From Kaistia dalseonensis (GTDB lineage: Bacteria > Pseudomonadota > Alphaproteobacteria > Rhizobiales > Kaistiaceae), in the NCBI RefSeq assembly GCF_030814715.1, contig NZ_JAUSVO010000003.1, positions 310,001 to 374,000 on the forward strand: a DNA stretch of 64,000 bases, given 5' to 3'. Under the pieces are notes generated by a model that was not told the origin of the DNA, searched no databases, and saw only the letters and a list, made by a program, of their open reading frames with translations. Positions 1 to 64,000 of the stretch are shown piece by piece (position 1 is the stretch's first letter; the number at the start of each line of letters is the position of its first letter). Made by a program: the position numbers and the translations under genes.

Positions 1-307
1 AGACATGGCCGAGAAAGGCGCCAACGCCGGCAAGAATGGCGGCTTCCGGCCCCCAATGCCCCGCGATCAGCACGGCGACCGTGCCCTTCAGCGCATCGCC
101 GATCAATGTTCCGGCCGCAAGCCATTTGTTGCCGGTCCGGAGCACATTGGTGGCGCCGATATTGCCGGAGCCGATCGCACGGATATCACCGAGGCCGGCG
201 AAATAGGTCAGGATCAGACCAAACGGGATCGAGCCGAACAGATAGCCGAGAATGAGCATGCCGCTCGCAATCGGAAAACCGAGATCCCAACCGAAAGCCT
301 GCGGCAT
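1..307 (-). CDS. plsY: Glycerol-3-phosphate acyltransferase PlsY, C-terminus outside window
   Basis: Inner-membrane enzyme that transfers the acyl group of acyl-phosphate to glycerol-3-phosphate, the first step of phospholipid synthesis. The first 102 residues are present. They show GSIPFG (25-30) after a first membrane segment, the family signature GSGNIGATN (46-54), and the GDALKG stretch (70-75) before a second hydrophobic segment. The start is the ATG at 305-307, which leaves 57 bases to the pyrC-like stop. Gene order pyrB-pyrC-plsY is common in Hyphomicrobiales. The remaining half lies beyond base 1. Confidence 0.93.
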
Positions 308-364
308 TCGCTTCCCCTAGAGCATGTCGCGCGACGAGGCCCGCCCCGGCGGCCCCGATTCCAT

Positions 365-1699
365 TCAATCGCCAGCGTAGGCGTAGACAGTCCGGCCCGC
401 AACGATTGTGCGCAGCACGCGGCCCTCGAAACGGGCCCCTTCGAACGGCGTGTTCTTGGAGCGCGAATGCAGGCGGTCGGCGTCGCAGATCCACGGCATG
501 CCGATATCGACGACGATCAGATCGGCCGGCGCACCGGCCGTCAGGCGGCCGGTATCGAGGCCGAGCAGTTCGGCCGGCCGGGTCGACAGCGCCCGCGCCA
601 AGGCGAGCAGATCCGCATCGCCATTATGGACCAGGCGAAGCGAGGCGGCGAGCAGCGTCTCCAGCCCGACGGCACCGTCGGCGGCTTCCGCGAAGGGATG
701 CCGCTTGGTGTCGACATCCTGCGGGTCGTGGCTCGACACGATGACGTCGATCGAGCCATCGGCGACACCCTCCATCATCGCCTGCCGGTCATCTTCCGAG
801 CGAAGCGGCGGCGAGAGGCGGAAGAAGGTGCGATAGGGCCCGATATCGCGTTCGTTCAGCGTCAGATGCGTGACCGAGACACCGCAGGAAACGGCCAGAC
901 CGTCCTTCTTGGCGCGACGGATGACGGCAAGCGATTCCGCGCAGGAGATCTGTGCAGCGTGGTAGCGGCCGCGCGTCAGCGCCGCGAGGCGAACGTCACG
1001 CTCCAGCATGATGATCTCGGCCTCCTTCGGAATGCCGGAGAGGCCGAGCCGGGTTGCCGTCTCGCCCTCGTTCATCACGCCCGAGCCGGTCAGGTCGGGA
1101 TCGGCGGGATGATGCATGATCAGCGCGCCGAAATCGCGCGCATAGGTCAGCGCGCGCCGCAGCACGAGCGCATTGGTGATCGAGTGCCGGCCATCCGTGA
1201 AGCCGACAGCGCCGGCCCCCTTCAGCAGGCCGAATTCAGTCATCTCGCGGCCTTCGAGGCCCTTGGTCAGGGCCGCCATCGGCAGCACGCGTACCTTGGC
1301 GGTGTCGCGGGCGCGGCGGGCGATGAAATCGACCAGCGCTACATCGTCTATGACCGGATCAGTATCCGGCATGGTCACGATGGTGGTGACGCCGCCGGCC
1401 GCCGCCGCCTGCCCCGCCGAGGCGAAGGTTTCGCGATGCTCGCCGCCGGGCTCGCCGACGAAGACGCGCATGTCGATCAGGCCGGGCATGACCACCGCGC
1501 CGCGGCAATCCACGATCTCGGCGCCTTCGGGCTTCGATTGCGCGGCCGCACCGGGGCCAGCGGCGACAATCCGGCCGTCGACGACGATCACCGAACCGCG
1601 CGCATCGAGCTTCTGCGCGGGATCGACGATGCGGGCATTTTCAAGAACGAGCGGACGGGCAGGCTCGGCGAGGCGGTCCATCGTCATTGCGCCTCTCAT
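365..1699 (-). CDS. pyrC: Dihydroorotase-like protein lacking zinc ligands (PyrC/PyrX type)
   Basis: Amidohydrolase-fold protein of 444 residues, full length for type I dihydroorotase. The catalytic HxH motif is absent: in PGLIDMRVF (72-80) the two His positions are R78 and F80, and the usual Arg of LREPG is G82. The late DHAPH motif is replaced by SSHDPQ (322-327). By family knowledge such inactive homologues encoded next to pyrB act as structural partners of aspartate transcarbamoylase, as in Pseudomonas, and a true dihydroorotase is expected elsewhere. Its ATG overlaps the pyrB stop by four bases (ATGA), so the two are translationally coupled. The structural role is inference; the missing residues are seen directly. 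Confidence 0.93.
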
Positions 1700-2664
1700 G
1701 CGTTGGGAAGATTCTGGGCGAGCGCTTCGAGCACCGCCATGCGGACGGCGACGCCCATCTCGACCTGCTCGCGGATCAGGCTCTGCGGCCCGTCGGCGAT
1801 GGCGGAATCGATCTCGACGCCGCGATTCATCGGGCCCGGATGCATCACGAGCGCGTCCGGCTTCGCAAAGGCGAGCTTTTCGGCATCGAGGCCGAAGAAA
1901 TGGAAATATTCGCGCACCGAGGGCACGAAGGAACCGTCCATCCGCTCGCGCTGGAGGCGCAGCATCATGACGATATCGACATCCTTCAGCCCTTCGCGCA
2001 TGTCGGTGAAGATCGTGACGCCGAGCCGGTCGAGCGCCTTGGGCAGCAAGGTGGATGGCCCGATGCAGCGGACCTGCGCGCCGAGCGCGTTCAGGAGCAG
2101 GATGTTCGAGCGGGCGACGCGCGAATGCAGGATGTCGCCGCAGATCGCGACCTTGAGCTGGCCGATATCGCCCTTGTGGCGGCGTATGGTGAGCGCGTCG
2201 AGCAGCGCCTGGGTCGGATGCTCGTGCGCGCCGTCGCCGGCATTGATGACCGAGCAGCCGACCTTCTGCGCCAGCAATTGCACCGCGCCCGCGGCGTGAT
2301 GGCGCACGACCAGTATGTCGGGGTTCATCGCGTTCAGCGTCATCGCGGTATCGATGAGCGTCTCGCCCTTCTTCACCGAGGAGGAGCCGACCGACATGTT
2401 CATGACGTCGGCGCCGAGCCGCTTGCCGGCGAGCTCGAACGAGGACTGGGTCCGCGTCGAGGCCTCGAAGAAGAGGTTGATCTGGGTTCGGCCGCGAAGG
2501 ACGGATTTCTTCTTCTCGACCTGCCGGCTGACCTCGACCGCCTCTTCGGCGAGATCGAGCAGGACCAGGATTTCCTCGGGAAGAAGGCCTTCAATGCCAA
2601 GCAAATGGCGGTGCGCGAACACCGCCGCGGGTGAGGCCGCGACCGGAATATTGAGCTTTGTCAT
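1696..2664 (-). CDS. pyrB: Aspartate carbamoyltransferase catalytic subunit
   Basis: Cytosolic enzyme that condenses carbamoyl phosphate with aspartate in de novo pyrimidine synthesis. The 322-residue protein carries the carbamoyl-phosphate loop STRTQSSFE (69-77), HPTQ (149-152) and HPGPMNRG (275-282). I start it at 2664 (MTKLNIP) because a GGGG ribosome site lies about 8 bases upstream. An in-frame ATG at 2736 would add 24 residues with no homology-like character. It is the first gene of the pyrB-pyrC-plsY run. No regulatory pyrI gene is seen, which fits an ATCase that uses the inactive PyrC partner. Confidence 0.95.
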
Positions 2665-2922
2665 TGAAGCGACCCCTATAGGCTGAAACCGCCTTTCCGG
2701 CAAGCCGGCAGCGAAGGCTGGCGCATTCGTCCACAAGCGGCCAGCTTCGTATCACAGAGCACTTCGGAGTCCGAATTTAATCAATCGGCTCCAATAGTTA
2801 GAATTGATGAGATCGCTTGACAAAATCCTGGCTCTGGGACTGAGTTAAGTGAACGCGCGCAGTCGGGGCCGGAGAGAGGACCACGACGCAAAATCAGCGC
2901 GCGAAGTAGGGAGGATAATGCC

Positions 2923-3945
2923 ATGACCCGTCTCGCGGGCTCTATTTCTATGCTTGCCGTCATGACTGTACTCGGCATGGGCTCTGCCTTGGCCGATACG
3001 GCGGACAAGAAGATTGCGCTTTCGAACAACTATGCCGGCAATTCCTGGCGTCAGGCCATGCTGCGCAGCTGGGACAAGGTGACGAAGCCAGCCGTCACCG
3101 CCGGCATCGTGGCCGCGGCCGACCCGTTCACGACGGCCGAGAACCAGGTGACCGAGCAGGCGGCCCAGATCCAGAACCTCGTTCTGCAGGGCTATAATGC
3201 GATCGTCCTCAATGCGGCCTCACCGGACGCGCTCAACGGCGCCGTCAAGGAAGCCTGCGATGCGGGCGTGATCGTCGTTTCCTTCGACGGCATCGTGACC
3301 GAGCCCTGCGCCTGGCGCATCGCGGTCGACTTCAAGCAGATGGGCAAGGACGAGGTCCTCTATCTCAAGGACAAGCTGCCGAAGGGCGGCAACATCCTCG
3401 AGATCCGCGGCCTCGCCGGCGTGTTCGTCGACGACGCGATCTCGAAGGGCATCCACGAAGCGGTCGCCGAGAACCCGCAATTCAAGATCGTCGGCTCGGT
3501 TCATGGCGATTGGGATCAGGCCAAGGCCCAGGCCGCCGTTGCCGGCATCCTGCCATCGCTGCCGAACGATATTGTCGGCGTCGTGACCCAGGGCGGCGAC
3601 GGCTATGGCGCGGCGCAGGCCTTCAAGGCTGCCGGTCGCACCACGCCGATCATCATCATGGGCAACCGCCAGGACGAGCTCGCCTGGTGGAAAGAGCAGA
3701 AGGATGCCAACGGCTACGAGACCATGTCGGCCTCGATCGCCCCGGGCGTCTCCACGCTGGCCTTCTGGGTGGCGCAGCAGATCCTCGACGGCAAGGACGT
3801 GCCGAAGGACCTGACCGTGCCGTTCCTCCGCGTCGATCAGGCCACGCTCGACAAGAGCTTGGAGACGACGGAAAAGGGTGGCGTCGCCAATGTCGAATAT
3901 TCGGCAGAGGACGCGCAGAAGGTCGTCGACGCGGCCAAGAAGTAG
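2923..3945 (+). CDS. Sugar ABC transporter periplasmic binding protein (CUT2, ribose-binding type)
   Basis: 340-residue periplasmic solute receptor of the type 1 periplasmic binding protein fold (Peripla_BP_4). The signal peptide ends at SALA (21-24), before DTADKK. The fold is recognisable from the early NNYAGNSWRQ strand-helix unit and the hinge region around TQGGDGYGAAQAF. A strong GGGAGG site at 2909-2914 precedes the ATG. It heads a four-gene operon with an ATPase (49 bases downstream) and two permeases. The ligand cannot be read from sequence: monosaccharides, polyols and autoinducer-2 are all used by this family. Two Trp-rich patches (NSWRQAM, ELAWWKEQ) could stack on a sugar ring. Confidence 0.9.
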   Translation: MTRLAGSISMLAVMTVLGMGSALADTADKKIALSNNYAGNSWRQAMLRSWDKVTKPAVTAGIVAAADPFTTAENQVTEQAAQIQNLVLQGYNAIVLNAASPDALNGAVKEACDAGVIVVSFDGIVTEPCAWRIAVDFKQMGKDEVLYLKDKLPKGGNILEIRGLAGVFVDDAISKGIHEAVAENPQFKIVGSVHGDWDQAKAQAAVAGILPSLPNDIVGVVTQGGDGYGAAQAFKAAGRTTPIIIMGNRQDELAWWKEQKDANGYETMSASIAPGVSTLAFWVAQQILDGKDVPKDLTVPFLRVDQATLDKSLETTEKGGVANVEYSAEDAQKVVDAAKK

Positions 3946-3994
3946 GCCGGTGAACCCGGGGCCCTTCATGCATCCTTGCCTTGAGACAGCCTGA

Positions 3995-5464
3995 ATGGCC
4001 TCGGCCGCAACACCCATCATCAGCCTGAACGGCGTCGAAAAGAGCTTCGGCGCCGTTCGAGCCCTTCGGGGCGTCGATCTCGCCTGCCATGCCGGCGAAT
4101 GCATCGGACTTGTCGGCCATAATGGCGCCGGCAAGTCGACACTCATGAACCTGCTCGCCGGCGTCTTTCCGGCCGAGGGCCGCATCGAGGTCGACGGCAA
4201 GGATATTGCCAGCCGCTACTCGGTCGCGACGGCGCAGGCGCACGGAATCCGCTGCGTCTTCCAGGAATTGTCGCTCTGCCCCAACCTCACCGTCGCCGAG
4301 AATGCGCGCATCATGCACGCTTCGCTGCGCGGCTTCGGCTGGCGCAAGCGGGCGGGCAAATTGATCCTCGACAAGCTCGACGAGGTCTTCCCGGGCCATG
4401 GCATCAGCGCGAGTGATATTGTCGGCGACCTGCCGATCGCACGCCGCCAGATGGTCGAGATCGCGCGCGCCTTCAGCGTCACCACGGCGCCGGCGCGTCT
4501 GGTGATCCTCGACGAGCCGACCTCGTCGCTCGACGCCCATCTCGCGAGCCAGCTTCTCGCCTATGTCCGCAGTTTCGTCGCCAAGGGCGGCTGCGTCGTC
4601 CTGATATCGCACCTCCTCGGCGAAATCCTCGCCGCCGGCGACCGGGTCGTCGTGATGAAGGACGGCAAGGTCGTGGTCGAGCGACCGGCCGCCGATTTCA
4701 ACCGCACCTCGCTGGTCGCGGCCATGGGCAGCGTTGCGCATGACGAGGGTGCCAATGCCGCGACCGCCGATACCAAGCGGAGCGAGACGGAGCCGCGCGT
4801 GCGCGTCGCGGCCGATCGCCAGGCCGGCGGCCCCGAACTGATTGCGCATCAGGGCGAGATCGTCGGGCTGGCCGGCCTCGGCGGCCAGGGGCAATCGGAA
4901 ATGCTGATCCGCATCTTCGATGCGGCCGGAAAGAATGCGCGCAACGTTACGGTCGTGGGCGGCGTGGCGCTGGTGGCGGGCGACCGCCAGACCGACGGCG
5001 TCTTCCCGCTCTGGTCGATCGCCGAGAACATCACCATCAGCTCGCTCCGGCGCATGCGGCGCGGTCCCCTCATCGACGGCGCCGCCACCGAGGCGATGGC
5101 GGAAGACTGGAAGCAGCGGATCGGCATCCGCACCCCCGATATGAACAACCCGATCCTCTCGCTTTCAGGCGGCAACCAGCAGAAGGCGCTTTTCGCCCGC
5201 GCGCTGGGTTCCGACGCCCAGACCGTGCTCATGGACGACCCGATGCGCGGCGTCGATATCGGCACCAAGCAGGAGGTCTACGGCATGATCCGCGCCGAGG
5301 CCGAGGCCGGCCGCACCTTCCTCTGGTACACGACCGAAATGGACGAACTGAAGCACTGCGACCACGTCTATGTGTTTCGCGACCACCACATCGTGGCCGA
5401 GCTTTCCCGCTCCGAACTGACGGAAGAGAAGGTGCTGCACGCCTCCTTCGCGGAGGTCGCATGA
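3995..5464 (+). CDS. Sugar ABC transporter fused ATPase (RbsA/XylG type)
   Basis: 489-residue cytoplasmic ATPase with two ABC domains, the form used by CUT2 importers. The N-terminal domain has Walker [10 protein letters not shown] (41-49) and Walker [10 protein letters not shown] (169-177). Its signature is degenerate (GDLPIARRQ instead of LSGG). The C-terminal domain has a degenerate Walker A (GLGGQGQSE) but an intact signature LSGGNQQK near residue 390 and a Walker B with DDPMRGVD. This asymmetry is normal for the family, in which one composite site hydrolyses ATP. The stop overlaps the next permease start by four bases. Confidence 0.93.
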
Positions 5465-6480
5465 ACGGGTCCGTGCTTTCGGCGCGCACGCTGCGCAACC
5501 TGCTGCCGGCGCTGTCGCTGCTCGTCCTGCTCGCGGCGATCTTCTATCTGCAGCCGCGCGCGATCAGCTATGTCGGCTTCAACCTGATGCTCAACCTCGC
5601 CATCCCGATCGCCTTCGCGACGATCGCGCAGATGTGCGTCATCACGGTCAACGATCTCGATCTTTCGATCGGAACCTATGTCGGCTTCGTCGCCTGCATC
5701 GGCGCCACGCTGCTGAGCGGCGGTATCGGCGCCCTGCCCTTCATCAAGGACCTCCAGGCGAGCGGCGCCCTCCCCGCCACACTGCCCTGGATCATGAACA
5801 CGCCGCTCGCGGGCGTGCTGGTGCTCCTGATGGGCATCGGCGTCTATGCGTTGCTCGGCGCGCTGATCCATCTGCGCAACCTGCCCTCGATCGTCGTGAC
5901 GCTCGGCATGTCCTTCGTCTGGCTCGGCCTTTCTGTGCTCGTCCTGCCCGTGCCGGGCGGACAGGCGCCGGGATGGATCAAGTCGCTGATGACGCTGAAG
6001 ACGCCCTTCATCCCCTTCCCGATCATCGCGGCCGTAGTGATCGCGGTGGCGGCGCATATCCTGATCATGAAGACCTCCTATGGCGCCGTGCTGCGCGGCG
6101 CCGGCGGCAATCCGAAGGCGATCGAGCGCGCCGGCTGGTCGCTGCTCAAGGTCAAGATGGCGATGTTCGCGCTGGCCGGATTCTTCGGCATGCTGGCCGG
6201 CCTCTCTCTCGTCGGCCTCACCACTTCGGGCGACGCCAATATCGCGCTGCGCTACACGCTGCTGTCGATCGCCGGCGTCATTCTGGGCGGTGGCGAGTTC
6301 GTCGGCGGACGCATATCGCCGATCGGCGCCGTCATCGGCGCCGCGACGCTGACGCTCGCCGGCTCGTTCCTGTCCTTCATGCGCATTCCGCCCGATTGGC
6401 AGATCGGCGCCCAGGGCGCGATCCTGATCATCGTGCTGGCGCTCAGAACCCTGATCGACCGTGCGGAGAAGCGTCGATGA
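5461..6480 (+). CDS. Sugar ABC transporter permease 1 (CUT2)
   Basis: 339-residue inner-membrane permease of the BPD_transp_2 (RbsC) family with roughly 8-10 hydrophobic segments. The conserved motif [20 protein letters not shown], near residue 58, matches the family pattern G..DLSVG that marks these permeases. The late [19 protein letters not shown] segment is also typical. The ATG overlaps the ATPase stop (ATGA) and its own stop overlaps the next permease start. The presence of two different permeases suggests a heterodimeric channel. Confidence 0.93.
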
Positions 6481-7436
6481 ACGCGGAACCCGGCTTCATC
6501 CGTCGGCTTGTCGCCAAGCCCTGGCTCTGGGCCTATGTCGCGGCGGCCGCCGTCTGGCTCGTCACGATCCTGTTCACCGGCGGGCGCGGCGGCGGCGAGG
6601 TGCTGACCGCCGCCTTTACCTTCGCGACCTTCTCGGTGATCGTCGGCATCGGCCAGCTCTATGTGGTCACGCTCGGGCCGGGCAATGTCGATCTCTCCAT
6701 TCCCGCGACGATCACGCTCGCCGGCGCCGTCGCCACCAAGGTGATGGATACGCAGGACGGTCTGATCCTCGTCGGCCTCATCGTCGCGCTCGCCTGCGGC
6801 GTCGCCGTCGGCTGCTTCAACTATGCGCTCATCATCATCTTGCGGATTCCGCCGATCATCGCGACGCTCTCGTCGAGCTTCCTGATCCAGTCGACCGCCA
6901 TCGCCTATGGCCGCGGCATCCGCATCAAGCCGCCGGCCGCGCTCGCCGATTTCACCACCGCGCAGGTGCTCGGCATGCCGGTGCTCGCCCTTTGCGTCAT
7001 CGCGCTCGCGGCGGTCATGGAGATCGTGCTGCGCCGGACGGTCTATGGCCGCTGGGTCACGGCGATCGGGCAGAACATGCGCGCCGCCCGCCTCGCCGGC
7101 GTCAATGTCGGACGCACGCGCTTCACAGCCTATGTCATGAGCGCGGTCTTTGCCGGCCTCTGCGGCTATCTGCTCTCCGGCTTCTCGGGTGGCTCGTCGC
7201 TTTCCATGGGCGAGGAATATCTGCTGACCTCGATCGCGCTCGTCGTGATCGGCGGTTCGTCGGTCGCGGGCGGCTATTCCAACGTGCCCGGCCTCTGGGG
7301 CGCGGCGCTCTTCCTGTTCCTCGTCGTCACCATGCTCAACACCTATGGCTTCGGCGCGGGGCTGCGCTATCTCTCGACCGGATTGATCATTATCGCCGTC
7401 ATCGTGGCCGCCAGCGCGCGAAAAGCCACGCGCTGA
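6477..7436 (+). CDS. Sugar ABC transporter permease 2 (CUT2)
   Basis: 319-residue second permease of the same importer, starting at ATG 6477 within an ATGA overlap. The family motif appears as VTLGPGNVDLSIPATITLAG near residue 65, with Pro in place of the usual Gly. The late IGGSSVAGGYSNVPG stretch matches RbsC-like permeases. An open frame running in from 5634 would extend it, but that part is only the +1 frame of the first permease. It ends the operon. The next gene begins 81 bases later with its own start region. Confidence 0.92.
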   Translation: MNAEPGFIRRLVAKPWLWAYVAAAAVWLVTILFTGGRGGGEVLTAAFTFATFSVIVGIGQLYVVTLGPGNVDLSIPATITLAGAVATKVMDTQDGLILVGLIVALACGVAVGCFNYALIIILRIPPIIATLSSSFLIQSTAIAYGRGIRIKPPAALADFTTAQVLGMPVLALCVIALAAVMEIVLRRTVYGRWVTAIGQNMRAARLAGVNVGRTRFTAYVMSAVFAGLCGYLLSGFSGGSSLSMGEEYLLTSIALVVIGGSSVAGGYSNVPGLWGAALFLFLVVTMLNTYGFGAGLRYLSTGLIIIAVIVAASARKATR

Positions 7437-7517
7437 GGCCTTTCTTTGGCCCTCGACGCTGCCATGCGCCTTGTACGGGGCCCTTCGCGCGCGATATGAA
7501 GGGGCAAGGAGCAATCG

Positions 7518-7976
7518 ATGACCGAATGGACCGGCAGTGCCGACACACGCAGGAAGGCGTTGCCGCAACGCTCGGTCTGGCAGGCGATGCGGCGCGGCTT
7601 CGCCTGTCGCTGCCCGAATTGCGGCCGGGGCAAGCTCTTCAAGGGCTACCTGACGGTCGTCGATCGTTGCGAGGCGTGCGGCGAGGACCTCTCGCACCAG
7701 CGCGCTGACGACGCCCCGCCCTATTTCACCATCCTGGTGGTCGGCCACATCGTGGTGCCGCTGATGCTGATCGTCGAGACGACGTGGCATCTGTCGAACG
7801 TCACCAATCTGGCGATCTGGCTGCCGCTGACGCTCATCCTCACACTCGGCCTGCTCCGGCCGATCAAAGGCTCTGTCGTCGGCCTGCAATGGGCGCTCTA
7901 TATGCACGGCTTCGATCCCTCGGGGGATCCGAACGACCCGGGCAAGGCGCCCTGGCAGGCCGATCTGGGCAGCTAG
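7518..7976 (+). CDS. DUF983 family membrane protein
   Basis: 152-residue protein of the DUF983 family, function unknown. A zinc-ribbon-like set of four cysteines (CPNCGRG near 33-39, CEACGED near 53-59) is followed by two hydrophobic segments, about residues 70-90 and 95-112. In many Hyphomicrobiales this gene lies in a block with rnr, a NUDIX gene and rpmG; here only an MFS gene separates it from rpmG. A membrane-bound zinc-ribbon protein is what can be stated; a role in quality control or cytochrome oxidase biology would be speculation. Confidence 0.88.
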   Translation: MTEWTGSADTRRKALPQRSVWQAMRRGFACRCPNCGRGKLFKGYLTVVDRCEACGEDLSHQRADDAPPYFTILVVGHIVVPLMLIVETTWHLSNVTNLAIWLPLTLILTLGLLRPIKGSVVGLQWALYMHGFDPSGDPNDPGKAPWQADLGS

Positions 7977-8050
7977 CGTCCTCTCCCTCCCGCACGACCT
8001 TCGGCCGCCCACGCGGCCATGCCCAAAGCAGCTGAACCGAGGCGATCTCG

Positions 8051-9226
8051 ATGACACGAGCACCCGATGGAAAGCCCAATGGCGACATGAGGGGCTTGAT
8101 CGCGCCGATCGGCGCGATCGCCGTGGTCGGCCTCGGCTTCTCCATCACGCTGCCCCTGCTCGCGCTGACGCTGGAAGATCGTGGCATCCCGACGACGTGG
8201 ATCGGAATCAACACCGCCGTCTGGGGCATCGCCTCGATGGCGGTGACGCCGCTGATCTCGCGCCTCGCCGTCCGCCTCGGCACGGCGCTGCTGCTGATCC
8301 TGAGCATGCTGACGATCGCGGTGGCGCTGCCGCTGTTCTATTTCTCGCCCTTCTGGCTCTGGTTTCCGCTGCGCCTCGTCGCCGGCGCAACCATCACCAT
8401 CGTCTTCGTGCTCTCCGAATTCTGGATCAGCACCGTCGCGCCGCCCGAGAAGCGCGGCATCATCATGGGCATCTATGCGACGGTGCTCTCCTTCGGCTTT
8501 GCGCTCGGCCCCTTCATCCTCACCTTGACCGGCACGCAGGGCTTCCTGCCCTTCGCGGTCGGCGCCTGCGTCCTCGTGGCGGGCGTGCTGCCGGTGCTGA
8601 CGGGCCTGCGCTCGGCGCCGGTGCTGCACCATGAACAACACGGCACGTTCTGGCGCTTCCTCTTCCTCGCCCCGGTCGCAACCGGCGCCGCCCTGCTGTT
8701 CGGCACGATCGAAAGTGGCGCCTTCGCGCTGCTGCCGCTCTATGGCCAGCATGTCGGCCATGCGCGCGACGTCGTCATCCTGCTCGGCGTCGGGATCACG
8801 GTCGGCAATATCGTTTTGCAGATTCCGATGGGCCTCCTCTCGGACCGGATGGACCGCCGGAAGCTCTTGCTGATTCTGGGCCTGCTGGGCCTCGCCGGCG
8901 CGGCCGTGATCCCCCTCGTCGCGGCCATGTTCTGGCCGTTCATGATTCTGCTCGCCATATGGGGCGGCACGGTCGGCGCGCTCTATACAGTGGGACTCGC
9001 GCATTTGAGCGCCCGCTTCCGCGGCGCCGATCTCGCCGCCGCCAATGCGGCCTTCATCTTCTGCTATTCGGCCGGCGGCCTTGCCGGCCCGGCGATTATC
9101 GGCGCATCAATGGACCATTGGGATCCGCACGGATTCGTGGTCGCGATCTGCGGATTCTTCCTCGCCTATCTCGCCATGGTGCTGGTGCGTATGTCCCGGG
9201 CGAAAACCGTTGCCGGGATTTCTTGA
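8051..9226 (+). CDS. MFS transporter, YcaD-like
   Basis: 391-residue inner-membrane carrier with 12 predicted hydrophobic segments. It has the MFS motif A variant ISRLAVRLGT after helix 2 and a second-half copy LLSDRMDRRKLL near residue 265, typical of the family. The pattern APPEKRGIIMGIYATVLSFGFALGP resembles YcaD/UMF-type transporters of alphaproteobacteria. Substrate unknown. It is transcribed with DUF983 upstream and its last codons contain the -35 box of rpmG. Confidence 0.9.
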   Translation: MTRAPDGKPNGDMRGLIAPIGAIAVVGLGFSITLPLLALTLEDRGIPTTWIGINTAVWGIASMAVTPLISRLAVRLGTALLLILSMLTIAVALPLFYFSPFWLWFPLRLVAGATITIVFVLSEFWISTVAPPEKRGIIMGIYATVLSFGFALGPFILTLTGTQGFLPFAVGACVLVAGVLPVLTGLRSAPVLHHEQHGTFWRFLFLAPVATGAALLFGTIESGAFALLPLYGQHVGHARDVVILLGVGITVGNIVLQIPMGLLSDRMDRRKLLLILGLLGLAGAAVIPLVAAMFWPFMILLAIWGGTVGALYTVGLAHLSARFRGADLAAANAAFIFCYSAGGLAGPAIIGASMDHWDPHGFVVAICGFFLAYLAMVLVRMSRAKTVAGIS

Positions 9227-9250
9227 CATTCGATCGTGAATCCGTAGTGT
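9223..9250 (+). promoter_or_regulatory. Sigma-70 promoter of rpmG
   Basis: TTGACA at 9223-9228, a 16-base spacer, then TAGTGT at 9245-9250, 66 bases before the rpmG start. The -35 box overlaps the stop codon of the MFS gene. This gives the ribosomal protein gene a strong promoter of its own. Confidence 0.65.
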
Positions 9251-9315
9251 GCGCGCTCAACGGCGCCGGGCTGATCTCCAGGTCCCCTGCTGCACACGCA
9301 TTCAGAGGTTAGATT

Positions 9316-9483
9316 ATGGCCAAGGCCACCACCATCAAGATCCGGCTCGTGAGCTCCGCTGACACCGGCTTCTTCTATGTCACCAAGAAGAATTCGCGCA
9401 CCATGACCGACAAGCTGACGGTCAAGAAGTACGACCCCGTTGCGCGCAAGCACGTTGAGTTCCGCGAAGCCAAGATCAAGTAA
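9316..9483 (+). CDS. rpmG: 50S ribosomal protein L33
   Basis: 55-residue L33: starts [20 protein letters not shown] and ends EFREAKIK. The four Cys of zinc-binding L33 are absent, so this is the zinc-independent (C-minus) form usual in alphaproteobacteria. The gene is monocistronic, with a promoter at 9223-9250 and a strong terminator directly after it. Confidence 0.98.
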
Positions 9484-9505
9484 GCGGCGCTCAATCTCCA
9501 CATTG

Positions 9506-9540
9506 AAAAAGGCCCCGCTCTGCGGGGCCTTTTTGTTTTT
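9506..9540 (+). terminator. Rho-independent terminator of rpmG
   Basis: Hairpin of AAGGCCCCGC and GCGGGGCCTT with a three-base loop at about 9509-9532, preceded by A residues and followed by TTTTTGTTTTT. It lies 22 bases after the rpmG stop and is the clearest intrinsic terminator in the window. Confidence 0.95.
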
Positions 9541-9636
9541 GCCTCATGCTTCGCGCGCGGCCGCGCCGGCCCTCAAGGTTGCCGGTCCCGGATCGATGCG
9601 GTAGGAAACCAACCCTCAAGGACGGGATCGACTGAC

Positions 9637-11130
9637 ATGGCTGAGAAAGAAAAATCGAACGCCCTCAAGGCGCGGCTGCCGCGCGGGCTCGTCGATCGCC
9701 ATGCCGGCGCGATCAAGGCGGCGGACCGGATGATCGCGACAATTCGCGGCATCTACGAGCTCTACGGCTTCGAGCCGGTCGAGACGCCGCTGATCGAATA
9801 TACCGACGCGCTGGGCAAGTTCCTGCCGGATCAGGACCGCCCCAACGAGGGCGTCTTCTCCTTCCAGGACGATGACGAGCAGTGGCTGTCGCTGCGCTAC
9901 GACCTGACGGCGCCGCTCGCCCGCTTCGTCGCCGAGAATTTCGACCAGTTGCCGAAGCCCTATCGCAGCTATCGCAATGGCTGGGTGTTCCGCAACGAGA
10001 AGCCCGGCCCGGGCCGCTTCCGCCAGTTCATGCAGTTCGACGCCGACACGGTCGGCGCGGCTTCGCCGGCAGCGGATGCCGAGATGTGCATGATGATGGC
10101 CGATACGCTGGAGGCGCTCGGCATCCAGCGCGGCGACTATGTCATCCGCGTCAACAACCGCAAGGTTCTCGACGGCGTGATGGAATCGATCGGCCTCACC
10201 GGACCGGAAAATGCCGGCCGCCGCCTCTCGGTGCTGCGTGCCATCGACAAGCTCGACAAGTTCGGGCCCGAGGGTGTCGAACTCCTGCTCGGCGCCGGCC
10301 GCAAGGACGAGAGCGGCGACTTCACCAAGGGCTCTGGTCTCGATGAGACCGCGATCAAGCAGGTAATGAGCTATGTCGCCGCGCAGGACAGCGTCGGCAA
10401 CGAGGCCGCCGTGCAGCGCATCCGCGCCAGCGCCGCGCTCGGCACGTCAGGCGTAGCCGGTGTCGAGGAGCTCGACCAGATCGCGACGATCGTCGGTGCC
10501 GCCGGCTATGGCGAGCGGATCAAGATCGACCCCTCCGTCGTCCGCGGCCTCGAATATTACACCGGTCCCGTCTTCGAGGCCGAACTGCTGTTCGAAACCG
10601 TCAATGAGGATGGCCAGCCCGCCCGCTTCGGCTCGGTCGGTGGTGGCGGGCGCTATGACGGCCTCGTCGGCCGGTTCCGCTCCGAGCCGGTTCCCGCGAC
10701 CGGCTTCTCGATCGGCGTCTCGCGCCTGATGGCGGCGCTGTCCGCGCTTGGCAAGATCTCTGTCGAGGCCGAGGCCGGCCCCGTCGTCGTGACCGTCTTC
10801 GATCGCGACCGGATGGGCGAATACCAGAAGATGGTCAAGGATCTGCGCGATGCGGGCATCCGCGCCGAGCTCTATCTCGGCGGCTCGGGTCCCAAGGCGC
10901 AGCTCAAATATGCCGACAAGCGCAACAGCCCCTGCGTGATCATCCAGGGCAGCGACGAGAAGGCAAAGGGCGTCGTCCAGGTCAAGGATCTGGCGCTCGG
11001 CAAGCAGATGTCGGCCATTATCGCCGACAACGCCGCCTGGCGCGAGGGACGGCCGGCCCAGGTCGAGGTGCCGGAAGCCGACCTGGTCGCCACCGTGCGC
11101 GCCATCGTCGAGCGGAGGGCTGGCGAATGA
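9637..11130 (+). CDS. hisS: Histidyl-tRNA synthetase
   Basis: 497-residue class II aminoacyl-tRNA synthetase that charges tRNA-His. Motif 2 [13 protein letters not shown] lies near 118-130, with the following QFDADTVG. The histidine-specific loop [11 protein letters not shown] is near 303-313 and motif 3 [11 protein letters not shown] near 345. A C-terminal anticodon-binding domain follows (from about 385). The chain is longer than E. coli HisRS (about 424), as in the divergent alphaproteobacterial group. It is followed by a repeat array and hisZ, whose product is a paralogue of this protein. Confidence 0.97.
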
Positions 11131-11150
11131 CATCGCTCGCGTCTCAAGCT

Positions 11151-11605
11151 CCGGCCCGTCCCCTCTCCCCGCAGGGGGGAGGGCTAGGGAGGGGGTGCCT
11201 CCCTGTGGCCTCGGTGACTGCAGTGAATTTCCCTATCGCACGGCTGAAGGCCCCCTCTCCAACTCTCCCCCCTACGGGGAGAGAGGGCTCGATGGTGCGG
11301 GTGGCGCCGGCCCGTTCCCTCTCCCCGCAGGGGGGAGGGCTAGGGAGGGGGTGGCTCCCTGTGGCCTCGGTGATTGCAGTGAATTTCCCTATGGCACGGC
11401 TGAATGCCCCCTCTCCAACTCTCCCCCCTACGGGGAGAGAGGGCTCGATGGTGCGGGTGGCGCCGGCCCGTCCCCTCTCCCCGCAGGGGAGAGGTCTAGG
11501 GAGGGGGTGGCTCCCTCTGGCCTCGGTGACTGCAATGAATATCCCTATCGCACGGCTGAATGCCCCCTCTCCAACTCTCCCCCCGGCGGGGAGAGAGGGA
11601 TCGAC
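11151..11605 (+). repeat. Tandem array, 156-bp unit, 2.9 copies, two hairpin modules per unit
   Basis: Fills the 499-base gap between hisS and hisZ. Copies begin at 11151, 11307 and 11463, an exact 156-base period; the third is cut near 11605. Each unit has module 1 (GGGAGGGCTAGGGAGGGGGT preceded by CCCTCTCCCCGC), a roughly 55-base spacer containing GGCCTCGGTGA, and module 2 (CCCCCTCTCCAACTCTCCCC followed by GGGGAGAGAGGG). Both modules are inverted repeats able to fold in RNA. Copies differ at a few scattered positions. As the period is a multiple of three, open frames run through it; I regard them as non-coding. Confidence 0.93.
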
Positions 11606-11629
11606 TGAGCGCGTTACCGGGGGATTGTC

Positions 11630-12742
11630 ATGACCGTCGATACCAACCAGCTGCGCATCCTCCTTTCGGAGGCCGGCTATCGCTTCGTCGAGCCGCCGAT
11701 CCTCTCGGACGCCAATGTCTTCCTGGAAGTGGCCGGCGAAGACCTGCGGCGTCGCCTCTATCTGACGACGGGCTTTGACGGCAGCGAGCTTTGCCTGCGG
11801 CCCGAATTCACCATTCCGGTCTGCCTGCATCACCTCGCCACCGGCGACGCACACCGCATGGCCGACTACGCCTATCTCGGCCCCGTCTTCCGGCAGCGGC
11901 CCGGAGAGAACGGCGAATTCCTGCAGGGCGGCGTCGAATCGCTCGGCCGGACGGACCGCATCACGGCGGATGCCGACGTGCTGGCGCTGGCGCTCGACGC
12001 GGTGCGCCTCTACGGCCTCGACAAGCCGATCGTGCGGATCGGCGATTCGCTGCTCTTCTCGGCCGTGATCGAGGCGCTCGGCATTGCGAGCGTCTGGCGG
12101 CGGCGCCTGTCGCGCGTGTTCGGCGACCGGCAACGCCTCGACGCGACGATCGAGCGGCTGTCGGGCGGCGGCACCAGCGAGGCGCCGGCGCATGCGGGCT
12201 TCCTGGCGGCGCTCGACGGCACCGATCACGCCGCGGCCCATCGCATCGTCGAGGACCTGCTCTCGATCGCCGGCATCAAGGCGGTCGGCGGACGCTCGGC
12301 TGGCGAGATTGCCGATCGCTTCCTGGAGCAGTCGTCGCTCGCTGTCGGCGCCGGGCTCAGCGCGCGGGCACAGACCGTGCTCAAGCGCTTCCTCGACACG
12401 CGCGGCACGCCGGAGGTGGCGCTTGCCGCCCTGAAGACCCTCTCGATCGACGAGGATCTCGGCATCGAAGCCACGCTCGATGGTTTCGAGAAGCGCGCTG
12501 AAGGGCTGGCGCGGCGCGGGATCGATCTTTCCACGCTCGATTTCGCCGCCGATTTTGGCCGGCGGCTCGATTATTATTCTGGCTTCGTATTCGAGATCTA
12601 TGACGAGGCGCTGCCGGCGGGACGACAGGTCGTCGGCGGTGGACGCTATGACCGGCTGATGCCCGCGCTCGGCGCCAAGGCGCCCGTTCCGGCCGTCGGC
12701 TTCTCGCTCTGGCTCGACCGCGTCAAGGAACCCCATTCATGA
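11630..12742 (+). CDS. hisZ: ATP phosphoribosyltransferase regulatory subunit HisZ
   Basis: 370-residue catalytically inactive paralogue of the histidyl-tRNA synthetase core, needed for histidine synthesis when HisG lacks its own regulatory domain. The class II core is recognisable: [13 protein letters not shown] near 52-64, then [16 protein letters not shown] near 82-97. The histidine loop is altered to [15 protein letters not shown] near 306-320, followed by GGGRYDRLM. No anticodon domain follows, as expected. The stop overlaps the hisG start by four bases (ATGA). Confidence 0.95.
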
Positions 12743-13725
12743 CGTCCGCACCGCTCGTCCTCGCCGTCCCCTCCAAGGGCCGGCTGCAGGAAAACGCCAA
12801 TGCCTTCTTCGCCCGCGCAGGCCTCTCCGTGCTGCAATCGGGCGGTGAGCGTACCTATCGCGGCAAGATCGCCGGCCTCGGCGATGTCGAGATCGCCTAT
12901 CTCTCGGCCTCCGAAATCACGCGCGAGCTCGCCGCCGGATCGGTGCATCTGGGTGTCACCGGCCGCGATCTGGTCGAGGAGGAGGTGCCCGATTTCAACG
13001 AGCGGCTCGACCTCGTGCTGCCGCTCGGCTTCGGCCATGCCGATGTCGTGGTGGCCGTGCCCGAGGCCTGGATCGATGTCCGCACCATGGCGGATCTCGA
13101 CGACGTCGCCGCCGACTTCCGCGCCCGCCATGGCCGCTGGCTCACGGTCGCGACCAAATATGTGAACCTGACGCGCCGCTTCTTCGACACGAACGGCATA
13201 GCCGACTACCGCATCATCGAGAGCCTGGGCGCCACCGAAGGCGCGCCGGCTTCGGGCGCCGCCGACCTGATCGTCGACATCACCTCGACCGGCTCGACGC
13301 TGACCGCCAACGCGCTGAAGGTGGTCAATGACGGCGTGATCCTCCGCTCGGAAGCACATCTCGTTGCGAGCTTCGCAGCGAGCTGGAGCGGCGCTGCGCG
13401 CAGCGCGCTCCGCACGATCCTCGACCGTATCGAGGCGGAGGCCGCCGGCCGGTCGCTGCGCGAGATCCGCGCCGATGTGGTCGACACGGAAGGCGCCGCC
13501 CGCGTCGCTCTCGACCGCTTCGGCGCCACCGCTCCGTTCGGCACCTCTGGCGGCCCGCTGACGCTGCATTGCCAGGCGTCGAAGGTCTATGCCTGCGCCG
13601 AATGGCTGCGCACCGGCGCCGGCGCACGCACGGTTTCGGTCACGCGAATCGAGACGATCTTCTCCTCGACGAGCCCGCTCGCCGAGCGGCTTCTCGGCCG
13701 GCTCGATGGCCACATAGCGGGCTGA
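12739..13725 (+). CDS. hisG: ATP phosphoribosyltransferase HisG, long for a HisZ-partnered enzyme
   Basis: Catalyses the first committed step of histidine synthesis, joining ATP and PRPP. N-terminal signature AVPSKGRLQ (9-17) and the PRPP loop [12 protein letters not shown] near 180-190 are present. The short, HisZ-dependent HisG enzymes are about 210-230 residues. This one has 328 residues, with an extra C-terminal part (about 225-328) containing [15 protein letters not shown] and [10 protein letters not shown]. That length and the adjacent hisZ occur together in some Hyphomicrobiales. Whether the tail binds histidine, as in long HisG, cannot be told here. Confidence 0.94.
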
Positions 13726-13789
13726 CGGTCGCGAGGCGTCGGCGCCGGCTCACGGCATGCTGCAGCGCAGGCTCTGCGCATGCCGCATT

Positions 13790-13823
13790 GCTGCGATGCA
13801 ATATGGACAGATTGTATCGCAGC
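13790..13823 (+). promoter_or_regulatory. 13-bp inverted repeat, candidate operator of the 51-aa gene
   Basis: Left arm GCTGCGATGCAAT (13790-13802), 8-base spacer, right arm ATTGTATCGCAGC (13811-13823), 12 of 13 positions pairing. It sits 48 bases before the start of the small gene at 13872 and after the hisG stop, where a promoter would be expected. The regulator is not identified. Confidence 0.5.
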
Positions 13824-13871
13824 CTCAGAGGTCTATCTTGTGGGGGTTCCTTTCGTTCAAGGAGAACCGCA

Positions 13872-14027
13872 ATGTTCAAGACGCTGAAGAAGATGAGCCG
13901 GAGCTGGAACAGCTACCTGCATTATGATGCCGAGACGGAAGCGCTCAACAGCGCCGGTGACCGCATCGACGTCGAGCTGATCCACCGGAATTTCTCGAAG
14001 AACAGCCGCCGTCCTTTCGGCTACTGA
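13872..14027 (+). CDS. Small protein, 51 residues, unknown function
   Basis: Starts MFKTLKKMSRSWNSYLHY and ends RRPFGY; basic with a short amphipathic N-terminus. The ribosome site AAGGAG at 13859-13864 is well placed, and a candidate operator lies upstream. Its opening resembles DUF1127-type small proteins (MFK..K..R.W..Y), but the conserved L.DIG.. core of that family is missing, so I do not assign it. The strong ribosome site and separate upstream region support a real gene. It faces tag tail to tail, with four bases between. Confidence 0.7.
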   Translation: MFKTLKKMSRSWNSYLHYDAETEALNSAGDRIDVELIHRNFSKNSRRPFGY

Positions 14028-14030
14028 GTT

Positions 14031-14690
14031 TTATACTGGCCGAACCAGCCGCGCGCGCAGATCTTCTGCCTCGGCGCGGCAGGTGCAGCCCTCGATATGG
14101 TCGTTGACCAGCCCCATCGCCTGCATGAAGGCGTAGACGGTCGTCGGTCCGACAAAGCTCCAGCCGCGCTTCTTGAGATCCTTCGACAGGCGGATCGAGG
14201 TCGGCGATGTCGACGCGATGCTGCCACGGATAACAGAAGCCGGCCGTTCACTCGCCGGCGGCTCGAAGCGCCACACATAGGCCGCGAGCGAACCCTCCGT
14301 CTCGATCAGTTCCAGCGCCCGCCTGGCATTGTTGATCGTTGATGCGATTTTCCCCCGATGCCGCACGATGCCGGTATCGGCCAGCAGGCGTGCAACATCC
14401 GCCTCGTCGAAGCGCGCCACCTCTGCGATCTCGAAATTCGCGAAGGCTTTGCGGAAATTCTCGCGCTTGCGCAGGATCGTCAGCCAGGACAGGCCGGACT
14501 GGAACCCCTCCAGGCAGAGCTTCTCGAACAGGCGGCGGTCCTCCACGACCGGCCGGCCCCACTCATTGTCGTGATAGGCCTCGTATTCGGGCAAGCCGCC
14601 CGGCCACCAGCAGCGCGGCCGACCGTCGAGACCAAGGGCAATGCCATCGGGCAATGAGCTGGAAAGAGACATGGCGACTCGCAAGTTCAT
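14031..14690 (-). CDS. tag: DNA-3-methyladenine glycosylase I
   Basis: 219-residue base-excision repair enzyme that removes 3-methyladenine from DNA. The family start RCWW..G...YEAYHDNEWG is present near 26-45, with the Cys and His used for structural zinc, and the C-terminal zinc ligands in NDHIEGCTC near 195-203. The Glu of LCLEGFQSGLSW lies in the substrate pocket region. An internal ATG at 14672 (MSLSSS) would shorten it by six residues; neither start has a clear ribosome site. Single gene. Confidence 0.95.
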   Translation of the reverse strand: MNLRVAMSLSSSLPDGIALGLDGRPRCWWPGGLPEYEAYHDNEWGRPVVEDRRLFEKLCLEGFQSGLSWLTILRKRENFRKAFANFEIAEVARFDEADVARLLADTGIVRHRGKIASTINNARRALELIETEGSLAAYVWRFEPPASERPASVIRGSIASTSPTSIRLSKDLKKRGWSFVGPTTVYAFMQAMGLVNDHIEGCTCRAEAEDLRARLVRPV

Positions 14691-14959
14691 TGTTTGTTCT
14701 TGCCGCTATGTACCGCGCTCCCTGCCCTTCGGGCAAGCCCATGGTGCCAGCAGCGTCGGCCGAAAACCGATGCGGACCACCCTCCCCGCTCCCTGAAATT
14801 CGCCCCGCCCGACGGGAAGAGCGCAAGCCTTCGTGTTCACAACCGCGTGATTTTTGCGCCGATTGTTGCCAACTCTTTAGCTTTCCGTTGCGAAGATGGG
14901 CAGGATCGATGGTTGGGGGCACGACGTCGATCAGTTGGTCCAGAGATCTGGGGGAAAAA

Positions 14960-15577
14960 ATGTCGATGAAAAGGGTCGTGGCTGCTGCACTCATGATGGC
15001 CGCCGTGACAATGAGCTCCGGAACGGCGCATGCCGAGAACTTCTTCAAGATGCTGTTTCTCGGAACGGGCGACGTTCGACCAGTGAACCCGGTTCCCGGC
15101 GCGGCGATACCGTACAAGTACCAGCGTCAGCGCGTCCGCTATGAGACGAACGAGAAACCCGGCACCATCATCATCCATTCCGACGACAAGTTCCTCTATC
15201 TGGTCGAGGGTGACGGCAAGGCGCTGCGCTATGGCGTTGGCGTCGGTCGCGAAGGCTTCGGCTGGCGGGGCAATGTGAAGATCGGGCGCAAGGCAGAATG
15301 GCCGACCTGGACGCCGCCGCCGGAAATGCGCCAGCGCGAGCGCAAGAAGGGCCGCATTCTTCCGGTCAGCATGCAGGGCGGCCCGCAGAACCCGCTCGGG
15401 GCGCGCGCCATGTATCTCTATGATGGCGGCCGCGACACGATGTTCCGCATTCATGGCACCAGCGAGCCCTGGACGATCGGCCACAACGTCTCGTCGGGCT
15501 GCATCCGCATGGTCAATGCCGATGTGAGCGATCTCTATGAGCGCGCACCGGTCGGCACCAGGGTCATCGTTCGCTAG
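14960..15577 (+). CDS. L,D-transpeptidase (YkuD domain), periplasmic
   Basis: 205-residue exported protein. The signal peptide runs from MSMKRVVAAALMM to a cleavage site after GTAHA, near residue 25. The YkuD domain spans about 65-205 with the catalytic motif HGT (near 164) followed by SSGCIRM (near 178-184), which holds the active cysteine. Such enzymes form 3-3 peptidoglycan crosslinks or attach proteins to the wall, and are abundant in Hyphomicrobiales. The start is chosen for the signal peptide and an upstream GGGG site at 14951-14954. Its stop codon coincides with the edge of a dispersed repeat. Confidence 0.93.
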   Translation: MSMKRVVAAALMMAAVTMSSGTAHAENFFKMLFLGTGDVRPVNPVPGAAIPYKYQRQRVRYETNEKPGTIIIHSDDKFLYLVEGDGKALRYGVGVGREGFGWRGNVKIGRKAEWPTWTPPPEMRQRERKKGRILPVSMQGGPQNPLGARAMYLYDGGRDTMFRIHGTSEPWTIGHNVSSGCIRMVNADVSDLYERAPVGTRVIVR

Positions 15578-15674
15578 AGCGTTTCCGAGCGAAGTGGCAT
15601 GCGGTTCGCGTGAAGGAAACGCGACCAACCTAAGACTTAGGGCTATCCATCGATTCAAGGAAACGATGGATAGC
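15576..15674 (+). repeat. Bipartite dispersed repeat, copy 1
   Basis: Part one is a constant block whose ends GCGTTTCC (15579-15586) and GGAAACGC (15615-15622) pair, with inner arms GCGAA/TTCGC. Part two is a separate perfect hairpin, GCTATCCATCG (15642-15652) and CGATGGATAGC (15664-15674), with an 11-base loop. Between them is the small palindrome CCTAAGACTTAGG (15629-15641). A second copy with the same block but a different hairpin stem is at 35459-35561. The block resembles a repeat widely scattered in rhizobial genomes. It begins in the stop codon of the L,D-transpeptidase gene. Confidence 0.85.
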
Positions 15675-15715
15675 TCCAGACCGCACGGGCGCCGCCGGGA
15701 CCGGTTCCGCGAGGA

Positions 15716-16375
15716 TCAGCTCTTCGGCGGCGCGTAGGCCTTCATGAAGATGGCGATCGCGCTTTCGACGCGATGGGTGATCTCGGCATCCGTCGGGGTC
15801 TCCGCCACGCCGAACAGCACGCGACGCAACAGCCCGCTCTGCGAGAGCTCGACGAACTGCTGCGCCGCCAGCGTGCAATCGTCGATTACCAGGACGCCCG
15901 CCTTGACCTGGGCCTCCAGATAGACCTGAAGGTGGTCGGTGCAGAGCTGCGGGCCGGTCGAATAAAACTCGACGCCGATCTCGGGCATGCGGTTGATGAT
16001 GCCGAAGACCGTCCGCATCGCCTGCACGTAATAGGGACGCGTCAGGATGTTGCAGAGCCGGGTGCCGAACGCGCGCAGCACATTCGGCACGTCGTGATCG
16101 TCGGAATCGAGACGCACGACACGGAAGACCTCTTCCCGCTTTTCTGTCGAGATCAGTTCGACGAACAGCCGTTCCTTGTCTTCGAAGTAGACGTAGAGCG
16201 TTCCCTTCGAAACGCCGGCCGCGCGCGCGATGTCGTTCATGCTCGCGCCGTCGAAGCCCTTTTCCAGAAACACCTGCCGCGCACCCTGCATGATCTGCGC
16301 GCGCTTGGCGGGATCCTGCCCGGCCGAACTGGCTTCCTGCCCACGAGTCGTCAATTCCACATCGACGATGGCCAC
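15716..16375 (-). CDS. TetR-family repressor of the emrAB efflux genes
   Basis: TetR-type DNA-binding protein of about 219 residues. The N-terminal helix-turn-helix is MNDIARAAGVSKGTLYVYF (near residues 45-63 of this form), followed by a C-terminal ligand domain of the kind seen in efflux repressors. I choose the GTG at 16373-16375 because AGAGGA precedes it at a good distance. An upstream ATG at 16510 would add 45 residues reaching to the edge of the operator. The gene is divergent from emrA, with two operator-like palindromes between them, so autoregulation and emrAB repression are likely. Confidence 0.88.
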   Translation of the reverse strand: MAIVDVELTTRGQEASSAGQDPAKRAQIMQGARQVFLEKGFDGASMNDIARAAGVSKGTLYVYFEDKERLFVELISTEKREEVFRVVRLDSDDHDVPNVLRAFGTRLCNILTRPYYVQAMRTVFGIINRMPEIGVEFYSTGPQLCTDHLQVYLEAQVKAGVLVIDDCTLAAQQFVELSQSGLLRRVLFGVAETPTDAEITHRVESAIAIFMKAYAPPKS

Positions 16376-16514
16376 CTTGTGTCCTCTTCTGCCCGCTGCA
16401 GCGCGGGCCTGGCGCAGCTCTTGCCGTGAATCGGTGGCGCGTCCTGATTGCCAATCTAGCAACCATGGCGCCCCGATCCAATCACGTGTCGATCGAGCCA
16501 CTGCACTCAAATTT

Positions 16515-16599
16515 TTGACCGAACCGTTCGGTTCGATCTTGATTTAGGCATTTCACAGGTCTAGATCAAGCGGCAATTGACCGAACGGTTCGGTTCGAT
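16515..16599. promoter_or_regulatory. Twin TetR operators between the repressor and emrA
   Basis: Two near-copies of a 23-base segment lie at 16515-16537 and 16577-16599, each TTGACCGAAC...TTCGGTTCGAT. Their cores are perfect inverted repeats ACCG-TT-CGGT (16523-16532) and ACCG-AA-CGGT (16580-16589), 57 bases centre to centre. This is the usual operator style of TetR repressors guarding efflux genes. Confidence 0.8.
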
Positions 16600-16628
16600 A
16601 TCGCTTTCATTCCCAGTGGAGACGCGTC

Positions 16629-17864
16629 ATGGCGAAAGTTGCGCTGGTCGACGACGCCGCGGATGGCGTCGTCGCAGATATCCCGCCCGCCCTGAAGAAG
16701 ACCGCCGAGGCACCGACGCCCGCGGGCGACCGTCCGGCGGCAGAGAAGCCGGCCGCCCCGCCTGCCGGGACGACGGGCGCCAGCACGAGCCACATGCCGC
16801 CGCCCGCCAAGAAGGGTGGCCGTCGTCGCGTCATTCTCCTGGGCGTGGCCGTGATCGCCATCGCGGCCGGCGCTTATTTTGGCCATAGCTGGTGGACGGT
16901 CGGCCGCTTCATGATCTCGACCGACGATGCCTATGTCGGCGCCGACACCTCCGTTCTCGCGCCGCGCATTTCGGGCTATGTGACGAAGGTCGATGCCGTC
17001 GCCAACAGCGCCGTCAAGGCGGGTGACCCGCTCGTCTATCTCGACGACACCGAACAGAAGCTCGCCATCCAGGCTGCACAAGACCAGATCGCGTCGCAGG
17101 AAGCGGCCATCGCCCGCATCGGCCAGCAGATCACGGCCGGCCAGGCCAGCGTCGACCAGGCGAAGGCCGCCATCGCCTCGGCCAATGCCGAGGCCGAGCG
17201 CACGGCCGCCGACCTCGTCCGCACGACCCAGCTCACGCAGAGCCGCTTCTCCAGCCAGCAATCGCTGGAACAGGCGAAGGCCGCCGACGACAAGGCGAAG
17301 GCCGGCGTCGATTCGGCCAAGGCGGGTGTCGCCTCCGCCGAAGCCGCCGTCGCGGTGACCGAGGCGCAGCGCGTCGAGGCCGAACGGGCGCTCGAGCAGT
17401 ATCGGACGGCGTTGTCGCAGCGCCAGGTCGATCTCGACCACACGGTCATCCGCGCCCCGTTCGATGGCGTCGTCGGCAACCGCTCGGTCGATCCGGGTGA
17501 ATTCGTTGCCGCCGGCCAGCGCCTGCTCGCGATCGTGCCGTTATCGGCCGTCTATATCGACGCTAACTTCAAGGAGACGCAGCTCGACCGCATTCGTCCG
17601 GGCGCAACCGCGAAGATCACCGTCGACGCCGCCTCGGATGGCGAGATCGACGGCACGGTCGAGAGCATCGCGCCGGCTTCGGGCTCGGTCTTCAGCCTGC
17701 TGCCGCCGGACAATGCGACGGGCAATTTCACCAAGATCACCCAGCGCGTCCCGGTCCGGATCAAGGTTCCGGCAGAGGAAGCCGCCAAGGGTTATCTGCG
17801 TCCCGGCCTCTCCGTGACGGTCGACATCGACAGCCGCACCGGCTCGGGCGCTGCCGAGCACTGA
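16629..17864 (+). CDS. emrA: EmrA-type membrane fusion protein (HlyD family)
   Basis: 411-residue periplasmic adaptor of a tripartite drug exporter. A Pro/Ala-rich cytoplasmic N-terminus is followed by a single membrane anchor at about residues 66-88 (VILLGVAVIAIAAGAYFGHS). Then comes the lipoyl half-motif DAYVGADTSVLAPRISGYV, a long Ala/Gln-rich coiled-coil hairpin (about 140-265), and the second lipoyl half with IRAPFDGVVGNRSVDPGEF. It links the EmrB carrier to an outer-membrane channel encoded elsewhere. The promoter region carries twin TetR operators. emrB follows after a 153-base gap with a G/C-rich imperfect hairpin (17885-17933). Confidence 0.93.
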   Translation: MAKVALVDDAADGVVADIPPALKKTAEAPTPAGDRPAAEKPAAPPAGTTGASTSHMPPPAKKGGRRRVILLGVAVIAIAAGAYFGHSWWTVGRFMISTDDAYVGADTSVLAPRISGYVTKVDAVANSAVKAGDPLVYLDDTEQKLAIQAAQDQIASQEAAIARIGQQITAGQASVDQAKAAIASANAEAERTAADLVRTTQLTQSRFSSQQSLEQAKAADDKAKAGVDSAKAGVASAEAAVAVTEAQRVEAERALEQYRTALSQRQVDLDHTVIRAPFDGVVGNRSVDPGEFVAAGQRLLAIVPLSAVYIDANFKETQLDRIRPGATAKITVDAASDGEIDGTVESIAPASGSVFSLLPPDNATGNFTKITQRVPVRIKVPAEEAAKGYLRPGLSVTVDIDSRTGSGAAEH

Positions 17865-18017
17865 ACTCCCTCCTTGGAGGGACCAGAGGGGGGAAGCCGC
17901 AGCCGTCCCTACCGGCCTAGCCGCTTCCCCTCTCGACCCCTGACGAAGAAGCAGAGAACGCCGGACAAGGCCGCCTGACGACCGCCCGACGCAAACGCCT
18001 GATGGTGAAGGTGCAAG

Positions 18018-19592
18018 ATGGCCGGACCGCAGCCAAGCTTTGAACAGCCGATTATGACGCCCCGCCGCATGCTCGGCTTCGTCGCCATGTGCGTCGGCAT
18101 GTTCATGGCGATCCTCGATATCCAGATCGTCTCTTCCTCCCTCTCCGAAATCCAGGCCGGCATTTCCGCCAGCGCCACCGAGATCGCCTGGGTGCAGACG
18201 GCCTATCTGATCGCCGAGATCGTCATGATCCCGCTTTCGGGCTTTCTTGGCCGCGCGCTCTCGACCAGGTACCTGTTCGCGATCGCCGCTGGCGGCTTCA
18301 CCATCACCTCGATCGGTTGCGCGACGTCCGGCTCGATCGGCGAGATCATCGTCTGGCGCGCGGTGCAGGGCTTCGTCGGCGGCGGCATGATCCCGGCCGT
18401 CTTCGCAGCCGCCTTCACGATCTTCCCGAAGAACCGCCAGGCGATGGTCTCGGCCGTCGTCGGCCTGATCGCGACCATGGCGCCGACCGTCGGCCCGACC
18501 ATCGGCGGCTATCTGACCAATCTCTTCTCCTGGCACTGGCTGTTCCTGGTCAACGTCATCCCCGGCATCTTCGTCACCATCGGCGTGCTGAGCTTCGTCG
18601 ACTGGGATCGGCCGAATCTGAAGCTGTTGAACCAGTTCGACTTCATCGGCCTGATTACGCTCGCGGCCTTCCTGGGCAGCCTCGAATATGTGCTCGAGGA
18701 GGGTTCCGCCAATGACTGGTTCCAGGATACGGCAATCGCATCGCTCGCTGTCGTCACCGTCATTGCGGGCATCGGCTTCTTCTGGCGCGTGCTGACGGCC
18801 AAGGAGCCGATCGTCGACGTGCGCGCCTTCAAGGACCGCAATTTCGCGACCGGATCGCTGTTCTCCTTCATGCTCGGCGTCGGCCTCTACGGCCTCGTCT
18901 ATCTCTATCCGGTCTATCTCGCCCGTGTGCGCAGCTATGATTCGCTGCAGATTGGCGAGACGATGTTCGTCACCGGCCTCTTCATGATGATCACGGCGCC
19001 GATCGCCGGCAACATCGCGCAGCGCGTTGATCCGCGCGCCATGATGGCGTTCGGCCTGTCACTCTTCGCCGTCTCCTGCCTCGAACTCGTTCCGATCACC
19101 AAGGATTGGGCGTTCAGCGAACTCTTCCTGCCGCAGGCGATGCGCGGCGTCGCGCTGATGACCTGCATGATCCCGGTCTCAATGCTGGCACTCGGTACCT
19201 TGCCGCCCGAGCGGATCAAGAATGCGTCCGGCCTCTTCAACCTGACGCGCAATCTGGGCGGTGCCGTCGGCCTCGCCGTCATCACCACGGTGCTGAACAA
19301 TCGCTGGGACCTGCACATCATGCGGCTGCACGAGTCGGTGCAGTGGGGCCGCGATGCGGCGACGGAGCGACTGACCGCGATGACGCAGGGCTTCTACGCC
19401 GCGCTCGGATCGAATGCGGAACTGGCGGCGCTCAAGACGCTGTCGCTCTCAGTCAAGCGCGAGGCGCTGGTGATGGCCTTCTCCGACGTGTTCCTGCTGC
19501 TTGCCGTCATGTTCGCGGCGATCGTCCTGCTCGTCCCGCTGGCGCGCAAGCCCGCAGCACGCGGCGCTGCGGGCGGAGGCGGCGGCCACTAG
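18018..19592 (+). CDS. emrB: EmrB-type multidrug exporter (DHA2, 14 TMS)
   Basis: 524-residue proton-driven exporter of the MFS DHA2 family. The helix 1 motif FMAILDIQIVSSSLSEIQ and helix 2-3 region WVQTAYLIAEIVMIPLSGFL are those of EmrB. Motif C is GLIATMAPTVGPTIGG. About 14 hydrophobic segments are visible, and the C-terminus is Gly-rich (RGAAGGGGGH). It works with EmrA upstream. Substrates of EmrAB systems are hydrophobic drugs and uncouplers; here they are unknown. Confidence 0.93.
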   Translation: MAGPQPSFEQPIMTPRRMLGFVAMCVGMFMAILDIQIVSSSLSEIQAGISASATEIAWVQTAYLIAEIVMIPLSGFLGRALSTRYLFAIAAGGFTITSIGCATSGSIGEIIVWRAVQGFVGGGMIPAVFAAAFTIFPKNRQAMVSAVVGLIATMAPTVGPTIGGYLTNLFSWHWLFLVNVIPGIFVTIGVLSFVDWDRPNLKLLNQFDFIGLITLAAFLGSLEYVLEEGSANDWFQDTAIASLAVVTVIAGIGFFWRVLTAKEPIVDVRAFKDRNFATGSLFSFMLGVGLYGLVYLYPVYLARVRSYDSLQIGETMFVTGLFMMITAPIAGNIAQRVDPRAMMAFGLSLFAVSCLELVPITKDWAFSELFLPQAMRGVALMTCMIPVSMLALGTLPPERIKNASGLFNLTRNLGGAVGLAVITTVLNNRWDLHIMRLHESVQWGRDAATERLTAMTQGFYAALGSNAELAALKTLSLSVKREALVMAFSDVFLLLAVMFAAIVLLVPLARKPAARGAAGGGGGH

Positions 19593-19632
19593 TTGTTTGA
19601 TCACCGCATTTGACGGATTGGACTGAGGAAAG

Positions 19633-19749
19633 ATGCGCCTCGGTATCGGACCGAACAAGCCTGTCTGCGCGAGTGGCGGCGGGAAGGTGCCGGGACACAC
19701 GGGCCGTCGCTATGGCGTGGTCCCGCCGGATGCGTATCTGACGCGATGA
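19633..19749 (+). CDS. Possible 38-residue small protein (doubtful)
   Basis: A short frame starting MRLGIGPNKPVCASGGG and ending PDAYLTR, preceded by a well-spaced GAGGAAAG ribosome site. It lies in the 228-base gap between emrB and the convergent TIM-barrel gene. No family is recognised and codon evidence is too short to judge, so it may be chance. If real it could be read from the emrAB transcript. Confidence 0.25.
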   Translation: MRLGIGPNKPVCASGGGKVPGHTGRRYGVVPPDAYLTR

Positions 19750-19820
19750 TCTACACGGCAGGTCTTGCGCTTCCTTGTTCGCCTGCCTCACGCCAAGACT
19801 CGAATGCGCGCCGTCCGCGT

Positions 19821-20609
19821 TCAGCTTGTCGTTGCCTCCAATAGGGCTCGCGCGTCGCGATAGAGGTTGGCACCGCCGCTCAGCGGTGTCGCCTCGATCC
19901 CAACATGGCCGGCATAGCCCGCATCGAGCAGCCATCGCAGCTCACGGACCCAATCCTGGTTGCCTGTACCGAATTCCTGCCGCCCGGGCACATCGGCAGC
20001 CTGGATGTGCCCGACAAGCTCGAGATTGGTCCCGATCCCCCATCCGAGGGGTTCGCCGTTCAAGATCGCGTGATAGCGATCATACAGGAAGCGGACATTT
20101 GGACGGTCCAGCCGGCGGATGAGATCGAGCGCAGTCATCGAATCCGACAGCAGGGCGTTCGGCCCCTCAAACTGGCGGTTGACCACCTCCACGAGCAGCT
20201 CGACTGGCTCGCCGGCGACGGCATCCGAGGCGCGGAGAAGCGCCTCGGAGGCCATCGCTCTCTGGGCCGCAATGTCCCGATCCGGCAGGATATCGCCAGC
20301 CAGCACGACGATCTTCGGCACGCCGAGTTCGGAGGCGACCTTGGCCGTATCGGCAACGCGACGGACGAATTCGGCATGCGATGCGGGGTCGGCAAGCTGG
20401 CACTTGTCGCGCCAGTGCTCGGCGCAGATCGTGAGCAGCTGCGTGTTGGTCTCGTCGAGAACCCTCGCGAGATCAGGAAGCGGCTTGTCGCGCCAGTCCC
20501 AGATCTCGACGGCCGGAAATCCAGCGTCCGCCGCCGCGCGGACCCGGTCGGAAACCGACGGGCCAGCCTCCGCGAAGGCCAGCTCGATGCAGACGCTGAA
20601 ATCGATCAC
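19821..20609 (-). CDS. TIM-barrel isomerase-like protein (hydroxypyruvate isomerase family)
   Basis: 262-residue member of the xylose-isomerase-like TIM-barrel superfamily (AP_endonuc_2), nearest in length and pattern to Hyi. It starts at a GTG whose TGA overlap with the upstream stop (20606-20608) couples the two genes. Likely metal ligands are the Glu of LLVEVVNRQ, the Asp/His of FLYDRYHA, the His of HIQAADVPGR and the final Glu of VGIEATP. It is the last gene of the five-gene sugar operon. Within this context it may isomerise or cleave a sugar derivative; hydroxypyruvate as substrate is not supported by the neighbours. Confidence 0.85.
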   Translation of the reverse strand: MIDFSVCIELAFAEAGPSVSDRVRAAADAGFPAVEIWDWRDKPLPDLARVLDETNTQLLTICAEHWRDKCQLADPASHAEFVRRVADTAKVASELGVPKIVVLAGDILPDRDIAAQRAMASEALLRASDAVAGEPVELLVEVVNRQFEGPNALLSDSMTALDLIRRLDRPNVRFLYDRYHAILNGEPLGWGIGTNLELVGHIQAADVPGRQEFGTGNQDWVRELRWLLDAGYAGHVGIEATPLSGGANLYRDARALLEATTS

Positions 20610-21526
20610 GACCGCGCGCGCTCGACGACCGCCTTGCCGGCCAGAAGCGCCGCGACCGGGTCCCGGGCGGCGTCGAGCTCGAGCAGGACGATATCGCGTC
20701 CAGGCGTCGCGAGCATCGCCTTCGACCAGCCGCTCCAGTCGACGACGCCCGCGCCGAAATCGGCCATGAAGCGCTGCTGCTGCAGGAAGATGGTCTCGTC
20801 GATCACGAGATTCTCCTCGATCGGGCCGACCGCGTCCTTCCAATGGGCCAGAATGATGCGCTGGTCATAGCGCGACGCGACGCGGACGGGATCACCGCCG
20901 CCGAGTGTGATATGGCAGGAATCCGGGCAAAGCCCGACATAGCGCGGGTCGGTGAGCGACATGAAGAGATCGATGTCGCGCTCATACCAGAGCGCACTGT
21001 TCGATTCGGTATGAACCGCGAGACGGATGCCCTGCTTCTCGATTGCCTCGCCGATCGCATGCGCGATACCCGCCTTGTGGCTCATGAAGGCCGCATCGAT
21101 GAAGAGCGGCGGCCGGACGCCGACCGTGCGGCGCATCGGGAGTCCCGTGACGAGCAGGCTGCCGCCCGCTTCGGCGACGAAGGCAGCCCGCGCCTCGGCA
21201 TCCGCGATGATCGCGCCGAGATCGGCCCCGTCCGCCCAGGCCGGCGCGTCCGCCATGAAGGCGCTGACGACGCTGAGCCCCCGGCTCGCGAGCGTCTCGC
21301 GAAAGGCCTTCGCGCTGCCGAAAGCCTTGAGAACATTGCCGATGCTGCCGGGGCCGAAGGTCAGCTCGATACCCGTCACGTCTGTTTCGGCGAGGGTGGC
21401 CATCACCTTGTCCCAGAAGGCATCCGGCTTCGCGGCGGCGAAGGCCTCGAGCTCGGCGCCGGATGAAAGCCCCCAGAATCCCGGCTGATAGAAGGTGATC
21501 ATGTCGGTCGCGTAGATGGCGGGCAT
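20606..21526 (-). CDS. Sugar-phosphate isomerase/epimerase-like TIM barrel (IolE superfamily)
   Basis: 306-residue TIM-barrel protein of the AP_endonuc_2 superfamily, which includes inosose dehydratase and keto-sugar epimerases. Start at MPAIYATDMITFYQPGFWG. Candidate metal and acid residues lie at GIELTFGPG, LAVHTESNS, LCPDSCHI, IILAHWKD and VLLELDAA. The operon context is a CUT1 sugar importer upstream and a second TIM-barrel gene downstream, with four-base overlap. A longer frame to 21784 lacks family character in its first 86 residues. Exact reaction unknown. Confidence 0.85.
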   Translation of the reverse strand: MPAIYATDMITFYQPGFWGLSSGAELEAFAAAKPDAFWDKVMATLAETDVTGIELTFGPGSIGNVLKAFGSAKAFRETLASRGLSVVSAFMADAPAWADGADLGAIIADAEARAAFVAEAGGSLLVTGLPMRRTVGVRPPLFIDAAFMSHKAGIAHAIGEAIEKQGIRLAVHTESNSALWYERDIDLFMSLTDPRYVGLCPDSCHITLGGGDPVRVASRYDQRIILAHWKDAVGPIEENLVIDETIFLQQQRFMADFGAGVVDWSGWSKAMLATPGRDIVLLELDAARDPVAALLAGKAVVERARS

Positions 21527-21570
21527 CGGAAGTCCTCTCTTGCGGGATAATTCAGGCGAAGCGTGATCGG

Positions 21571-22401
21571 CTATTTCAGCCCCGTCGCTGCGATACCGCG
21601 GACGAAATAGCGCTGCAGGAACAGGAAGAGCACGAGCACCGGCAGCAGGACGATGATCGCGCCGGAAAGCAGCAGGCCAAATTCGGTCGACTTCGCGCCC
21701 TGCGAGGCGACGGCGAGGCCGACCGGGAGCGTGAAGATGTCCTGGTTCTGCGCCACGATCAGCGGCCAAAGAAAGTAGTTCCATGAATTCAGGAAGGTGA
21801 TGATCGCGACGGTGGCGAGCGCTGGGCCGACCAGTGGCAGGAAGATCGTGAAGAAGATGCGGAATTCGCCGGCCCCGTCGAGCCGCGCCGCCTCGAGCAG
21901 TTCGTTCGGCACGGAGAGCGCGAACTGGCGCATGATGAAGACGCCGATCGGCATGACCGCAATCGGCAGGAAGATGGCGAAGAGCGTGTTCAGCAGCCCC
22001 ATCTGCACGATGATGAAGAAGGACGGCACGAAGAGCGCGATATAGGGGATCATCATCGCGGCGATGATGCAGCCGAAGACGAAGCCGCGGCCGCGGAACG
22101 GAATCTTGGCGAGCGCATAGCCTGCGAGCGCGGAGAAGAAGAGGTTCGAGACGACGGTGAGCGTCGAGACGATCAGCGAATTGCCCAGATAGGTCCCGAA
22201 CTGGCGATGCGTGAACAGCTCGACGAAATTGCTGAAATCCGTGAAGCTCTCCGGTAGCCAGGCGCCGGGCGCGGCGAGGATTTCCGCCTGCGACTTGAAG
22301 GCGCCGAAGAAGACCCAGGCGAATGGCAGCAGCATCACCGCCGCGACGAGGGTCAGTATCCCATAAAGCGCGAGGCTGCCTGCGGTCCGCTCCTCGTTCA
22401 T
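21571..22401 (-). CDS. Carbohydrate ABC transporter permease (MalG type)
   Basis: 276-residue CUT1 inner-membrane permease with six hydrophobic segments. The EAA loop that docks the ATPase is EAARLDGAGEFRIFFTIFLP near 170-189, and the C-terminus FLQRYFVRGIAATGLK is the standard MalG ending. The ATG overlaps the stop of the MalF-type gene (ATGA). The TIM-barrel gene follows after 44 bases. No ATPase gene is in the cluster. Confidence 0.95.
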   Translation of the reverse strand: MNEERTAGSLALYGILTLVAAVMLLPFAWVFFGAFKSQAEILAAPGAWLPESFTDFSNFVELFTHRQFGTYLGNSLIVSTLTVVSNLFFSALAGYALAKIPFRGRGFVFGCIIAAMMIPYIALFVPSFFIIVQMGLLNTLFAIFLPIAVMPIGVFIMRQFALSVPNELLEAARLDGAGEFRIFFTIFLPLVGPALATVAIITFLNSWNYFLWPLIVAQNQDIFTLPVGLAVASQGAKSTEFGLLLSGAIIVLLPVLVLFLFLQRYFVRGIAATGLK

Positions 22402-23300
22402 TGGCTCGTCCTCAGCATGCGAAGCTGCAGGATACCGAGCAGCGCGACGATGATCAGCATCACGTAGGAGCCGGCCATCGCGGCGGCGATGTTGCCATGG
22501 CCGAACTGTTCATAGACCCAGAGCGCGACGGAGCGCGTCGCGCCGAGCGGCCCCCCCTTCGTAAGAAGATAGGGCTCGTCGAAGATGTTCATGTAGGAGA
22601 CGGTCATCAGGACGGTGACGAGCAGCGTCGCCGGCTTCAGCAGCGGCAGCGTGATGTAGAGGAAGCGCTTGCGCGCCGAAGCGCCGTCGATCGCTGCCGC
22701 CTCGTGCACGTCGCCGGGGATAGCCTGCAGGCCGGCCAGGAAGAGCACCATGCAGGTGCCGACATTGCGCCAGGCCGTCAGCAGAATGACGGTGGTGATC
22801 GCCATGTTCGGATTGCCAAGCCAGTTCGGCCCCTGAAGGCCAAGCTCGGCGAGGAAGGTGTTCACCGGCCCGCGAAGCGTGAAGGCGTACTGCCAGATCA
22901 CGGCGGCCGCGACGATGTTGGTGATCACGGGCAGATAGAAGGCCGCGCGATAGGTGGCGCGCAGCCTCTTGATGCCGCTGTTCAGCGCCAAGGCCAGCGC
23001 GAGGCCGATCGCCATGGTCAGCGGCACGCCGACGACGACGAAGATCCCCGTCGTGACCAGGGATTTCAGGAAGCCGGCATTTGTCAGGACGCGGGCGAAG
23101 GTCTCGAAATAGGTGAAGTGCACATCAAGCGGATGGCGGATATCGGCGACGCCGATATCCGTGAAGCTGTAGATGAGCGCGATCACCGCCGGAATGGCCG
23201 TGAAGACGAGGAAGATGACGAGGAAGGGGGAGACGAAGGTCCAGCCGATGGTCGCCTGCCACAGGCTGGGCCGCTCGTGTCCGATATCGGTCTGGCTCAT
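22398..23300 (-). CDS. Carbohydrate ABC transporter permease (MalF type)
   Basis: 300-residue CUT1 permease. Six hydrophobic segments are seen, starting with FVSPFLVIFLVFTAIPAVIA. The ATPase-docking loop is EAAAIDGASARKRFLYITLP, near residues 203-222. It pairs with the overlapping MalG-type permease. The upstream binding-protein gene is separated by 130 bases containing a strong hairpin, likely reducing permease relative to binding protein. Confidence 0.95.
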   Translation of the reverse strand: MSQTDIGHERPSLWQATIGWTFVSPFLVIFLVFTAIPAVIALIYSFTDIGVADIRHPLDVHFTYFETFARVLTNAGFLKSLVTTGIFVVVGVPLTMAIGLALALALNSGIKRLRATYRAAFYLPVITNIVAAAVIWQYAFTLRGPVNTFLAELGLQGPNWLGNPNMAITTVILLTAWRNVGTCMVLFLAGLQAIPGDVHEAAAIDGASARKRFLYITLPLLKPATLLVTVLMTVSYMNIFDEPYLLTKGGPLGATRSVALWVYEQFGHGNIAAAMAGSYVMLIIVALLGILQLRMLRTSQ

Positions 23301-23391
23301 CGTTTTGGCTCCCCGATGTCCGCCGTCGCGGGGTGAGGCGTAAGCACCTCAGGAGATCGAATGCAGATGCGCAGAAGGTGCGGCGGCAGAA

Positions 23392-23418
23392 AGCCGGGAG
23401 AGCATCACTCTCCCGGCT
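23392..23418 (-). promoter_or_regulatory. Intercistronic hairpin after the sugar-binding protein gene
   Basis: Perfect 10-bp stem AGCCGGGAGA / TCTCCCGGCT with a 7-base loop, 12 bases after the binding-protein stop in the minus-strand transcript and before the permease genes. Such hairpins commonly protect or partly end the transcript so that the binding protein is made in excess. A weak T-rich run (TTTCTG) follows. Confidence 0.7.
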
Positions 23419-23430
23419 CGCAGCAGGGGC

Positions 23431-24696
23431 TTACTTCGTGCCGAGCCCGGCGGACTCGGCAAAGGACTGGACATCGTCGAGAACCTGCTTGGCGGAGGCC
23501 TGGCCACGGGCGACGAGTTCCATCTGCTGGCCCATATAGGTGCCGACCTGGTTCCAGGTGGGCACCTGGGGAATGTCGACCGCCGTCTGCAGGGCCTGAC
23601 GCTCGGCGTCCAGCAGCGGATTGCCGGCGATTGCCGGATCATCCCACGCAGACTTGACCGCTGGCAGGCTGCCGAAGGCCTTGTACCAGGCAACCTGGAC
23701 TTCCGGCTGCGTCAAGTAGCGCACGAGCTTCCAGGCGGCGTCCGGATTCTTGCCGTCCTTGAGCACGCCGAGACTGCCCGAACCGAGCGCGGAGAAGCTG
23801 CCGGCGGGACCGGCGGGCATCAGCGCCGACGCGAGCTTTGCGTTGACCCAGTCCTGGCCGTTCGCCTGCACCAGCCACTGCTCGAACCATGGCCCGATAT
23901 CCTTGCTGGCGATCTCGCCCGAGGTGAACCACGGCACCGTGTCGAGGAATTTCGGCCCGTCGGGCGAGGCGAGGCCTTCGGTGAACAGCGAGCCCCAGAA
24001 TTCGAGCGCCTTGATATTGGCCTCGGAATTGATGGTCCACTGCGTCTTGTCGGCGTTCAGGAAGCTGCCGCCGTTCTGGTGGACGAATTCGTTGAGCCCC
24101 TGGGCGTTGTAGATGTCGTAGCCGACATCGGCCGAAATGCCCCAAGTCGCGCCCTGGGCCTTCATCGCCTTGGCGAAGGTCTTCAGCTCGTCCCAGGTCT
24201 TCGGCGCGTCGAGGCCGGCCTTTTCCGCGAGATCCTTGCGATACTGGAACGTGGTCGCATAGGCGTCCCACGGCACGCCATAAGCCACGCCGTCCTTGAC
24301 ATTCGTCTCATAGGCGCTGGCAAAGAAATCGTCAGGCTTCACCAGCCCGTCGGGCACCGGCGCGAAAGCGCCCGTCGCCATGAGGCTCGCCTGGCTCTGC
24401 GAAAAGAGGCGCACGACATCGGGCACCGTACCGGCGGCGATGGCGGTCAGCAGCTTGGCGTCGGCCTGATCCGAGGGAATCTGCGTGATCTGGACCTTGA
24501 GATCGGGATTGGCCTTCTCGAAATCGGCAAGGAAGGCGGGAAGCTTGTCGCCCTCGGCGCCGCCGATCCAGATCTGGAGCGTACCGGTCGCGGGCGCTGC
24601 GTCGATCGGTGCGGCGATGGCGCCGCCGGCGAGCATGGCCGGGAGAGACGTCACCGCCAGCAAGGCGGCAGAATGGACGATGCGGTTGATGAACAT
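23431..24696 (-). CDS. Carbohydrate ABC transporter extracellular binding protein (SBP_bac_1)
   Basis: 421-residue periplasmic sugar receptor of CUT1 importers. The signal peptide ends at GGAIAA, about residue 29. The family core is recognisable as LQIWIGGAEGDKLPAFLADF, then FEKANPDLKVQI and the hinge element VPWDAYATTFQYRKD. Late DAAWKLVRYLTQPEVQ is typical. It is the first gene of a minus operon with MalF/MalG-type permeases and two TIM-barrel enzymes. The ligand is probably an oligosaccharide or glycoside, by class only. Confidence 0.93.
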   Translation of the reverse strand: MFINRIVHSAALLAVTSLPAMLAGGAIAAPIDAAPATGTLQIWIGGAEGDKLPAFLADFEKANPDLKVQITQIPSDQADAKLLTAIAAGTVPDVVRLFSQSQASLMATGAFAPVPDGLVKPDDFFASAYETNVKDGVAYGVPWDAYATTFQYRKDLAEKAGLDAPKTWDELKTFAKAMKAQGATWGISADVGYDIYNAQGLNEFVHQNGGSFLNADKTQWTINSEANIKALEFWGSLFTEGLASPDGPKFLDTVPWFTSGEIASKDIGPWFEQWLVQANGQDWVNAKLASALMPAGPAGSFSALGSGSLGVLKDGKNPDAAWKLVRYLTQPEVQVAWYKAFGSLPAVKSAWDDPAIAGNPLLDAERQALQTAVDIPQVPTWNQVGTYMGQQMELVARGQASAKQVLDDVQSFAESAGLGTK

Positions 24697-24785
24697 GGAA
24701 CCCTCTGTCTGGAAGCCGGGATAGGCATGCAGGTCAGGTCCTTCGGCCAGCTAATTTTCTTGTTTCCGTGGACCAGATTGATTTG

Positions 24786-24797
24786 GCAATCGATTGC
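24786..24797. promoter_or_regulatory. LacI-type operator palindrome in the divergent sugar promoter
   Basis: GCAATCGATTGC is a perfect 12-bp palindrome with the central CG typical of LacI/GalR operators. It lies in the 264-base region between the divergently transcribed binding-protein and GMC genes, with an AT-rich stretch beside it. The lacI-type gene two genes away is the obvious regulator. Apart from this site and AT-rich promoter-like sequence, nothing else is seen in 24697-24960. Confidence 0.65.
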
Positions 24798-24960
24798 TAT
24801 CGCGGCATTGATTGCATATGCTCTTTTTGTACGCAAGCGGGATTTATGCCCAAGCCATAGGCGGCAGCGCTTCGGTGCCGCCGCCTTTTTCTGGCCATCC
24901 CGCCTCCTTCTGCCGGCATCCCTCGGGCGTCGGCAGCGCATCGGAATGGAGCAAGCCGCG

Positions 24961-26616
24961 ATGGCGGATGTTGAATTTGACGCCCTGGTAGTCGGGTCGG
25001 GAGCGGCCGGGATGTTTGCTGCCCGCGAATTGACGGCTCAGGGCCTTTCGGTCGTGCAGATCGAGGCGGGACCGAAGATCGGGCCCGCCCATTTCGACGC
25101 GACGAAGAACCCGCGCCAGACGGAGATCAATCTCTGGCAAAGGGCCAAGGCGACGGCGCTCGGCCAGGCCATCCAGGCCCGCGCCGCCTTCTTTGACGGA
25201 CGGATGCGCCGCCTCTTCGTCAGCGACCGGCAGAACCCCTATTCGACGCCGCCCGACGCGCCCTTCCTCTGGATTCGCGGTCGCCAGGCCGGAGGGCGCA
25301 CCCACACCTTCGGTCGCGTGCTGGTGCGCTGGACGGATGACGACTTCAAGATGCGCAGCCGCACAGGCAAGGGCGTCGATTGGCCGATCGACTACCGCGC
25401 TCTGGAACCCTATTATGAGGAAGTCGAGCGCGTACTGCAGCTCTACGGCCAGGTCGAAGGCGTACCGACCATGCCGGACAGCATCTATGCGCACCGGTCG
25501 GAACTGACCGAGGCCGAACACCTCTTCAAGCAGGCGGTCGAAACGCGATGGCCGGAGCGCCGTGTCGTCACCTGGCGCTATCTCGGGCCGGAACCGACAC
25601 GCGTGCTGACGCCGATGCGCGATGCGCTCGCCAGCGGGCGATTGGATATCCGCTACGAGACGATCGCTAGGAAGATCCTCACCGACGAGATCGGCACACG
25701 AGCCATCGGCGCCGAGGTGATCAACACGCGCACAGGCCAGGTCGAGACATTGCGCGCGCGGTCGGTCATCGTCTGCGCCTCGCCGATCGAGAGCATAAGG
25801 CTGCTGCTGAACTCGGCATCGCCAAGTCATCCGAACGGGCTCGCCAATAGTTCGGGTGCCCTTGGACGCTATTTCATGGACCAGGTGCCGATCGTCGCGG
25901 CGGGCGTCTTCCCGCGGACGCGCGGCACTTCCACGGCCGACACCGCGCCGACAGATCCCTTCTACGGGCCGTCGGGCGGCATCTTCCTGCCACGCTTCAT
26001 CGGCGAGGACGGCGTCTCCGGAACCGGCGACTACGCGTTCCAGGGGTCGGTCGGTCGCATTCCGCCTTCGGCCTCGGGCCTGTCACGGTTCAACTTCTTC
26101 GGATTCAGCACGATGGAGCCAGACGCCGACAACCGCATCACCCTCAATCCCAACCGCAAGGATCGCTGGGGCATTCCGATCCCGCATATTCGCTGCAAGA
26201 TGGGCCCGGTCGATACGGAGACGGCGAAGCGAGCCATGGCTGCGCTCGAAGAGACGGCCGAGGGCGCCGGCTGCGAAGTCGAGTTCGTAGGCTCGCCGCT
26301 CGGGCTCAATGAAAAAGGTCGGGGCGCCTATCCCGATGCGGACTGGTTCAGCCGCACGGCCTTCCGCGCGCTCTTCCGCCGCACGATCGCCATGGGCGCC
26401 GCGATCCACGAGAGCGGCGGTGCGCGGATGGGGGCGAACCCGGCGGAGTCTGTGCTCGACACCTACAACCGTAGCTGGGACGTGCCGAACCTTCTCGTCA
26501 CCGACGCCAGCGCCTTTGCCGGCAGCGGCGTCGCCGGCACGACGCTCACGATCATGGCGATGACGGTTCGTGCCTGCCGACGCCTCGCCGCGACCTTGAA
26601 GGAGGGCGATGGCTGA
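24961..26616 (+). CDS. GMC-family FAD oxidoreductase
   Basis: 551-residue flavoenzyme of the glucose-methanol-choline family, expected to oxidise a sugar hydroxyl. The FAD-binding motif VVGSGAAGMFAAREL is at residues 9-23, with the Glu of IEAG closing the dinucleotide fold. The GMC C-terminal domain shows HESGGARMG and NLLVTDASAFAGSG near 515-527. The catalytic His of HESGG is kept, but the usual NPTLTI motif reads AGTTLTI, so the second catalytic Asn is replaced. No Tat or Sec signal is visible, so it appears cytoplasmic. An alternative ATG at 24946 would add five residues. It is divergent from the importer operon and co-directional with the LacI gene. Confidence 0.9.
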   Translation: MADVEFDALVVGSGAAGMFAARELTAQGLSVVQIEAGPKIGPAHFDATKNPRQTEINLWQRAKATALGQAIQARAAFFDGRMRRLFVSDRQNPYSTPPDAPFLWIRGRQAGGRTHTFGRVLVRWTDDDFKMRSRTGKGVDWPIDYRALEPYYEEVERVLQLYGQVEGVPTMPDSIYAHRSELTEAEHLFKQAVETRWPERRVVTWRYLGPEPTRVLTPMRDALASGRLDIRYETIARKILTDEIGTRAIGAEVINTRTGQVETLRARSVIVCASPIESIRLLLNSASPSHPNGLANSSGALGRYFMDQVPIVAAGVFPRTRGTSTADTAPTDPFYGPSGGIFLPRFIGEDGVSGTGDYAFQGSVGRIPPSASGLSRFNFFGFSTMEPDADNRITLNPNRKDRWGIPIPHIRCKMGPVDTETAKRAMAALEETAEGAGCEVEFVGSPLGLNEKGRGAYPDADWFSRTAFRALFRRTIAMGAAIHESGGARMGANPAESVLDTYNRSWDVPNLLVTDASAFAGSGVAGTTLTIMAMTVRACRRLAATLKEGDG

Positions 26617-26720
26617 GCGATGCACAGCGCGTCCCTTCCTGCCAAACGCCGGCCGGAGCGCTATAAGGGACCCCACGATCTGCAATGATTCCTCCTGGGG
26701 CGCGGGAAAGGCGGCGAAGA

Positions 26721-27773
26721 ATGCCGAAACAGACGGGTATCAGGGCGCCGGGGCCCTCGATCACTGATGTCGCGCGTGAGGCCGGCGTCGCGACCTCGAC
26801 GGTGAGCCGGGCTCTGACGATCCCCGGCCGCGTCGCCGAGCCGACCCGCCTCAAGGTCGAGGCGGCGGCGCGCAAGCTCGGCTACACCGCCAACCAGACG
26901 GCGCGTAATCTGCGTGTCGGCGTCCCGCGCACGATCATGATCGTGCTTCCCGACGAGATCTATATCGGCGCCTCGCAGACCGTTTCCGAGGTGCTCCGGG
27001 CGACGGCCGAAGGCCTCACCGACCGCGGTTTCTCGCTTCTCATCGCCAATGTCTCCCGAGCGGCCGACACTGACGCGCATATCCTCTCGGTCGCGCAGGG
27101 GGGAACCGTCTCCGGCGTGCTGCTCATGGCGAGCGATATGCCGAAGGCAGAGGGCCGCAGCCTCGCCGACACCGGGCTTCCCATCGTCTCGCTGCATTTC
27201 GATCTGTCCGGCGAGGGCGTGCCGAGCGTCGTGAGCAATGATCACGACGCCATCGCCGAGGCGACGCGGGCGCTGGTCGCGCTCGGTCACCGGCGCTTCC
27301 TCTATATTCGCGGCACGCTCGGCAACTATCACGAACGCGAGCGCCTCGCGGGCGTCCGCGATGCACTCGCCCAAAGCGGCCTGCAGGAAGGCGCACTTCA
27401 CCTCAGCCAAGGCGACTTCAACTTCAGCGGCGGCATTGCGGCGGCGAAGGATTTCCTGGCCCTCCCCGCGGACGAGCGGCCAACGGCCGTGGTCTGCGCG
27501 AATGACGATATGGCCATCGGCTTCATGCGCAGCGTCGTCGATGAGGGTGTCCGAATTCCCGAGGACGTCTCGGTGATCGGCTTCGACGGGGCGGCCGTCG
27601 CCCCCTTCCTGACACCGGCCCTTGCGACCATCCAGCAGGATACGCCCGGACTCGGACGCCGGGCCGCGACGATCCTGATGGACATGGTTCTTGGCGAGCA
27701 ACTGCACAACGAGCAGCGCTTCGTGGTGCCCGCCACCCTCGTCCTGCGCGAAAGCGTCGGGCCGTTGCTGTAG
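26721..27773 (+). CDS. LacI-family transcriptional regulator of the sugar cluster
   Basis: About 350 residues. The N-terminal helix-turn-helix TDVAREAGVATSTVSRAL with a hinge helix (RKLGYTANQTARNLR) precedes a periplasmic-binding-protein-like sensor domain (SNDHDAIAEATRALVALGH, then VCANDDMAIGFM and VIGFDGAAVAPFL). I start at MPKQTG (26721), preceded by a GGCGGCGAAG stretch; an ATG at 26685 would add 12 residues. It lies 104 bases after the GMC gene on the same strand. It probably binds the palindrome at 24786-24797 and responds to the imported sugar. Confidence 0.92.
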   Translation: MPKQTGIRAPGPSITDVAREAGVATSTVSRALTIPGRVAEPTRLKVEAAARKLGYTANQTARNLRVGVPRTIMIVLPDEIYIGASQTVSEVLRATAEGLTDRGFSLLIANVSRAADTDAHILSVAQGGTVSGVLLMASDMPKAEGRSLADTGLPIVSLHFDLSGEGVPSVVSNDHDAIAEATRALVALGHRRFLYIRGTLGNYHERERLAGVRDALAQSGLQEGALHLSQGDFNFSGGIAAAKDFLALPADERPTAVVCANDDMAIGFMRSVVDEGVRIPEDVSVIGFDGAAVAPFLTPALATIQQDTPGLGRRAATILMDMVLGEQLHNEQRFVVPATLVLRESVGPLL

Positions 27774-27980
27774 GCCGGTTCCGTCATTCAGGCCGCGGGC
27801 CGACGCCCTCGCCGGCGCCCCCGAGGCGCTGCTAGCCAGCCGAACACAAGAAAGAGAGCAGCCGGCCGCTCGATTGCGACCGATCGGCAAAACCACTATG
27901 GTCCGCTCTCATTTCGGAATCCGCCCCCTTTTTGACACCGATGAGCCGCCGCTTCCGGCGGCGCGCAATGATTTGGCCGC

Positions 27981-29486
27981 ATGACAATGGACGCCACACT
28001 CTCTCCGCCCCAGGCACGGGCTGAGCTCGACGACGCAACGAAGCGGACGATCGTCTTTGGCGTTCTGCTCGCCATGCTGCTCGCGGCCCTCGATCAGACG
28101 ATCGTTGCGACCGCATTGCCGACCATCGGTCGCGACTTGGGCGACCTGCAGAACCTCTCCTGGATCGTGACCGCCTATCTGCTGTCGTCGACGGCCGTGA
28201 CGCCGCTCTATGGCAAGGTGAGCGACATTTACGGTCGCCGGACCACGCTGCTGACCGCGATCGGCATCTTCATCCTCGGGTCGATCGCCTGCGCGCTGGC
28301 GCCGAGCATGCTGGCGCTGATCATCGCGCGCTTCGTCCAGGGGCTCGGCGGCGGCGGGCTGATCTCGCTTGCCCACACCATCATCGGCGATGCGATGTCG
28401 CCGAAGGAACGCGCCCGCTATATGGGCTATTTCGGCGCCGTCTTCGCGCTCTCCAGCATGGCCGGGCCGGTACTCGGCGGCGTCCTCTCGCAGGCGTTTC
28501 ACTGGTCGCTGATCTTCTGGATCAATATTCCCCTCGGTCTGCTCGCCTTCGCCATGACGGCAAACGCGCTCCGCAAGCTGCCGCGCCATGAGCGGCCGCA
28601 CCGGATCGATGCGATCGGCGCGCTGCTGCTGGTGCTCGCCTCGGTGCTGCTGCTGCTGGCGCTGAGCTGGGGCGGCGTGACCTATGCCTGGGATTCGCCG
28701 ACCATTCTCGGCATCATCGCGGCGTCGATCGTCGCCTGGGTGCTGTTCGTGATCCGCCTGCTGACCGCGCCCGAGCCGTTCCTGCCGCTCGGCGTCCTCG
28801 GCGACAAGGTCGTCGCCTATGCGACGCTGGCGGGCTTTTTCGGCATCGGCACCATGGTCGGCTTGTCGATCTACCTGCCGCTCTTCTTCCAGTCGGTGCT
28901 GCATCTGACGGCGGGCGCCTCGGGCGTCGCGCTGATCCCGCTTTCGATCTGCACGGTCATCGGGGCGCAGTTCTCCGGCCGCGTCATGGCCCGTGTCGAG
29001 CACTATAAGCGGACGCCGCTGATCGGCCTCGGCGTCGCCGCCGTGACCACGGGCATTCTCGCCGTCGTCAGCCATTCGGCGAGCCTGATTGAGATCGAGG
29101 TGCTGCTCTCGATCATCGGCCTCGGGCTCGGGACGCTGTTCCCGGTGACGATCGTGGCCGTGCAGAACGCCGTTCCCCCGCATCACATGGGTTCGGCGAC
29201 GGCGACAGTGAATTTCATGCGTTCGCTCGGCAGCGCTATCATCGTCGCGACCTTCGGCGCGATCTTCCTCGGCGGCGTCGGTGCGATTGCGGGGGCGAGC
29301 GGTACCTCGGTCGAGGAGAAGATCGCCTCGGCGACGGCGGCCGGCGTGTCGCTCGGCGGCGCCTTCAGCGGCGTATTCACCGCCGCCGCGATCGGCATTC
29401 TGGCCGCGTTCGTGCTGCTCCTGCTGATGGAACAGCGCCCGATCCGCGGCCAGGCACCGGCCACCAGCTCGGCGCTGGAGCTCTGA
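27981..29486 (+). CDS. DHA2-family multidrug exporter (14 TMS)
   Basis: 501-residue MFS exporter. Helix 1 carries AALDQTIVATALPTIGRDL, the DHA2 hallmark with Asp. Motif A follows as GKVSDIYGRRTTLL, and motif C as SSMAGPVLGG. About 14 hydrophobic segments are seen. There is no adjacent adaptor protein or regulator, so it probably works alone in the inner membrane. The start may be the ATG at 27981 or the one two codons later. The 207 bases upstream show no clear gene. Confidence 0.92.
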   Translation: MTMDATLSPPQARAELDDATKRTIVFGVLLAMLLAALDQTIVATALPTIGRDLGDLQNLSWIVTAYLLSSTAVTPLYGKVSDIYGRRTTLLTAIGIFILGSIACALAPSMLALIIARFVQGLGGGGLISLAHTIIGDAMSPKERARYMGYFGAVFALSSMAGPVLGGVLSQAFHWSLIFWINIPLGLLAFAMTANALRKLPRHERPHRIDAIGALLLVLASVLLLLALSWGGVTYAWDSPTILGIIAASIVAWVLFVIRLLTAPEPFLPLGVLGDKVVAYATLAGFFGIGTMVGLSIYLPLFFQSVLHLTAGASGVALIPLSICTVIGAQFSGRVMARVEHYKRTPLIGLGVAAVTTGILAVVSHSASLIEIEVLLSIIGLGLGTLFPVTIVAVQNAVPPHHMGSATATVNFMRSLGSAIIVATFGAIFLGGVGAIAGASGTSVEEKIASATAAGVSLGGAFSGVFTAAAIGILAAFVLLLLMEQRPIRGQAPATSSALEL

Positions 29487-29521
29487 CGGCAGGCTATCGT
29501 CGTCCGCCCCATGAAATGCAA

Positions 29522-29548
29522 ATGGCAGGCTGTCGGCCAGCCTGCCAT
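29522..29548 (-). terminator. Terminator between convergent MFS and aceB genes
   Basis: Perfect 11-bp stem ATGGCAGGCTG / CAGCCTGCCAT with a 5-base loop in the 91-base convergent gap. On the minus strand it is followed by a T-rich stretch (TTTGCATTTC), so it best serves aceB, but it can end both transcripts. Confidence 0.7.
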
Positions 29549-29577
29549 CCGATATGGTTCCGCAGTGATCCCGGCGC

Positions 29578-31173
<1,596 letters not shown>

Positions 31174-31215
31174 GGATCAGCTCCTCGGATTGGCACCTTG
31201 GAGGCGACTATGGCA

Positions 31216-31243
31216 CGCGCCGGTCTTCAACAAAACCGGCGCG
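31216..31243 (-). other. Hairpin between thiE and aceB
   Basis: Perfect 9-bp inverted repeat CGCGCCGGT / ACCGGCGCG with a 10-base loop, in the 110-base gap. It may end the thiM-thiE transcript, though no T run follows, or lie in the aceB leader. Confidence 0.45.
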
Positions 31244-31283
31244 AACAGGGCAGAACTTTTTCTAAATTGGAACAAGTCGCCCG

Positions 31284-31928
31284 CTATTCCGCACGATAGC
31301 GCGCGATGCGCTCGGCGAAGGACGACGCCGCAGCCGCAGGATCGTCCGCCGCCATGATCGCCGAGACGATGGCGAGGCCATCGGCCCCCGCGCCCAGCGT
31401 CGGTTCGACATGGTCGGCCTTGACGCCACCGATCGCGACGACCGGTTTCGGGCTGGCGGCAACCATGGCCGCGAGCCCGTCAAAGCCGATCGGCGCCGCT
31501 GCATTGGGCTTGGTCGCAGTGGCGAAGATCGGCCCGACGCCGAGATAATCGGCATAGGCGACGTCGCTCGCCTCGAGTTCCGGAAAGGTCGAAACGGAGA
31601 GACCGAGGATGCGATCCGGCCCGATCAGGCCGCGGACCATCGAAGCCGGCATGTCGCTCTGCCCGACATGGACGCCGTCCGCATCGATGGCGAGGCAGAC
31701 ATCGACGCGGTCATTGATGATGAGCGGAATGCCCCGCGGCTTCAGCAGCTGAAGCAGCGCGGTCGCGGTCTCGATCAGATGGCGGGTCTTGTTGTGCGGA
31801 TCGCGCAATTGCACCAGCGTGACGCCGCCCTCGATCGCCGCGCGGACGGTTTCGACCACGCCGCGCGGGCCGGCGAGGCCCTCATCGGTGACGAGATAGA
31901 GCGAGAGATCGAAGGGACGCGCCATCAC
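31284..31928 (-). CDS. thiE: Thiamine-phosphate synthase
   Basis: 214-residue TIM-barrel enzyme that couples hydroxymethylpyrimidine diphosphate with thiazole phosphate. Signature pieces are TLVQLRDPHNKTR near 36-48, HVGQSDMPASMVR near 90-102, the phosphate loop GVGPIFATATKP and GGVKADHV. The start overlaps the thiM stop by four bases. With thiM it forms a salvage unit under the TPP riboswitch at 32838-32931. Confidence 0.95.
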   Translation of the reverse strand: MMARPFDLSLYLVTDEGLAGPRGVVETVRAAIEGGVTLVQLRDPHNKTRHLIETATALLQLLKPRGIPLIINDRVDVCLAIDADGVHVGQSDMPASMVRGLIGPDRILGLSVSTFPELEASDVAYADYLGVGPIFATATKPNAAAPIGFDGLAAMVAASPKPVVAIGGVKADHVEPTLGAGADGLAIVSAIMAADDPAAAASSFAERIARYRAE

Positions 31929-32755
31929 GCCGCCTCCGTCTCGAGGACGCTGATGGCGGCCCGGCGTTCGAGCATGGCGGCATCGACCGCGTAGAGCGCG
32001 TCGCAGAGCTCGGCCGGAAGATGGCCGGGTCCGGCGACATGGGTCGATGCCTCGGCACCGGCCGCGGCATAGACCGCGAGCGCATAGACGGCCGCCTCCA
32101 GGGGCGGACGGACGGCTGCAAACGCACCCACGGTCGCGGAGAGCGCGCAGCCGAGCGCCGTCGAGAGTGGCATCAGCATATCGCCACCCTCGATCGCGAC
32201 GACGATCGCCCCATCGGTCACATAATCGGTCTCGCCCGTGATCGCGACGACGGCGCCGGTGGCGAGCGAAAGCGCCTTGCCGGCTTCGATCGCCGCATCG
32301 GAGGCGGCGGTCGAATCGACGCCCTTGCCCCCTGCCCCGGCAGCACCCGCGAGGCTCATGATCTCGCTGGCATTACCGCGAATGATCGCGGGCTTCAGCC
32401 GGCTGAGCTCGACCGCGAGATCAGTGCGGAACTTGGTCGCGCCGCAGCCGACCGGATCGAGCACCCAGGGCTTGCCGAGGGCTACGGCCTGCGTCGCCGC
32501 GCGGCGCATGCCCTCGACCCAGGGCGCCGACAGCGTGCCGATATTGATGACCAATGCGCTCGAAATGGCGACGAAATCCTCGACCTCGTCGACCGCATGC
32601 ACCATGGCCGGCGACGCGCCGACGGCGAGCAGCACATTGGCCGAGATCGTCATGGCGACGTAATTGGTGATATTCTGCACGAGCGGCCGCGCGGCGCGCA
32701 TGTCGTCGAGAGCCTTGGCGGCTGCGGCAATGCTGAATTCGGTATGATCTGACAT
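31925..32755 (-). CDS. thiM: Hydroxyethylthiazole kinase
   Basis: 276-residue ribokinase-like enzyme that phosphorylates the thiazole moiety for thiamine salvage. Matches include NITNYVAMTISANVLLAVGA near 29-48, WVLDPVGCGATKFR near 95-108 and RGNASEIMSLAG. The anion-hole region reads STALGCALSATVGAF rather than the more common GTGCMLS, a modest deviation. It is first in the thiM-thiE pair, with no thiD nearby. Confidence 0.94.
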   Translation of the reverse strand: MSDHTEFSIAAAAKALDDMRAARPLVQNITNYVAMTISANVLLAVGASPAMVHAVDEVEDFVAISSALVINIGTLSAPWVEGMRRAATQAVALGKPWVLDPVGCGATKFRTDLAVELSRLKPAIIRGNASEIMSLAGAAGAGGKGVDSTAASDAAIEAGKALSLATGAVVAITGETDYVTDGAIVVAIEGGDMLMPLSTALGCALSATVGAFAAVRPPLEAAVYALAVYAAAGAEASTHVAGPGHLPAELCDALYAVDAAMLERRAAISVLETEAA

Positions 32756-32837
32756 TCACTGTCGTCCTTGCTTGGGCGCAGGACGGAAGACGGCTTCGGC
32801 GCTTCTTGTCGAGGCGAATGATCGCCTCGCGCCTTTG

Positions 32838-32931
32838 CTCAATCCCTCCGCCGGCATGATCCGGATCAGGTTCGCGGGTTAGTCCGAAGACCTCTCAGCC
32901 AGGATCCGAAGCCGGATCAGGGCACCCCGAT
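32838..32931 (-). promoter_or_regulatory. TPP riboswitch (THI element) of thiM-thiE
   Basis: On the minus strand the thi-box hallmarks are in order: a 5' GGGGTGCCC arm, CTGAGA (plus-strand 32893-32898), and the conserved ACCTGATCCGGATCATGCCG segment with the closing GGAGGGA near 32841-32847. It lies about 80 bases before thiM. By family knowledge it binds thiamine pyrophosphate and lowers expression. The ~80-base expression platform was not resolved. Confidence 0.95.
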
Positions 32932-33057
32932 GAGACGGCGGCAAACTAGCATGGTGAGGCCTGAGCGCAAGCCTTGTGCGTATCGCCAGGACGTGGCCAC
33001 ACCATTGCGTCGACGAAGCGCAGGCGCGAAGCTGGTGCACCAGGCAAGGAAGAAACG

Positions 33058-33660
<603 letters not shown>

Positions 33661-33781
33661 CAGGCGCGACGCCGCACAGCCGGCTGCTGTCTCGCCCCAT
33701 GCAGCACCATGCCGCCGTCGCCGCTGGTTTGCGCACCCGCGCCGAACTGATAGACCTCGTGGGTCGACAGGATCATTTGGC

Positions 33782-34162
33782 TTGAACGCAGCACGGCGCC
33801 AGGGACTTTCTGTAGAGGTGACACTGCTCGTCGCCCTGCTGCTGCTCGTCCAGGCGTTCTTCAGCGGACTTTCGATCGGCTCGAAGGCCGTGGCCGCCGA
33901 ACTGGCTACAGGCGTGCTCTGCTCGACCATCGGCACGAGAAGCGCCCCGATCGAGCAGCCGGCCGGGCGGAATCATCTGGTCGATTGCTGCACGCTCGGC
34001 TGCAGCATGGTCGGCGGCCAACCGCTGCCCGAGACGGCCGCGCTGCCCTTCGCCACGGCACGCCCCGTAGCCGCCGGTCTGCGCGGACGACTGGATGCAG
34101 CCGGATTGCAGCGCGCCGAGCTCGCACCGCTCCACACGCGTGCTCCGCCGCGTGTGAGCTGA
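33782..34162 (+). CDS. DUF2946-like small membrane protein, copper cluster
   Basis: 126-residue protein with one N-terminal hydrophobic helix (VTLLVALLLLVQAFFSGLSI) and cysteines C47, C69, C70 and C74 in LVDCCTLGCSM. The pattern and position before PCuAC and SCO genes match DUF2946-type proteins, thought to help copper handling. It starts with TTG at 33782, ten bases after an AGGA site; a GTG at 33821 is the alternative. The assignment rests on layout and cysteine pattern, so it is moderate. Confidence 0.7.
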   Translation: MNAARRQGLSVEVTLLVALLLLVQAFFSGLSIGSKAVAAELATGVLCSTIGTRSAPIEQPAGRNHLVDCCTLGCSMVGGQPLPETAALPFATARPVAAGLRGRLDAAGLQRAELAPLHTRAPPRVS

Positions 34163-34244
34163 TCCCGACAAACGGCCTTCGCCCTTCATCGCGCCGCGTC
34201 AGCATGGCTGCGCGGCCGTTCTCGATCTTCCTGGACGTCTTTCC

Positions 34245-34784
34245 ATGTTTGGTTCCCTCGTCTCCCTTCGCCGCGCCGCGCTCGGTCTCGCCGCGCTGGC
34301 CCTGCTTTCCATCAGCGCCGAAACCGCCTCCGCCCATGACTTCAAGGCCGGCGCCATCACGATCGACCACCCCTGGTCGCGCGCGACGCCGCCCGGCGCC
34401 TCCGTCGGCGGCGGCTATCTGACCATCACCAATGATGGCGACACACCCGACCGCCTCGTCTCGGCGACCATTTCGGCGGCCGACCGCGCGGAAATCCACG
34501 AAATGGCGGTGAAGGACGGCGTGATGACGATGCGCCCCGTGCCCGATGGCGTGGCTGTGCCCGCCCATGGCAGCGTTACCTTCTCGCCCGGCGGCTATCA
34601 CCTGATGTTCGTGAAGCTGGCGAAGCCGCTGGTGAAGGGCGAGAAGATCGCCGGCACGCTGACCTTCGAAAAGGCCGGAACCGTTGCCGTCGAATTCGAC
34701 GTCGATGCGATCGGCGCCACGCCGAAGGAGGATCATTCCGGTCATGGCGGCAACGCCATGCCGGGCATGAACATGAGCCAGTAG
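34245..34784 (+). CDS. Periplasmic copper chaperone PCu(A)C
   Basis: 179-residue exported protein. The signal peptide ends at TASA, about residue 30. The family core is HPWSRATPPGASVGGGYLTI. Copper ligands of the H(M)X10MX21HXM motif are visible as EIHEM, VMTM, and GGYHLMF. The His/Met-rich tail DHSGHGGNAMPGMNM can also bind copper. PCuAC proteins deliver Cu(I) to cytochrome oxidase together with SCO, which is encoded two bases downstream. Confidence 0.95.
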   Translation: MFGSLVSLRRAALGLAALALLSISAETASAHDFKAGAITIDHPWSRATPPGASVGGGYLTITNDGDTPDRLVSATISAADRAEIHEMAVKDGVMTMRPVPDGVAVPAHGSVTFSPGGYHLMFVKLAKPLVKGEKIAGTLTFEKAGTVAVEFDVDAIGATPKEDHSGHGGNAMPGMNMSQ

Positions 34785-34785
34785 C

Positions 34786-35394
34786 ATGGCCGGACGAACC
34801 CGGCTTCTCCTGGTCCTCACGGCGGCGATCGTCACCGTCGGGATCGCGGCCGCGGTCGGCTACAGGGCGTTCGAGACGGAAAAGGCGCCCGCTGGTTCGA
34901 CCGTGGCCAGCCTCGGCATTGGCGGGCCGATCAACCTCGTCGCGGCCAGCGGCGCGCGCTTCACATCCGCCGATCTGGAGGGCAAGCCGCATGCGATCTT
35001 CTTCGGCTTCACCCATTGCCCGAATGTCTGCCCGACGACGCTTTCGGACCTGACCCTCGATCTCGACGATCTGGGCCCGCTCGCCGACAGGCTCAAGGTG
35101 CTCTTCGTCTCGGTCGATCCGGAGCGCGACACGCCGCAGATCATGAAGGATTATCTCTCCGCCTTCGATCCGCGCATCATAGGCCTGACCGGCACGCCGA
35201 CCGAGATCGCCGCCATCGCAAAGGACTACCACGTCTTCTACGAGAAGGTGCCCACGGCCGATGGCGACTACACCATGAACCATACGGCCGGCGTCTACCT
35301 CATGAACGCCAAGGGCGAGTTTACCGGCACGATCAGCTTCGAGGAGGAGCGCGACGTGCAGATCGCGAAGTTGAAGCGTCTGGCAAACGGCTGA
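34786..35394 (+). CDS. SCO family copper-delivery protein (SCO1/SenC)
   Basis: 202-residue thioredoxin-fold protein anchored by an N-terminal helix (about residues 6-26). The copper-binding CPNVCP motif gives C78 and C82, and the third ligand is the His of NHTAGVYL, near residue 166. It helps assemble the CuA centre of cytochrome c oxidase. It directly follows PCuAC; the cytochrome oxidase genes themselves are not in the window. Confidence 0.95.
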   Translation: MAGRTRLLLVLTAAIVTVGIAAAVGYRAFETEKAPAGSTVASLGIGGPINLVAASGARFTSADLEGKPHAIFFGFTHCPNVCPTTLSDLTLDLDDLGPLADRLKVLFVSVDPERDTPQIMKDYLSAFDPRIIGLTGTPTEIAAIAKDYHVFYEKVPTADGDYTMNHTAGVYLMNAKGEFTGTISFEEERDVQIAKLKRLANG

Positions 35395-35458
35395 TTTTGC
35401 GCCATCAAACAAGAGAACGGGCGGCGGATCGCTCTGGCTGCCCGTCTCCATCGCCGCA

Positions 35459-35561
35459 AGCGCGTTTCCGCGCGAAGTGGGCACCGGTTCGCGTGAAGGA
35501 AACGCGACAGATCAAATAGATAGATCAATTCAGCCTTTCCGTGAAACGCTGAATTGATCTA
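35459..35561 (+). repeat. Bipartite dispersed repeat, copy 2
   Basis: The same 44-base constant hairpin block as at 15576: GCGTTTCC at 35462-35469 and GGAAACGC at 35498-35505. It is followed by a different perfect hairpin: TAGATCAATTCAGC (35521-35534) and GCTGAATTGATCTA (35548-35561), 14 bp with a 13-base loop. It fills most of the 211-base gap before the ADP-ribosylglycohydrolase gene. Confidence 0.85.
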
Positions 35562-35605
35562 GGCTGCGCGCCGCGCTTCGGCGCCCTCCGAGAGAACAGC
35601 AGGGA

Positions 35606-36994
35606 ATGACGATGAAGGCCTGGGAATATGCGCGCGACCTCCTCCGCAATGCGGAACCGGTACTCCTCTCGGAGGAGGAGCAGACCTGGGACGCCTCGGC
35701 GCTGATCCGCGACCAGGACGCGATCCTGAAGCTGTTCTGGAATTCGAACGTGCCGGGCTCGGGCGCGCCGGAAAGCCTCGCCGTCGCGGCGATCCAGTCG
35801 CTCGAAAACAAGGGCTATGTCGTCCCGCCGAACCAGCATCTGCTCGATGCCGGCCTCGCCGCCGTCGCGGCCAGCGATTTCGAAACGCTGCACACCGTCC
35901 ATGCCCGCCTCAAGGCCGTGATGCGCCAGGCCGTTCCCGACCCCGAGCATCCCTCGCAGAAGACCCGCCGCTTCAAGGACTTCGCCGAGTTCGAAGCCGC
36001 GATCGCATGGCCGCAGGATGTAGCAGTCGATGTCCACAGCGCCGATTTCGCCGACCGCATCGCGGCCGCATGGTGGGGCCAGATCATCGGTGCAGCAGTC
36101 GGCACCGCGCTCGAAGGCTACACGACGGAAAAGCTCAAGGCGGCCTTCGGCACGATCGATCGCTATATGCGTCCGCCGAACACCTATAATGACGACATCA
36201 CCTTCGAGCTCGCCTTCCTCTATGCCTTCGAGGAGAAGGGCTATGCGGTGACGAGCGCCGATGTCGCCGATCGCTGGGTGAGCCTCATCCCCTTCGCTTG
36301 GTCGGCCGAGGCGGTCGCGCTCGAAAACCTGAAGCGCGGCGTCTATCCGCCAGTGAGCGCCGAGGACGGCAATCCCTTCGATGAATGGATCGGCGCGCAG
36401 ATGCGCGGCGCGATCTGCGGGATGGTTGCGCCCGGCCGCCCGCATGAGGCGGCGCGCCTCGCCTGGCTTGACGGCGAGATCTCGCATACCAGCAACGGCA
36501 TTCTCGGCGAGGTCTTCAACGCGATCATCGTCGCCCGCGCCTTCGTCGAAGGTGATTTCAGGAAGATCGTCACGGAGACGGTCGCGCTCATGCCGGCCGA
36601 GACCGAATATGGCGCCGTGGTCCGCTTCGCGCTGGAGGCGGCGCAGACTTCCAATGAATGGGAAACCGCCTGGCGGCTCTGCGACGAGAAATATGTCGAA
36701 TATAACTGGATCCACGCCTATCCGAACGCGGCCGCGCAGGTGATCGCGCTCTGGTTCGGCGAGAACGATTTCGACAAGACGCTGGCCATCATCGGCGGCT
36801 GCGGCCACGACGTCGACTGCAACGCCGCGCAGATGCTCTGCGCCGTCGCGATCGCCAAAGGCTTCGCCTCGATCGACAAGCGCTGGATCGAGCCGATCGG
36901 CGACGAACTGGTCACCTATATGCGCCGTCCGGCCAAGACGACGACGAGCGCACTGATCGCCATGACGGTCGAGGCGATCCGCAAGGCGAACTGA
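35606..36994 (+). CDS. ADP-ribosylglycohydrolase family protein with N-terminal extension
   Basis: 462 residues. The C-terminal ~315 residues match the ARH/DraG fold: WWGQIIGAAVGTALEG near 153-168, a metal-site segment NDDI (195-198) and the second site GCGHDVDCN (D402, D404). In typical members the first motif is TDDT, so the Thr positions differ. The ~145-residue N-terminus (starting MTMKAWEYARDLLRN) is not recognised. Such enzymes remove ADP-ribose from proteins or small molecules or act on related N-glycosides. No ADP-ribosyltransferase is adjacent, so the substrate is unknown. Confidence 0.85.
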   Translation: MTMKAWEYARDLLRNAEPVLLSEEEQTWDASALIRDQDAILKLFWNSNVPGSGAPESLAVAAIQSLENKGYVVPPNQHLLDAGLAAVAASDFETLHTVHARLKAVMRQAVPDPEHPSQKTRRFKDFAEFEAAIAWPQDVAVDVHSADFADRIAAAWWGQIIGAAVGTALEGYTTEKLKAAFGTIDRYMRPPNTYNDDITFELAFLYAFEEKGYAVTSADVADRWVSLIPFAWSAEAVALENLKRGVYPPVSAEDGNPFDEWIGAQMRGAICGMVAPGRPHEAARLAWLDGEISHTSNGILGEVFNAIIVARAFVEGDFRKIVTETVALMPAETEYGAVVRFALEAAQTSNEWETAWRLCDEKYVEYNWIHAYPNAAAQVIALWFGENDFDKTLAIIGGCGHDVDCNAAQMLCAVAIAKGFASIDKRWIEPIGDELVTYMRRPAKTTTSALIAMTVEAIRKAN

Positions 36995-36996
36995 CC

Positions 36997-37062
36997 GAAA
37001 GGCCCGCATGGCCTTTCAGCCCCGGAACACCCATCGCATGCGACGGGTTCCGGGGCTTTCAT
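36997..37062 (+). terminator. Two tandem hairpins ending the ADP-ribosylglycohydrolase transcript
   Basis: First hairpin GAAAGGCC / GGCCTTTC (36997-37017) lies right after the stop. The second, AGCCCCGGAAC (37018-37028) and GTTCCGGGGCT (37047-37057), has an 18-base loop and is followed by TTTCATTT. The second looks like the intrinsic terminator. Confidence 0.8.
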
Positions 37063-37087
37063 TTGGTGCCGTCGTGCGACGACGGCA

Positions 37088-37594
37088 TCACGCCGGAGGC
37101 AGCATCTCGATGCCGTAGCGGCTCGCCGCCTTGATCAGACGCGGAATGTCCGGCGGGCTCATCGGCGGAAACACCGTGGCATCCGCGACCGGATCACCGG
37201 CCTCCACGAAGAAGTTCTCATGCAGCCCACCCGGCAGGTTGATGATCAGCATGCGCGCCGGCTTGTCGCTATTGTTTGCAAAGCCGTGCGGCGCGCCACG
37301 CGGGATATAGTGGAAGCTGCCGGGGCCGCTTCTCGACGTCTGGCCACCGACCATGAAATCGAACGTGCCCTCGAGCACGTAGAAGGCTTCGGCATCGTCG
37401 CGCTGAATATGCGGCGGCGTGCCCTGCCCCGGCGCGGTCGTCGCCTCGACGAGCGAAAAGGTGCCCTCGGTGTCGAGCGCCGTCGCCTTGAAGGTGACGA
37501 GCGTGCCGAGCAGATGAACGGTGGTGCCGGTCTTGGGATCGAGACCGGAAGACGGGATAGGAGAAGGAGCGTTATGTGCGTTCATGATTGGCAT
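37088..37594 (-). CDS. Cupin-domain protein
   Basis: 168-residue single-domain cupin. Motif 1 is PPHIQRDDAEAFYVLEG near 60-76, with only His, Asp and Glu as likely ligands, and motif 2 is GSFHYIPRGAPHGFANN near 91-107. Proteins of this kind bind small ligands or catalyse isomerase or dioxygenase reactions; nothing more specific is visible. Start could be 37594 or the ATG three codons later (MNAHNAP). It is divergent from a TetR gene with a 13-bp palindrome between them, so that regulator probably controls it. Confidence 0.85.
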   Translation of the reverse strand: MPIMNAHNAPSPIPSSGLDPKTGTTVHLLGTLVTFKATALDTEGTFSLVEATTAPGQGTPPHIQRDDAEAFYVLEGTFDFMVGGQTSRSGPGSFHYIPRGAPHGFANNSDKPARMLIINLPGGLHENFFVEAGDPVADATVFPPMSPPDIPRLIKAASRYGIEMLPPA

Positions 37595-37618
37595 TGTCCT
37601 ATGTTTACGATATAGTTT

Positions 37619-37631
37619 TCTCGTAACGAGA
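37619..37631. promoter_or_regulatory. TetR operator between the cupin and TetR genes
   Basis: TCTCGTAACGAGA is a perfect 13-bp palindrome (centred on A) in the AT-rich 60-base gap between the divergent genes. Promoters facing both ways would overlap it. Confidence 0.7.
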
Positions 37632-37654
37632 TATTTGTCTTATAAGAGGTCGTC

Positions 37655-38254
37655 TTGAGTAGTCAAGAGAGTTTCGAACGGGTGGCGCAGAAGCAGAGAA
37701 CCCGTGCCACCCTTCTGGCGGCCACGCGGGAACTTCTGGCCGAGGGCAAGCATCCGACGGTCGCGGAAACGGCCGATCGGGCTGGGATCTCGCGTGCGAC
37801 GGCCTATCGCTATTTCTCCGCGCCTGATGCGATGGCGCAGGAAGCGGTGCTCGACGCGATCGCCAGGGAGTTCACCGCCGTCCATTTTCGCGACGGCCCG
37901 GCCGATGCCGATCTCGCCATGCGTGCTGAAAGCGTCGTCGCCGGAATATTGGCGATGGTGATCGCCCATGAGGCGCTGTTCCGCACGTTTCTCAGCGTCT
38001 CCGTCGGCGGCGGCGGGCGTCAGCCGGCCGAGCGTGGAGGTCGGCGCATGGGCTGGATCGAGGAGGCGCTGGCGCCGGTTTCGACCGATCTTTCGGATGA
38101 GCAGATGAAGCGGCTCATAGCTGGCCTCGCCCTCCTGACCGGGATCGAGACCATCGTCGTGCTCAAGGACGTGATGGGGATGGATGACGCCGCCGCCGAG
38201 AAGACGGCGCGCGCTCTTGCCCGAACCCTGGTGCAGGGCGTGCTCGCGGATTGA
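37655..38254 (+). CDS. TetR-family regulator
   Basis: 199 residues. Helix-turn-helix TVAETADRAGISRATAYRYF is near 35-54, followed by a variable ligand domain. It starts with TTG at 37655, preceded by AGAGGT at good spacing; no better ATG is in frame. It is divergent from the cupin gene, sharing the operator at 37619-37631. The inducer is unknown. Confidence 0.88.
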   Translation: MSSQESFERVAQKQRTRATLLAATRELLAEGKHPTVAETADRAGISRATAYRYFSAPDAMAQEAVLDAIAREFTAVHFRDGPADADLAMRAESVVAGILAMVIAHEALFRTFLSVSVGGGGRQPAERGGRRMGWIEEALAPVSTDLSDEQMKRLIAGLALLTGIETIVVLKDVMGMDDAAAEKTARALARTLVQGVLAD

Positions 38255-38276
38255 CGGCTGGGCGCGGCACGCGCCC

Positions 38277-39476
38277 TCACGCCACGGTCGAACCGCGTTC
38301 TAAACGAGCCCGCCGTCCGCCTCGGATGAAGATCGGCAGGCAGAAGAGATAGAGGCAGGCGCCGACGATCCAGACCAGCCCCAGGGCCGACGGCGCAGTC
38401 GCGGCATAGAGTGCCGTGACGCCGATGGTCGAGATCACGCCGGCGAGGCTGCTCAGGCTTGCCAGCAGGCCCTGCAATTCGCCCTGCCGCTCCTCGCTGG
38501 TCTGGCGGGAAAAGAGCGCCTGCAGCGCCGGCTGCTCCATGCCGCCGAGGCAGAGCAGCGGAATGGCGGCAATCGCCATCCAGCCCTGGCTCGCCAGACC
38601 GACACAGACAAAGGCCACCGCATCGATCGCGACACTGGCCGCAAACGCGCCGCGCTCGCCGAGACGGCGGATCACCGGTCCGGTCAACACGCCCTGCACG
38701 ACAGCATGGAGAATGCCGAACAAAGCAAGCGTCAGCCCGGAGATGGCAGGCGACCAGCCATAGCGATCCTGCCCATGGATCACCCAGAGCACGCCGCCGA
38801 TCTGCCCGACCATCTGGACAATGACGAAGATGGCCATCAGCGGCAGCATGGTCCGGACGGAAAGCGCCGCGCTCAACGAGGCAAAGGGATTGACGGCCTT
38901 CCAGTCGAACGGCTTGGCGCTCGCCGGCTGGCGCGCAGGCATGCCGACCATGGCCGCCAGCACCAATGCGCTGTTCAGCGCCATGGCGAGCCAGAACGGC
39001 GCGCGGGCCGAATATTCGCCAAGCCAGCCACCCAGCGCCGGCCCGGCCACGAAGCCGAGACCGAAGCACGCATTCATCCAGCCGAAGCGCCGGCCGCGTT
39101 CGTCAGGTGGCGTGACATCGGCAATATAGGCCGAGGCGACGGCCGCATTGGCGCTGGCAATGCCGGAGACGATGCGTCCGACATAGAGAAACCAGAGGCT
39201 CGGCGACAGCGCCATGAGCGCATAGTCGATCGCGGCGGCAGCGAGCGAAACCAGCAACACCGGCTTGCGACCAAAGCGATCACTGAGGATGCCCACGATC
39301 GGCGCGAAGATGAACTGCATCAGCGCATAGAGCGCGATCAGCACGCCATACTGATTGGCGATCAGTTCATGGCCAGAAAGATCGCGCAACAGTCCTGGCA
39401 GGATCGGCATGATCAGCCCGATGCCGACGGCATCGAGCGTCACGGCTGCCAGCACCACGAAGAGACCGCGATTCAT
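38277..39476 (-). CDS. tetA: TetA-like tetracycline efflux MFS protein
   Basis: 399-residue 12-TMS antiporter, the length of Tet(A)-class proteins. Helix 1 is LAAVTLDAVGIGLIMPILPGLL with the essential Asp, and motif A is GILSDRFGRKPVLL near 60-73. Helix 5 region FGLGFVAGPALGGWLG is also TetA-like. The start at MNRGLF (39476) is chosen; a longer frame would run through the operators. It is divergent from a tetR gene with tet operators between, which strongly supports the substrate class. Its actual resistance level cannot be judged from sequence. Confidence 0.88.
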   Translation of the reverse strand: MNRGLFVVLAAVTLDAVGIGLIMPILPGLLRDLSGHELIANQYGVLIALYALMQFIFAPIVGILSDRFGRKPVLLVSLAAAAIDYALMALSPSLWFLYVGRIVSGIASANAAVASAYIADVTPPDERGRRFGWMNACFGLGFVAGPALGGWLGEYSARAPFWLAMALNSALVLAAMVGMPARQPASAKPFDWKAVNPFASLSAALSVRTMLPLMAIFVIVQMVGQIGGVLWVIHGQDRYGWSPAISGLTLALFGILHAVVQGVLTGPVIRRLGERGAFAASVAIDAVAFVCVGLASQGWMAIAAIPLLCLGGMEQPALQALFSRQTSEERQGELQGLLASLSSLAGVISTIGVTALYAATAPSALGLVWIVGACLYLFCLPIFIRGGRRARLERGSTVA

Positions 39477-39546
39477 GATCGATCCTGCCTGATGAAATGG
39501 GGAGGCGATCTGCCCTTGCCGGGCGCCGGCCGGATCGCATAGCCTG

Positions 39547-39587
39547 CCTATCACTGATAGGGACATGTGCCCGATCATTGATAGGGA
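39547..39587. promoter_or_regulatory. Tandem tet operators between tetA and tetR
   Basis: CCTATCACTGATAGG (39547-39561) is a perfect palindrome around a central C and matches the classical tetO core. CGATCATTGATAGGG (39572-39586) is a second, less perfect copy, 24 bases centre to centre. Binding of TetR here would block both divergent genes, as in known tet systems. Confidence 0.88.
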
Positions 39588-39594
39588 GTCAAGC

Positions 39595-40230
39595 TTGCAG
39601 GACAAGATCAATCTGACGCGATCCTCGATCGTCGCCGCGGCGCTCGATCTGCTCGACGAGGTCGGCATGGACGATCTGACGACCCGTCGCTTGGCGGAGA
39701 AGCTGCAGATCCGCTCGCCGACGCTCTACTGGCATTTCAAGAACAAGCGCGCCCTGCTCGAGGCCATGGCGGAGGAGATGATGGCCGAGCACATCGCTTC
39801 GCCGCCGCCGCCCGGCACGGATTGGCGCGCCATGCTGCTCGAAAGCGGGCGCAGCTTTCGGCGCGCCATGCTCTCGCATCGCGACGGCGCGCGGGTGCAC
39901 GCCATGGCGCGCCCGAGCCTGCGGCAATTGCCTTCAGCCGAGGCCAAGGTCGCCCTGCTCCGCGCGGCCGGCTTCAGCGGGGTGCAGGCGCTTTCCGTGC
40001 TGCTCGCCGTCAGCCGCTATACCGTCGGCTGGGTGCTGGAAGAGCAATCGCTGGCCGGAGAGCACACCGGCGCGCCAGCCGCAATCTCGGCGCAGACCTT
40101 TCCGCACATGGTAGAGATGTTCGCCCTGGCCGAGACGCTGCCGCCCGACGCCCTTTTCGAGGCTGGACTCCGCATGATCATCGAGGGTCTGGCGCAGGAC
40201 GGCGCCGTCGGCCGCCGCGACGAGGCATGA
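39595..40230 (+). CDS. tetR: Tetracycline repressor TetR
   Basis: 211 residues, similar to classical TetR. The N-terminal part reads LDLLDEVGMDDLTTRRLAEK, then PTLYWHFKNKRALLEAMAEEM, closely following Tn10-type repressors. The magnesium-tetracycline His appears in HRDGARVHAMARPS. The start is TTG at 39595, six bases after AGGGAG; the ATG at 39565 lies before the second operator and has no ribosome site. The gene is divergent from tetA. Confidence 0.9.
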   Translation: MQDKINLTRSSIVAAALDLLDEVGMDDLTTRRLAEKLQIRSPTLYWHFKNKRALLEAMAEEMMAEHIASPPPPGTDWRAMLLESGRSFRRAMLSHRDGARVHAMARPSLRQLPSAEAKVALLRAAGFSGVQALSVLLAVSRYTVGWVLEEQSLAGEHTGAPAAISAQTFPHMVEMFALAETLPPDALFEAGLRMIIEGLAQDGAVGRRDEA

Positions 40231-40355
40231 TGTTCCGTCAGTATTTGAGCGGCGGCTGAAATTGCCGGACGACGAAACGTCTACTGCGGACGAACTGCCT
40301 AATGATTATACAAACAAATCGCCGCAGATCACCTCGATAAGGCGTATGCTGCGGT

Positions 40356-40619
40356 ATGGATATTCAATTTCCCAATCGCAGCCGCAGCTACAATGAAACT
40401 CGAGGTCGTATCCAGTTTTGGGGATATGACAGCACGATCGAGGTTTCGTTCTTCCTCGATGCTGGCGCCTTGCAGCGTATCAACCCCTCGGCCGCTCGCG
40501 ACGAGACGGGTTCACTCGGCGTTTTCGACGCCAATCGCGACCGGATCGAGCAGGCCGCCGCGCGGATTTATTCGCGCCGCTCCGGCTCCTCCTACACGCT
40601 GACGGCAGCCGATCTCTGA
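40356..40619 (+). CDS. DUF1488 family protein
   Basis: 87 residues, starting MDIQFPNRSRSYNETRGRIQ. The pattern of IQFWGYDSTIEVSFFLDAGAL and the terminal Y-T-L-T-A-A-D-L match DUF1488, small uncharacterised proteobacterial proteins. No signal or membrane segment is present. It stands alone between tetR and a transglutaminase-like gene. Confidence 0.82.
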   Translation: MDIQFPNRSRSYNETRGRIQFWGYDSTIEVSFFLDAGALQRINPSAARDETGSLGVFDANRDRIEQAAARIYSRRSGSSYTLTAADL

Positions 40620-40732
40620 TCGGCCCGATACTGGCCCGCACCGTGCATCGAAAGATCCATCGGAGGCGGGCCCGGGCGACCTGTGTCGCCCATATGACCC
40701 ATACCCCCACACCGTGACGAGAGGGACGCTTG

Positions 40733-41542
40733 ATGCGCCTTAAGCTGGGTTGCGAGCTGAGCTACAGTTTTCCGAACCCTACGCCGATGATCGTGGTCCT
40801 CAACGTCCACTATTCGCGTGCGTCGAGCCTCGAATATCCCGACCTCCTGAAGACCAACCCGCCGGTTCCCATCGAAAGCTATCGCGACAGCTTTGGAAAC
40901 TGGGTCTGTCGTCTGGTGGCGCCGGAGGGCCTGTTCACGCTCGGGACCGATACGGTCATCCGTGACAATGGCGAGCCGGACCCCGTCGACTATGGCGCCG
41001 TCCAGCACGAGGTGCAGGACCTCCCGGCGGAAACGCTGATGTTCCTGCTCGGCAGCCGCTATTGCGAGACCGACCGGCTGATGGAAGAAGCCTGGCGCCT
41101 CTTCGGCCAGACGCCGACCGGCTGGGCGCGCGTGCAGGCGATCTGCGATTTCGTCAACCAGCATATCACCTTCGGCTACCAGAATGCCCGCGCAACCCGC
41201 ACGGCGGCCGAGGCCTATGCCGAGCGCGTGGGCGTCTGCCGCGATTTCGCGCATCTCGCCGTCGCCTTCTGCCGCTGCATGAACATCCCGACGCGCTATT
41301 GCACGGGCTATATCAGCGATGTCGGCGAGCCGCCGCCCTATGCGGAGATGGACCTCGCCGCCTGGATGGAAGTCTATCTCGGCGGTCGCTGGCACGTCTT
41401 CGACCCGCGCAACAACAAGCGCCGCATTGGCCGCATCCTGATCGCCCAGGGCCGCGACGCCGCCGATGTGCCGATCACCAACACGTTCGGCCCGAACACG
41501 CTGGTCCGCTTCAAGGTCGTGACCGAGGAACTGGCGGGGTAA
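40733..41542 (+). CDS. Transglutaminase-like cysteine peptidase family protein
   Basis: 269 residues with an N-terminal beta-rich region and a C-terminal transglutaminase core. The catalytic triad is visible: C169 in RVGVCRDFAHLAV, H221 in GRWHVFD and D224. Bacterial members of this family are often proteases or peptide crosslink-cleaving enzymes rather than crosslinkers. GAGAGGGA precedes the ATG at 40733. There is no signal peptide. It converges with glcF, 13 bases apart. Confidence 0.9.
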   Translation: MRLKLGCELSYSFPNPTPMIVVLNVHYSRASSLEYPDLLKTNPPVPIESYRDSFGNWVCRLVAPEGLFTLGTDTVIRDNGEPDPVDYGAVQHEVQDLPAETLMFLLGSRYCETDRLMEEAWRLFGQTPTGWARVQAICDFVNQHITFGYQNARATRTAAEAYAERVGVCRDFAHLAVAFCRCMNIPTRYCTGYISDVGEPPPYAEMDLAAWMEVYLGGRWHVFDPRNNKRRIGRILIAQGRDAADVPITNTFGPNTLVRFKVVTEELAG

Positions 41543-41555
41543 GGCACCGCTTGGG

Positions 41556-42860
41556 TCAAGCGCCGATCCGCGCCGGCTTCGGACCGCCATAGGCCCAGTC
41601 GAGCAGCTCGACCGTGTGGATCACCGGCACGCCCGCGCCATCGGAGAGCTGCGTGATACAGCCTATATTGCCCGTGGCCACGAGGTCCGGCGCTGTCTTG
41701 GCGATATTGTCCAGCTTGCGCGCCTTGAGGCGCTGGGAGATTTCCGGCTGGAGCATGTTGTAGGTGCCGGCCGAGCCACAGCAAAGATGGCCCTCCGGCA
41801 CATCGCGGACGGTGAAGCCGGCCTTGGTGAGCAGCGTCTTCGGCGTCGTCTTGATCTGCTGGCCGTGCTGCATCGAGCAGGCGGAGTGATAGGCGACCGT
41901 CAGCGGCTCCGGCGCCGCAACGGGCGCGAGCTTCAGGCTCTCCAGATATTCCGTAATATCCTTGGCGATGGCCGAGACGCGCGCCGCCTTCTCCGCATAG
42001 GCCGCATCCTCGCGGAACATGAAGCCATAATCCTTGATCGTCGTGCCGCAGCCCGACGCCGTGATGATGATCGCGTCGAGTCCCTCGCCATCCATCTCGG
42101 CGATCCAGGCATCGATCGTGCGCTTGGCGGTCTCGTGCGCCTGGTCGGATTTGCCCATGTGGTGGGCGAGCGAGCCGCAGCAACTCTCGCCTTTGGCGAT
42201 CACCACCTCGACGCCGACGCGCGTGAGCAGACGGATCGCCGCCTCGTTGATGCCGGGATCGAGCACGGGCTGGACGCAGCCGGAGAGCATCGCGACCCGG
42301 CCCCGCTTCTCCGCGAGCGCCGGGAAGGTTCCGGGCCCTTCCGAATGGGAGCGGCCATGGGGAAAGCGCGGCGCGAGCTTCAGCATCGCGCCGATGCGCT
42401 TGAAGCCCGGCACCTTCGCGATCGCGCCTGCAACCGGCCGCGCCGCCGCGGCGCCGACAAGCGCCACACGGAAGCGGTTGCGGTGGGGCAGCACCGCCGC
42501 GATGGCGGAGCGCGTGGCACGATCGGCGAGGCTGCGCTTGTAGGTCCTCTCGATATGCGCGCGGGCATGATCGACAAGATGCATGTAGTTCACGCCCGAT
42601 GGGCACGTCGTCATGCAGGAGAGGCAGGACAGGCAGCGATCGACATGCTTGACGACCTCGTCATTGGCCGGCTTGCCACCCTCCAGCATGTCCTTGATCA
42701 GATAGATCCGCCCGCGCGGACTATCGAGCTCGTCACCGAGCAGCACATAGGTTGGGCATGTCGCCGTGCAGAAGCCGCAATGAACGCAGGTCCGCAGGAT
42801 CTTCTCGGATTCCCGCGTATCCGGATCGGCGAGCTGAGCGAGGGAGAAAGAGGTTTGCAT
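41556..42860 (-). CDS. glcF: Glycolate oxidase iron-sulfur subunit GlcF
   Basis: 434 residues. Two ferredoxin-like clusters: C25, C28, C31, C35 (CVHCGFCTATC) and C76, C79, C82, C86 (CLSCLSCMTTC). Two CCG-domain motifs follow (GESCCGSLAHH and GHLCCGSAGTY). It passes electrons from the GlcD/GlcE flavin subunits to the respiratory chain. It is separated from glcE by a repeat array and a DUF559 gene; its ATG lies five bases after the DUF559 stop, so its translation probably depends on that gene. Confidence 0.95.
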   Translation of the reverse strand: MQTSFSLAQLADPDTRESEKILRTCVHCGFCTATCPTYVLLGDELDSPRGRIYLIKDMLEGGKPANDEVVKHVDRCLSCLSCMTTCPSGVNYMHLVDHARAHIERTYKRSLADRATRSAIAAVLPHRNRFRVALVGAAAARPVAGAIAKVPGFKRIGAMLKLAPRFPHGRSHSEGPGTFPALAEKRGRVAMLSGCVQPVLDPGINEAAIRLLTRVGVEVVIAKGESCCGSLAHHMGKSDQAHETAKRTIDAWIAEMDGEGLDAIIITASGCGTTIKDYGFMFREDAAYAEKAARVSAIAKDITEYLESLKLAPVAAPEPLTVAYHSACSMQHGQQIKTTPKTLLTKAGFTVRDVPEGHLCCGSAGTYNMLQPEISQRLKARKLDNIAKTAPDLVATGNIGCITQLSDGAGVPVIHTVELLDWAYGGPKPARIGA

Positions 42861-42865
42861 GATGT

Positions 42866-43282
42866 TTAGCCGGCTTGCTCGATGCTGACACTGTCCCGCT
42901 CGGCGGGAAGGTCGGACGGAGGCTCTTGCAGATCAAGCTTCGACGCGAGGTCGAGCAACACGCCCTCGATGTTGATCATGACGTCGTTGTTCCAGTAGCG
43001 CACGACGCGAAGCCCTACGTCTTGCAGCCGACGTGTACGGGCAGCATCGCGCGCGACTGCGATGTCGTCCCCATGCGTGGCGCCGTCGATCTCGACGATC
43101 AGCCATTTGTCGTGACAGACAAAATCGACAATGAAACCGGCGATTGGCGCCTGTCGGCGAAAGCTCAGTCCGTGAAAGCGATCGGCGCGGAGATGCGTCC
43201 ACATGACTTGCTCTGCGCCGGACATCGTCGTTCGGAGGGCGCGAGAACGCTGACGGAGGACGGCTGTCACGGACTTCGTCAC
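42866..43282 (-). CDS. DUF559 endonuclease-like protein inside the glc operon
   Basis: 138 residues of the DUF559 family (restriction-endonuclease-like fold, related to Vsr-type patch repair nucleases). Core motifs are MSGAEQVMWTHLR, LSFRRQAPIAGFIVDF, LIVEIDGATH and VVRYWNNDVM. The Asp of IVDF and E-x-D of VEID are candidate metal residues. The GTG start at 43280-43282 has AGGGAG six bases before it. It sits between glcE and glcF. Function unknown; members are common next to repeats in Hyphomicrobiales. Confidence 0.9.
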   Translation of the reverse strand: MTKSVTAVLRQRSRALRTTMSGAEQVMWTHLRADRFHGLSFRRQAPIAGFIVDFVCHDKWLIVEIDGATHGDDIAVARDAARTRRLQDVGLRVVRYWNNDVMINIEGVLLDLASKLDLQEPPSDLPAERDSVSIEQAG

Positions 43283-43300
43283 GATGCGCTCCCTGGCGAG

Positions 43301-43600
43301 GCCTCGGCGGCGTCCCCCCTCCCTAGCCCTCCCCCGCTGCGCGGGAGAGGGAATGACATAGCCTGGCCACGCCCTCGATGAAGCGCACAGGCCCGCCCTC
43401 TCTCCCGCAAAGCGGGGGAGAGCTGGAGAGGGGGTGTTCCAAACGCGAAGGCCTCGGCAGCGGGCCCCCTCCCTGGCCCTCCCCCGCTACGCGGGAGAGG
43501 GGACGGGAACCGTGGAGGCTCTAGTTCGATGCGACGCGCCGGCCGGCCCTCTCCCCACATTGTGGGGGAGAGTTGGAGAGGGGGGCCTTTGGCGTCGAGC
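43301..43600 (-). repeat. Tandem array, about 150-bp unit, two copies, same modules as at hisS-hisZ
   Basis: Fills most of the 334-base gap between the DUF559 gene and glcE. Units begin with GCCTCGGCGG (43301) and GCCTCGGCAG (43451). Each has the module CCCTCCC.(A/G)GCCCTCCCCCGC with GCGGGAGAGG, and the module CCCTCTC..CCC with GGGGGAGAG.TGGAGAGGG. Read on the minus strand these are the same two modules, in the same order, as in the hisS-hisZ array. The spacer within the units differs from that array. Confidence 0.85.
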
Positions 43601-43616
43601 GCGCGGCACGCCATGA

Positions 43617-44783
43617 TCAGCTCACCCTCCCGGGATTGAGCACGCCCGACGGATCGAATGTTGCCTTGATCTTCTTCGAAATTGCCGCAACGCCAGCCGT
43701 CTCAGGCTGGAAAACCGGGACGGCGGCGCGGAGCGCGAAGGGGGCGCGGATCAGGGTTGCGTGGCCGCCGACCAGCGCGACCGCGGCGCGGACGATCTCG
43801 GCGCCGCCATCGCCCTTTGCCGGGGCTGTCGCCCAGACGAGCCCGCCGGCCCAGTCATAGAGAAGGCGGCTGTCGAGCGCGAAGGCGAGCTTGGCGCCGA
43901 TCGCTGGCCCGTCGCTCGGCTTCACCGAAATGCGCCAGACGACCTCGTCATGCGCGGCTCGCAGCGGCTCGACATCGCGGATCGAGCGCCAGATGGCACG
44001 CGAATCCGCGTGCTCGACCGCCTCGGCAGCGCCAAACGGGCGCAACATGGCCCGAAGTCGCTCGGCCCTGTAGCTGCAGGACGCGGCGAAACCCTCGAAA
44101 CGCAGATAGGTCCGCGACGGTGCGCCGGGGATATGCGCCGCACCGGTGATCTCGAATGGCGTGCCGAGCGCCGCCGCCATCGCCTCGACGGCGCGTTCGG
44201 CCGAGAGGCCCTCGATCACCAGCGTCGTCTCGGTCTCGGCCTCGGGCAGGAGCTTGTAGGTGACCTCGGTCATCACGCCGAGCGTGCCCCAGGATCCGGC
44301 GAGCAACTTGACGAAATCATAGCCGGTGACGTTCTTCATCACGCGGCCACCGGACTTGATCGTCTCGCCCCGGCCCGTCACGGCGCGCACGCCGATCAGA
44401 TGATCGCGCGCGGCGCCGGCCTGGATGCGGCGCGGACCGCTCGCATTCGACGCCGTGACGCCGCCGATCGTCGGCTCGCCATGCGCGCCCAGCAGCGGGC
44501 GATAGTCGATCGGCTCGAAGGCGAGGCGCTGGCGGTTCTGCGCCAGCGCGGCCTCGATTTCGGAAAGCCTCGTGCCCGGGCGGGCGGCGATGACGAGTTC
44601 CGTCGGCTCATAGAGCGTGATCCCGGTCATCGCCTGCGTTGAAAGAATGCGCGCCGCCTGGACCGGGCGGCCGATATCGCGCGTGCCGCCGCCATGAATG
44701 GCCAGCGGGCTCCGGCTCGCGGCCGCCTCGTGCACGATGGCTTCGAGCTCGGCCTCGGATTCGGGGAGGAGGATCGAGGTCAC
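43617..44783 (-). CDS. glcE: Glycolate oxidase FAD-binding subunit GlcE
   Basis: 388 residues of the FAD_binding_4 type. The FAD-binding stretch begins LAIHGGGTRDIGRPV and continues with EPTIGGVTASNASGPRRI and GRVMKNVTGYDFVKLLAGSWG. It shares a fold with GlcD but is shorter, as usual. The start is a GTG at 44783 overlapping the glcD stop (GTGA). It would form the GlcDEF complex with its neighbours. Confidence 0.93.
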   Translation of the reverse strand: MTSILLPESEAELEAIVHEAAASRSPLAIHGGGTRDIGRPVQAARILSTQAMTGITLYEPTELVIAARPGTRLSEIEAALAQNRQRLAFEPIDYRPLLGAHGEPTIGGVTASNASGPRRIQAGAARDHLIGVRAVTGRGETIKSGGRVMKNVTGYDFVKLLAGSWGTLGVMTEVTYKLLPEAETETTLVIEGLSAERAVEAMAAALGTPFEITGAAHIPGAPSRTYLRFEGFAASCSYRAERLRAMLRPFGAAEAVEHADSRAIWRSIRDVEPLRAAHDEVVWRISVKPSDGPAIGAKLAFALDSRLLYDWAGGLVWATAPAKGDGGAEIVRAAVALVGGHATLIRAPFALRAAVPVFQPETAGVAAISKKIKATFDPSGVLNPGRVS

Positions 44784-46222
44784 GCGACCGCCCTTTCCCG
44801 CGCGGCGAGCGGAAACACCTTGTGCGGATTGAGCAGCCATTGCGGATCGAGAGCGGTCTTCACCCGCATCTGCTGATCGAGGTCGATGGTGTTGAATTGG
44901 TGGATCATCAGCTCACGCTTCTCGACGCCGACGCCGTGCTCGCCCGTCAGGCAGCCGCCGACCTCGACGCACAGCTTCAGAATATCCGCGCCGGCTGCCT
45001 CGGCCTTCTCCAGTTCGCCCGGCTGGTTGGCGTTGAACAGTACGAGTGGATGGAGATTGCCGTCGCCGGCATGGAAGATGTTGGCGACCTGCAGGCCATA
45101 GCCGGCGCAGATCTCCGAAATGCCCGTCAGCACGCGCGGCAATTGCCCGGTCGGGATCGTGCCGTCCATGCACATGTAATCGGCGATCCGGCCCATAGCG
45201 CCGAAAGCCGACTTGCGACCCTTCCAGATGGCGGCGCTCTCGGCCTCGGATTGCGAAACCTTGAGGTTGGAGGGATTGAAATCGGCGGCGATCGTCGTGA
45301 TCCGGCCGATCAGATCCTCGATCTCGGCCTCCGAGCCCTCGACCTCGATGATCAGCAGCGCCTCGACATCGAGCGGATAGCCGGCATGGGCGAAGGCCTC
45401 GCAGACCTTGATCGCCGGACGGTCCATATATTCGATCGCGACCGGGATGATGCCCGACCCGATGATGGCCGCGACGGCCGCGCCGCATTCCTCGGCGGAC
45501 TGGAAGCCCATCAGCATGGGCCGCGCACCCTCTGCCATCGGCAGGATCCGCAGCATCGCCTCGGTGACGACGCCGAGCTGTCCCTCCGACCCGACCACGA
45601 GGCCGAGCAGGTCATAGCCCGGACTATCCAGATGCGGCCCGCCGATCTCGACCACCGTGCCGTCGATCAGCACCATCTTCACGCCGAGGACATTATTGGT
45701 CGTGACGCCATATTTGAGGCAGTGCGCCCCGCCGGAATTCATCGCGATATTGCCGGCGATGGTGCAGGCGAGCTGGCTCGACGGATCGGGCGCGTAAAAA
45801 AAGCCGAGATGCGAGACCGCGCCCGACACGCCCAGATTGGTCACGCCGGCCTCGACACGGATCGTCCGGTTCGGCAGGTCGATATCGAGCACTTTGTTCA
45901 TCTTGGAGACGCCGAGCACGACGGCGTCCTCCGCCGGCAGCGCACCGCCGGCAAGCGAGGTTCCCGCTCCGCGCGCGACGACCTTGACGCCCTCCTGGTT
46001 CAGGAAGGCGAGGACAGCGGAAACCTGCTCAGTCGTCTCGGGCAGCACGACGGCGAGCGGAATCTGGCGATAGGCGGTGAGCGCGTCGGTCTCGTAGGCG
46101 CGGCGCTCATCCTCCGCCGTAATCAGCGAGGCGGGCGGCACGAGCCTGGCGAGGCCGGCAATGATCTCGTCACGGCGCGCCAGCACGCGCTGGTCGGGCT
46201 TCGGCATCAGAATGGCGGACAC
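44780..46222 (-). CDS. glcD: Glycolate oxidase catalytic subunit GlcD
   Basis: 480 residues; oxidises glycolate to glyoxylate with FAD. The FAD-binding motif is VVARGAGTSLAGGALP near 73-88, followed by the substrate-side DPSSQLACTIAGNIAMNSGG and the C-terminal HAGDGNLHP and GEHGVGVEKRELM. I place the start at GTG 46220-46222, behind a GGAGG site; an ATG five codons later and an upstream ATG at 46300 are less well supported. First gene of the operon, divergent from a LysR gene. Confidence 0.95.
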   Translation of the reverse strand: MSAILMPKPDQRVLARRDEIIAGLARLVPPASLITAEDERRAYETDALTAYRQIPLAVVLPETTEQVSAVLAFLNQEGVKVVARGAGTSLAGGALPAEDAVVLGVSKMNKVLDIDLPNRTIRVEAGVTNLGVSGAVSHLGFFYAPDPSSQLACTIAGNIAMNSGGAHCLKYGVTTNNVLGVKMVLIDGTVVEIGGPHLDSPGYDLLGLVVGSEGQLGVVTEAMLRILPMAEGARPMLMGFQSAEECGAAVAAIIGSGIIPVAIEYMDRPAIKVCEAFAHAGYPLDVEALLIIEVEGSEAEIEDLIGRITTIAADFNPSNLKVSQSEAESAAIWKGRKSAFGAMGRIADYMCMDGTIPTGQLPRVLTGISEICAGYGLQVANIFHAGDGNLHPLVLFNANQPGELEKAEAAGADILKLCVEVGGCLTGEHGVGVEKRELMIHQFNTIDLDQQMRVKTALDPQWLLNPHKVFPLAARERAVA

Positions 46223-46280
46223 GGCTTCCTCCTCGCCCTTTCCTGAAGTCACTCTACGCTTGGCGCGTCGCGCTGCGAAA

Positions 46281-46294
46281 GTCGCGATCGCGAC
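46281..46294. promoter_or_regulatory. Perfect palindrome between glcD and the LysR gene
   Basis: GTCGCGATCGCGAC is a 14-bp perfect palindrome in the 127-base divergent gap, with an AT-rich stretch (ATCATTTTTGCTTTG) beside it. It is a candidate operator for the LysR-type protein, although LysR boxes usually are T-N11-A interrupted repeats. Confidence 0.45.
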
Positions 46295-46349
46295 AATCAT
46301 TTTTGCTTTGCGATTGAAAGTGGTCCAGTTTTTTTGCCACTATACGATC

Positions 46350-47273
46350 ATGAGTGCTTTCAATGATATGGAGATCTTCGCGCGCGTCGTCACGGCAGGG
46401 AGCCTTTCCGCCGCAGGACGCGAGCTCGGCCTGTCGCCGGCCGTCGTCTCCAAGCGGCTGAAGCGGCTCGAAGACCGGCTCGGCACGCGGCTGCTGCAGC
46501 GCACGACGCGCCAGATCGCGCTGACCGAGGCGGGGCGCGATTTCAACGAGCGCGTCATCCAGATCCTCGCCTCGATCGACGAGGCGGAGGGCTTCGCCAG
46601 CGGCCGATCGGATGTGGCGCGCGGCACGCTCAAGGTTTCGGCGCCCACCACCTTCGGCCGTCTGCACATCGCACCCTATCTCGGCCCCTTCCTCGGTGCC
46701 CATCCCGGCCTCACCGTCAATCTCGTGCTCTCCGACGATTTCGTTGATCTCGTGCGCGAGGGGATCGATGTCTCGATCCGGATCGCCGAACTGACGGATT
46801 CGAGCCTCGTCGCCCGCCGTCTGGCGCCTAACCATCGCCTGCTCTGTGCCACGCCGGCCTATCTCGCGACGCATGGCGAACCGCGGACGATCGCGGATCT
46901 TTCCCGGCACACCCTGCTCGCCACCGCCGGCCAGGATCCCTGGCGGCTCGAAGGGCCGTCCGGGCCGGTCACGGTCCATGTCGAGGGACGGCTTCGCACC
47001 AATTCCAACGAGGTCGTGCGCGAGGCGGTCTTTGCCGGCCTCGGCATCGCGTTTCGCTCGACCTGGGATGTCGGGCCGGAACTGCGCTCGGGGCAACTCG
47101 CCCATGTCCTGCCGGCCTATCGCGCCTCGCGCCGCGTGGCCGTTCATGCGGTCTATCCGAGCCGCCGCTTCCTGGCCGCCAAGGTGCGGCTCTTCATCGA
47201 CTATCTCGGCAGCCTCTATGGCGAGCACCCGGCCTGGGACCAGGGGCTGGAGGGGATCGTCGGAAGCGGCTAG
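46350..47273 (+). CDS. LysR-family regulator divergent from glcD
   Basis: 307 residues. Winged helix-turn-helix FARVVTAGSLSAAGRELGLS and VVSKRLKRLEDRLGTRLLQR near 8-52, followed by a LysR substrate domain (PTTFGRLHIAPYLGPFL). The start is the ATG at 46350, after which the DNA-binding domain begins at once. Divergence from glcDEF suggests it controls glycolate oxidation, but this is inference. It ends against DUF3422, overlapping by four bases tail to tail. Confidence 0.9.
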   Translation: MSAFNDMEIFARVVTAGSLSAAGRELGLSPAVVSKRLKRLEDRLGTRLLQRTTRQIALTEAGRDFNERVIQILASIDEAEGFASGRSDVARGTLKVSAPTTFGRLHIAPYLGPFLGAHPGLTVNLVLSDDFVDLVREGIDVSIRIAELTDSSLVARRLAPNHRLLCATPAYLATHGEPRTIADLSRHTLLATAGQDPWRLEGPSGPVTVHVEGRLRTNSNEVVREAVFAGLGIAFRSTWDVGPELRSGQLAHVLPAYRASRRVAVHAVYPSRRFLAAKVRLFIDYLGSLYGEHPAWDQGLEGIVGSG

Positions 47274-48556
47274 ACGCCGTCGCCATGTCCATCGCTGTGG
47301 CGCGAGCGGACGCGGCGGACCACGAACCACACGGCGAACGCGACCGGTATGACGGCCACGGCCGTCAAATGGGTCGGGTCGATGTCGAGACCCACCATGC
47401 CGGAACCCTTGGCGAAATAGCCAAGCAGCCCGATGATGTAATAGCTGATCGCGGCGACCGAGAGACCTTCCACCGTCTGCTGCAGGCGCAATTGCAGGCG
47501 GGCGCGGCGGTTCATCGAATCGAGCAGCGCGCGGTTCTGCTGCGACAGCTCGACATCGACGCGGGCGCGCAGCAAAGCCGCCGCCCGTGCGAGCTTTCGC
47601 GACAGATCCTGCTGGCGACTTTCGAGCGTCTGGCATGTGCGCATGGCAGGCGCCATGCGGCGCGCGAGAAACGCGGTGAAGCTCGAATAGCCCTCGATCG
47701 GGTGTTCACCCATCGCCTCGAGCCGCAGGCGCACGATCTCCGCATAGGCGCGGCTCGCCCCGAAGCGGAAGGCACTCTCGGCCGCCCCGGCCTCCAGTTC
47801 GCCGGCCAGCGCCGTCAAATCGTCGAGCAGCGCGCGGTTCGCCTCGAAGCCCTCGCTGGCGCGGAAGCGGCCGGTATTGGCGACAAGCTCTGTCTCGATC
47901 CGGCGAATATCGGGTTGCAGGCGCTGGGCCTCGGGCAGGCCGAGCATGGCCAGGGTGCGGTAGGTCTCGACCTCGAGCAGCCGCTGCACCACGGGGCCCG
48001 CTTCCTGGGCGCCGAGACCGCGATCGATGACGAGCAACCGGGTGAAGCCGTCGCCATCCTCGCGAAAATCGGTGGCGATGATGCCACGACCGCCCGCGAC
48101 ATGAGATACCGCGAGCGAGCCCGGGTCCAGCGCTTCAAGGATCTCGGCCGGCGGCCGCTCGTCGGCCACCAGATCGAGGCGGACAGCCACCATCAGCGGC
48201 CCGGGCGGATCAAAGGCGTCGCCGAACGGCGTTTCAGGCGGCAGCGCGCCGATGCCGCCCCGCACATCCCAGCTATAGGTCGTGAATTCGGCGTGGCTTT
48301 CCCAGCGCAGCGTGCCGCCGAGCAGGGCCACGACATGATGGCGCGCCTGTTCGGTCGGCGGAGAGAGGCCGTTGCGCAGGCAGAGTTCCGAAAGCCGTGC
48401 CCGTGCAACCGCCGTCTGCTCGCCATCGGTCATGAAGGCGAAATGCAGGACGATGCGCGGCGCCTCCATCATGTGGAAAGGTCGCGCATGCACTTCGTGC
48501 AGCACCGCTGTCCGGAGCGGATGGTCCGCGAAACGCCTCGGTCCCTCGCGCATCAT
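47270..48556 (-). CDS. DUF3422 family membrane protein
   Basis: 428 residues. The N-terminus HPLRTAVLHEVHARPF is the DUF3422 signature. A helical, coiled-coil-like middle part (about 280-370; MRTCQTLESRQQDLSRKL) precedes two C-terminal membrane helices (SYYIIGLLGYFAKG near 370-385 and AVAVIPVAFAVWFVVR near 400-415). This layout resembles CorA-like proteins but the GMN motif is missing. Function unknown. Confidence 0.88.
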   Translation of the reverse strand: MMREGPRRFADHPLRTAVLHEVHARPFHMMEAPRIVLHFAFMTDGEQTAVARARLSELCLRNGLSPPTEQARHHVVALLGGTLRWESHAEFTTYSWDVRGGIGALPPETPFGDAFDPPGPLMVAVRLDLVADERPPAEILEALDPGSLAVSHVAGGRGIIATDFREDGDGFTRLLVIDRGLGAQEAGPVVQRLLEVETYRTLAMLGLPEAQRLQPDIRRIETELVANTGRFRASEGFEANRALLDDLTALAGELEAGAAESAFRFGASRAYAEIVRLRLEAMGEHPIEGYSSFTAFLARRMAPAMRTCQTLESRQQDLSRKLARAAALLRARVDVELSQQNRALLDSMNRRARLQLRLQQTVEGLSVAAISYYIIGLLGYFAKGSGMVGLDIDPTHLTAVAVIPVAFAVWFVVRRVRSRHSDGHGDGV

Positions 48557-48609
48557 CCCCTCGATCGCGGTGCGGCCTCACCAAGCAGTAAGGCAGCAGC
48601 GACCGCGTC

Positions 48610-49749
48610 TCAACCCCGGTCGATCACCGTTTCGTCGATCTCGGCGATGGTGCGACGACCCGTCAAGGCCATGGAGATGTCCAGTTCGGCACCGATGACG
48701 TCGATCGCCTTGGAAACGCCCGCCTCGCCACCCGCCCCGAGGCCATAGAGAAACGCCCGGCCGAGCAGGCAGCTCCGCGCGCCGAGCGCGAGCGCGCGCA
48801 GCACGTCCTGGCCCGAGCGTATGCCGCTGTCGAACATTATCTCGGTCTGGTGTCCAACCGCATCGGCGATGCGCGGCAGCGTCGAAATCGCCGACGGGGC
48901 GCCGTCGAGCTGGCGGCCGCCATGATTGGACACGACGATCGCGTCGGCGCCCGTCGCCGCCGCGCTCTTGGCGTCACCCACATCCAGCACGCCCTTCAGG
49001 ATGAGCTTGCCCGGCCAGATCGAACGGATCCAGGCGACATCGTTCCAGTTGAGCGTCGCGTCGAACTGTCCCGCCACCCACTGACCGAGCGACTTGACCC
49101 CGCTCATGCCCTCGATGCGACCGGCCAGATTGCCGAAGGTCTTGTGCTTGCTGCCGAGCATCTCGAAGGCCCAAGGCAGCTTCGTCGCCATGTCGAGCAC
49201 ATTGCCGAGCTTGATCCGTGGCGGAACGGTCAGGCCGTTCTTGATGTCGCGGTGGCGCTGGCCCTGCACCTGCAGGTCGAGCGTGAGCACCAGCGCCGAG
49301 CACTTGGCGGCAATGGCGCGCTCGACCAGTTGCCGGGCGAAGTCGCGGTTCTTCATCACATAGAGCTGGAACCAGAACGGCTTCGACGTGTTCGCAGCCA
49401 CATCCTCGATCGAGCAGATCGACATGGTGGAAAGGCAGAACGGGATGTTCGCCTTTTCGCAGGCGCGCGCAGCGAGGATTTCGCCATCGGCATGCTGCAT
49501 CCCGGTCAGGCCCGTCGGTGCGAAGGCGAAGGGAAAGGCCCGCTTCTCGCCCAGGATCGTCGTCTCGGTCGAACGGTTCGAGACATCGACCATGACGCGC
49601 TGGCGCAACTTCAATGCCTTCAAGTCGGCGCGGTTGGCATCGAGCGTCTCTTCGCTGTAGGAGCCACGATCGCAATATTCGAAGAAGGCGCGCGGCACGC
49701 GGCGCTTGGCCATGAGCCGAAGATCTTCAACGCTCGTCACGTCCTTCAT
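48610..49749 (-). CDS. lldD: L-lactate dehydrogenase, FMN-dependent
   Basis: 379-residue TIM-barrel flavoenzyme of the FMN-dependent alpha-hydroxyacid family, membrane-associated. Conserved parts: FEYCDRGSYSEET, FAPTGLTGMQHADGE, LTLDLQVQGQRHRDIKNG with the flavin site, and SNHGGRQLDG (near 275) with the catalytic His and Arg. It oxidises L-lactate to pyruvate, electrons going to quinone; related glycolate or mandelate activity cannot be excluded. It is divergent from a FadR-type regulator, the usual arrangement for lldR-lldD. Confidence 0.93.
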   Translation of the reverse strand: MKDVTSVEDLRLMAKRRVPRAFFEYCDRGSYSEETLDANRADLKALKLRQRVMVDVSNRSTETTILGEKRAFPFAFAPTGLTGMQHADGEILAARACEKANIPFCLSTMSICSIEDVAANTSKPFWFQLYVMKNRDFARQLVERAIAAKCSALVLTLDLQVQGQRHRDIKNGLTVPPRIKLGNVLDMATKLPWAFEMLGSKHKTFGNLAGRIEGMSGVKSLGQWVAGQFDATLNWNDVAWIRSIWPGKLILKGVLDVGDAKSAAATGADAIVVSNHGGRQLDGAPSAISTLPRIADAVGHQTEIMFDSGIRSGQDVLRALALGARSCLLGRAFLYGLGAGGEAGVSKAIDVIGAELDISMALTGRRTIAEIDETVIDRG

Positions 49750-49856
49750 CGGAAGCTCCAGACCTCTCTGATCACGGCCTCTCGGACCCGCCCCGAACGG
49801 GCAAACTGGATCAGTTTTCTTACCACTTGGCGGAATATGCTGATAGGCTCATCGGC

Positions 49857-50675
49857 ATGGTGTTTCAACCCGTCCCTTCACGCGCGACAGCAGATGAGGT
49901 CGCGCGCCAGATCGAGATGCTCGTCCTCGAGGGCGTGCTGCATCCCGGCGATCGTCTGCCCGGCGAGCGCGAACTTGCGACCCTGCTCGACGTTTCGCGC
50001 CCCATCCTGCGCGATGGCTTGAAGGCGCTCGAAGCGCGGGGACTGATCGAGAGCCGGCATGGCGGTGGCACCTATGTCGCGGCCATCGAGGGCTCGGTGT
50101 TCGCCGCGCCGATCGTCGATCTGATCGCCCATTCCCCCAAGGCCAGTGGTGACTATCTGGAGTTTCGCCGTGAGATCGATGCGACGGCGGCGGCCATGGC
50201 GGCGGCACGGGCGACCGAGGCCGACCGGACGATCATCACGCGGATTTTCGAGACGATGGAAGCCGAGCACGACAAGGCCGATTTCCGGCGCGAGGCGGCG
50301 CTCGACGTGGAGTTTCACCAGGCGATCGGCGAGGCCACGCACAACATCGTCATGATCCATGTGCTGCGCGCCTGCTACCGCCTGCTCGCCGATGGCGTGT
50401 TCTATAATCGCAGCCGGCTTTATGGCCATGCCGGCTCGCGCGACCGGCTGCTCGCGCAGCACCGCGCCATTCGCGACGCGATTGTGGCGGGCGATGCCGA
50501 TGCGGCCGGCAAGGCGGCAACGGCGCACATCGCCTATGTCGAGGCCGCGCTGCGCGAAGGGGCGGAGGCCGGCGCCCGTCAGGAAATCGCCAGCCTGCGC
50601 CTGATGCAGTTCGAGGAACGCGCCTCGGCCCGCCGCGGTGGGCGGAAGGCCGAGGCGACGAAGTTGGAAAGCTGA
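49857..50675 (+). CDS. FadR-subfamily GntR regulator (LldR-like)
   Basis: 272 residues. Winged HTH HPGDRLPGERELATLLDVSR and GLIESRHGGGTYV near 28-75 is followed by an FCD domain with the metal-binding residues expected in EFRREIDATAA, DVEFHQAIGEATHN and HRAIRDAI. I choose the ATG at 49857 with a TAGG site; a TTG at 49827 would add ten residues. Its divergent position opposite lldD suggests lactate-responsive control. Confidence 0.88.
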   Translation: MVFQPVPSRATADEVARQIEMLVLEGVLHPGDRLPGERELATLLDVSRPILRDGLKALEARGLIESRHGGGTYVAAIEGSVFAAPIVDLIAHSPKASGDYLEFRREIDATAAAMAAARATEADRTIITRIFETMEAEHDKADFRREAALDVEFHQAIGEATHNIVMIHVLRACYRLLADGVFYNRSRLYGHAGSRDRLLAQHRAIRDAIVAGDADAAGKAATAHIAYVEAALREGAEAGARQEIASLRLMQFEERASARRGGRKAEATKLES

Positions 50676-50687
50676 TCGGCCCGTCGA

Positions 50688-51659
50688 TCAAGGCCTGAGC
50701 AGCACCGAACCGGACGAACGTCCGCTTTCCAGGATGCGATGCGCCTCGACCGCGTCGGCGAGGTCGAGCTCCGTGCCGATCGTCACGACGAGCCCCTCCT
50801 TCAGAACCGCGAAGACCGCCTTGGCGGCCGTTCGATAAGCAACCGGATCATTGGCGAAATGGAGCACGCTCGGCCGCGCCAGTGAAAGCGAGCGGCGCGG
50901 TCCGATCTCGTTGACATCGATCGGCGGGATGGCGCCGCCGGCCTGGCCGACGCTCGCCACCGTCCCGAACAGCCGCACGCAGTCGAGCGTGCGCTGCAGC
51001 ATGTCGCCGCCAATGCCGTCATAGGCGACATCGACGCCGCGCCCATCGGTCAGGCGGCGCGTCTCGGCCACGACATCGACGGAACGATAGAGGATCGCAT
51101 GGTCGAGGCCATGGGCGATCGCGATCTCCGCCTTCTCCTCGCTTCCGACCGTGCCGATCACCGTGGCGCCGAGGCGCTTGGCCCATTGCGTCAGGATGAG
51201 GCCGAGCCCGCCCGCAGCCGCATGGACGAGAACGGTCGTGCCTGGACCGACCGGATAGACACGGAAGAGCAGCATATAGGCGGTGAGCCCGCGCAGCATC
51301 GCCGCCGCGGCCGTGCGCGAGGCGATGGCGTCCGGCAGGTGCAGGAGACGGCCGGCGCCGATCACGCGCGTCTCCTGATAGCCTCCCACCGGGAGACCGG
51401 CATAGGTGACGCGGTCTCCGAGGCCGAAGCCCTGGACGCCGGCGCCGATGGCCTCCACCACGCCGGCGCCCTCGACGCCCAGGACGGCCGGAAGGCCGGG
51501 CAGCGGATAGAGGCCCCGACGCTGGTAGATATCGACGAAATTGACACCGATCGCGTCGTGCCGAATGCGGATTTCGCCCGGCCCCGGCTCGCCGGGAGCC
51601 GTTTCGACGAGATGGAGATTCTCGGCAGGTCCAGTTGTTTCGAGAATGACGGCACGCAT
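50688..51659 (-). CDS. Quinone oxidoreductase (zinc-free MDR family)
   Basis: 323 residues of the medium-chain dehydrogenase family, NADPH:quinone oxidoreductase group. GVNFVDIYQRRGLYP and GVEGAGVVEAIGAG define the N-terminal domain. The NADPH-binding motif is VHAAAGGLGLILTQWAKRLGATVIGT near 145-170. Zinc ligands of alcohol dehydrogenases are missing. Start at 51659, opposite a divergent LysR gene. A frame running to 52328 is an antisense shadow of that LysR gene. Confidence 0.93.
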   Translation of the reverse strand: MRAVILETTGPAENLHLVETAPGEPGPGEIRIRHDAIGVNFVDIYQRRGLYPLPGLPAVLGVEGAGVVEAIGAGVQGFGLGDRVTYAGLPVGGYQETRVIGAGRLLHLPDAIASRTAAAAMLRGLTAYMLLFRVYPVGPGTTVLVHAAAGGLGLILTQWAKRLGATVIGTVGSEEKAEIAIAHGLDHAILYRSVDVVAETRRLTDGRGVDVAYDGIGGDMLQRTLDCVRLFGTVASVGQAGGAIPPIDVNEIGPRRSLSLARPSVLHFANDPVAYRTAAKAVFAVLKEGLVVTIGTELDLADAVEAHRILESGRSSGSVLLRP

Positions 51660-51740
51660 GATGAACTCCTTTGATGAGGTTTGGAGCCGCATTCTGTCGC
51701 GGGAGCCTTCACCCGAGAATTCCATGTTTCTCCACATGAT

Positions 51741-51758
51741 CTGTGCGATAATGCACAG
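51741..51758. promoter_or_regulatory. LysR operator directly before the LysR gene start
   Basis: CTGTGC-N6-GCACAG, a perfect interrupted palindrome whose last base abuts the ATG at 51759. It lies in the 99-base gap to the divergent quinone oxidoreductase. Its position suggests autorepression by occlusion of translation or transcription. Confidence 0.65.
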
Positions 51759-52610
51759 ATGAACTGGGACGACCTGCGCATCTTCATTGCCGTCATGCGA
51801 TCGGGCAGCCTCTCCGAGGCGGCGCGCCAACTTCATATCGACCACGCCACGGTGGCTCGCCGCATCACGGCGCTCGAAGAGGCGCTCGGCGTGAAGCTGT
51901 TCGACCGGATGCCACGTGGCTACCTCCCGACAGTGGAAGCGGACCGTATCGCAGCTGAGGCCGGGGCGATCGAGCGATCCGTGCTGGCCGTGCAGCGCCT
52001 GGCAGCCGGCTCGGACGCCATGCTCGGGGGCACGGTGCGCGTCAGCGCCTCGCCGGTGGTCGCGAGCCACTTCCTGGCGGGCCGTTTCGCGGCGTTTCGC
52101 AAGGCTCATCCGCAGGTCGAGATCGAACTGCTGGGTCAGGCAGAACTGGTGCAGCTCGATCGCAACGAGGCCGACTGCGCGGTTCGGCTGAGCCGACCGG
52201 AGGAAGGCGATCTCCTGCTGCGCAAGGTCGGCGTGCTCGGCTATGGCCTCTATGGCGCGCGGGACTATCTGGACCGAACGGCGGAGGCGGATTGGGTCTT
52301 TTGCGGCTATGACGCGGCCCTGGCACATGTGCCGCAGCAGCTTTGGCTGGCCGAGGTCGCGGCCGGCCGGCCGTTTGCCTTCCGCACCAACGATCTGGCG
52401 TCATTGTTTCAGGCGGTGCGCTCCGGCATCGGGCTGTCCGCCATACCGCATTTCATGGTGGCCGACGTGCCCGACATGGTGTGCCTCGCCCGGTCGGAGC
52501 GCGCAGCGCGCGATATATGGCTCGTCGCGCATCGCGATGTCGCCCGCGCGCCGCGCGTGCGAGCCGTGCTCGACTATCTCGCCGTCATCCTCGGCGAACT
52601 CAGGCAATAG
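51759..52610 (+). CDS. LysR-family regulator, divergent from the quinone oxidoreductase
   Basis: 283 residues. It begins MNWDDLRIFIAVMRSGSLSE, with the DNA-binding HTH to about residue 50 (HIDHATVARRITALEEALG). The effector domain is somewhat short and resembles the LrhA/CrgA-like group with QVEIELLGQAELV and EADCAVRL. It probably controls the quinone oxidoreductase opposite it; LysR next to such oxidoreductases is a common pairing. Confidence in the target is moderate. Confidence 0.9.
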   Translation: MNWDDLRIFIAVMRSGSLSEAARQLHIDHATVARRITALEEALGVKLFDRMPRGYLPTVEADRIAAEAGAIERSVLAVQRLAAGSDAMLGGTVRVSASPVVASHFLAGRFAAFRKAHPQVEIELLGQAELVQLDRNEADCAVRLSRPEEGDLLLRKVGVLGYGLYGARDYLDRTAEADWVFCGYDAALAHVPQQLWLAEVAAGRPFAFRTNDLASLFQAVRSGIGLSAIPHFMVADVPDMVCLARSERAARDIWLVAHRDVARAPRVRAVLDYLAVILGELRQ

Positions 52611-52627
52611 AAGGCCGAGAAGCCGCC

Positions 52628-53341
52628 TCAGCGGATCGTCGCGACCCAGGCTGCGGCCAGTGCCTGGCCGACCCGGTCGGCGTGAACGCCCTTTTCGATC
52701 GCCTCGATGCGATGACGCGCCGCCCAATTCGTGTCGATCGCCTCGATCTCTTCGGCGAAGGCGACGTTCCAGTCGCGCACGAGGGTCGTATCCGCCTCGA
52801 AATGAAACTGGATGCCATAGACCGCGCGCCCGATGCGAAAGGCCTGGTAGGGCGTCATGGCGCTGGTCGCCAGATGGACCGCGCCGGGCGGCAGCGTGAA
52901 CGTGTCAAGATGCCAGTGAAAGAGCGGCGCGGCATCGCCGATCGACGCGATGACGGGATCTGCCCGCCCCGCATCGGTGGGCCTGACCTCGTGCCATCCG
53001 AATTCGACCGGACGACCAAGAATATTGGTTGCGCCATGGCCGCGCGCCACGATCTGCGAGCCGAGGCAGATACCAAGCACCGATTTGTCCGCCTCACCGA
53101 AGCGGCGGGTCAGCTCGCTCAAATGCGGCAGATAGGGATAATCGTCATCATCGATCGCGCTCTGGCCGCCACCGAGCACGACCAGCGCGTCATGGCCGTG
53201 ATGATCCACGGGCAAGGGCTCGTCGAGATCGGCGCGCCTCAGGTCGATCCTGGCGCCCGCGGCTTCGAGCGCGGGGCGAACAAGCCCGAGCGGCGTGTCG
53301 GCGAAGTTCTGTATGGCGAGAACGCGCATGGGTCGGGGCAT
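52628..53341 (-). CDS. Class I glutamine amidotransferase-like protein (GuaA-like domain)
   Basis: About 237 residues. Class I amidotransferase domain with nucleophile C92 in VLGICLGSQIVARG, and the His-Glu pair in GIQFHFEAD near 180. It is a stand-alone domain, often annotated GMP synthase-like, and its natural acceptor is unknown; related enzymes act on gamma-glutamyl compounds. Starts at 53341 (MPRPMR) or 53329 (MRVLAI) are both possible. It faces the LysR gene tail to tail. Confidence 0.88.
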   Translation of the reverse strand: MPRPMRVLAIQNFADTPLGLVRPALEAAGARIDLRRADLDEPLPVDHHGHDALVVLGGGQSAIDDDDYPYLPHLSELTRRFGEADKSVLGICLGSQIVARGHGATNILGRPVEFGWHEVRPTDAGRADPVIASIGDAAPLFHWHLDTFTLPPGAVHLATSAMTPYQAFRIGRAVYGIQFHFEADTTLVRDWNVAFAEEIEAIDTNWAARHRIEAIEKGVHADRVGQALAAAWVATIR

Positions 53342-53460
53342 CCGGTGGGGGCTTTCCGGTGAAATAGAAGACGGCTGGCGCAATTGCGCCAGCCCCAATT
53401 TGCGCCAGTTGCATCTGGCAGACGGCCTGTTCGAACGCGAACACCACGCGCCGCCGCAAA

Positions 53461-56400
53461 CTATTCCCCAGCCGGCTGCGGCAGCGAGGCGTGCCCCACG
53501 TCCGTCGTCGCACCAGCGTCGACCGGCCTGCCCTGGCGCAGGCGGCCGAGGAAGCGGCTGAACCGCTCCATCTCGACGAAGATGACGGGCGTGATGAACA
53601 GCGTCAGCAATTGCGAGACCACCAGGCCACCGACCACGGCAATGCCAAGTGGTTGCCGCAGTTCGGCGCTGGCACCACTGCCGAGCGCGATCGGCAGCGC
53701 GCCGAGCAAGGCGGCGAAGGTCGTCATCATGATCGGGCGGAAACGGCGGACGGCGGCGCGATGGATTGCCGGGCCCGGTTCCATGTTCTCCTCGCGCTGA
53801 CCGGCGATCGCCACATCCACCATCATGATGGCGTTCTTCTTCACGATACCGATCAGCATCAATATGCCGATCAGCGCGATGACGGAGAGATCGAGCCCGG
53901 TGAGTTTCAGCGCGATCAGCGCGCCCAACGCCGCCGCCGGCAGGCCGGAAAGGATCGTCAGCGGATGGATGAAGCTCTCATAGAGCATGCCGAGCACGAC
54001 ATAGATGGTCAGGATCGCCGCGAGGATCAGGATGCCCTGCGTCGAAAGCGAATCCTGGAACACCTGCGCCGTGCCGGCATAGGAGGTGTAGACATTGGCG
54101 GGCAGGCCGATGTCCTGCTTCAGCACGTTGACCTGATCGGTCGCATCGCCGAGCGCGACGCCGTTTGGCAGGTTGAACGAGATCGTCGCCGCCGGAAGCT
54201 GGCCGAGCTGGTTGACCGTCACCGGCCCCGAGACGCGATCGACATGGGCGAAGCTCGTCAGCGGAACGAGATTGCCCGATGAGGAGCGGACGCGAATGGT
54301 CGAGAGCAGGTCGTCCGACCAGGCGAGGTTCGGGTCATATTCGAGGATGACGTCGTAGCTGGAACCCGTGCTCTGGATCGTCGCGGCGGTCGCCGTGCCG
54401 AAGCCGTCCTCCAGCGTCTGGCGCAAGGTCGCGGCCGTGATGCCGAGCGATGAGGCCTTGTCGCGATCGATGACGAGACGGGCCTGCAGGGCGTTGTTCT
54501 GCAGGTTGTTCGCGACATCGACAAAATGAGAATCCGCCCGCATGGCGTTGGTGAGCTTCGTAGTCCAGTCGTTCAGCGTCGGCTGGTCCAGCGACTGCAC
54601 GACGAGCTGATACATGCTCTGCGAGTTCATGCCGCCAACGCGCAGGTTCTGCACCGGCACGATGTAACTGCGTATGCCGGCGATGCGGCCGAGTTGCGAC
54701 CGCAGGTCCGCCGTCACGATATCGAGCGCGGGACGCTCGTCCTTCGGCTTCAGCTGCACGGATAGCGAGCCCGCATTCATCGTCGCCGAACCGGGACCGC
54801 CGCCGACGAAGGAGGCGACGTGATCCACATAGGGCGATGCTCTCAGCACGGCCTCGACCTGGCGCTGCAGGCCGGTCATGGCATCGAAGGAGATATCCTG
54901 CCGCGCCTGCGTCGAGACGGAGAGCTGGCTGATATCCTCCTGCGGAAAGAAGCCCTTCGGCAGCGTCATGAACAGATAGCCCGAGGCGACAACCGTCGCG
55001 AGGAACACGCCGAGAATGGTGAAGCGATGGGCGAGGCACCACGCAACGCCGCGGTCATAGCGCCGCTCGATCCAGAGGAAGACCGCCTCGAACCATGCCG
55101 CAGGTCCCCAGCGACCGGGTTCGGCCGCCGATTTCGGCAGCCGGGCAGCCAGCATCGGCGTCAGCGTCAGCGACACGACCGCCGATGCGCCGATAGCCAT
55201 CGTCACGACGATGCCGAACTCGTTGAAGAGCCGGCCGACGACGCCGCCCATCAGCAGGATCGGCAGGAAGACGGCGACCAGCGAGAGCGTCATCGAGATG
55301 ATGGTCGCCCCGATTTCAGAGCTGCCCAGAAGCGCGGCGGCGAAGGGTTTCTGTCCCTCCTCGACGTGGCGCATGATGTTTTCGAGCATCACGATGGCGT
55401 CGTCGACCACGAGGCCGACGGCGAGCGTCAGGCCGAGCAGCGAGATATTGTCGACGCTGAAGCCGAGCCAATACATGCCGCCAAAGGCCGCCACCATGGA
55501 AAGCGGCACGGCGAGCGCGGGAATGATCGTGGCGGAGAGCTTGCCAAGGAACAGATAGATCACCAGCACGACGAGGACGATCGTGATGCCGAGCGTGATC
55601 TGCACATCGGAGATCGCCGAGCGGATCGAGGTCGAGCGGTCGTTCATGACGCTGATCGTCATCGAGGCCGGCATGGAAGCTTCGAGCTTCGGCAGCTCCG
55701 CATTCACGGCATCGACGACCGCGACCGTATTGGCGCTCGGCTGGCGCTGGATCGCCAGCACGATCGAGCGTGATCCGTCATACCAGCCCGCTGTCTGCGT
55801 GTTTTGGACACTATCGACGACATTGGCCACGTCCGCGAGGCGGACCGGGCTGCCGTTCGGATTGGCGATGATCAACTGCTTGAACTGGTCGGCACTGGTC
55901 ATCTGGGTCGGCGCGTCGATGACGAGCGACTGGCTCTTGTTCATCAAGGTGCCGACGGGCGTCTGGTCGTTGGCGCCGGCAATGGCGCTCGACACCTGGT
56001 CGAGGCCGATGCCGCGCGTCGCGAGCTTGCTCGGATCGACCTGCACGCGCACCGCATAGGTCTGGCCACCATAGACGCTCACCTGCGCGACGCCCGGCAG
56101 CGTCGAGAGGCTGGGCGAAATGATGTTTTCCGCAAAGTCGTCAATGGTCGACATCGGCAAAGTCGGGCTCTGCACCGCCAGGAACAGCACCGGCGCGTCG
56201 GCGGGGTTGACCTTCCGGTAGCTCGGCGGGTTCTGCATGTTCGACGGCAATTGCCGCTGCGCCCGGTCGATCGCGGCCTGGACGTCGCCGGCCGCCGTAT
56301 CGATGTTCTGGCTCAAGGCGAATTGCAGCACGATCTGCGAACTGCCGAGCGAACTCGTCGCGCTGATCGTATCGATGCCGGAAATGGTCTCGAACTGCTT

Positions 56401-56604
56401 GATCAGCGGCGTGGCGACAGCCGTCGCCATGGTCTGGGGCGAGGCGCCGGGCAACTGGGCGCTGACGCTGATGGTCGGGAAGCTGACTTCCGGCAGCGCC
56501 GCGACCGGCAATTGCTGATAGGCGAACAGGCCACCCATCGCGATGCCGAGAAAGAACAGCGTGGTGGCGACGGGTCGGCGGATGCAGAACTCCGAAATAT
56601 TCAT
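53461..56604 (-). CDS. RND multidrug efflux pump, inner-membrane transporter (MdtB/MdtC-like)
   Basis: 1047 residues, full length for HAE1 RND transporters. It starts MNISEFCIRRPVATTLFFLG, and the helix 4 proton-relay pair is GLVVDDAIVMLENI near residue 400. The two porter domains follow in duplicate. The C-terminal helix block includes GILMLIGIVKKNAIMMVD. MdtB/MdtC often form heterotrimers, but only one such gene is here, so a homotrimer is likely. Its start overlaps the adaptor stop by four bases. The outer-membrane channel is not in the window. Confidence 0.95.
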   Translation of the reverse strand: MNISEFCIRRPVATTLFFLGIAMGGLFAYQQLPVAALPEVSFPTISVSAQLPGASPQTMATAVATPLIKQFETISGIDTISATSSLGSSQIVLQFALSQNIDTAAGDVQAAIDRAQRQLPSNMQNPPSYRKVNPADAPVLFLAVQSPTLPMSTIDDFAENIISPSLSTLPGVAQVSVYGGQTYAVRVQVDPSKLATRGIGLDQVSSAIAGANDQTPVGTLMNKSQSLVIDAPTQMTSADQFKQLIIANPNGSPVRLADVANVVDSVQNTQTAGWYDGSRSIVLAIQRQPSANTVAVVDAVNAELPKLEASMPASMTISVMNDRSTSIRSAISDVQITLGITIVLVVLVIYLFLGKLSATIIPALAVPLSMVAAFGGMYWLGFSVDNISLLGLTLAVGLVVDDAIVMLENIMRHVEEGQKPFAAALLGSSEIGATIISMTLSLVAVFLPILLMGGVVGRLFNEFGIVVTMAIGASAVVSLTLTPMLAARLPKSAAEPGRWGPAAWFEAVFLWIERRYDRGVAWCLAHRFTILGVFLATVVASGYLFMTLPKGFFPQEDISQLSVSTQARQDISFDAMTGLQRQVEAVLRASPYVDHVASFVGGGPGSATMNAGSLSVQLKPKDERPALDIVTADLRSQLGRIAGIRSYIVPVQNLRVGGMNSQSMYQLVVQSLDQPTLNDWTTKLTNAMRADSHFVDVANNLQNNALQARLVIDRDKASSLGITAATLRQTLEDGFGTATAATIQSTGSSYDVILEYDPNLAWSDDLLSTIRVRSSSGNLVPLTSFAHVDRVSGPVTVNQLGQLPAATISFNLPNGVALGDATDQVNVLKQDIGLPANVYTSYAGTAQVFQDSLSTQGILILAAILTIYVVLGMLYESFIHPLTILSGLPAAALGALIALKLTGLDLSVIALIGILMLIGIVKKNAIMMVDVAIAGQREENMEPGPAIHRAAVRRFRPIMMTTFAALLGALPIALGSGASAELRQPLGIAVVGGLVVSQLLTLFITPVIFVEMERFSRFLGRLRQGRPVDAGATTDVGHASLPQPAGE

Positions 56605-57905
56605 GATGCCCCTCCCACGACGGCCGGCGCGCCATGGGCGGGAGGCGAGGCAGCCCCGACACCGGCCGCCTTCGGCTCGCGAACATTGACCGTCATGCCT
56701 GTTGCAAGCGAGAGCTGCCCTTCGGTCACGACCTGGTCGCCCGCCTTCAGCCCGGCGCTCACGCCGGCCTTGTCGCGGACGATGCCCGCCACCTGGACAG
56801 GGCGTACATCGATCGTCTTGTCGGGCTTGACGACGAAGACGTTCGACCCGCCCTGCCCTTGCTGGATTGCGACCGTCGGCACGATGACGATGTTGCGGTT
56901 GACGCCGAGATCGACGGCGACCTTCACCGCCTGCCCGGGCCAGAAGACGCGATCCGTATTGGCGACCGCCGCGCGGACGGCAATCGTGCCCGAACCCGAC
57001 GTGATCGTGCTGTCGATGAAGTCGACCTTGCCGGCGACCACGGTCGGAGCCGGGGGTTCCGTCGCCTTGGCGGTTGCGTCGCCGCCGCTGGCGGGCGCGA
57101 CGCCGGGATCGGCGGAGGATATCTGGACCGTGACGGGGCCGATCGCGAGCGACTGGCGCAAGAGATCGACATCGGCATCGGAGACGGTGAACACGGCCTC
57201 GATATTGTCGATGTCGGTGAGCGTGACGATCGGGTTGCCCGGCTGCACGAGACTGCCGACCGTGATCGGGAAGGCGCCGAGGCGGCCATTGTGCGGCGCG
57301 CGGATCTTCAGCTCGTCGACGACCACCTTGTCGGCGGTGATATTGGCCTGGTCGAGCGCTACGACCGCCGTCGCGCTCGCGGCCGCCGCGGTCGCCTGGT
57401 CCAGTTGCTGCTGGCTGTCGAATTTGCGGTTGAAGAGGTCCTGCGCACGGACCAGATCGGCCTTGGTCGAGGTTACGGTCGCCTGGTCCCGCAGCATGGC
57501 CGCGCTGTCCCGATCGAGCGTCGCCTGCGCCGCGCGATCATCGAGCTGGACGAGGACGTCGCCGGCCTTGACCTCCTGGCCGTTCGTCGCGAGCAGCGCC
57601 GTCACGACACCCTGTTGCTGCGTCGTCACCGTGGTCGACGCGGTCGACTGGATCCACCCGATCGTGGAGCGCCGCACTGGCAGGTCACCCGCAACGGCGG
57701 TTGCCACCGAGACGGATGCGCCGCCGCCGCGATGGCCCTTGCCGCCTGAGGCAGCGCCCGTCGATCCCGCTGCCACGTCGGGCGTGCCCTGTGCCGCGAC
57801 GGCCTGGCCGAAGAGAATGGATGGTTTATGTTGCCAGTAGCCCAGACTGAGCCCGCCACCGACCAGAATGGCGGCGCCTACGGCAATCACGGCGGCCTTG
57901 CGCAT
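56601..57905 (-). CDS. RND efflux adaptor protein (MdtA-like)
   Basis: 434-residue HlyD/MdtA-type membrane fusion protein. N-terminal anchor at about residues 5-24 (IAVGAAILVGGGLSLG). The lipoyl halves are GVVTALLATNGQEVKAGDVLV and RAPHNGRLGAFPITVGSLV, around a short hairpin (about 140-200). C-terminal barrel and membrane-proximal domains end near residue 400. It would bridge the overlapping RND transporter to an outer-membrane channel. Confidence 0.94.
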   Translation of the reverse strand: MRKAAVIAVGAAILVGGGLSLGYWQHKPSILFGQAVAAQGTPDVAAGSTGAASGGKGHRGGGASVSVATAVAGDLPVRRSTIGWIQSTASTTVTTQQQGVVTALLATNGQEVKAGDVLVQLDDRAAQATLDRDSAAMLRDQATVTSTKADLVRAQDLFNRKFDSQQQLDQATAAAASATAVVALDQANITADKVVVDELKIRAPHNGRLGAFPITVGSLVQPGNPIVTLTDIDNIEAVFTVSDADVDLLRQSLAIGPVTVQISSADPGVAPASGGDATAKATEPPAPTVVAGKVDFIDSTITSGSGTIAVRAAVANTDRVFWPGQAVKVAVDLGVNRNIVIVPTVAIQQGQGGSNVFVVKPDKTIDVRPVQVAGIVRDKAGVSAGLKAGDQVVTEGQLSLATGMTVNVREPKAAGVGAASPPAHGAPAVVGGAS

Positions 57906-58238
57906 GACGAAATCCCCTGTTTCTCGGATCGTCTATGGCACCGCCTCAGGGTCGGGGATCATTAAATCGGTGTAAGATTGTGCGGTGCAAATCGGCGCCA
58001 TGCTGCACCGCGTGAGGGCGCGGCGGCGGGCGGTTCGCCGAATGCCATGCGCCTCAATATGTTCCGGCAAAATGGAATATCCGTCGGTGCCGCCATCACG
58101 CTTCGGATCACGAATATGTGCGGGCGAAGCCGCTTCGATTCATCACTCTCCGTGATCTTTCGTTTCACCAGCATTGACTGGACGTGATGGATCGGGCGGC
58201 GCATCTTCCGCCTCTTTCTCGATCGATCGGACGTGGAT
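57906..58238. promoter_or_regulatory. Intergenic region between the divergent RND operon and EamA gene
   Basis: 333 bases with no credible gene. It holds an 8-bp inverted repeat GCGGTGCA / TGCACCGC (57982-57989 and 58004-58011) separated by 14 bases, a candidate repressor site for the RND operon about 80 bases from its start. The rest is mixed sequence without clear promoter boxes. Confidence 0.45.
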
Positions 58239-59192
58239 ATGCGCCCTGCGGCACCCTTGATGGCGGAGACGAGCCGATTGTCCAGCAAACCACCGTCGAG
58301 CACGACGACCGCACCCATGGTCGGGCTCGACTATACGCTCTATGCGATCACCGTCTTCGCCTGGAGCACGAGCTGGATTGCTCTCAAGATGCAGCTCGGC
58401 GTCGTCGCGCCGGAGGTGTCGCTGACCTGGCGCTTCGCGCTCGCCTCGGCGATCATGTTCGTCTGGGCGGCCCTGCGCGGCAATCGCCTCGCCTTTCCGC
58501 TCGCCGACCATCTGCGCTTCGCTGGGCTCGGCGTCTTCATCTTCTCGCTGAATTTCGTGCAGTTCTATCATGGTGGCGCCAAGCTCGCCTCAGGCCTGCT
58601 CGCCGTGATCTTCTCGCTCGCCTCGGTCTTCAACATGATCCTCGGCGCGATCTTCCTGCGCCAGCCGATCGATCGCCGCGTGCTGGCAGGAGCGGCGTTC
58701 GGCTTCGGCGGCGTTGCGTTGATGTTCTGGCCGGAGATAGCCGGAACGGAGATCGATCATGACGCTGCGATCGGCTTCCTGCTCTGCGTCGGCGGAACGC
58801 TGTTCTTCTGCGTCGGCAACATGATCTCGGCCTCAAACCAGCGGCGCGGCCTGCCCGTCGCCTCGGCGAACGCATGGGGCATGGCCTATGGTGCGCTGCT
58901 GCTCGCGATCATCGCCGGCGTTTCGGGCAAGACCTTCATGATCGACCCGACGCTTCGCTATGTCGGCTCGCTGCTCTGGCTGTCGATCCTGTCGTCGGTC
59001 GTAGCCTTCTTCGCCTATCTGACCCTGCTCGGCCGGATCGGCTCGGGAAGAGCCGGTTACTCGACCGTGCTCTTCCCCGTCTTCGCGCTCCTGATCTCGA
59101 CCGTCGCTGAAGGCTATCACTGGACAGCCTTCGCGATCGCCGGACTGGTGCTCGTCATGGTCGGAAACGTCATCGTGCTGGGACGACGCTGA
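58239..59192 (+). CDS. EamA-family (DMT) transporter
   Basis: About 317 residues with ten hydrophobic segments in two repeats, the EamA arrangement (first WSTSWIALKMQLGVVAPEVS, second half from GGTLFFCVGNMISA). Such carriers export amino acids or metabolites; no substrate is indicated. The N-terminal ~25 residues are Pro/Ser-rich and several starts are possible (58239, 58260, 58317); I use 58239. Single gene. Confidence 0.85.
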   Translation: MRPAAPLMAETSRLSSKPPSSTTTAPMVGLDYTLYAITVFAWSTSWIALKMQLGVVAPEVSLTWRFALASAIMFVWAALRGNRLAFPLADHLRFAGLGVFIFSLNFVQFYHGGAKLASGLLAVIFSLASVFNMILGAIFLRQPIDRRVLAGAAFGFGGVALMFWPEIAGTEIDHDAAIGFLLCVGGTLFFCVGNMISASNQRRGLPVASANAWGMAYGALLLAIIAGVSGKTFMIDPTLRYVGSLLWLSILSSVVAFFAYLTLLGRIGSGRAGYSTVLFPVFALLISTVAEGYHWTAFAIAGLVLVMVGNVIVLGRR

Positions 59193-59197
59193 AGGGA

Positions 59198-59563
59198 TCA
59201 GCCTCGGCCCTGCCGATTAACGTTGACGATATCGCCCGTACGGCTGCTGATCGTCACGATCAACCCCCGCCCACGGCGATCAGCGCCGCTGACCACCCAC
59301 ATCGGACCGCGTCGACCGACATCATAGGTCTGCGCCATGCCCGCACCGCGGGCGATGCGGCTCGCCTCGCGCGGGCTGATGCCACGATGATTATATTGCG
59401 GCCCGCGGTCATAACCGCGCTGGCCGCCATCGTCATAGCCGGGCGGCGGCGCGATCCGGACACCACCCTGGTCGATGATGATTCCCTGTGCCGAAGCGGC
59501 CGGAACCGCGCCCGCGATCGAGGCGACCGCGGCAAGGCCGATGAGAACTGAGCGTAAGGTCAT
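59198..59563 (-). CDS. Small exported protein with PepSY-like C-terminus
   Basis: 121 residues. A signal peptide from MTLRSVLIGLAAVAS cleaves after ASA near residue 25. A Gly/Arg/Tyr-rich linker (YDDGGQRGYDRGPQYNHRG) precedes a short domain ending LIVTISSRTGDIVNV, resembling the beta strand repeat of PepSY proteins. AGGGA lies 8 bases before the chosen ATG. Probably periplasmic; function unknown. Confidence 0.8.
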   Translation of the reverse strand: MTLRSVLIGLAAVASIAGAVPAASAQGIIIDQGGVRIAPPPGYDDGGQRGYDRGPQYNHRGISPREASRIARGAGMAQTYDVGRRGPMWVVSGADRRGRGLIVTISSRTGDIVNVNRQGRG

Positions 59564-59653
59564 GATGCGTATCCCTGATCGTTTGACGGCTGACCGTCTG
59601 GACCTGGGAAACGTCATGCCGCGCGGTCCGGTTCCCGCGCGGGGTGACGCCGG

Positions 59654-60400
59654 TCACACCATCCGCATGCTCATTCCGCCATCGATGACGAGCGTTTCGC
59701 CCGTTATGAACGGGTTGGTCAGAAGCTCGATCGAGGCGGTCGCGACGTTTTCCGGCGTGCCGAAATGGCGCAGCGGAATGCGGTTTTCGAGATTGTTCCT
59801 GCGCGCCTCGGGCGTCATGGCGGCGTGGAAGCGCGTCTCGATGATGCCTGGACAGACCGTATTGATGCGGATCCCCTCGTGGCCGTGATCACGCGCCAGC
59901 GCACGGCCCATCTGCGGCAGGGCGCCCTTCACGGTCTGGTAGGCGACCGTGCCGGGGCAGCCGCGCAATCCGGCGACGGAGGAAATCAGCAGCATCGCGC
60001 CACCGCGAACCGCGAGCGCTCCATGCGCGGCCCGGAAGAGATGGAACGGCGCATGGACGTGGACGCGGAAGGCCTCCTCCCAGGCCTCCGGCGATACGCT
60101 GAGAGCCGTGCCCGGCACCGCCCCGCCCGCCGCCGGCACGAGATAGTCGATGCGGCCGAAGCGCTGCATCGCCAGCTCGACCAGTGCCGTCGCGGTCGAG
60201 GGATCGCCGGCATCGGCGAGATGCAATCCAACATTCGTCTTCGTATCGAGTGCGGCGATCAGCGCGTCGACCTCGTCGTCCCGGTTTCGTCCTGAAAGCA
60301 GCAGGTCGACATCGCGCGCCGCCAGCGCATGCGCAATCGCCGCGCCGATGCCGCGCGTCCCACCCGTGATGATCGCCACATGGCGCGCCGATTCGGTCAT
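59654..60400 (-). CDS. Short-chain dehydrogenase/reductase (SDR)
   Basis: 248 residues, classical SDR. Cofactor motif TGGTRGIG at 12-19, the Asn-Ala equivalent in PAAGGAV, catalytic Ser in LLISSVAG, and YQTVK as the catalytic Tyr-Lys pair near residue 155. The end IDGGMSMRMV is typical. NADP preference is suggested by RGIG and the following Arg in SGRNR. Substrate unknown; single gene. Confidence 0.93.
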   Translation of the reverse strand: MTESARHVAIITGGTRGIGAAIAHALAARDVDLLLSGRNRDDEVDALIAALDTKTNVGLHLADAGDPSTATALVELAMQRFGRIDYLVPAAGGAVPGTALSVSPEAWEEAFRVHVHAPFHLFRAAHGALAVRGGAMLLISSVAGLRGCPGTVAYQTVKGALPQMGRALARDHGHEGIRINTVCPGIIETRFHAAMTPEARRNNLENRIPLRHFGTPENVATASIELLTNPFITGETLVIDGGMSMRMV

Positions 60401-60581
60401 GATCCCTCTCCCTGATGAGCATTACCCGGCTGAAATCCCTGCACGAAACCGGCTCTCCGGTCCATGGAAAGCCTGACGAACGGCCTCCGCCGGTGGCCGA
60501 TCGCCGATTACCGCGGAGAAGATTGCCGTCGCGCCGGAGCGCCGCTAATGTGCCGGCCCTATCCTGCCCTTCGGAGTTCCC

Positions 60582-61952
60582 ATGGCTCGCGACGCTTCCG
60601 ATTCAACGATCGTCGAATCTCGTGACGATCTCGTCGCCCTGATTGCGTCCGGCTCCAAGCCGGAAGCGGACTGGCGGATCGGAACCGAGCACGAAAAGTT
60701 CGGCTTCAACATCGCCGATCTGTCGCCCGTCCCCTATGAGGGGCCCCACGGCATCGAGCGCATCCTGCGCCTGATGGAGGGGCTTCTGGGCTGGCAGCCG
60801 ATCGAGGATCGCGGCCTGATCATCGGCCTCGTCGACCCTGTCGGTGGCGGCGCCATCTCGCTCGAGCCGGGCGGCCAGTTCGAGCTCTCGGGCGCGCCGC
60901 TCGAGACGATCCACCAGACCTGCCGCGAACTGCACGCCCATCTGGCGCAGGTGCGCGAATGCGCCGAGCCGCTCGGCATCGGCTTCATCGGTCTCGGCAC
61001 CTCGCCGATCTGGTCGCTCGACGAAACGCCCGTCATGCCGAAATCGCGCTACGAGATCATGGCGCGCTACATGCCGAAGGTCGGCACGCGCGGGCTCGAC
61101 ATGATGTTCCGCACCTCGACCGTGCAGGTGAACCTCGATTTCGCCGACGAGGCGGACATGGTCAAGAAGATGCGCGTCTCGCTGGCGCTGCAGCCCATCG
61201 CGACGGCCCTCTTCGCCAATTCGCCCTTCATCGACAACAAGGTGAACGGCCTGCTCGACAATCGTGCCGAGATCTGGCGCGATACGGACAATCAACGCTC
61301 GGGCCTGATCCCCTTCGCCTTCGAAGATGGCTTCGGCTTCGAGCGCTACGTCGACTGGGCGCTCGACGTGCCGCTGTATTTCGTGAAGCGCGGTGACCGA
61401 TACCATGACGTGGCCGGCCAGTCCTTCCGGGACCTGCTGCGCGGCGAATTGCCTGGATGTCCCGGCGAGCGTGCGACACTCTCCGACTGGAACAACCACC
61501 TGACGACGCTGTTCCCCGATGTCCGGCTCAAGAAATACATCGAGATGCGCGGCGCCGATGCCGGCCCGTGGCGGACGCTGACAGCGCTGCCGGCCTTCTG
61601 GGTTGGCCTGCTCTACGACCGAGCCGCGCTCGACGCGGCATGGGACCTCGTCAAGGACTGGACTGCGGATGAGCGCGAGGCGCTGCGCGACGCCGTACCG
61701 GTGACGGCCCTCAAGACCCCGTTCCGCAATCGCATCGTTCGCGACATTGCGCGCGACGTGCTTGAGCTGGCTCAAGGCGGGCTCACCCGCCGTGGGCGTA
61801 AGAATGCTGATGGCGTTGACGAGAGCGTCTACCTGCAGCCGCTGCAGGAAGTCGTTGCGAGCGGCGAGACACCGGCCGAGCGCCTGCTGCGCGAATATGC
61901 GACCGATTGGAATGGCGATATTGGCGAAGTGTTCAGGCGCCACGCATATTGA
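60582..61952 (+). CDS. gshA: Glutamate-cysteine ligase (plant-type, alphaproteobacterial)
   Basis: 456-residue enzyme that makes gamma-glutamylcysteine, the first step of glutathione synthesis. GTEHEKFGFN near 34-43 is the family's glutamate-binding start, followed by GGAISLEPGGQFELSGAP, MFRTSTVQVNLDF and RGADAGP near the active site. The length and motifs place it with plant-like ligases found in alphaproteobacteria rather than E. coli GshA. A TTCGGAG site precedes the ATG. Monocistronic, or with the UspA gene 73 bases downstream. Confidence 0.95.
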   Translation: MARDASDSTIVESRDDLVALIASGSKPEADWRIGTEHEKFGFNIADLSPVPYEGPHGIERILRLMEGLLGWQPIEDRGLIIGLVDPVGGGAISLEPGGQFELSGAPLETIHQTCRELHAHLAQVRECAEPLGIGFIGLGTSPIWSLDETPVMPKSRYEIMARYMPKVGTRGLDMMFRTSTVQVNLDFADEADMVKKMRVSLALQPIATALFANSPFIDNKVNGLLDNRAEIWRDTDNQRSGLIPFAFEDGFGFERYVDWALDVPLYFVKRGDRYHDVAGQSFRDLLRGELPGCPGERATLSDWNNHLTTLFPDVRLKKYIEMRGADAGPWRTLTALPAFWVGLLYDRAALDAAWDLVKDWTADEREALRDAVPVTALKTPFRNRIVRDIARDVLELAQGGLTRRGRKNADGVDESVYLQPLQEVVASGETPAERLLREYATDWNGDIGEVFRRHAY

Positions 61953-62025
61953 GTTCAGGCTCGAGATTTGTTCCGCAGGCGTGCCGCCCGTTCTGGCGCG
62001 CCGCTAGCGCAAGAGGAAAATGATT

Positions 62026-62850
62026 ATGGATATCAAGGATATCACCGTCGTGGTCGACCTCGGCGGCGATCGTCCCGCCACCGGGGTGGCGATCGATCTG
62101 GCACAGAAGCTCGGCGCGCACCTGACCGGCCTGGCGCTGGCCTATGATCCGGTCGTGCCGGGTTATGCGGTCACCCCTGTCCCGGTCGATTTCATGATCA
62201 GCGCCCGCAACCAGGCGCTCGACGAGGCCAAGAACGCCCAGCAGGCCTTCACCAAGCTCGCGACCGAAGCCGGTATCTCCTCCGAGGCGCGGATCATCGA
62301 GGTCATGTCCGGCGGCGGCCTCGACGGCATCGTCCATGACGTCCGCCTCGCCGATCTCGTCGTCATCAGCGAAGATAACCCCGAGCAGCCCGAGCCGGTG
62401 CGTGACGCGCTGATCGAAGCTGTCCTCTTCCATGCAGGCGCGCCGATCCTGATCACCCCGCGCAAGCTGAGCGGCCCTGTCGATACGAGCCATGTGCTGA
62501 TCGCATGGGACGGCTCGATCACCGCCGCCCGCGCCGTCCGCGCCGCCATGCCGTTCCTGAAGGCGGCGGAGAAGGTCGACATCGCCATTGTCGATGACGG
62601 CAAGGAACTGCCGACCGGCCAGCGCGTCACGGCCTATCTCGCCCGCCACGGCATCACCGCCACGCCGACGACGGTTCCCAATCCGAAGAAGGACGTCGCA
62701 GCGGCCCTGAAGCACTACGCCACCGAATCAGGCGCCGGCCTGATCGTGATGGGCGCCTATGGCCACAACCGCCTGCTCGAGTGGATTCTCGGCGGCGCGA
62801 CGCGCGGCATGCTCAAGGACCTGACGATTCCTCTCATCATGACCCACTAA
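62026..62850 (+). CDS. Universal stress protein with two UspA domains
   Basis: 274 residues in two UspA halves. The first is degenerate; the second ends with the ATP-binding motif VMGAYGHNRLLEWILGGATRG, which has the G-x2-G-x9-G pattern. Likely cytoplasmic stress protein. AGAGG about nine bases before the ATG at 62026 favours this start over the ATG two codons earlier. It may be cotranscribed with gshA. Confidence 0.9.
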   Translation: MDIKDITVVVDLGGDRPATGVAIDLAQKLGAHLTGLALAYDPVVPGYAVTPVPVDFMISARNQALDEAKNAQQAFTKLATEAGISSEARIIEVMSGGGLDGIVHDVRLADLVVISEDNPEQPEPVRDALIEAVLFHAGAPILITPRKLSGPVDTSHVLIAWDGSITAARAVRAAMPFLKAAEKVDIAIVDDGKELPTGQRVTAYLARHGITATPTTVPNPKKDVAAALKHYATESGAGLIVMGAYGHNRLLEWILGGATRGMLKDLTIPLIMTH

Positions 62851-62952
62851 GGCGGCCGGCCGAGAGCCGCGCGTCCCGCCCCCTGCCTACGGGATTTGAC
62901 GCCTTGCTCCTGCCGCCCGATCATAGCGAACAAGGCCGGCCGGAGCAGAGCC

Positions 62953-63636
62953 ATGAAAACCTTCTATGATCTGATGCAGGAAGCCCAGCAGAACGCCATG
63001 GCATCTGTCATGGCGAAGGAATTCGGGATCACGGCCGAACAGCAGGCCAAGGCGTTCGAAGCGCTGATGCCGGCGTTCTGGCTCGGCATGCGGCGCAGCG
63101 CGTCGGATCCGTTCGGCGTCGCGGCCTTCTGGCAATCGCTCGGCACCGGCCAGTACAAGTCCTATTTCGACAACCCGTTCGCCGCCATGACGCCCTCGGC
63201 GCTCAAGGAGGGGAACGGCCTGCTGGAAAAGATGTTCGGCTCGCCGGAAGTGGCCAAGGCCGTCGCCCTGCAGGTCGAGGCCGCCACCGGCATCACGCAG
63301 GACATCGTACGCCGCATGATGCCCGTCATGGCCAACATGATGGTCGGCGGCATGCAGAGGCAGACGGAGAGTTACGAAAACCCCTTCCTTCGCTTCATGC
63401 AGGACATGACGCCGGGCGCTGCCAAGCCGAAGAAGAAACAAGCGCCGGACCTTCCATTCGTGACGCTGATGGAGAGCTTCCTCGGCAAACAGCCGGAGCC
63501 CGAGCCCGACAACGAGCCGATGAGCAATGAAGAGGTGATCGACCGCCTCTTCGACGCCGGGCGCAGCATGCAGGACAGCTATCGCAAATCCATGGAACGG
63601 ATTTTCGATCAGTTCGCCGAAAGCTCGAAGAAATAG
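62953..63636 (+). CDS. DUF937-like protein
   Basis: 227 residues. The first part MKTFYDLMQEAQQNAMASVM and the repeated QQAKAFEALMPAFWLGMRR pattern resemble DUF937, helix-rich proteins of unknown function seen in Hyphomicrobiales. The C-terminal third is acidic and Pro-rich with a last helix EEVIDRLFDAGRSMQDSY. No signal or membrane segment. Confidence 0.75.
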   Translation: MKTFYDLMQEAQQNAMASVMAKEFGITAEQQAKAFEALMPAFWLGMRRSASDPFGVAAFWQSLGTGQYKSYFDNPFAAMTPSALKEGNGLLEKMFGSPEVAKAVALQVEAATGITQDIVRRMMPVMANMMVGGMQRQTESYENPFLRFMQDMTPGAAKPKKKQAPDLPFVTLMESFLGKQPEPEPDNEPMSNEEVIDRLFDAGRSMQDSYRKSMERIFDQFAESSKK

Positions 63637-63683
63637 GCAGCGGTCGTCGACTGTCGCCGCAGAGCGGACGAGGCGCCTGAATC

Positions 63684-63712
63684 AAAAAGGCCCGCCGTGC
63701 GAACGGCGGGCC
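63684..63712 (-). terminator. Terminator of the DUF1127 gene
   Basis: Perfect 10-bp stem GGCCCGCCGT / ACGGCGGGCC with a 4-base loop, and on the minus strand TTTTT follows it. It can also stop the plus-strand DUF937 transcript, which ends 52 bases before it, but without a T run on that side. Confidence 0.85.
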
Positions 63713-63798
63713 AAGTTCGGAACCACCCAGGGGATTGAAGGGGGGCTCCGGCTGCAGGCAAACGGATGACGGATCGGCCGTCATCCAAAAGGTAGCAT

Positions 63799-64000
63799 TC
63801 AGGCCTTGCGGCGATAGCGCGCCGAAGCGACGCGGACTTCACTGCCGCGATTGAGCCTGTCGCGCATCTGGGCCTGGTGGGCGAAGCGGCGCTCGAGCGC
63901 CAGCATGGAAAGCTGCACCGACGGGTCCTCATCGGCGCGAGCCGACATGGCACAATAGACGTCGCCCTGCGTCAATCCGATATCGCTCAGCATGCGATCA
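63799..64000 (-). CDS. DUF1127 protein, N-terminus outside window
   Basis: The minus strand reads DRMLSDIGLTQGDVYCAMSARA and ends at the stop at 63799. LSDIGLTQGDV is the conserved DUF1127 core, so the true start lies beyond base 64000. The C-terminal extension of about 50 residues is charged, ending RVASARYRRKA. In Hyphomicrobiales DUF1127 proteins affect small-RNA-linked stress and phosphate physiology, but the role of this member is unknown. Confidence 0.75.
   Translation of the reverse strand, partial: DRMLSDIGLTQGDVYCAMSARADEDPSVQLSMLALERRFAHQAQMRDRLNRGSEVRVASARYRRKA

Follow-up and report, generated by a model that had tools for sequence, protein, structure and literature searches.

The window analyzed here is a 64,000-nucleotide stretch of a contig from Kaistia dalseonensis, a soil bacterium with a 5.18-Mb genome. 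An open reading frame list and profile scans confirmed a seven-gene cluster at 19821-27773. All seven genes and the operator between the divergent transcription units (a GMC flavoenzyme, two TIM barrels, a CUT1 importer, and a LacI regulator) are present where the initial annotation had placed them:

19821-20609, minus strand: TIM1, a Hyi/OtnI-like PF01261 protein, accessory (profile scans)
20606-21526, minus strand: TIM2, a PF01261 protein and predicted keto-glycoside beta-eliminase of the IolE / 3-keto-beta-glucoside 1,2-lyase type (profile and structure comparison)
21571-22401, minus strand: CUT1-type permease, BPD_transp_1 (profile scans)
22398-23300, minus strand: second CUT1-type permease, BPD_transp_1 (profile scans)
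23431-24696, minus strand: solute-binding protein (profile scan and PDB relatives)
24784-24799, no strand assigned: LacI-type operator TGGCAATCGATTGCTA, separating the two divergent units (motif search)
24961-26616, plus strand: GMC flavoenzyme from a clade of its own, with a predicted role as glycoside 3-oxidase/dehydrogenase (PF05199, PF00732, tree)
26685-27773, plus strand: LacI-family regulator, probable start 26721 (profile scans and starts of relatives)

The TIM1 and TIM2 genes overlap by 4 bases. The cluster had also been described as free of kinases, glycoside hydrolases, and NAD-dependent sugar dehydrogenases, and this held: none was found within 19821-27773, where the ORF list was inspected by eye and the seven proteins were scanned. 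Two Gfo/Idh references gave no tblastn match at 1e-6 between positions 10001 and 40000 of the window.

The flavoenzyme belongs to the GMC superfamily (PF05199, 79.6 bits against a cut-off of 24.6; PF00732, 28 bits against 23). In the tree, it falls in a sharply bounded clade that comprises 18 of the 28 rows, with support of 100/99. Grouping with choline or alcohol oxidases was checked, and that reading was ruled out by the tree, in which E. coli choline dehydrogenase (BetA) falls apart from the clade. Because BetA forms a very long branch, trust is limited to the tight inner clade. The catalytic His is kept as H483, which aligns with His 492 of the enzyme at locus L029 and His 490 of that at L087. 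H483 is also the equivalent of His493, for which a catalytic role in the FAD-GO/GlycDH subfamily is described (PMC4650693). The catalytic pair of PsG3Ox is given as H440/N484 (PMC10646112). Compared with this His-Asn pair of pyranose oxidase, CarA, and G3Ox, with the PsG3Ox residues taken from the paper and PsG3Ox outside the alignment, the Kaistia enzyme has the His and not the Asn. G526 replaces the usual Asn, and the alignment shows Gly in 18/18 clade rows and Asn in 10/10 outgroup rows.

The enzymes of L029, L087, and L035, which are associated with the GMC small-subunit family PF13618, served as a proxy for the FAD-GO of GIN611. The Kaistia enzyme lies outside their clade, and the tie between the two clades has moderate support (87/79 and 81/61); the glycoside 3-dehydrogenase role of the proxy enzymes is putative. 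PF13618 was not found in the Kaistia genome, although the control was positive, nor in 18 of the 21 other clade-bearing genomes (19/22 in total). The three hits in the remaining genomes are either on a different contig or at a distance of 264 kb; the small subunit of a glycoside 3-dehydrogenase complex was not found together with this clade. By eye, no obvious signal peptide was seen, and an AlphaFold model of the enzyme (pLDDT 39.9) was useless. The likeness to known glycoside and C-glycoside 3-oxidases that was first proposed thus stands in part: the catalytic His and the clade context agree with it, whereas the score against the NCBIfam pyranose_ox profile (44.8 bits, cut-off 544.9) and the missing Asn of PsG3Ox do not. 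From its clade and context, we predict a glycoside 3-oxidase/dehydrogenase that belongs to a separate clade.

A TIM-barrel gene accompanies this GMC clade in 27 of 28 assessable loci; at the other, L028, no TIM neighbor was found. Four kinds of partner occur. TIM2 is present in 22 loci, which are of types A and B, and a barrel carrying an HPH motif is present at L027 and L061. The Devosia-genus loci L062 and L046 have an AtOGE-like O-glycoside eliminase barrel (L062 against AtOGE 8bvk, 1.7e-47; the L046 barrel is 88% identical to that of L062). At L034, from Novosphingobium, the genes for CGDB (PF19906) and for a CGD-alpha-like barrel share an operon with a 52%-identical GMC gene. With four partner kinds and an operator motif common to types A and B, this clade offers a test case for the evolution of oxidize-then-eliminate deglycosylation. 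The loci are related and, therefore, do not represent independent events. On Rhizobium plasmids, where a plant glycoside is a candidate natural substrate, the GMC clade lies beside TIM2 alone. In an even sample of 60 rows from 435 matching Rhizobium plasmid records, 20 rows have at least 52% identity over nearly the whole GMC protein. In a Mantel-type test across 15 loci, r was 0.87 between GMC and TIM2 and 0.93 between GMC and LacI, values that 0 of 2000 permutations reached, but this signal of co-divergence is weak because identities also track species relatedness. Nor do TIM2 and GMC always travel together, since L054 and L057 combine a TIM2 and importer of type B with a LacI and GMC nearer to type A.

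The operator sequence TGGCAATCGATTGCTA at 24784-24799 is the sole exact match of TGGCAAWCGWTTGCYA in the Kaistia genome. The motif is present in 22/22 type A and B loci. Exact matches occur in 14 of 17 genomes, and in all 14, searched genome-wide, only at the GMC locus. LacI, which probably starts at 26721 and not 26685 since the proteins of its relatives begin at that Met, would act on this locus-only operator and probably represses both divergent units until an inducer arrives.

The nearest solved relatives of the Kaistia binding protein are 3uor, 5ysb (Lin1841), and 7x0i (CbpB), all labeled or known as sugar binders. A type-B binding protein (L031) is nearest to 5xpj (3e-81) and 5dvf (1e-80), labeled as the binding protein of an ABC sugar transporter, and matches the glucose-binding protein 2b3b at 2e-27. 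A tblastn search found no ABC ATPase gene near the Kaistia importer, so its ATPase must be supplied from elsewhere in the genome. The glucose-binding resemblance of this type-B protein would also suit a GMC enzyme that oxidizes a free aldose or ketose, like FAD glucose or fructose dehydrogenase, with the TIM barrels isomerizing or dehydrating the keto-sugar. The best phmmer matches of the enzyme in the PDB are indeed labeled glucose dehydrogenase and fructose dehydrogenase large subunit. However, FAD glucose and fructose dehydrogenases work with a small subunit, the family of which was the one not found in the Kaistia genome, and the neighbors of the clade include glycoside-cleaving barrel types. 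We consider free-sugar oxidation quite unlikely.

For TIM2, the nearest family is IolE, followed by the 3-keto-beta-glucoside lyases. It scored 67.3 bits against TIGR04379 (IolE), far below the cut-off of 290. Profile comparison with the PDB gave IolE 3cny (8e-14), then the lyases 8tcd (1.6e-5) and 8tct (4e-5), the 2-hydroxy-3-keto-glucal hydratase 8ro4 (0.0028), and AtOGE 8bvk (0.013). Structure prediction of the TIM barrels, suggested as a check in the initial annotation, yielded a TIM2 model with the 3-keto-beta-glucopyranoside-1,2-lyases 8tct, 8tcd, and 8tcr at Foldseek ranks 1-3, although these ranks are soft because the model is of moderate quality (pLDDT only 68.9, residues 201-276 below 50). 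The predicted metal ligands H172, D202, H228, and E283 are invariant in 14/14 TIM2 proteins. Their columns line up with those of the AtOGE-like barrel at L062, which stands in for AtOGE, and the predicted site of TIM2 is of the His/Asp/His/Glu kind of the O-glycoside beta-eliminases and 3-keto-glucoside lyases. In AtOGE, the catalytic His134 is placed two residues past the first metal ligand (PMC10628242). All 14 TIM2 proteins read HTE here, with Glu174 at the position of the catalytic His, while the barrels of L027, L062, and L029 have His.

A variant of the known C-deglycosidases without their small subunit had also been suggested. The subunit was indeed not detected: PF19906 was not found anywhere in the Kaistia genome or in any of 23 genomes (Kaistia included, one an outgroup), and the sole find of the same search was its positive control, L034. 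The suggestion itself was rejected for the window, since PF19906 was not found in the genome and BLAST of TIM2 against CGD alpha gave no match at E up to 1 (0.31 for the orthologue L031_TIM2), despite CGD structures further down the Foldseek list (8qrz at rank 19, DgpB-C at rank 27). From its sequence and model, TIM2 is predicted to be a keto-glycoside beta-eliminase.

IolE carries out an elimination from a keto ring. With IolE as the best family and PDB-profile hit of TIM2, and with the GMC clade common on plasmids of legume-associated Rhizobium, the locus could instead serve a cyclitol. GMC would oxidize inositol or O-methyl-inositol to an inosose, the IolE-like TIM2 would dehydrate it, and TIM1 would isomerize a later intermediate, so that no glycosidic bond is cut. 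This is possible but unlikely given the distance of TIM2 from the IolE cut-off, the CGD- and OGE-type barrels that partner the GMC clade elsewhere, and the glucose-binding type of a type-B binding protein. Furthermore, going by gene names only, no further gene for inositol catabolism was noticed in the listed loci.

TIM1 falls short of the NCBIfam cut-offs for hydroxypyruvate and 2-oxo-tetronate isomerases (125.3 against 353.45 bits and 95.1 against 325 bits). Its residues E141, D177, Q203, and E239, presumably metal ligands by the Hyi-family assignment, are kept in 6/6 proteins. Of the 22 type A and B loci, TIM1 was found in 7, while the search of the remaining 15 gave none. The two barrels had been read as a pair acting jointly; because TIM1 is Hyi/OtnI-like and so often not found, they are not an equal pair, and by sequence TIM1 is a hydroxypyruvate-isomerase-like accessory.

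With the gene content, clade, residue patterns, operator, and partner swapping as observed, we infer the chemistry, oxidation position, substrate, electron acceptor, regulation, and downstream reduction. The cluster is probably a dedicated glycoside catabolic locus, combining import, ring oxidation by GMC, beta-elimination by TIM2, and LacI control. Genomic context gives good support to the predicted order "oxidize, then beta-eliminate". This core of the original proposal survives on the CGD operon with a 52%-identical GMC, the AtOGE-like neighbors at L062 and L046, and the placement of TIM2 near IolE and then the lyases; the equal TIM pair and the C-deglycosidase with a lost subunit do not. 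In such a pathway, the CUT1-type importer would take up a hexosyl compound. GMC, probably cytoplasmic, would then turn a ring hydroxyl, most likely at C3 judging from clade and context, into a ketone, which would acidify the C2 proton. Metal-dependent TIM2 would abstract this proton, perhaps with Glu174 as the base instead of His, and expel the aglycone by beta-elimination. Hydration of the 2-hydroxy-3-keto-glycal formed in this way may be a further role of TIM2, as has been proposed for LgdB2, and TIM1, where present, probably performs a later keto-sugar isomerization.

Several observations run against a glycoside pathway. By sequence, TIM2 is closest to IolE, an inosose dehydratase rather than a glycoside lyase. 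The catalytic His of AtOGE is not conserved in TIM2, and GMC lacks its usual second catalytic residue. The Asn-to-Gly change in GMC and the His-to-Glu change in TIM2 call into question which residues such enzymes need. Also, two Gfo/Idh references revealed no gene for a keto-sugar reductase in the core of the type A and B loci, unlike in the Agrobacterium and levoglucosan operons.

The Agrobacterium GlycDH/FAD-GO-AtOGE-AtHYD-Gfo operon, as described in PMC10628242 and PMC4650693, likewise couples FAD-dependent, GMC-type glycoside 3-oxidation to a Mn TIM-barrel beta-eliminase. The Kaistia GMC keeps the equivalent catalytic His, and L062 and L046 pair its clade with an AtOGE-like barrel. However, it is only about 30% identical to the PF13618-associated proxy clade, through which GIN611 itself was compared, and has Gly for Asn; TIM2, with Glu for the catalytic His, replaces OGE, and no local Gfo reductase was found. 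In the CGD/CGE systems with CarA/G3Ox described in PMC10646112, a GMC enzyme also oxidizes and a TIM barrel eliminates, and the Novosphingobium CGD operon holds the 52% GMC homologue. Unlike in these, no CGDB was found in the Kaistia genome, TIM2 is no CGD alpha by BLAST, and GMC has no second catalytic Asn and lies under the pyranose-oxidase cut-off. The levoglucosan Lgd operon of Bacillus smithii, as presented in PMC7676230, shares oxidation followed by two barrels annotated as sugar-phosphate isomerases, and an ABC sugar importer. That operon encodes an NAD-dependent levoglucosan dehydrogenase (LgdA) and a reductase (LgdC); no enzyme of either kind was found at the Kaistia locus. IolE is the closest sequence family of TIM2, but TIM2 scores far below its cut-off and has HTE where 3cny and 9zmu have HHH. 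The BT1/AL1 lyases (8tct, 8tcd, 8tcr) are the top three Foldseek hits, two of which (8tcd, 8tct) were also hits of the TIM2 profile, but 8tcs, from the same entry series, has HNH. Analogous oxidation-elimination pathways are thus in print (PMC10628242, PMC7676230), and while the general chemistry is known, the Kaistia GMC and TIM2 pair looks like an undescribed version. In the open-licence literature, we found no paper that combines Rhizobium with a GMC oxidoreductase and a sugar phosphate isomerase, none that combines Kaistia with a glycoside and GMC, and none with any three of guanine deaminase, GMC, isomerase, and LacI, which is not proof of absence in print. One title among the matches listed concerns a 3-keto-C-glycoside lyase.

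Such guanine deaminase genes were found upstream of the GMC gene in five Devosia-genus loci. The gene order is LacI-GuaD-GMC at L007, L022, L052, and L057, a GuaD fragment precedes GMC at a contig end at L058, and L059 has a GuaD remnant. Where the locus GuaD is complete, in four genomes, it is a second, divergent copy (378-382 bits against 541-547 bits). These genes would fit redox-elimination of a purine-like N-glycoside, which could be a nucleoside or else a glucoside of a purine or pyrimidine from plants. GMC would oxidize the sugar, TIM2 with its Glu base would expel the nucleobase without a hydrolase or phosphorylase, and in Devosia the putatively cotranscribed GuaD would deaminate the released base. 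We regard this as very improbable. GuaD was found only at Devosia-genus loci (6/29), a GMC of the same clade also works in a CGD operon, and the likeness of the binding proteins is to sugar binders. We rate this reading lower because seven genomes without a locus GuaD, Kaistia included, hold a second guanine deaminase elsewhere (393-412 bits), so the locus GuaD may merely be a moved paralogue. No ketonucleoside or nucleoside-oxidase pathway of this kind was seen by title among the open-licence matches listed. Near the L007 locus there are, in addition, genes for an adenosine deaminase and a nucleoside hydrolase, which were not found at the other 28 loci (1e-6), and L022 has a weak PF01156 protein (43.6 bits) 6.7 kb off.

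All of the genes that the initial annotation had described for the cluster were confirmed in the window (G000:C3:310001-374000; genome size 5.18 Mb). Transcription runs leftward for both TIM genes, the permeases and the binding protein and rightward for GMC and LacI, and the operator that had been proposed was located between the two divergent directions of transcription. The TIM1 and TIM2 genes overlap by four bases.

Main features of the cluster
19821-20609, minus strand: TIM1, a PF01261 TIM barrel
20606-21526, minus strand: TIM2, a PF01261 TIM barrel and predicted keto-glycoside beta-eliminase
24961-26616, plus strand: GMC flavoenzyme, predicted glycoside 3-oxidase/dehydrogenase
26685-27773, plus strand: LacI regulator

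The architectures of the compared GMC loci were recounted by tblastn. Of the 28 assessable loci, 27 have a TIM-barrel gene together with the GMC gene; many of the loci are close relatives and do not represent 28 independent events. L058 was left out of this count because a contig end cuts the locus, and no barrel neighbor was found for the GMC gene of L028.

Architectures of the GMC loci
Type A, 8 loci (window, L006, L009, L007, L022, L052, L053, L059): TIM2 and importer on one side, LacI and GMC on the other
Type B, 14 loci (L008, L023-L026, L030-L033, L054-L057, L060 (broken frames)): TIM2, binding protein, permeases and ATPase gene
Type C, L027 and L061: HPH barrel with GMC
Type C, L062 and L046: AtOGE-like barrel with GMC
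L034, Novosphingobium resinovorum pSA2, 7788-17965: C-deglycosidase operon with a clade GMC (52%)

The type-A importer operon has no ATPase gene, and all 14 type-B loci have one. In type B, the GMC gene is either last in the importer operon or, in Devosia, after LacI on the opposite side. The binding protein of the window is nearest to 3uor, Lin1841 and CbpB, and that of one type-B locus (L031) to 5xpj (~3e-81) and 5dvf (~1e-80), with a further match to the glucose-binding protein 2b3b (2e-27). The L062 barrel matches 8bvk at 1.7e-47, and the L046 barrel is 88% identical to it. The gene order in L034 is TonB receptor, GMC, MFS, CGDB, CGD alpha, lactonase, Gfo/Idh and another TIM, beyond which lie genes for an aromatic-ring dioxygenase and a gallate dioxygenase. 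The Devosia loci L054-L057 combine a type-B importer and TIM2 with a LacI and GMC that are closer to type A, which suggests an exchange between the halves of the divergent locus in which the operator was retained.

In phmmer searches, the best solved relatives of the GMC protein were entries labeled glucose dehydrogenase (5e-24) and, close behind, fructose dehydrogenase (3e-23). Pyranose oxidases, 7dve and 7qf8, matched more weakly. 7dve is labeled 6'''-hydroxyparomomycin C oxidase, and we take it to be a CarA-type enzyme. In a 28-row tree, 18 GMC members formed a single clade (100/99), adjoined by two sphingomonad proteins (87/79); three PF13618-associated or similar enzymes were also near with moderate support (81/61), and E. 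coli BetA was distant. In an even sample of 60 rows drawn from 435 matching plasmid records, 20 were at least 52% identical and the next whole-length row was 31% identical, so the clade is sharply bounded within this sample; one additional row was a fragment, 68% identical over 10% of the query. The catalytic His is kept in 18/18 clade rows, all of which have Gly where 10/10 outgroup rows have Asn. PF13618, the GMC small-subunit family, had no match in the window's own genome or in 18 of 21 other GMC-clade genomes, and in the remaining three the matches were on other contigs or 264 kb away. The small subunit of the distant outgroup L029 likewise had no tblastn match in any of the 29 loci. These sequence searches suggest that the enzyme probably works without a PF13618-type small subunit.

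The sole NCBIfam match of TIM2 was IolE, at 67.3 bits against a cut-off of 290. A profile built from 14 TIM2 proteins matched 12 PDB sequences with E no higher than 0.1. IolE entries took the top two places (8e-14, 9e-10); the others were five barrels of unknown function (best 9.5e-7), 8tcs, 8tcd and 8tct (1.3e-5 to 4e-5), 2-hydroxy-3-keto-glucal hydratase (0.0028) and AtOGE, the Agrobacterium O-glycoside beta-eliminase (0.013). Of these, 8tcd and 8tct are named as 3-keto-beta-glucopyranoside-1,2-lyases. With the AlphaFold model, which was of moderate quality (68.9; residues 201-276 below 50), Foldseek placed 3-keto-beta-glucopyranoside-1,2-lyases at ranks 1-3, then an uncharacterized barrel, with IolE fifth, AtOGE 12th and CGD 19th. 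The predicted metal ligands H172, D202, H228 and E283 align with the AtOGE-like barrel of L062; their AtOGE counterparts are His132, Asp163, His189 and Glu233 (PMC10628242). All 14 TIM2 proteins have Glu174 at the place of the AtOGE catalytic His134. At this motif, the barrels that stand in for TIM2 next to GMC genes of the clade read HPH (L027, L061) or HNH (L062), and CGD alpha reads EVH.

Oxidise-then-eliminate logic is described for the Agrobacterium GlycDH-AtOGE-AtHYD-Gfo operon (PMC10628242), the levoglucosan operon (PMC7676230) and C-deglycosidases with GMC oxidases (PMC10646112). FAD-GO of Rhizobium sp. GIN611 uses His493 in 3-OH oxidation of many glycosides (PMC4650693). Judged by context, the window cluster would operate like these pathways. 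With its two active-site changes (GMC Asn to Gly, TIM2 His to Glu) and no local reductase found, it would be a variant. Gfo/Idh matches at 1e-6 (tblastn) came from L034 and also from L053 and L062, where they were confined to the outer edges. The family tests applied place the cluster outside the CGD and pyranose-oxidase families.

TIM1 is Hyi/OtnI-like (125.3 against a cut-off of 353.45 bits), with E141, D177, Q203 and E239 invariant in 6/6. Since tblastn found it in 7/8 type-A loci (L052 being the exception) but in 0/14 of type B, TIM1 is accessory.

GCAAWCGWTTGC occurs in one or two copies in 22/22 type-A and type-B loci, at no other place in those stretches, and in 0/7 remaining loci; 17 of the 22 were first recognized as palindromes. 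Exact TGGCAAWCGWTTGCYA was present in 14 of 17 genomes scanned genome-wide, each time at the GMC locus only, so LacI is probably dedicated to the GMC/TIM2 locus. The reversed control had zero occurrences in the 17 genomes. The three genomes lacking an exact copy were two type-C and one lone-GMC.

The GMC gene is patchy among relatives, with 3/61 searched genomes positive (own genome counted), all of the same genus. It was found in 10/397 genomes of the order, 14/75 of Devosia, 5/398 of the phylum with E no higher than 1e-60 (L029 included) and 3/292 of a sphingomonad-type order at 1e-100, two of these just ~36% identical. By eye, HlyD-like and MFS genes resembling an EmrAB-type efflux pair lie immediately left of the cluster (16629-19592). 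In the two nearest Kaistia relatives (L006, L009), a second LacI/sugar-importer cluster with an apparent fucosidase-type glycoside hydrolase follows at ~12900-20900, also by eye; the window has an MFS-type gene at this position.

Four Devosia-genus loci, with both importer types represented, carry a full guanine deaminase gene between LacI and GMC; among solved structures, guanine deaminases match its product best.

Guanine deaminase genes at the GMC loci
L007:8506-9942, L022:11496-12893, L052:7828-9261, L057:8222-9607: directly before GMC
L058:5235-5852: contig-end fragment before GMC
L059 near 10990: decayed remnant

Each of the four genomes with a full locus copy has two guanine deaminases, the locus copy being the more divergent (378-382 vs 541-547 bits). 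Seven other genomes, including Kaistia, have a second copy elsewhere (393-412 bits), so the locus gene may be a relocated form of that paralogue. A neighboring gene set of L007 (12043-18278), read leftward, encodes an adenosine deaminase, an ABC importer and a nucleoside hydrolase. One Devosia-genus genome (G788) has two clade GMC genes, one with TIM2 and guanine deaminase (L057) and the other with an HPH-type barrel (L061).
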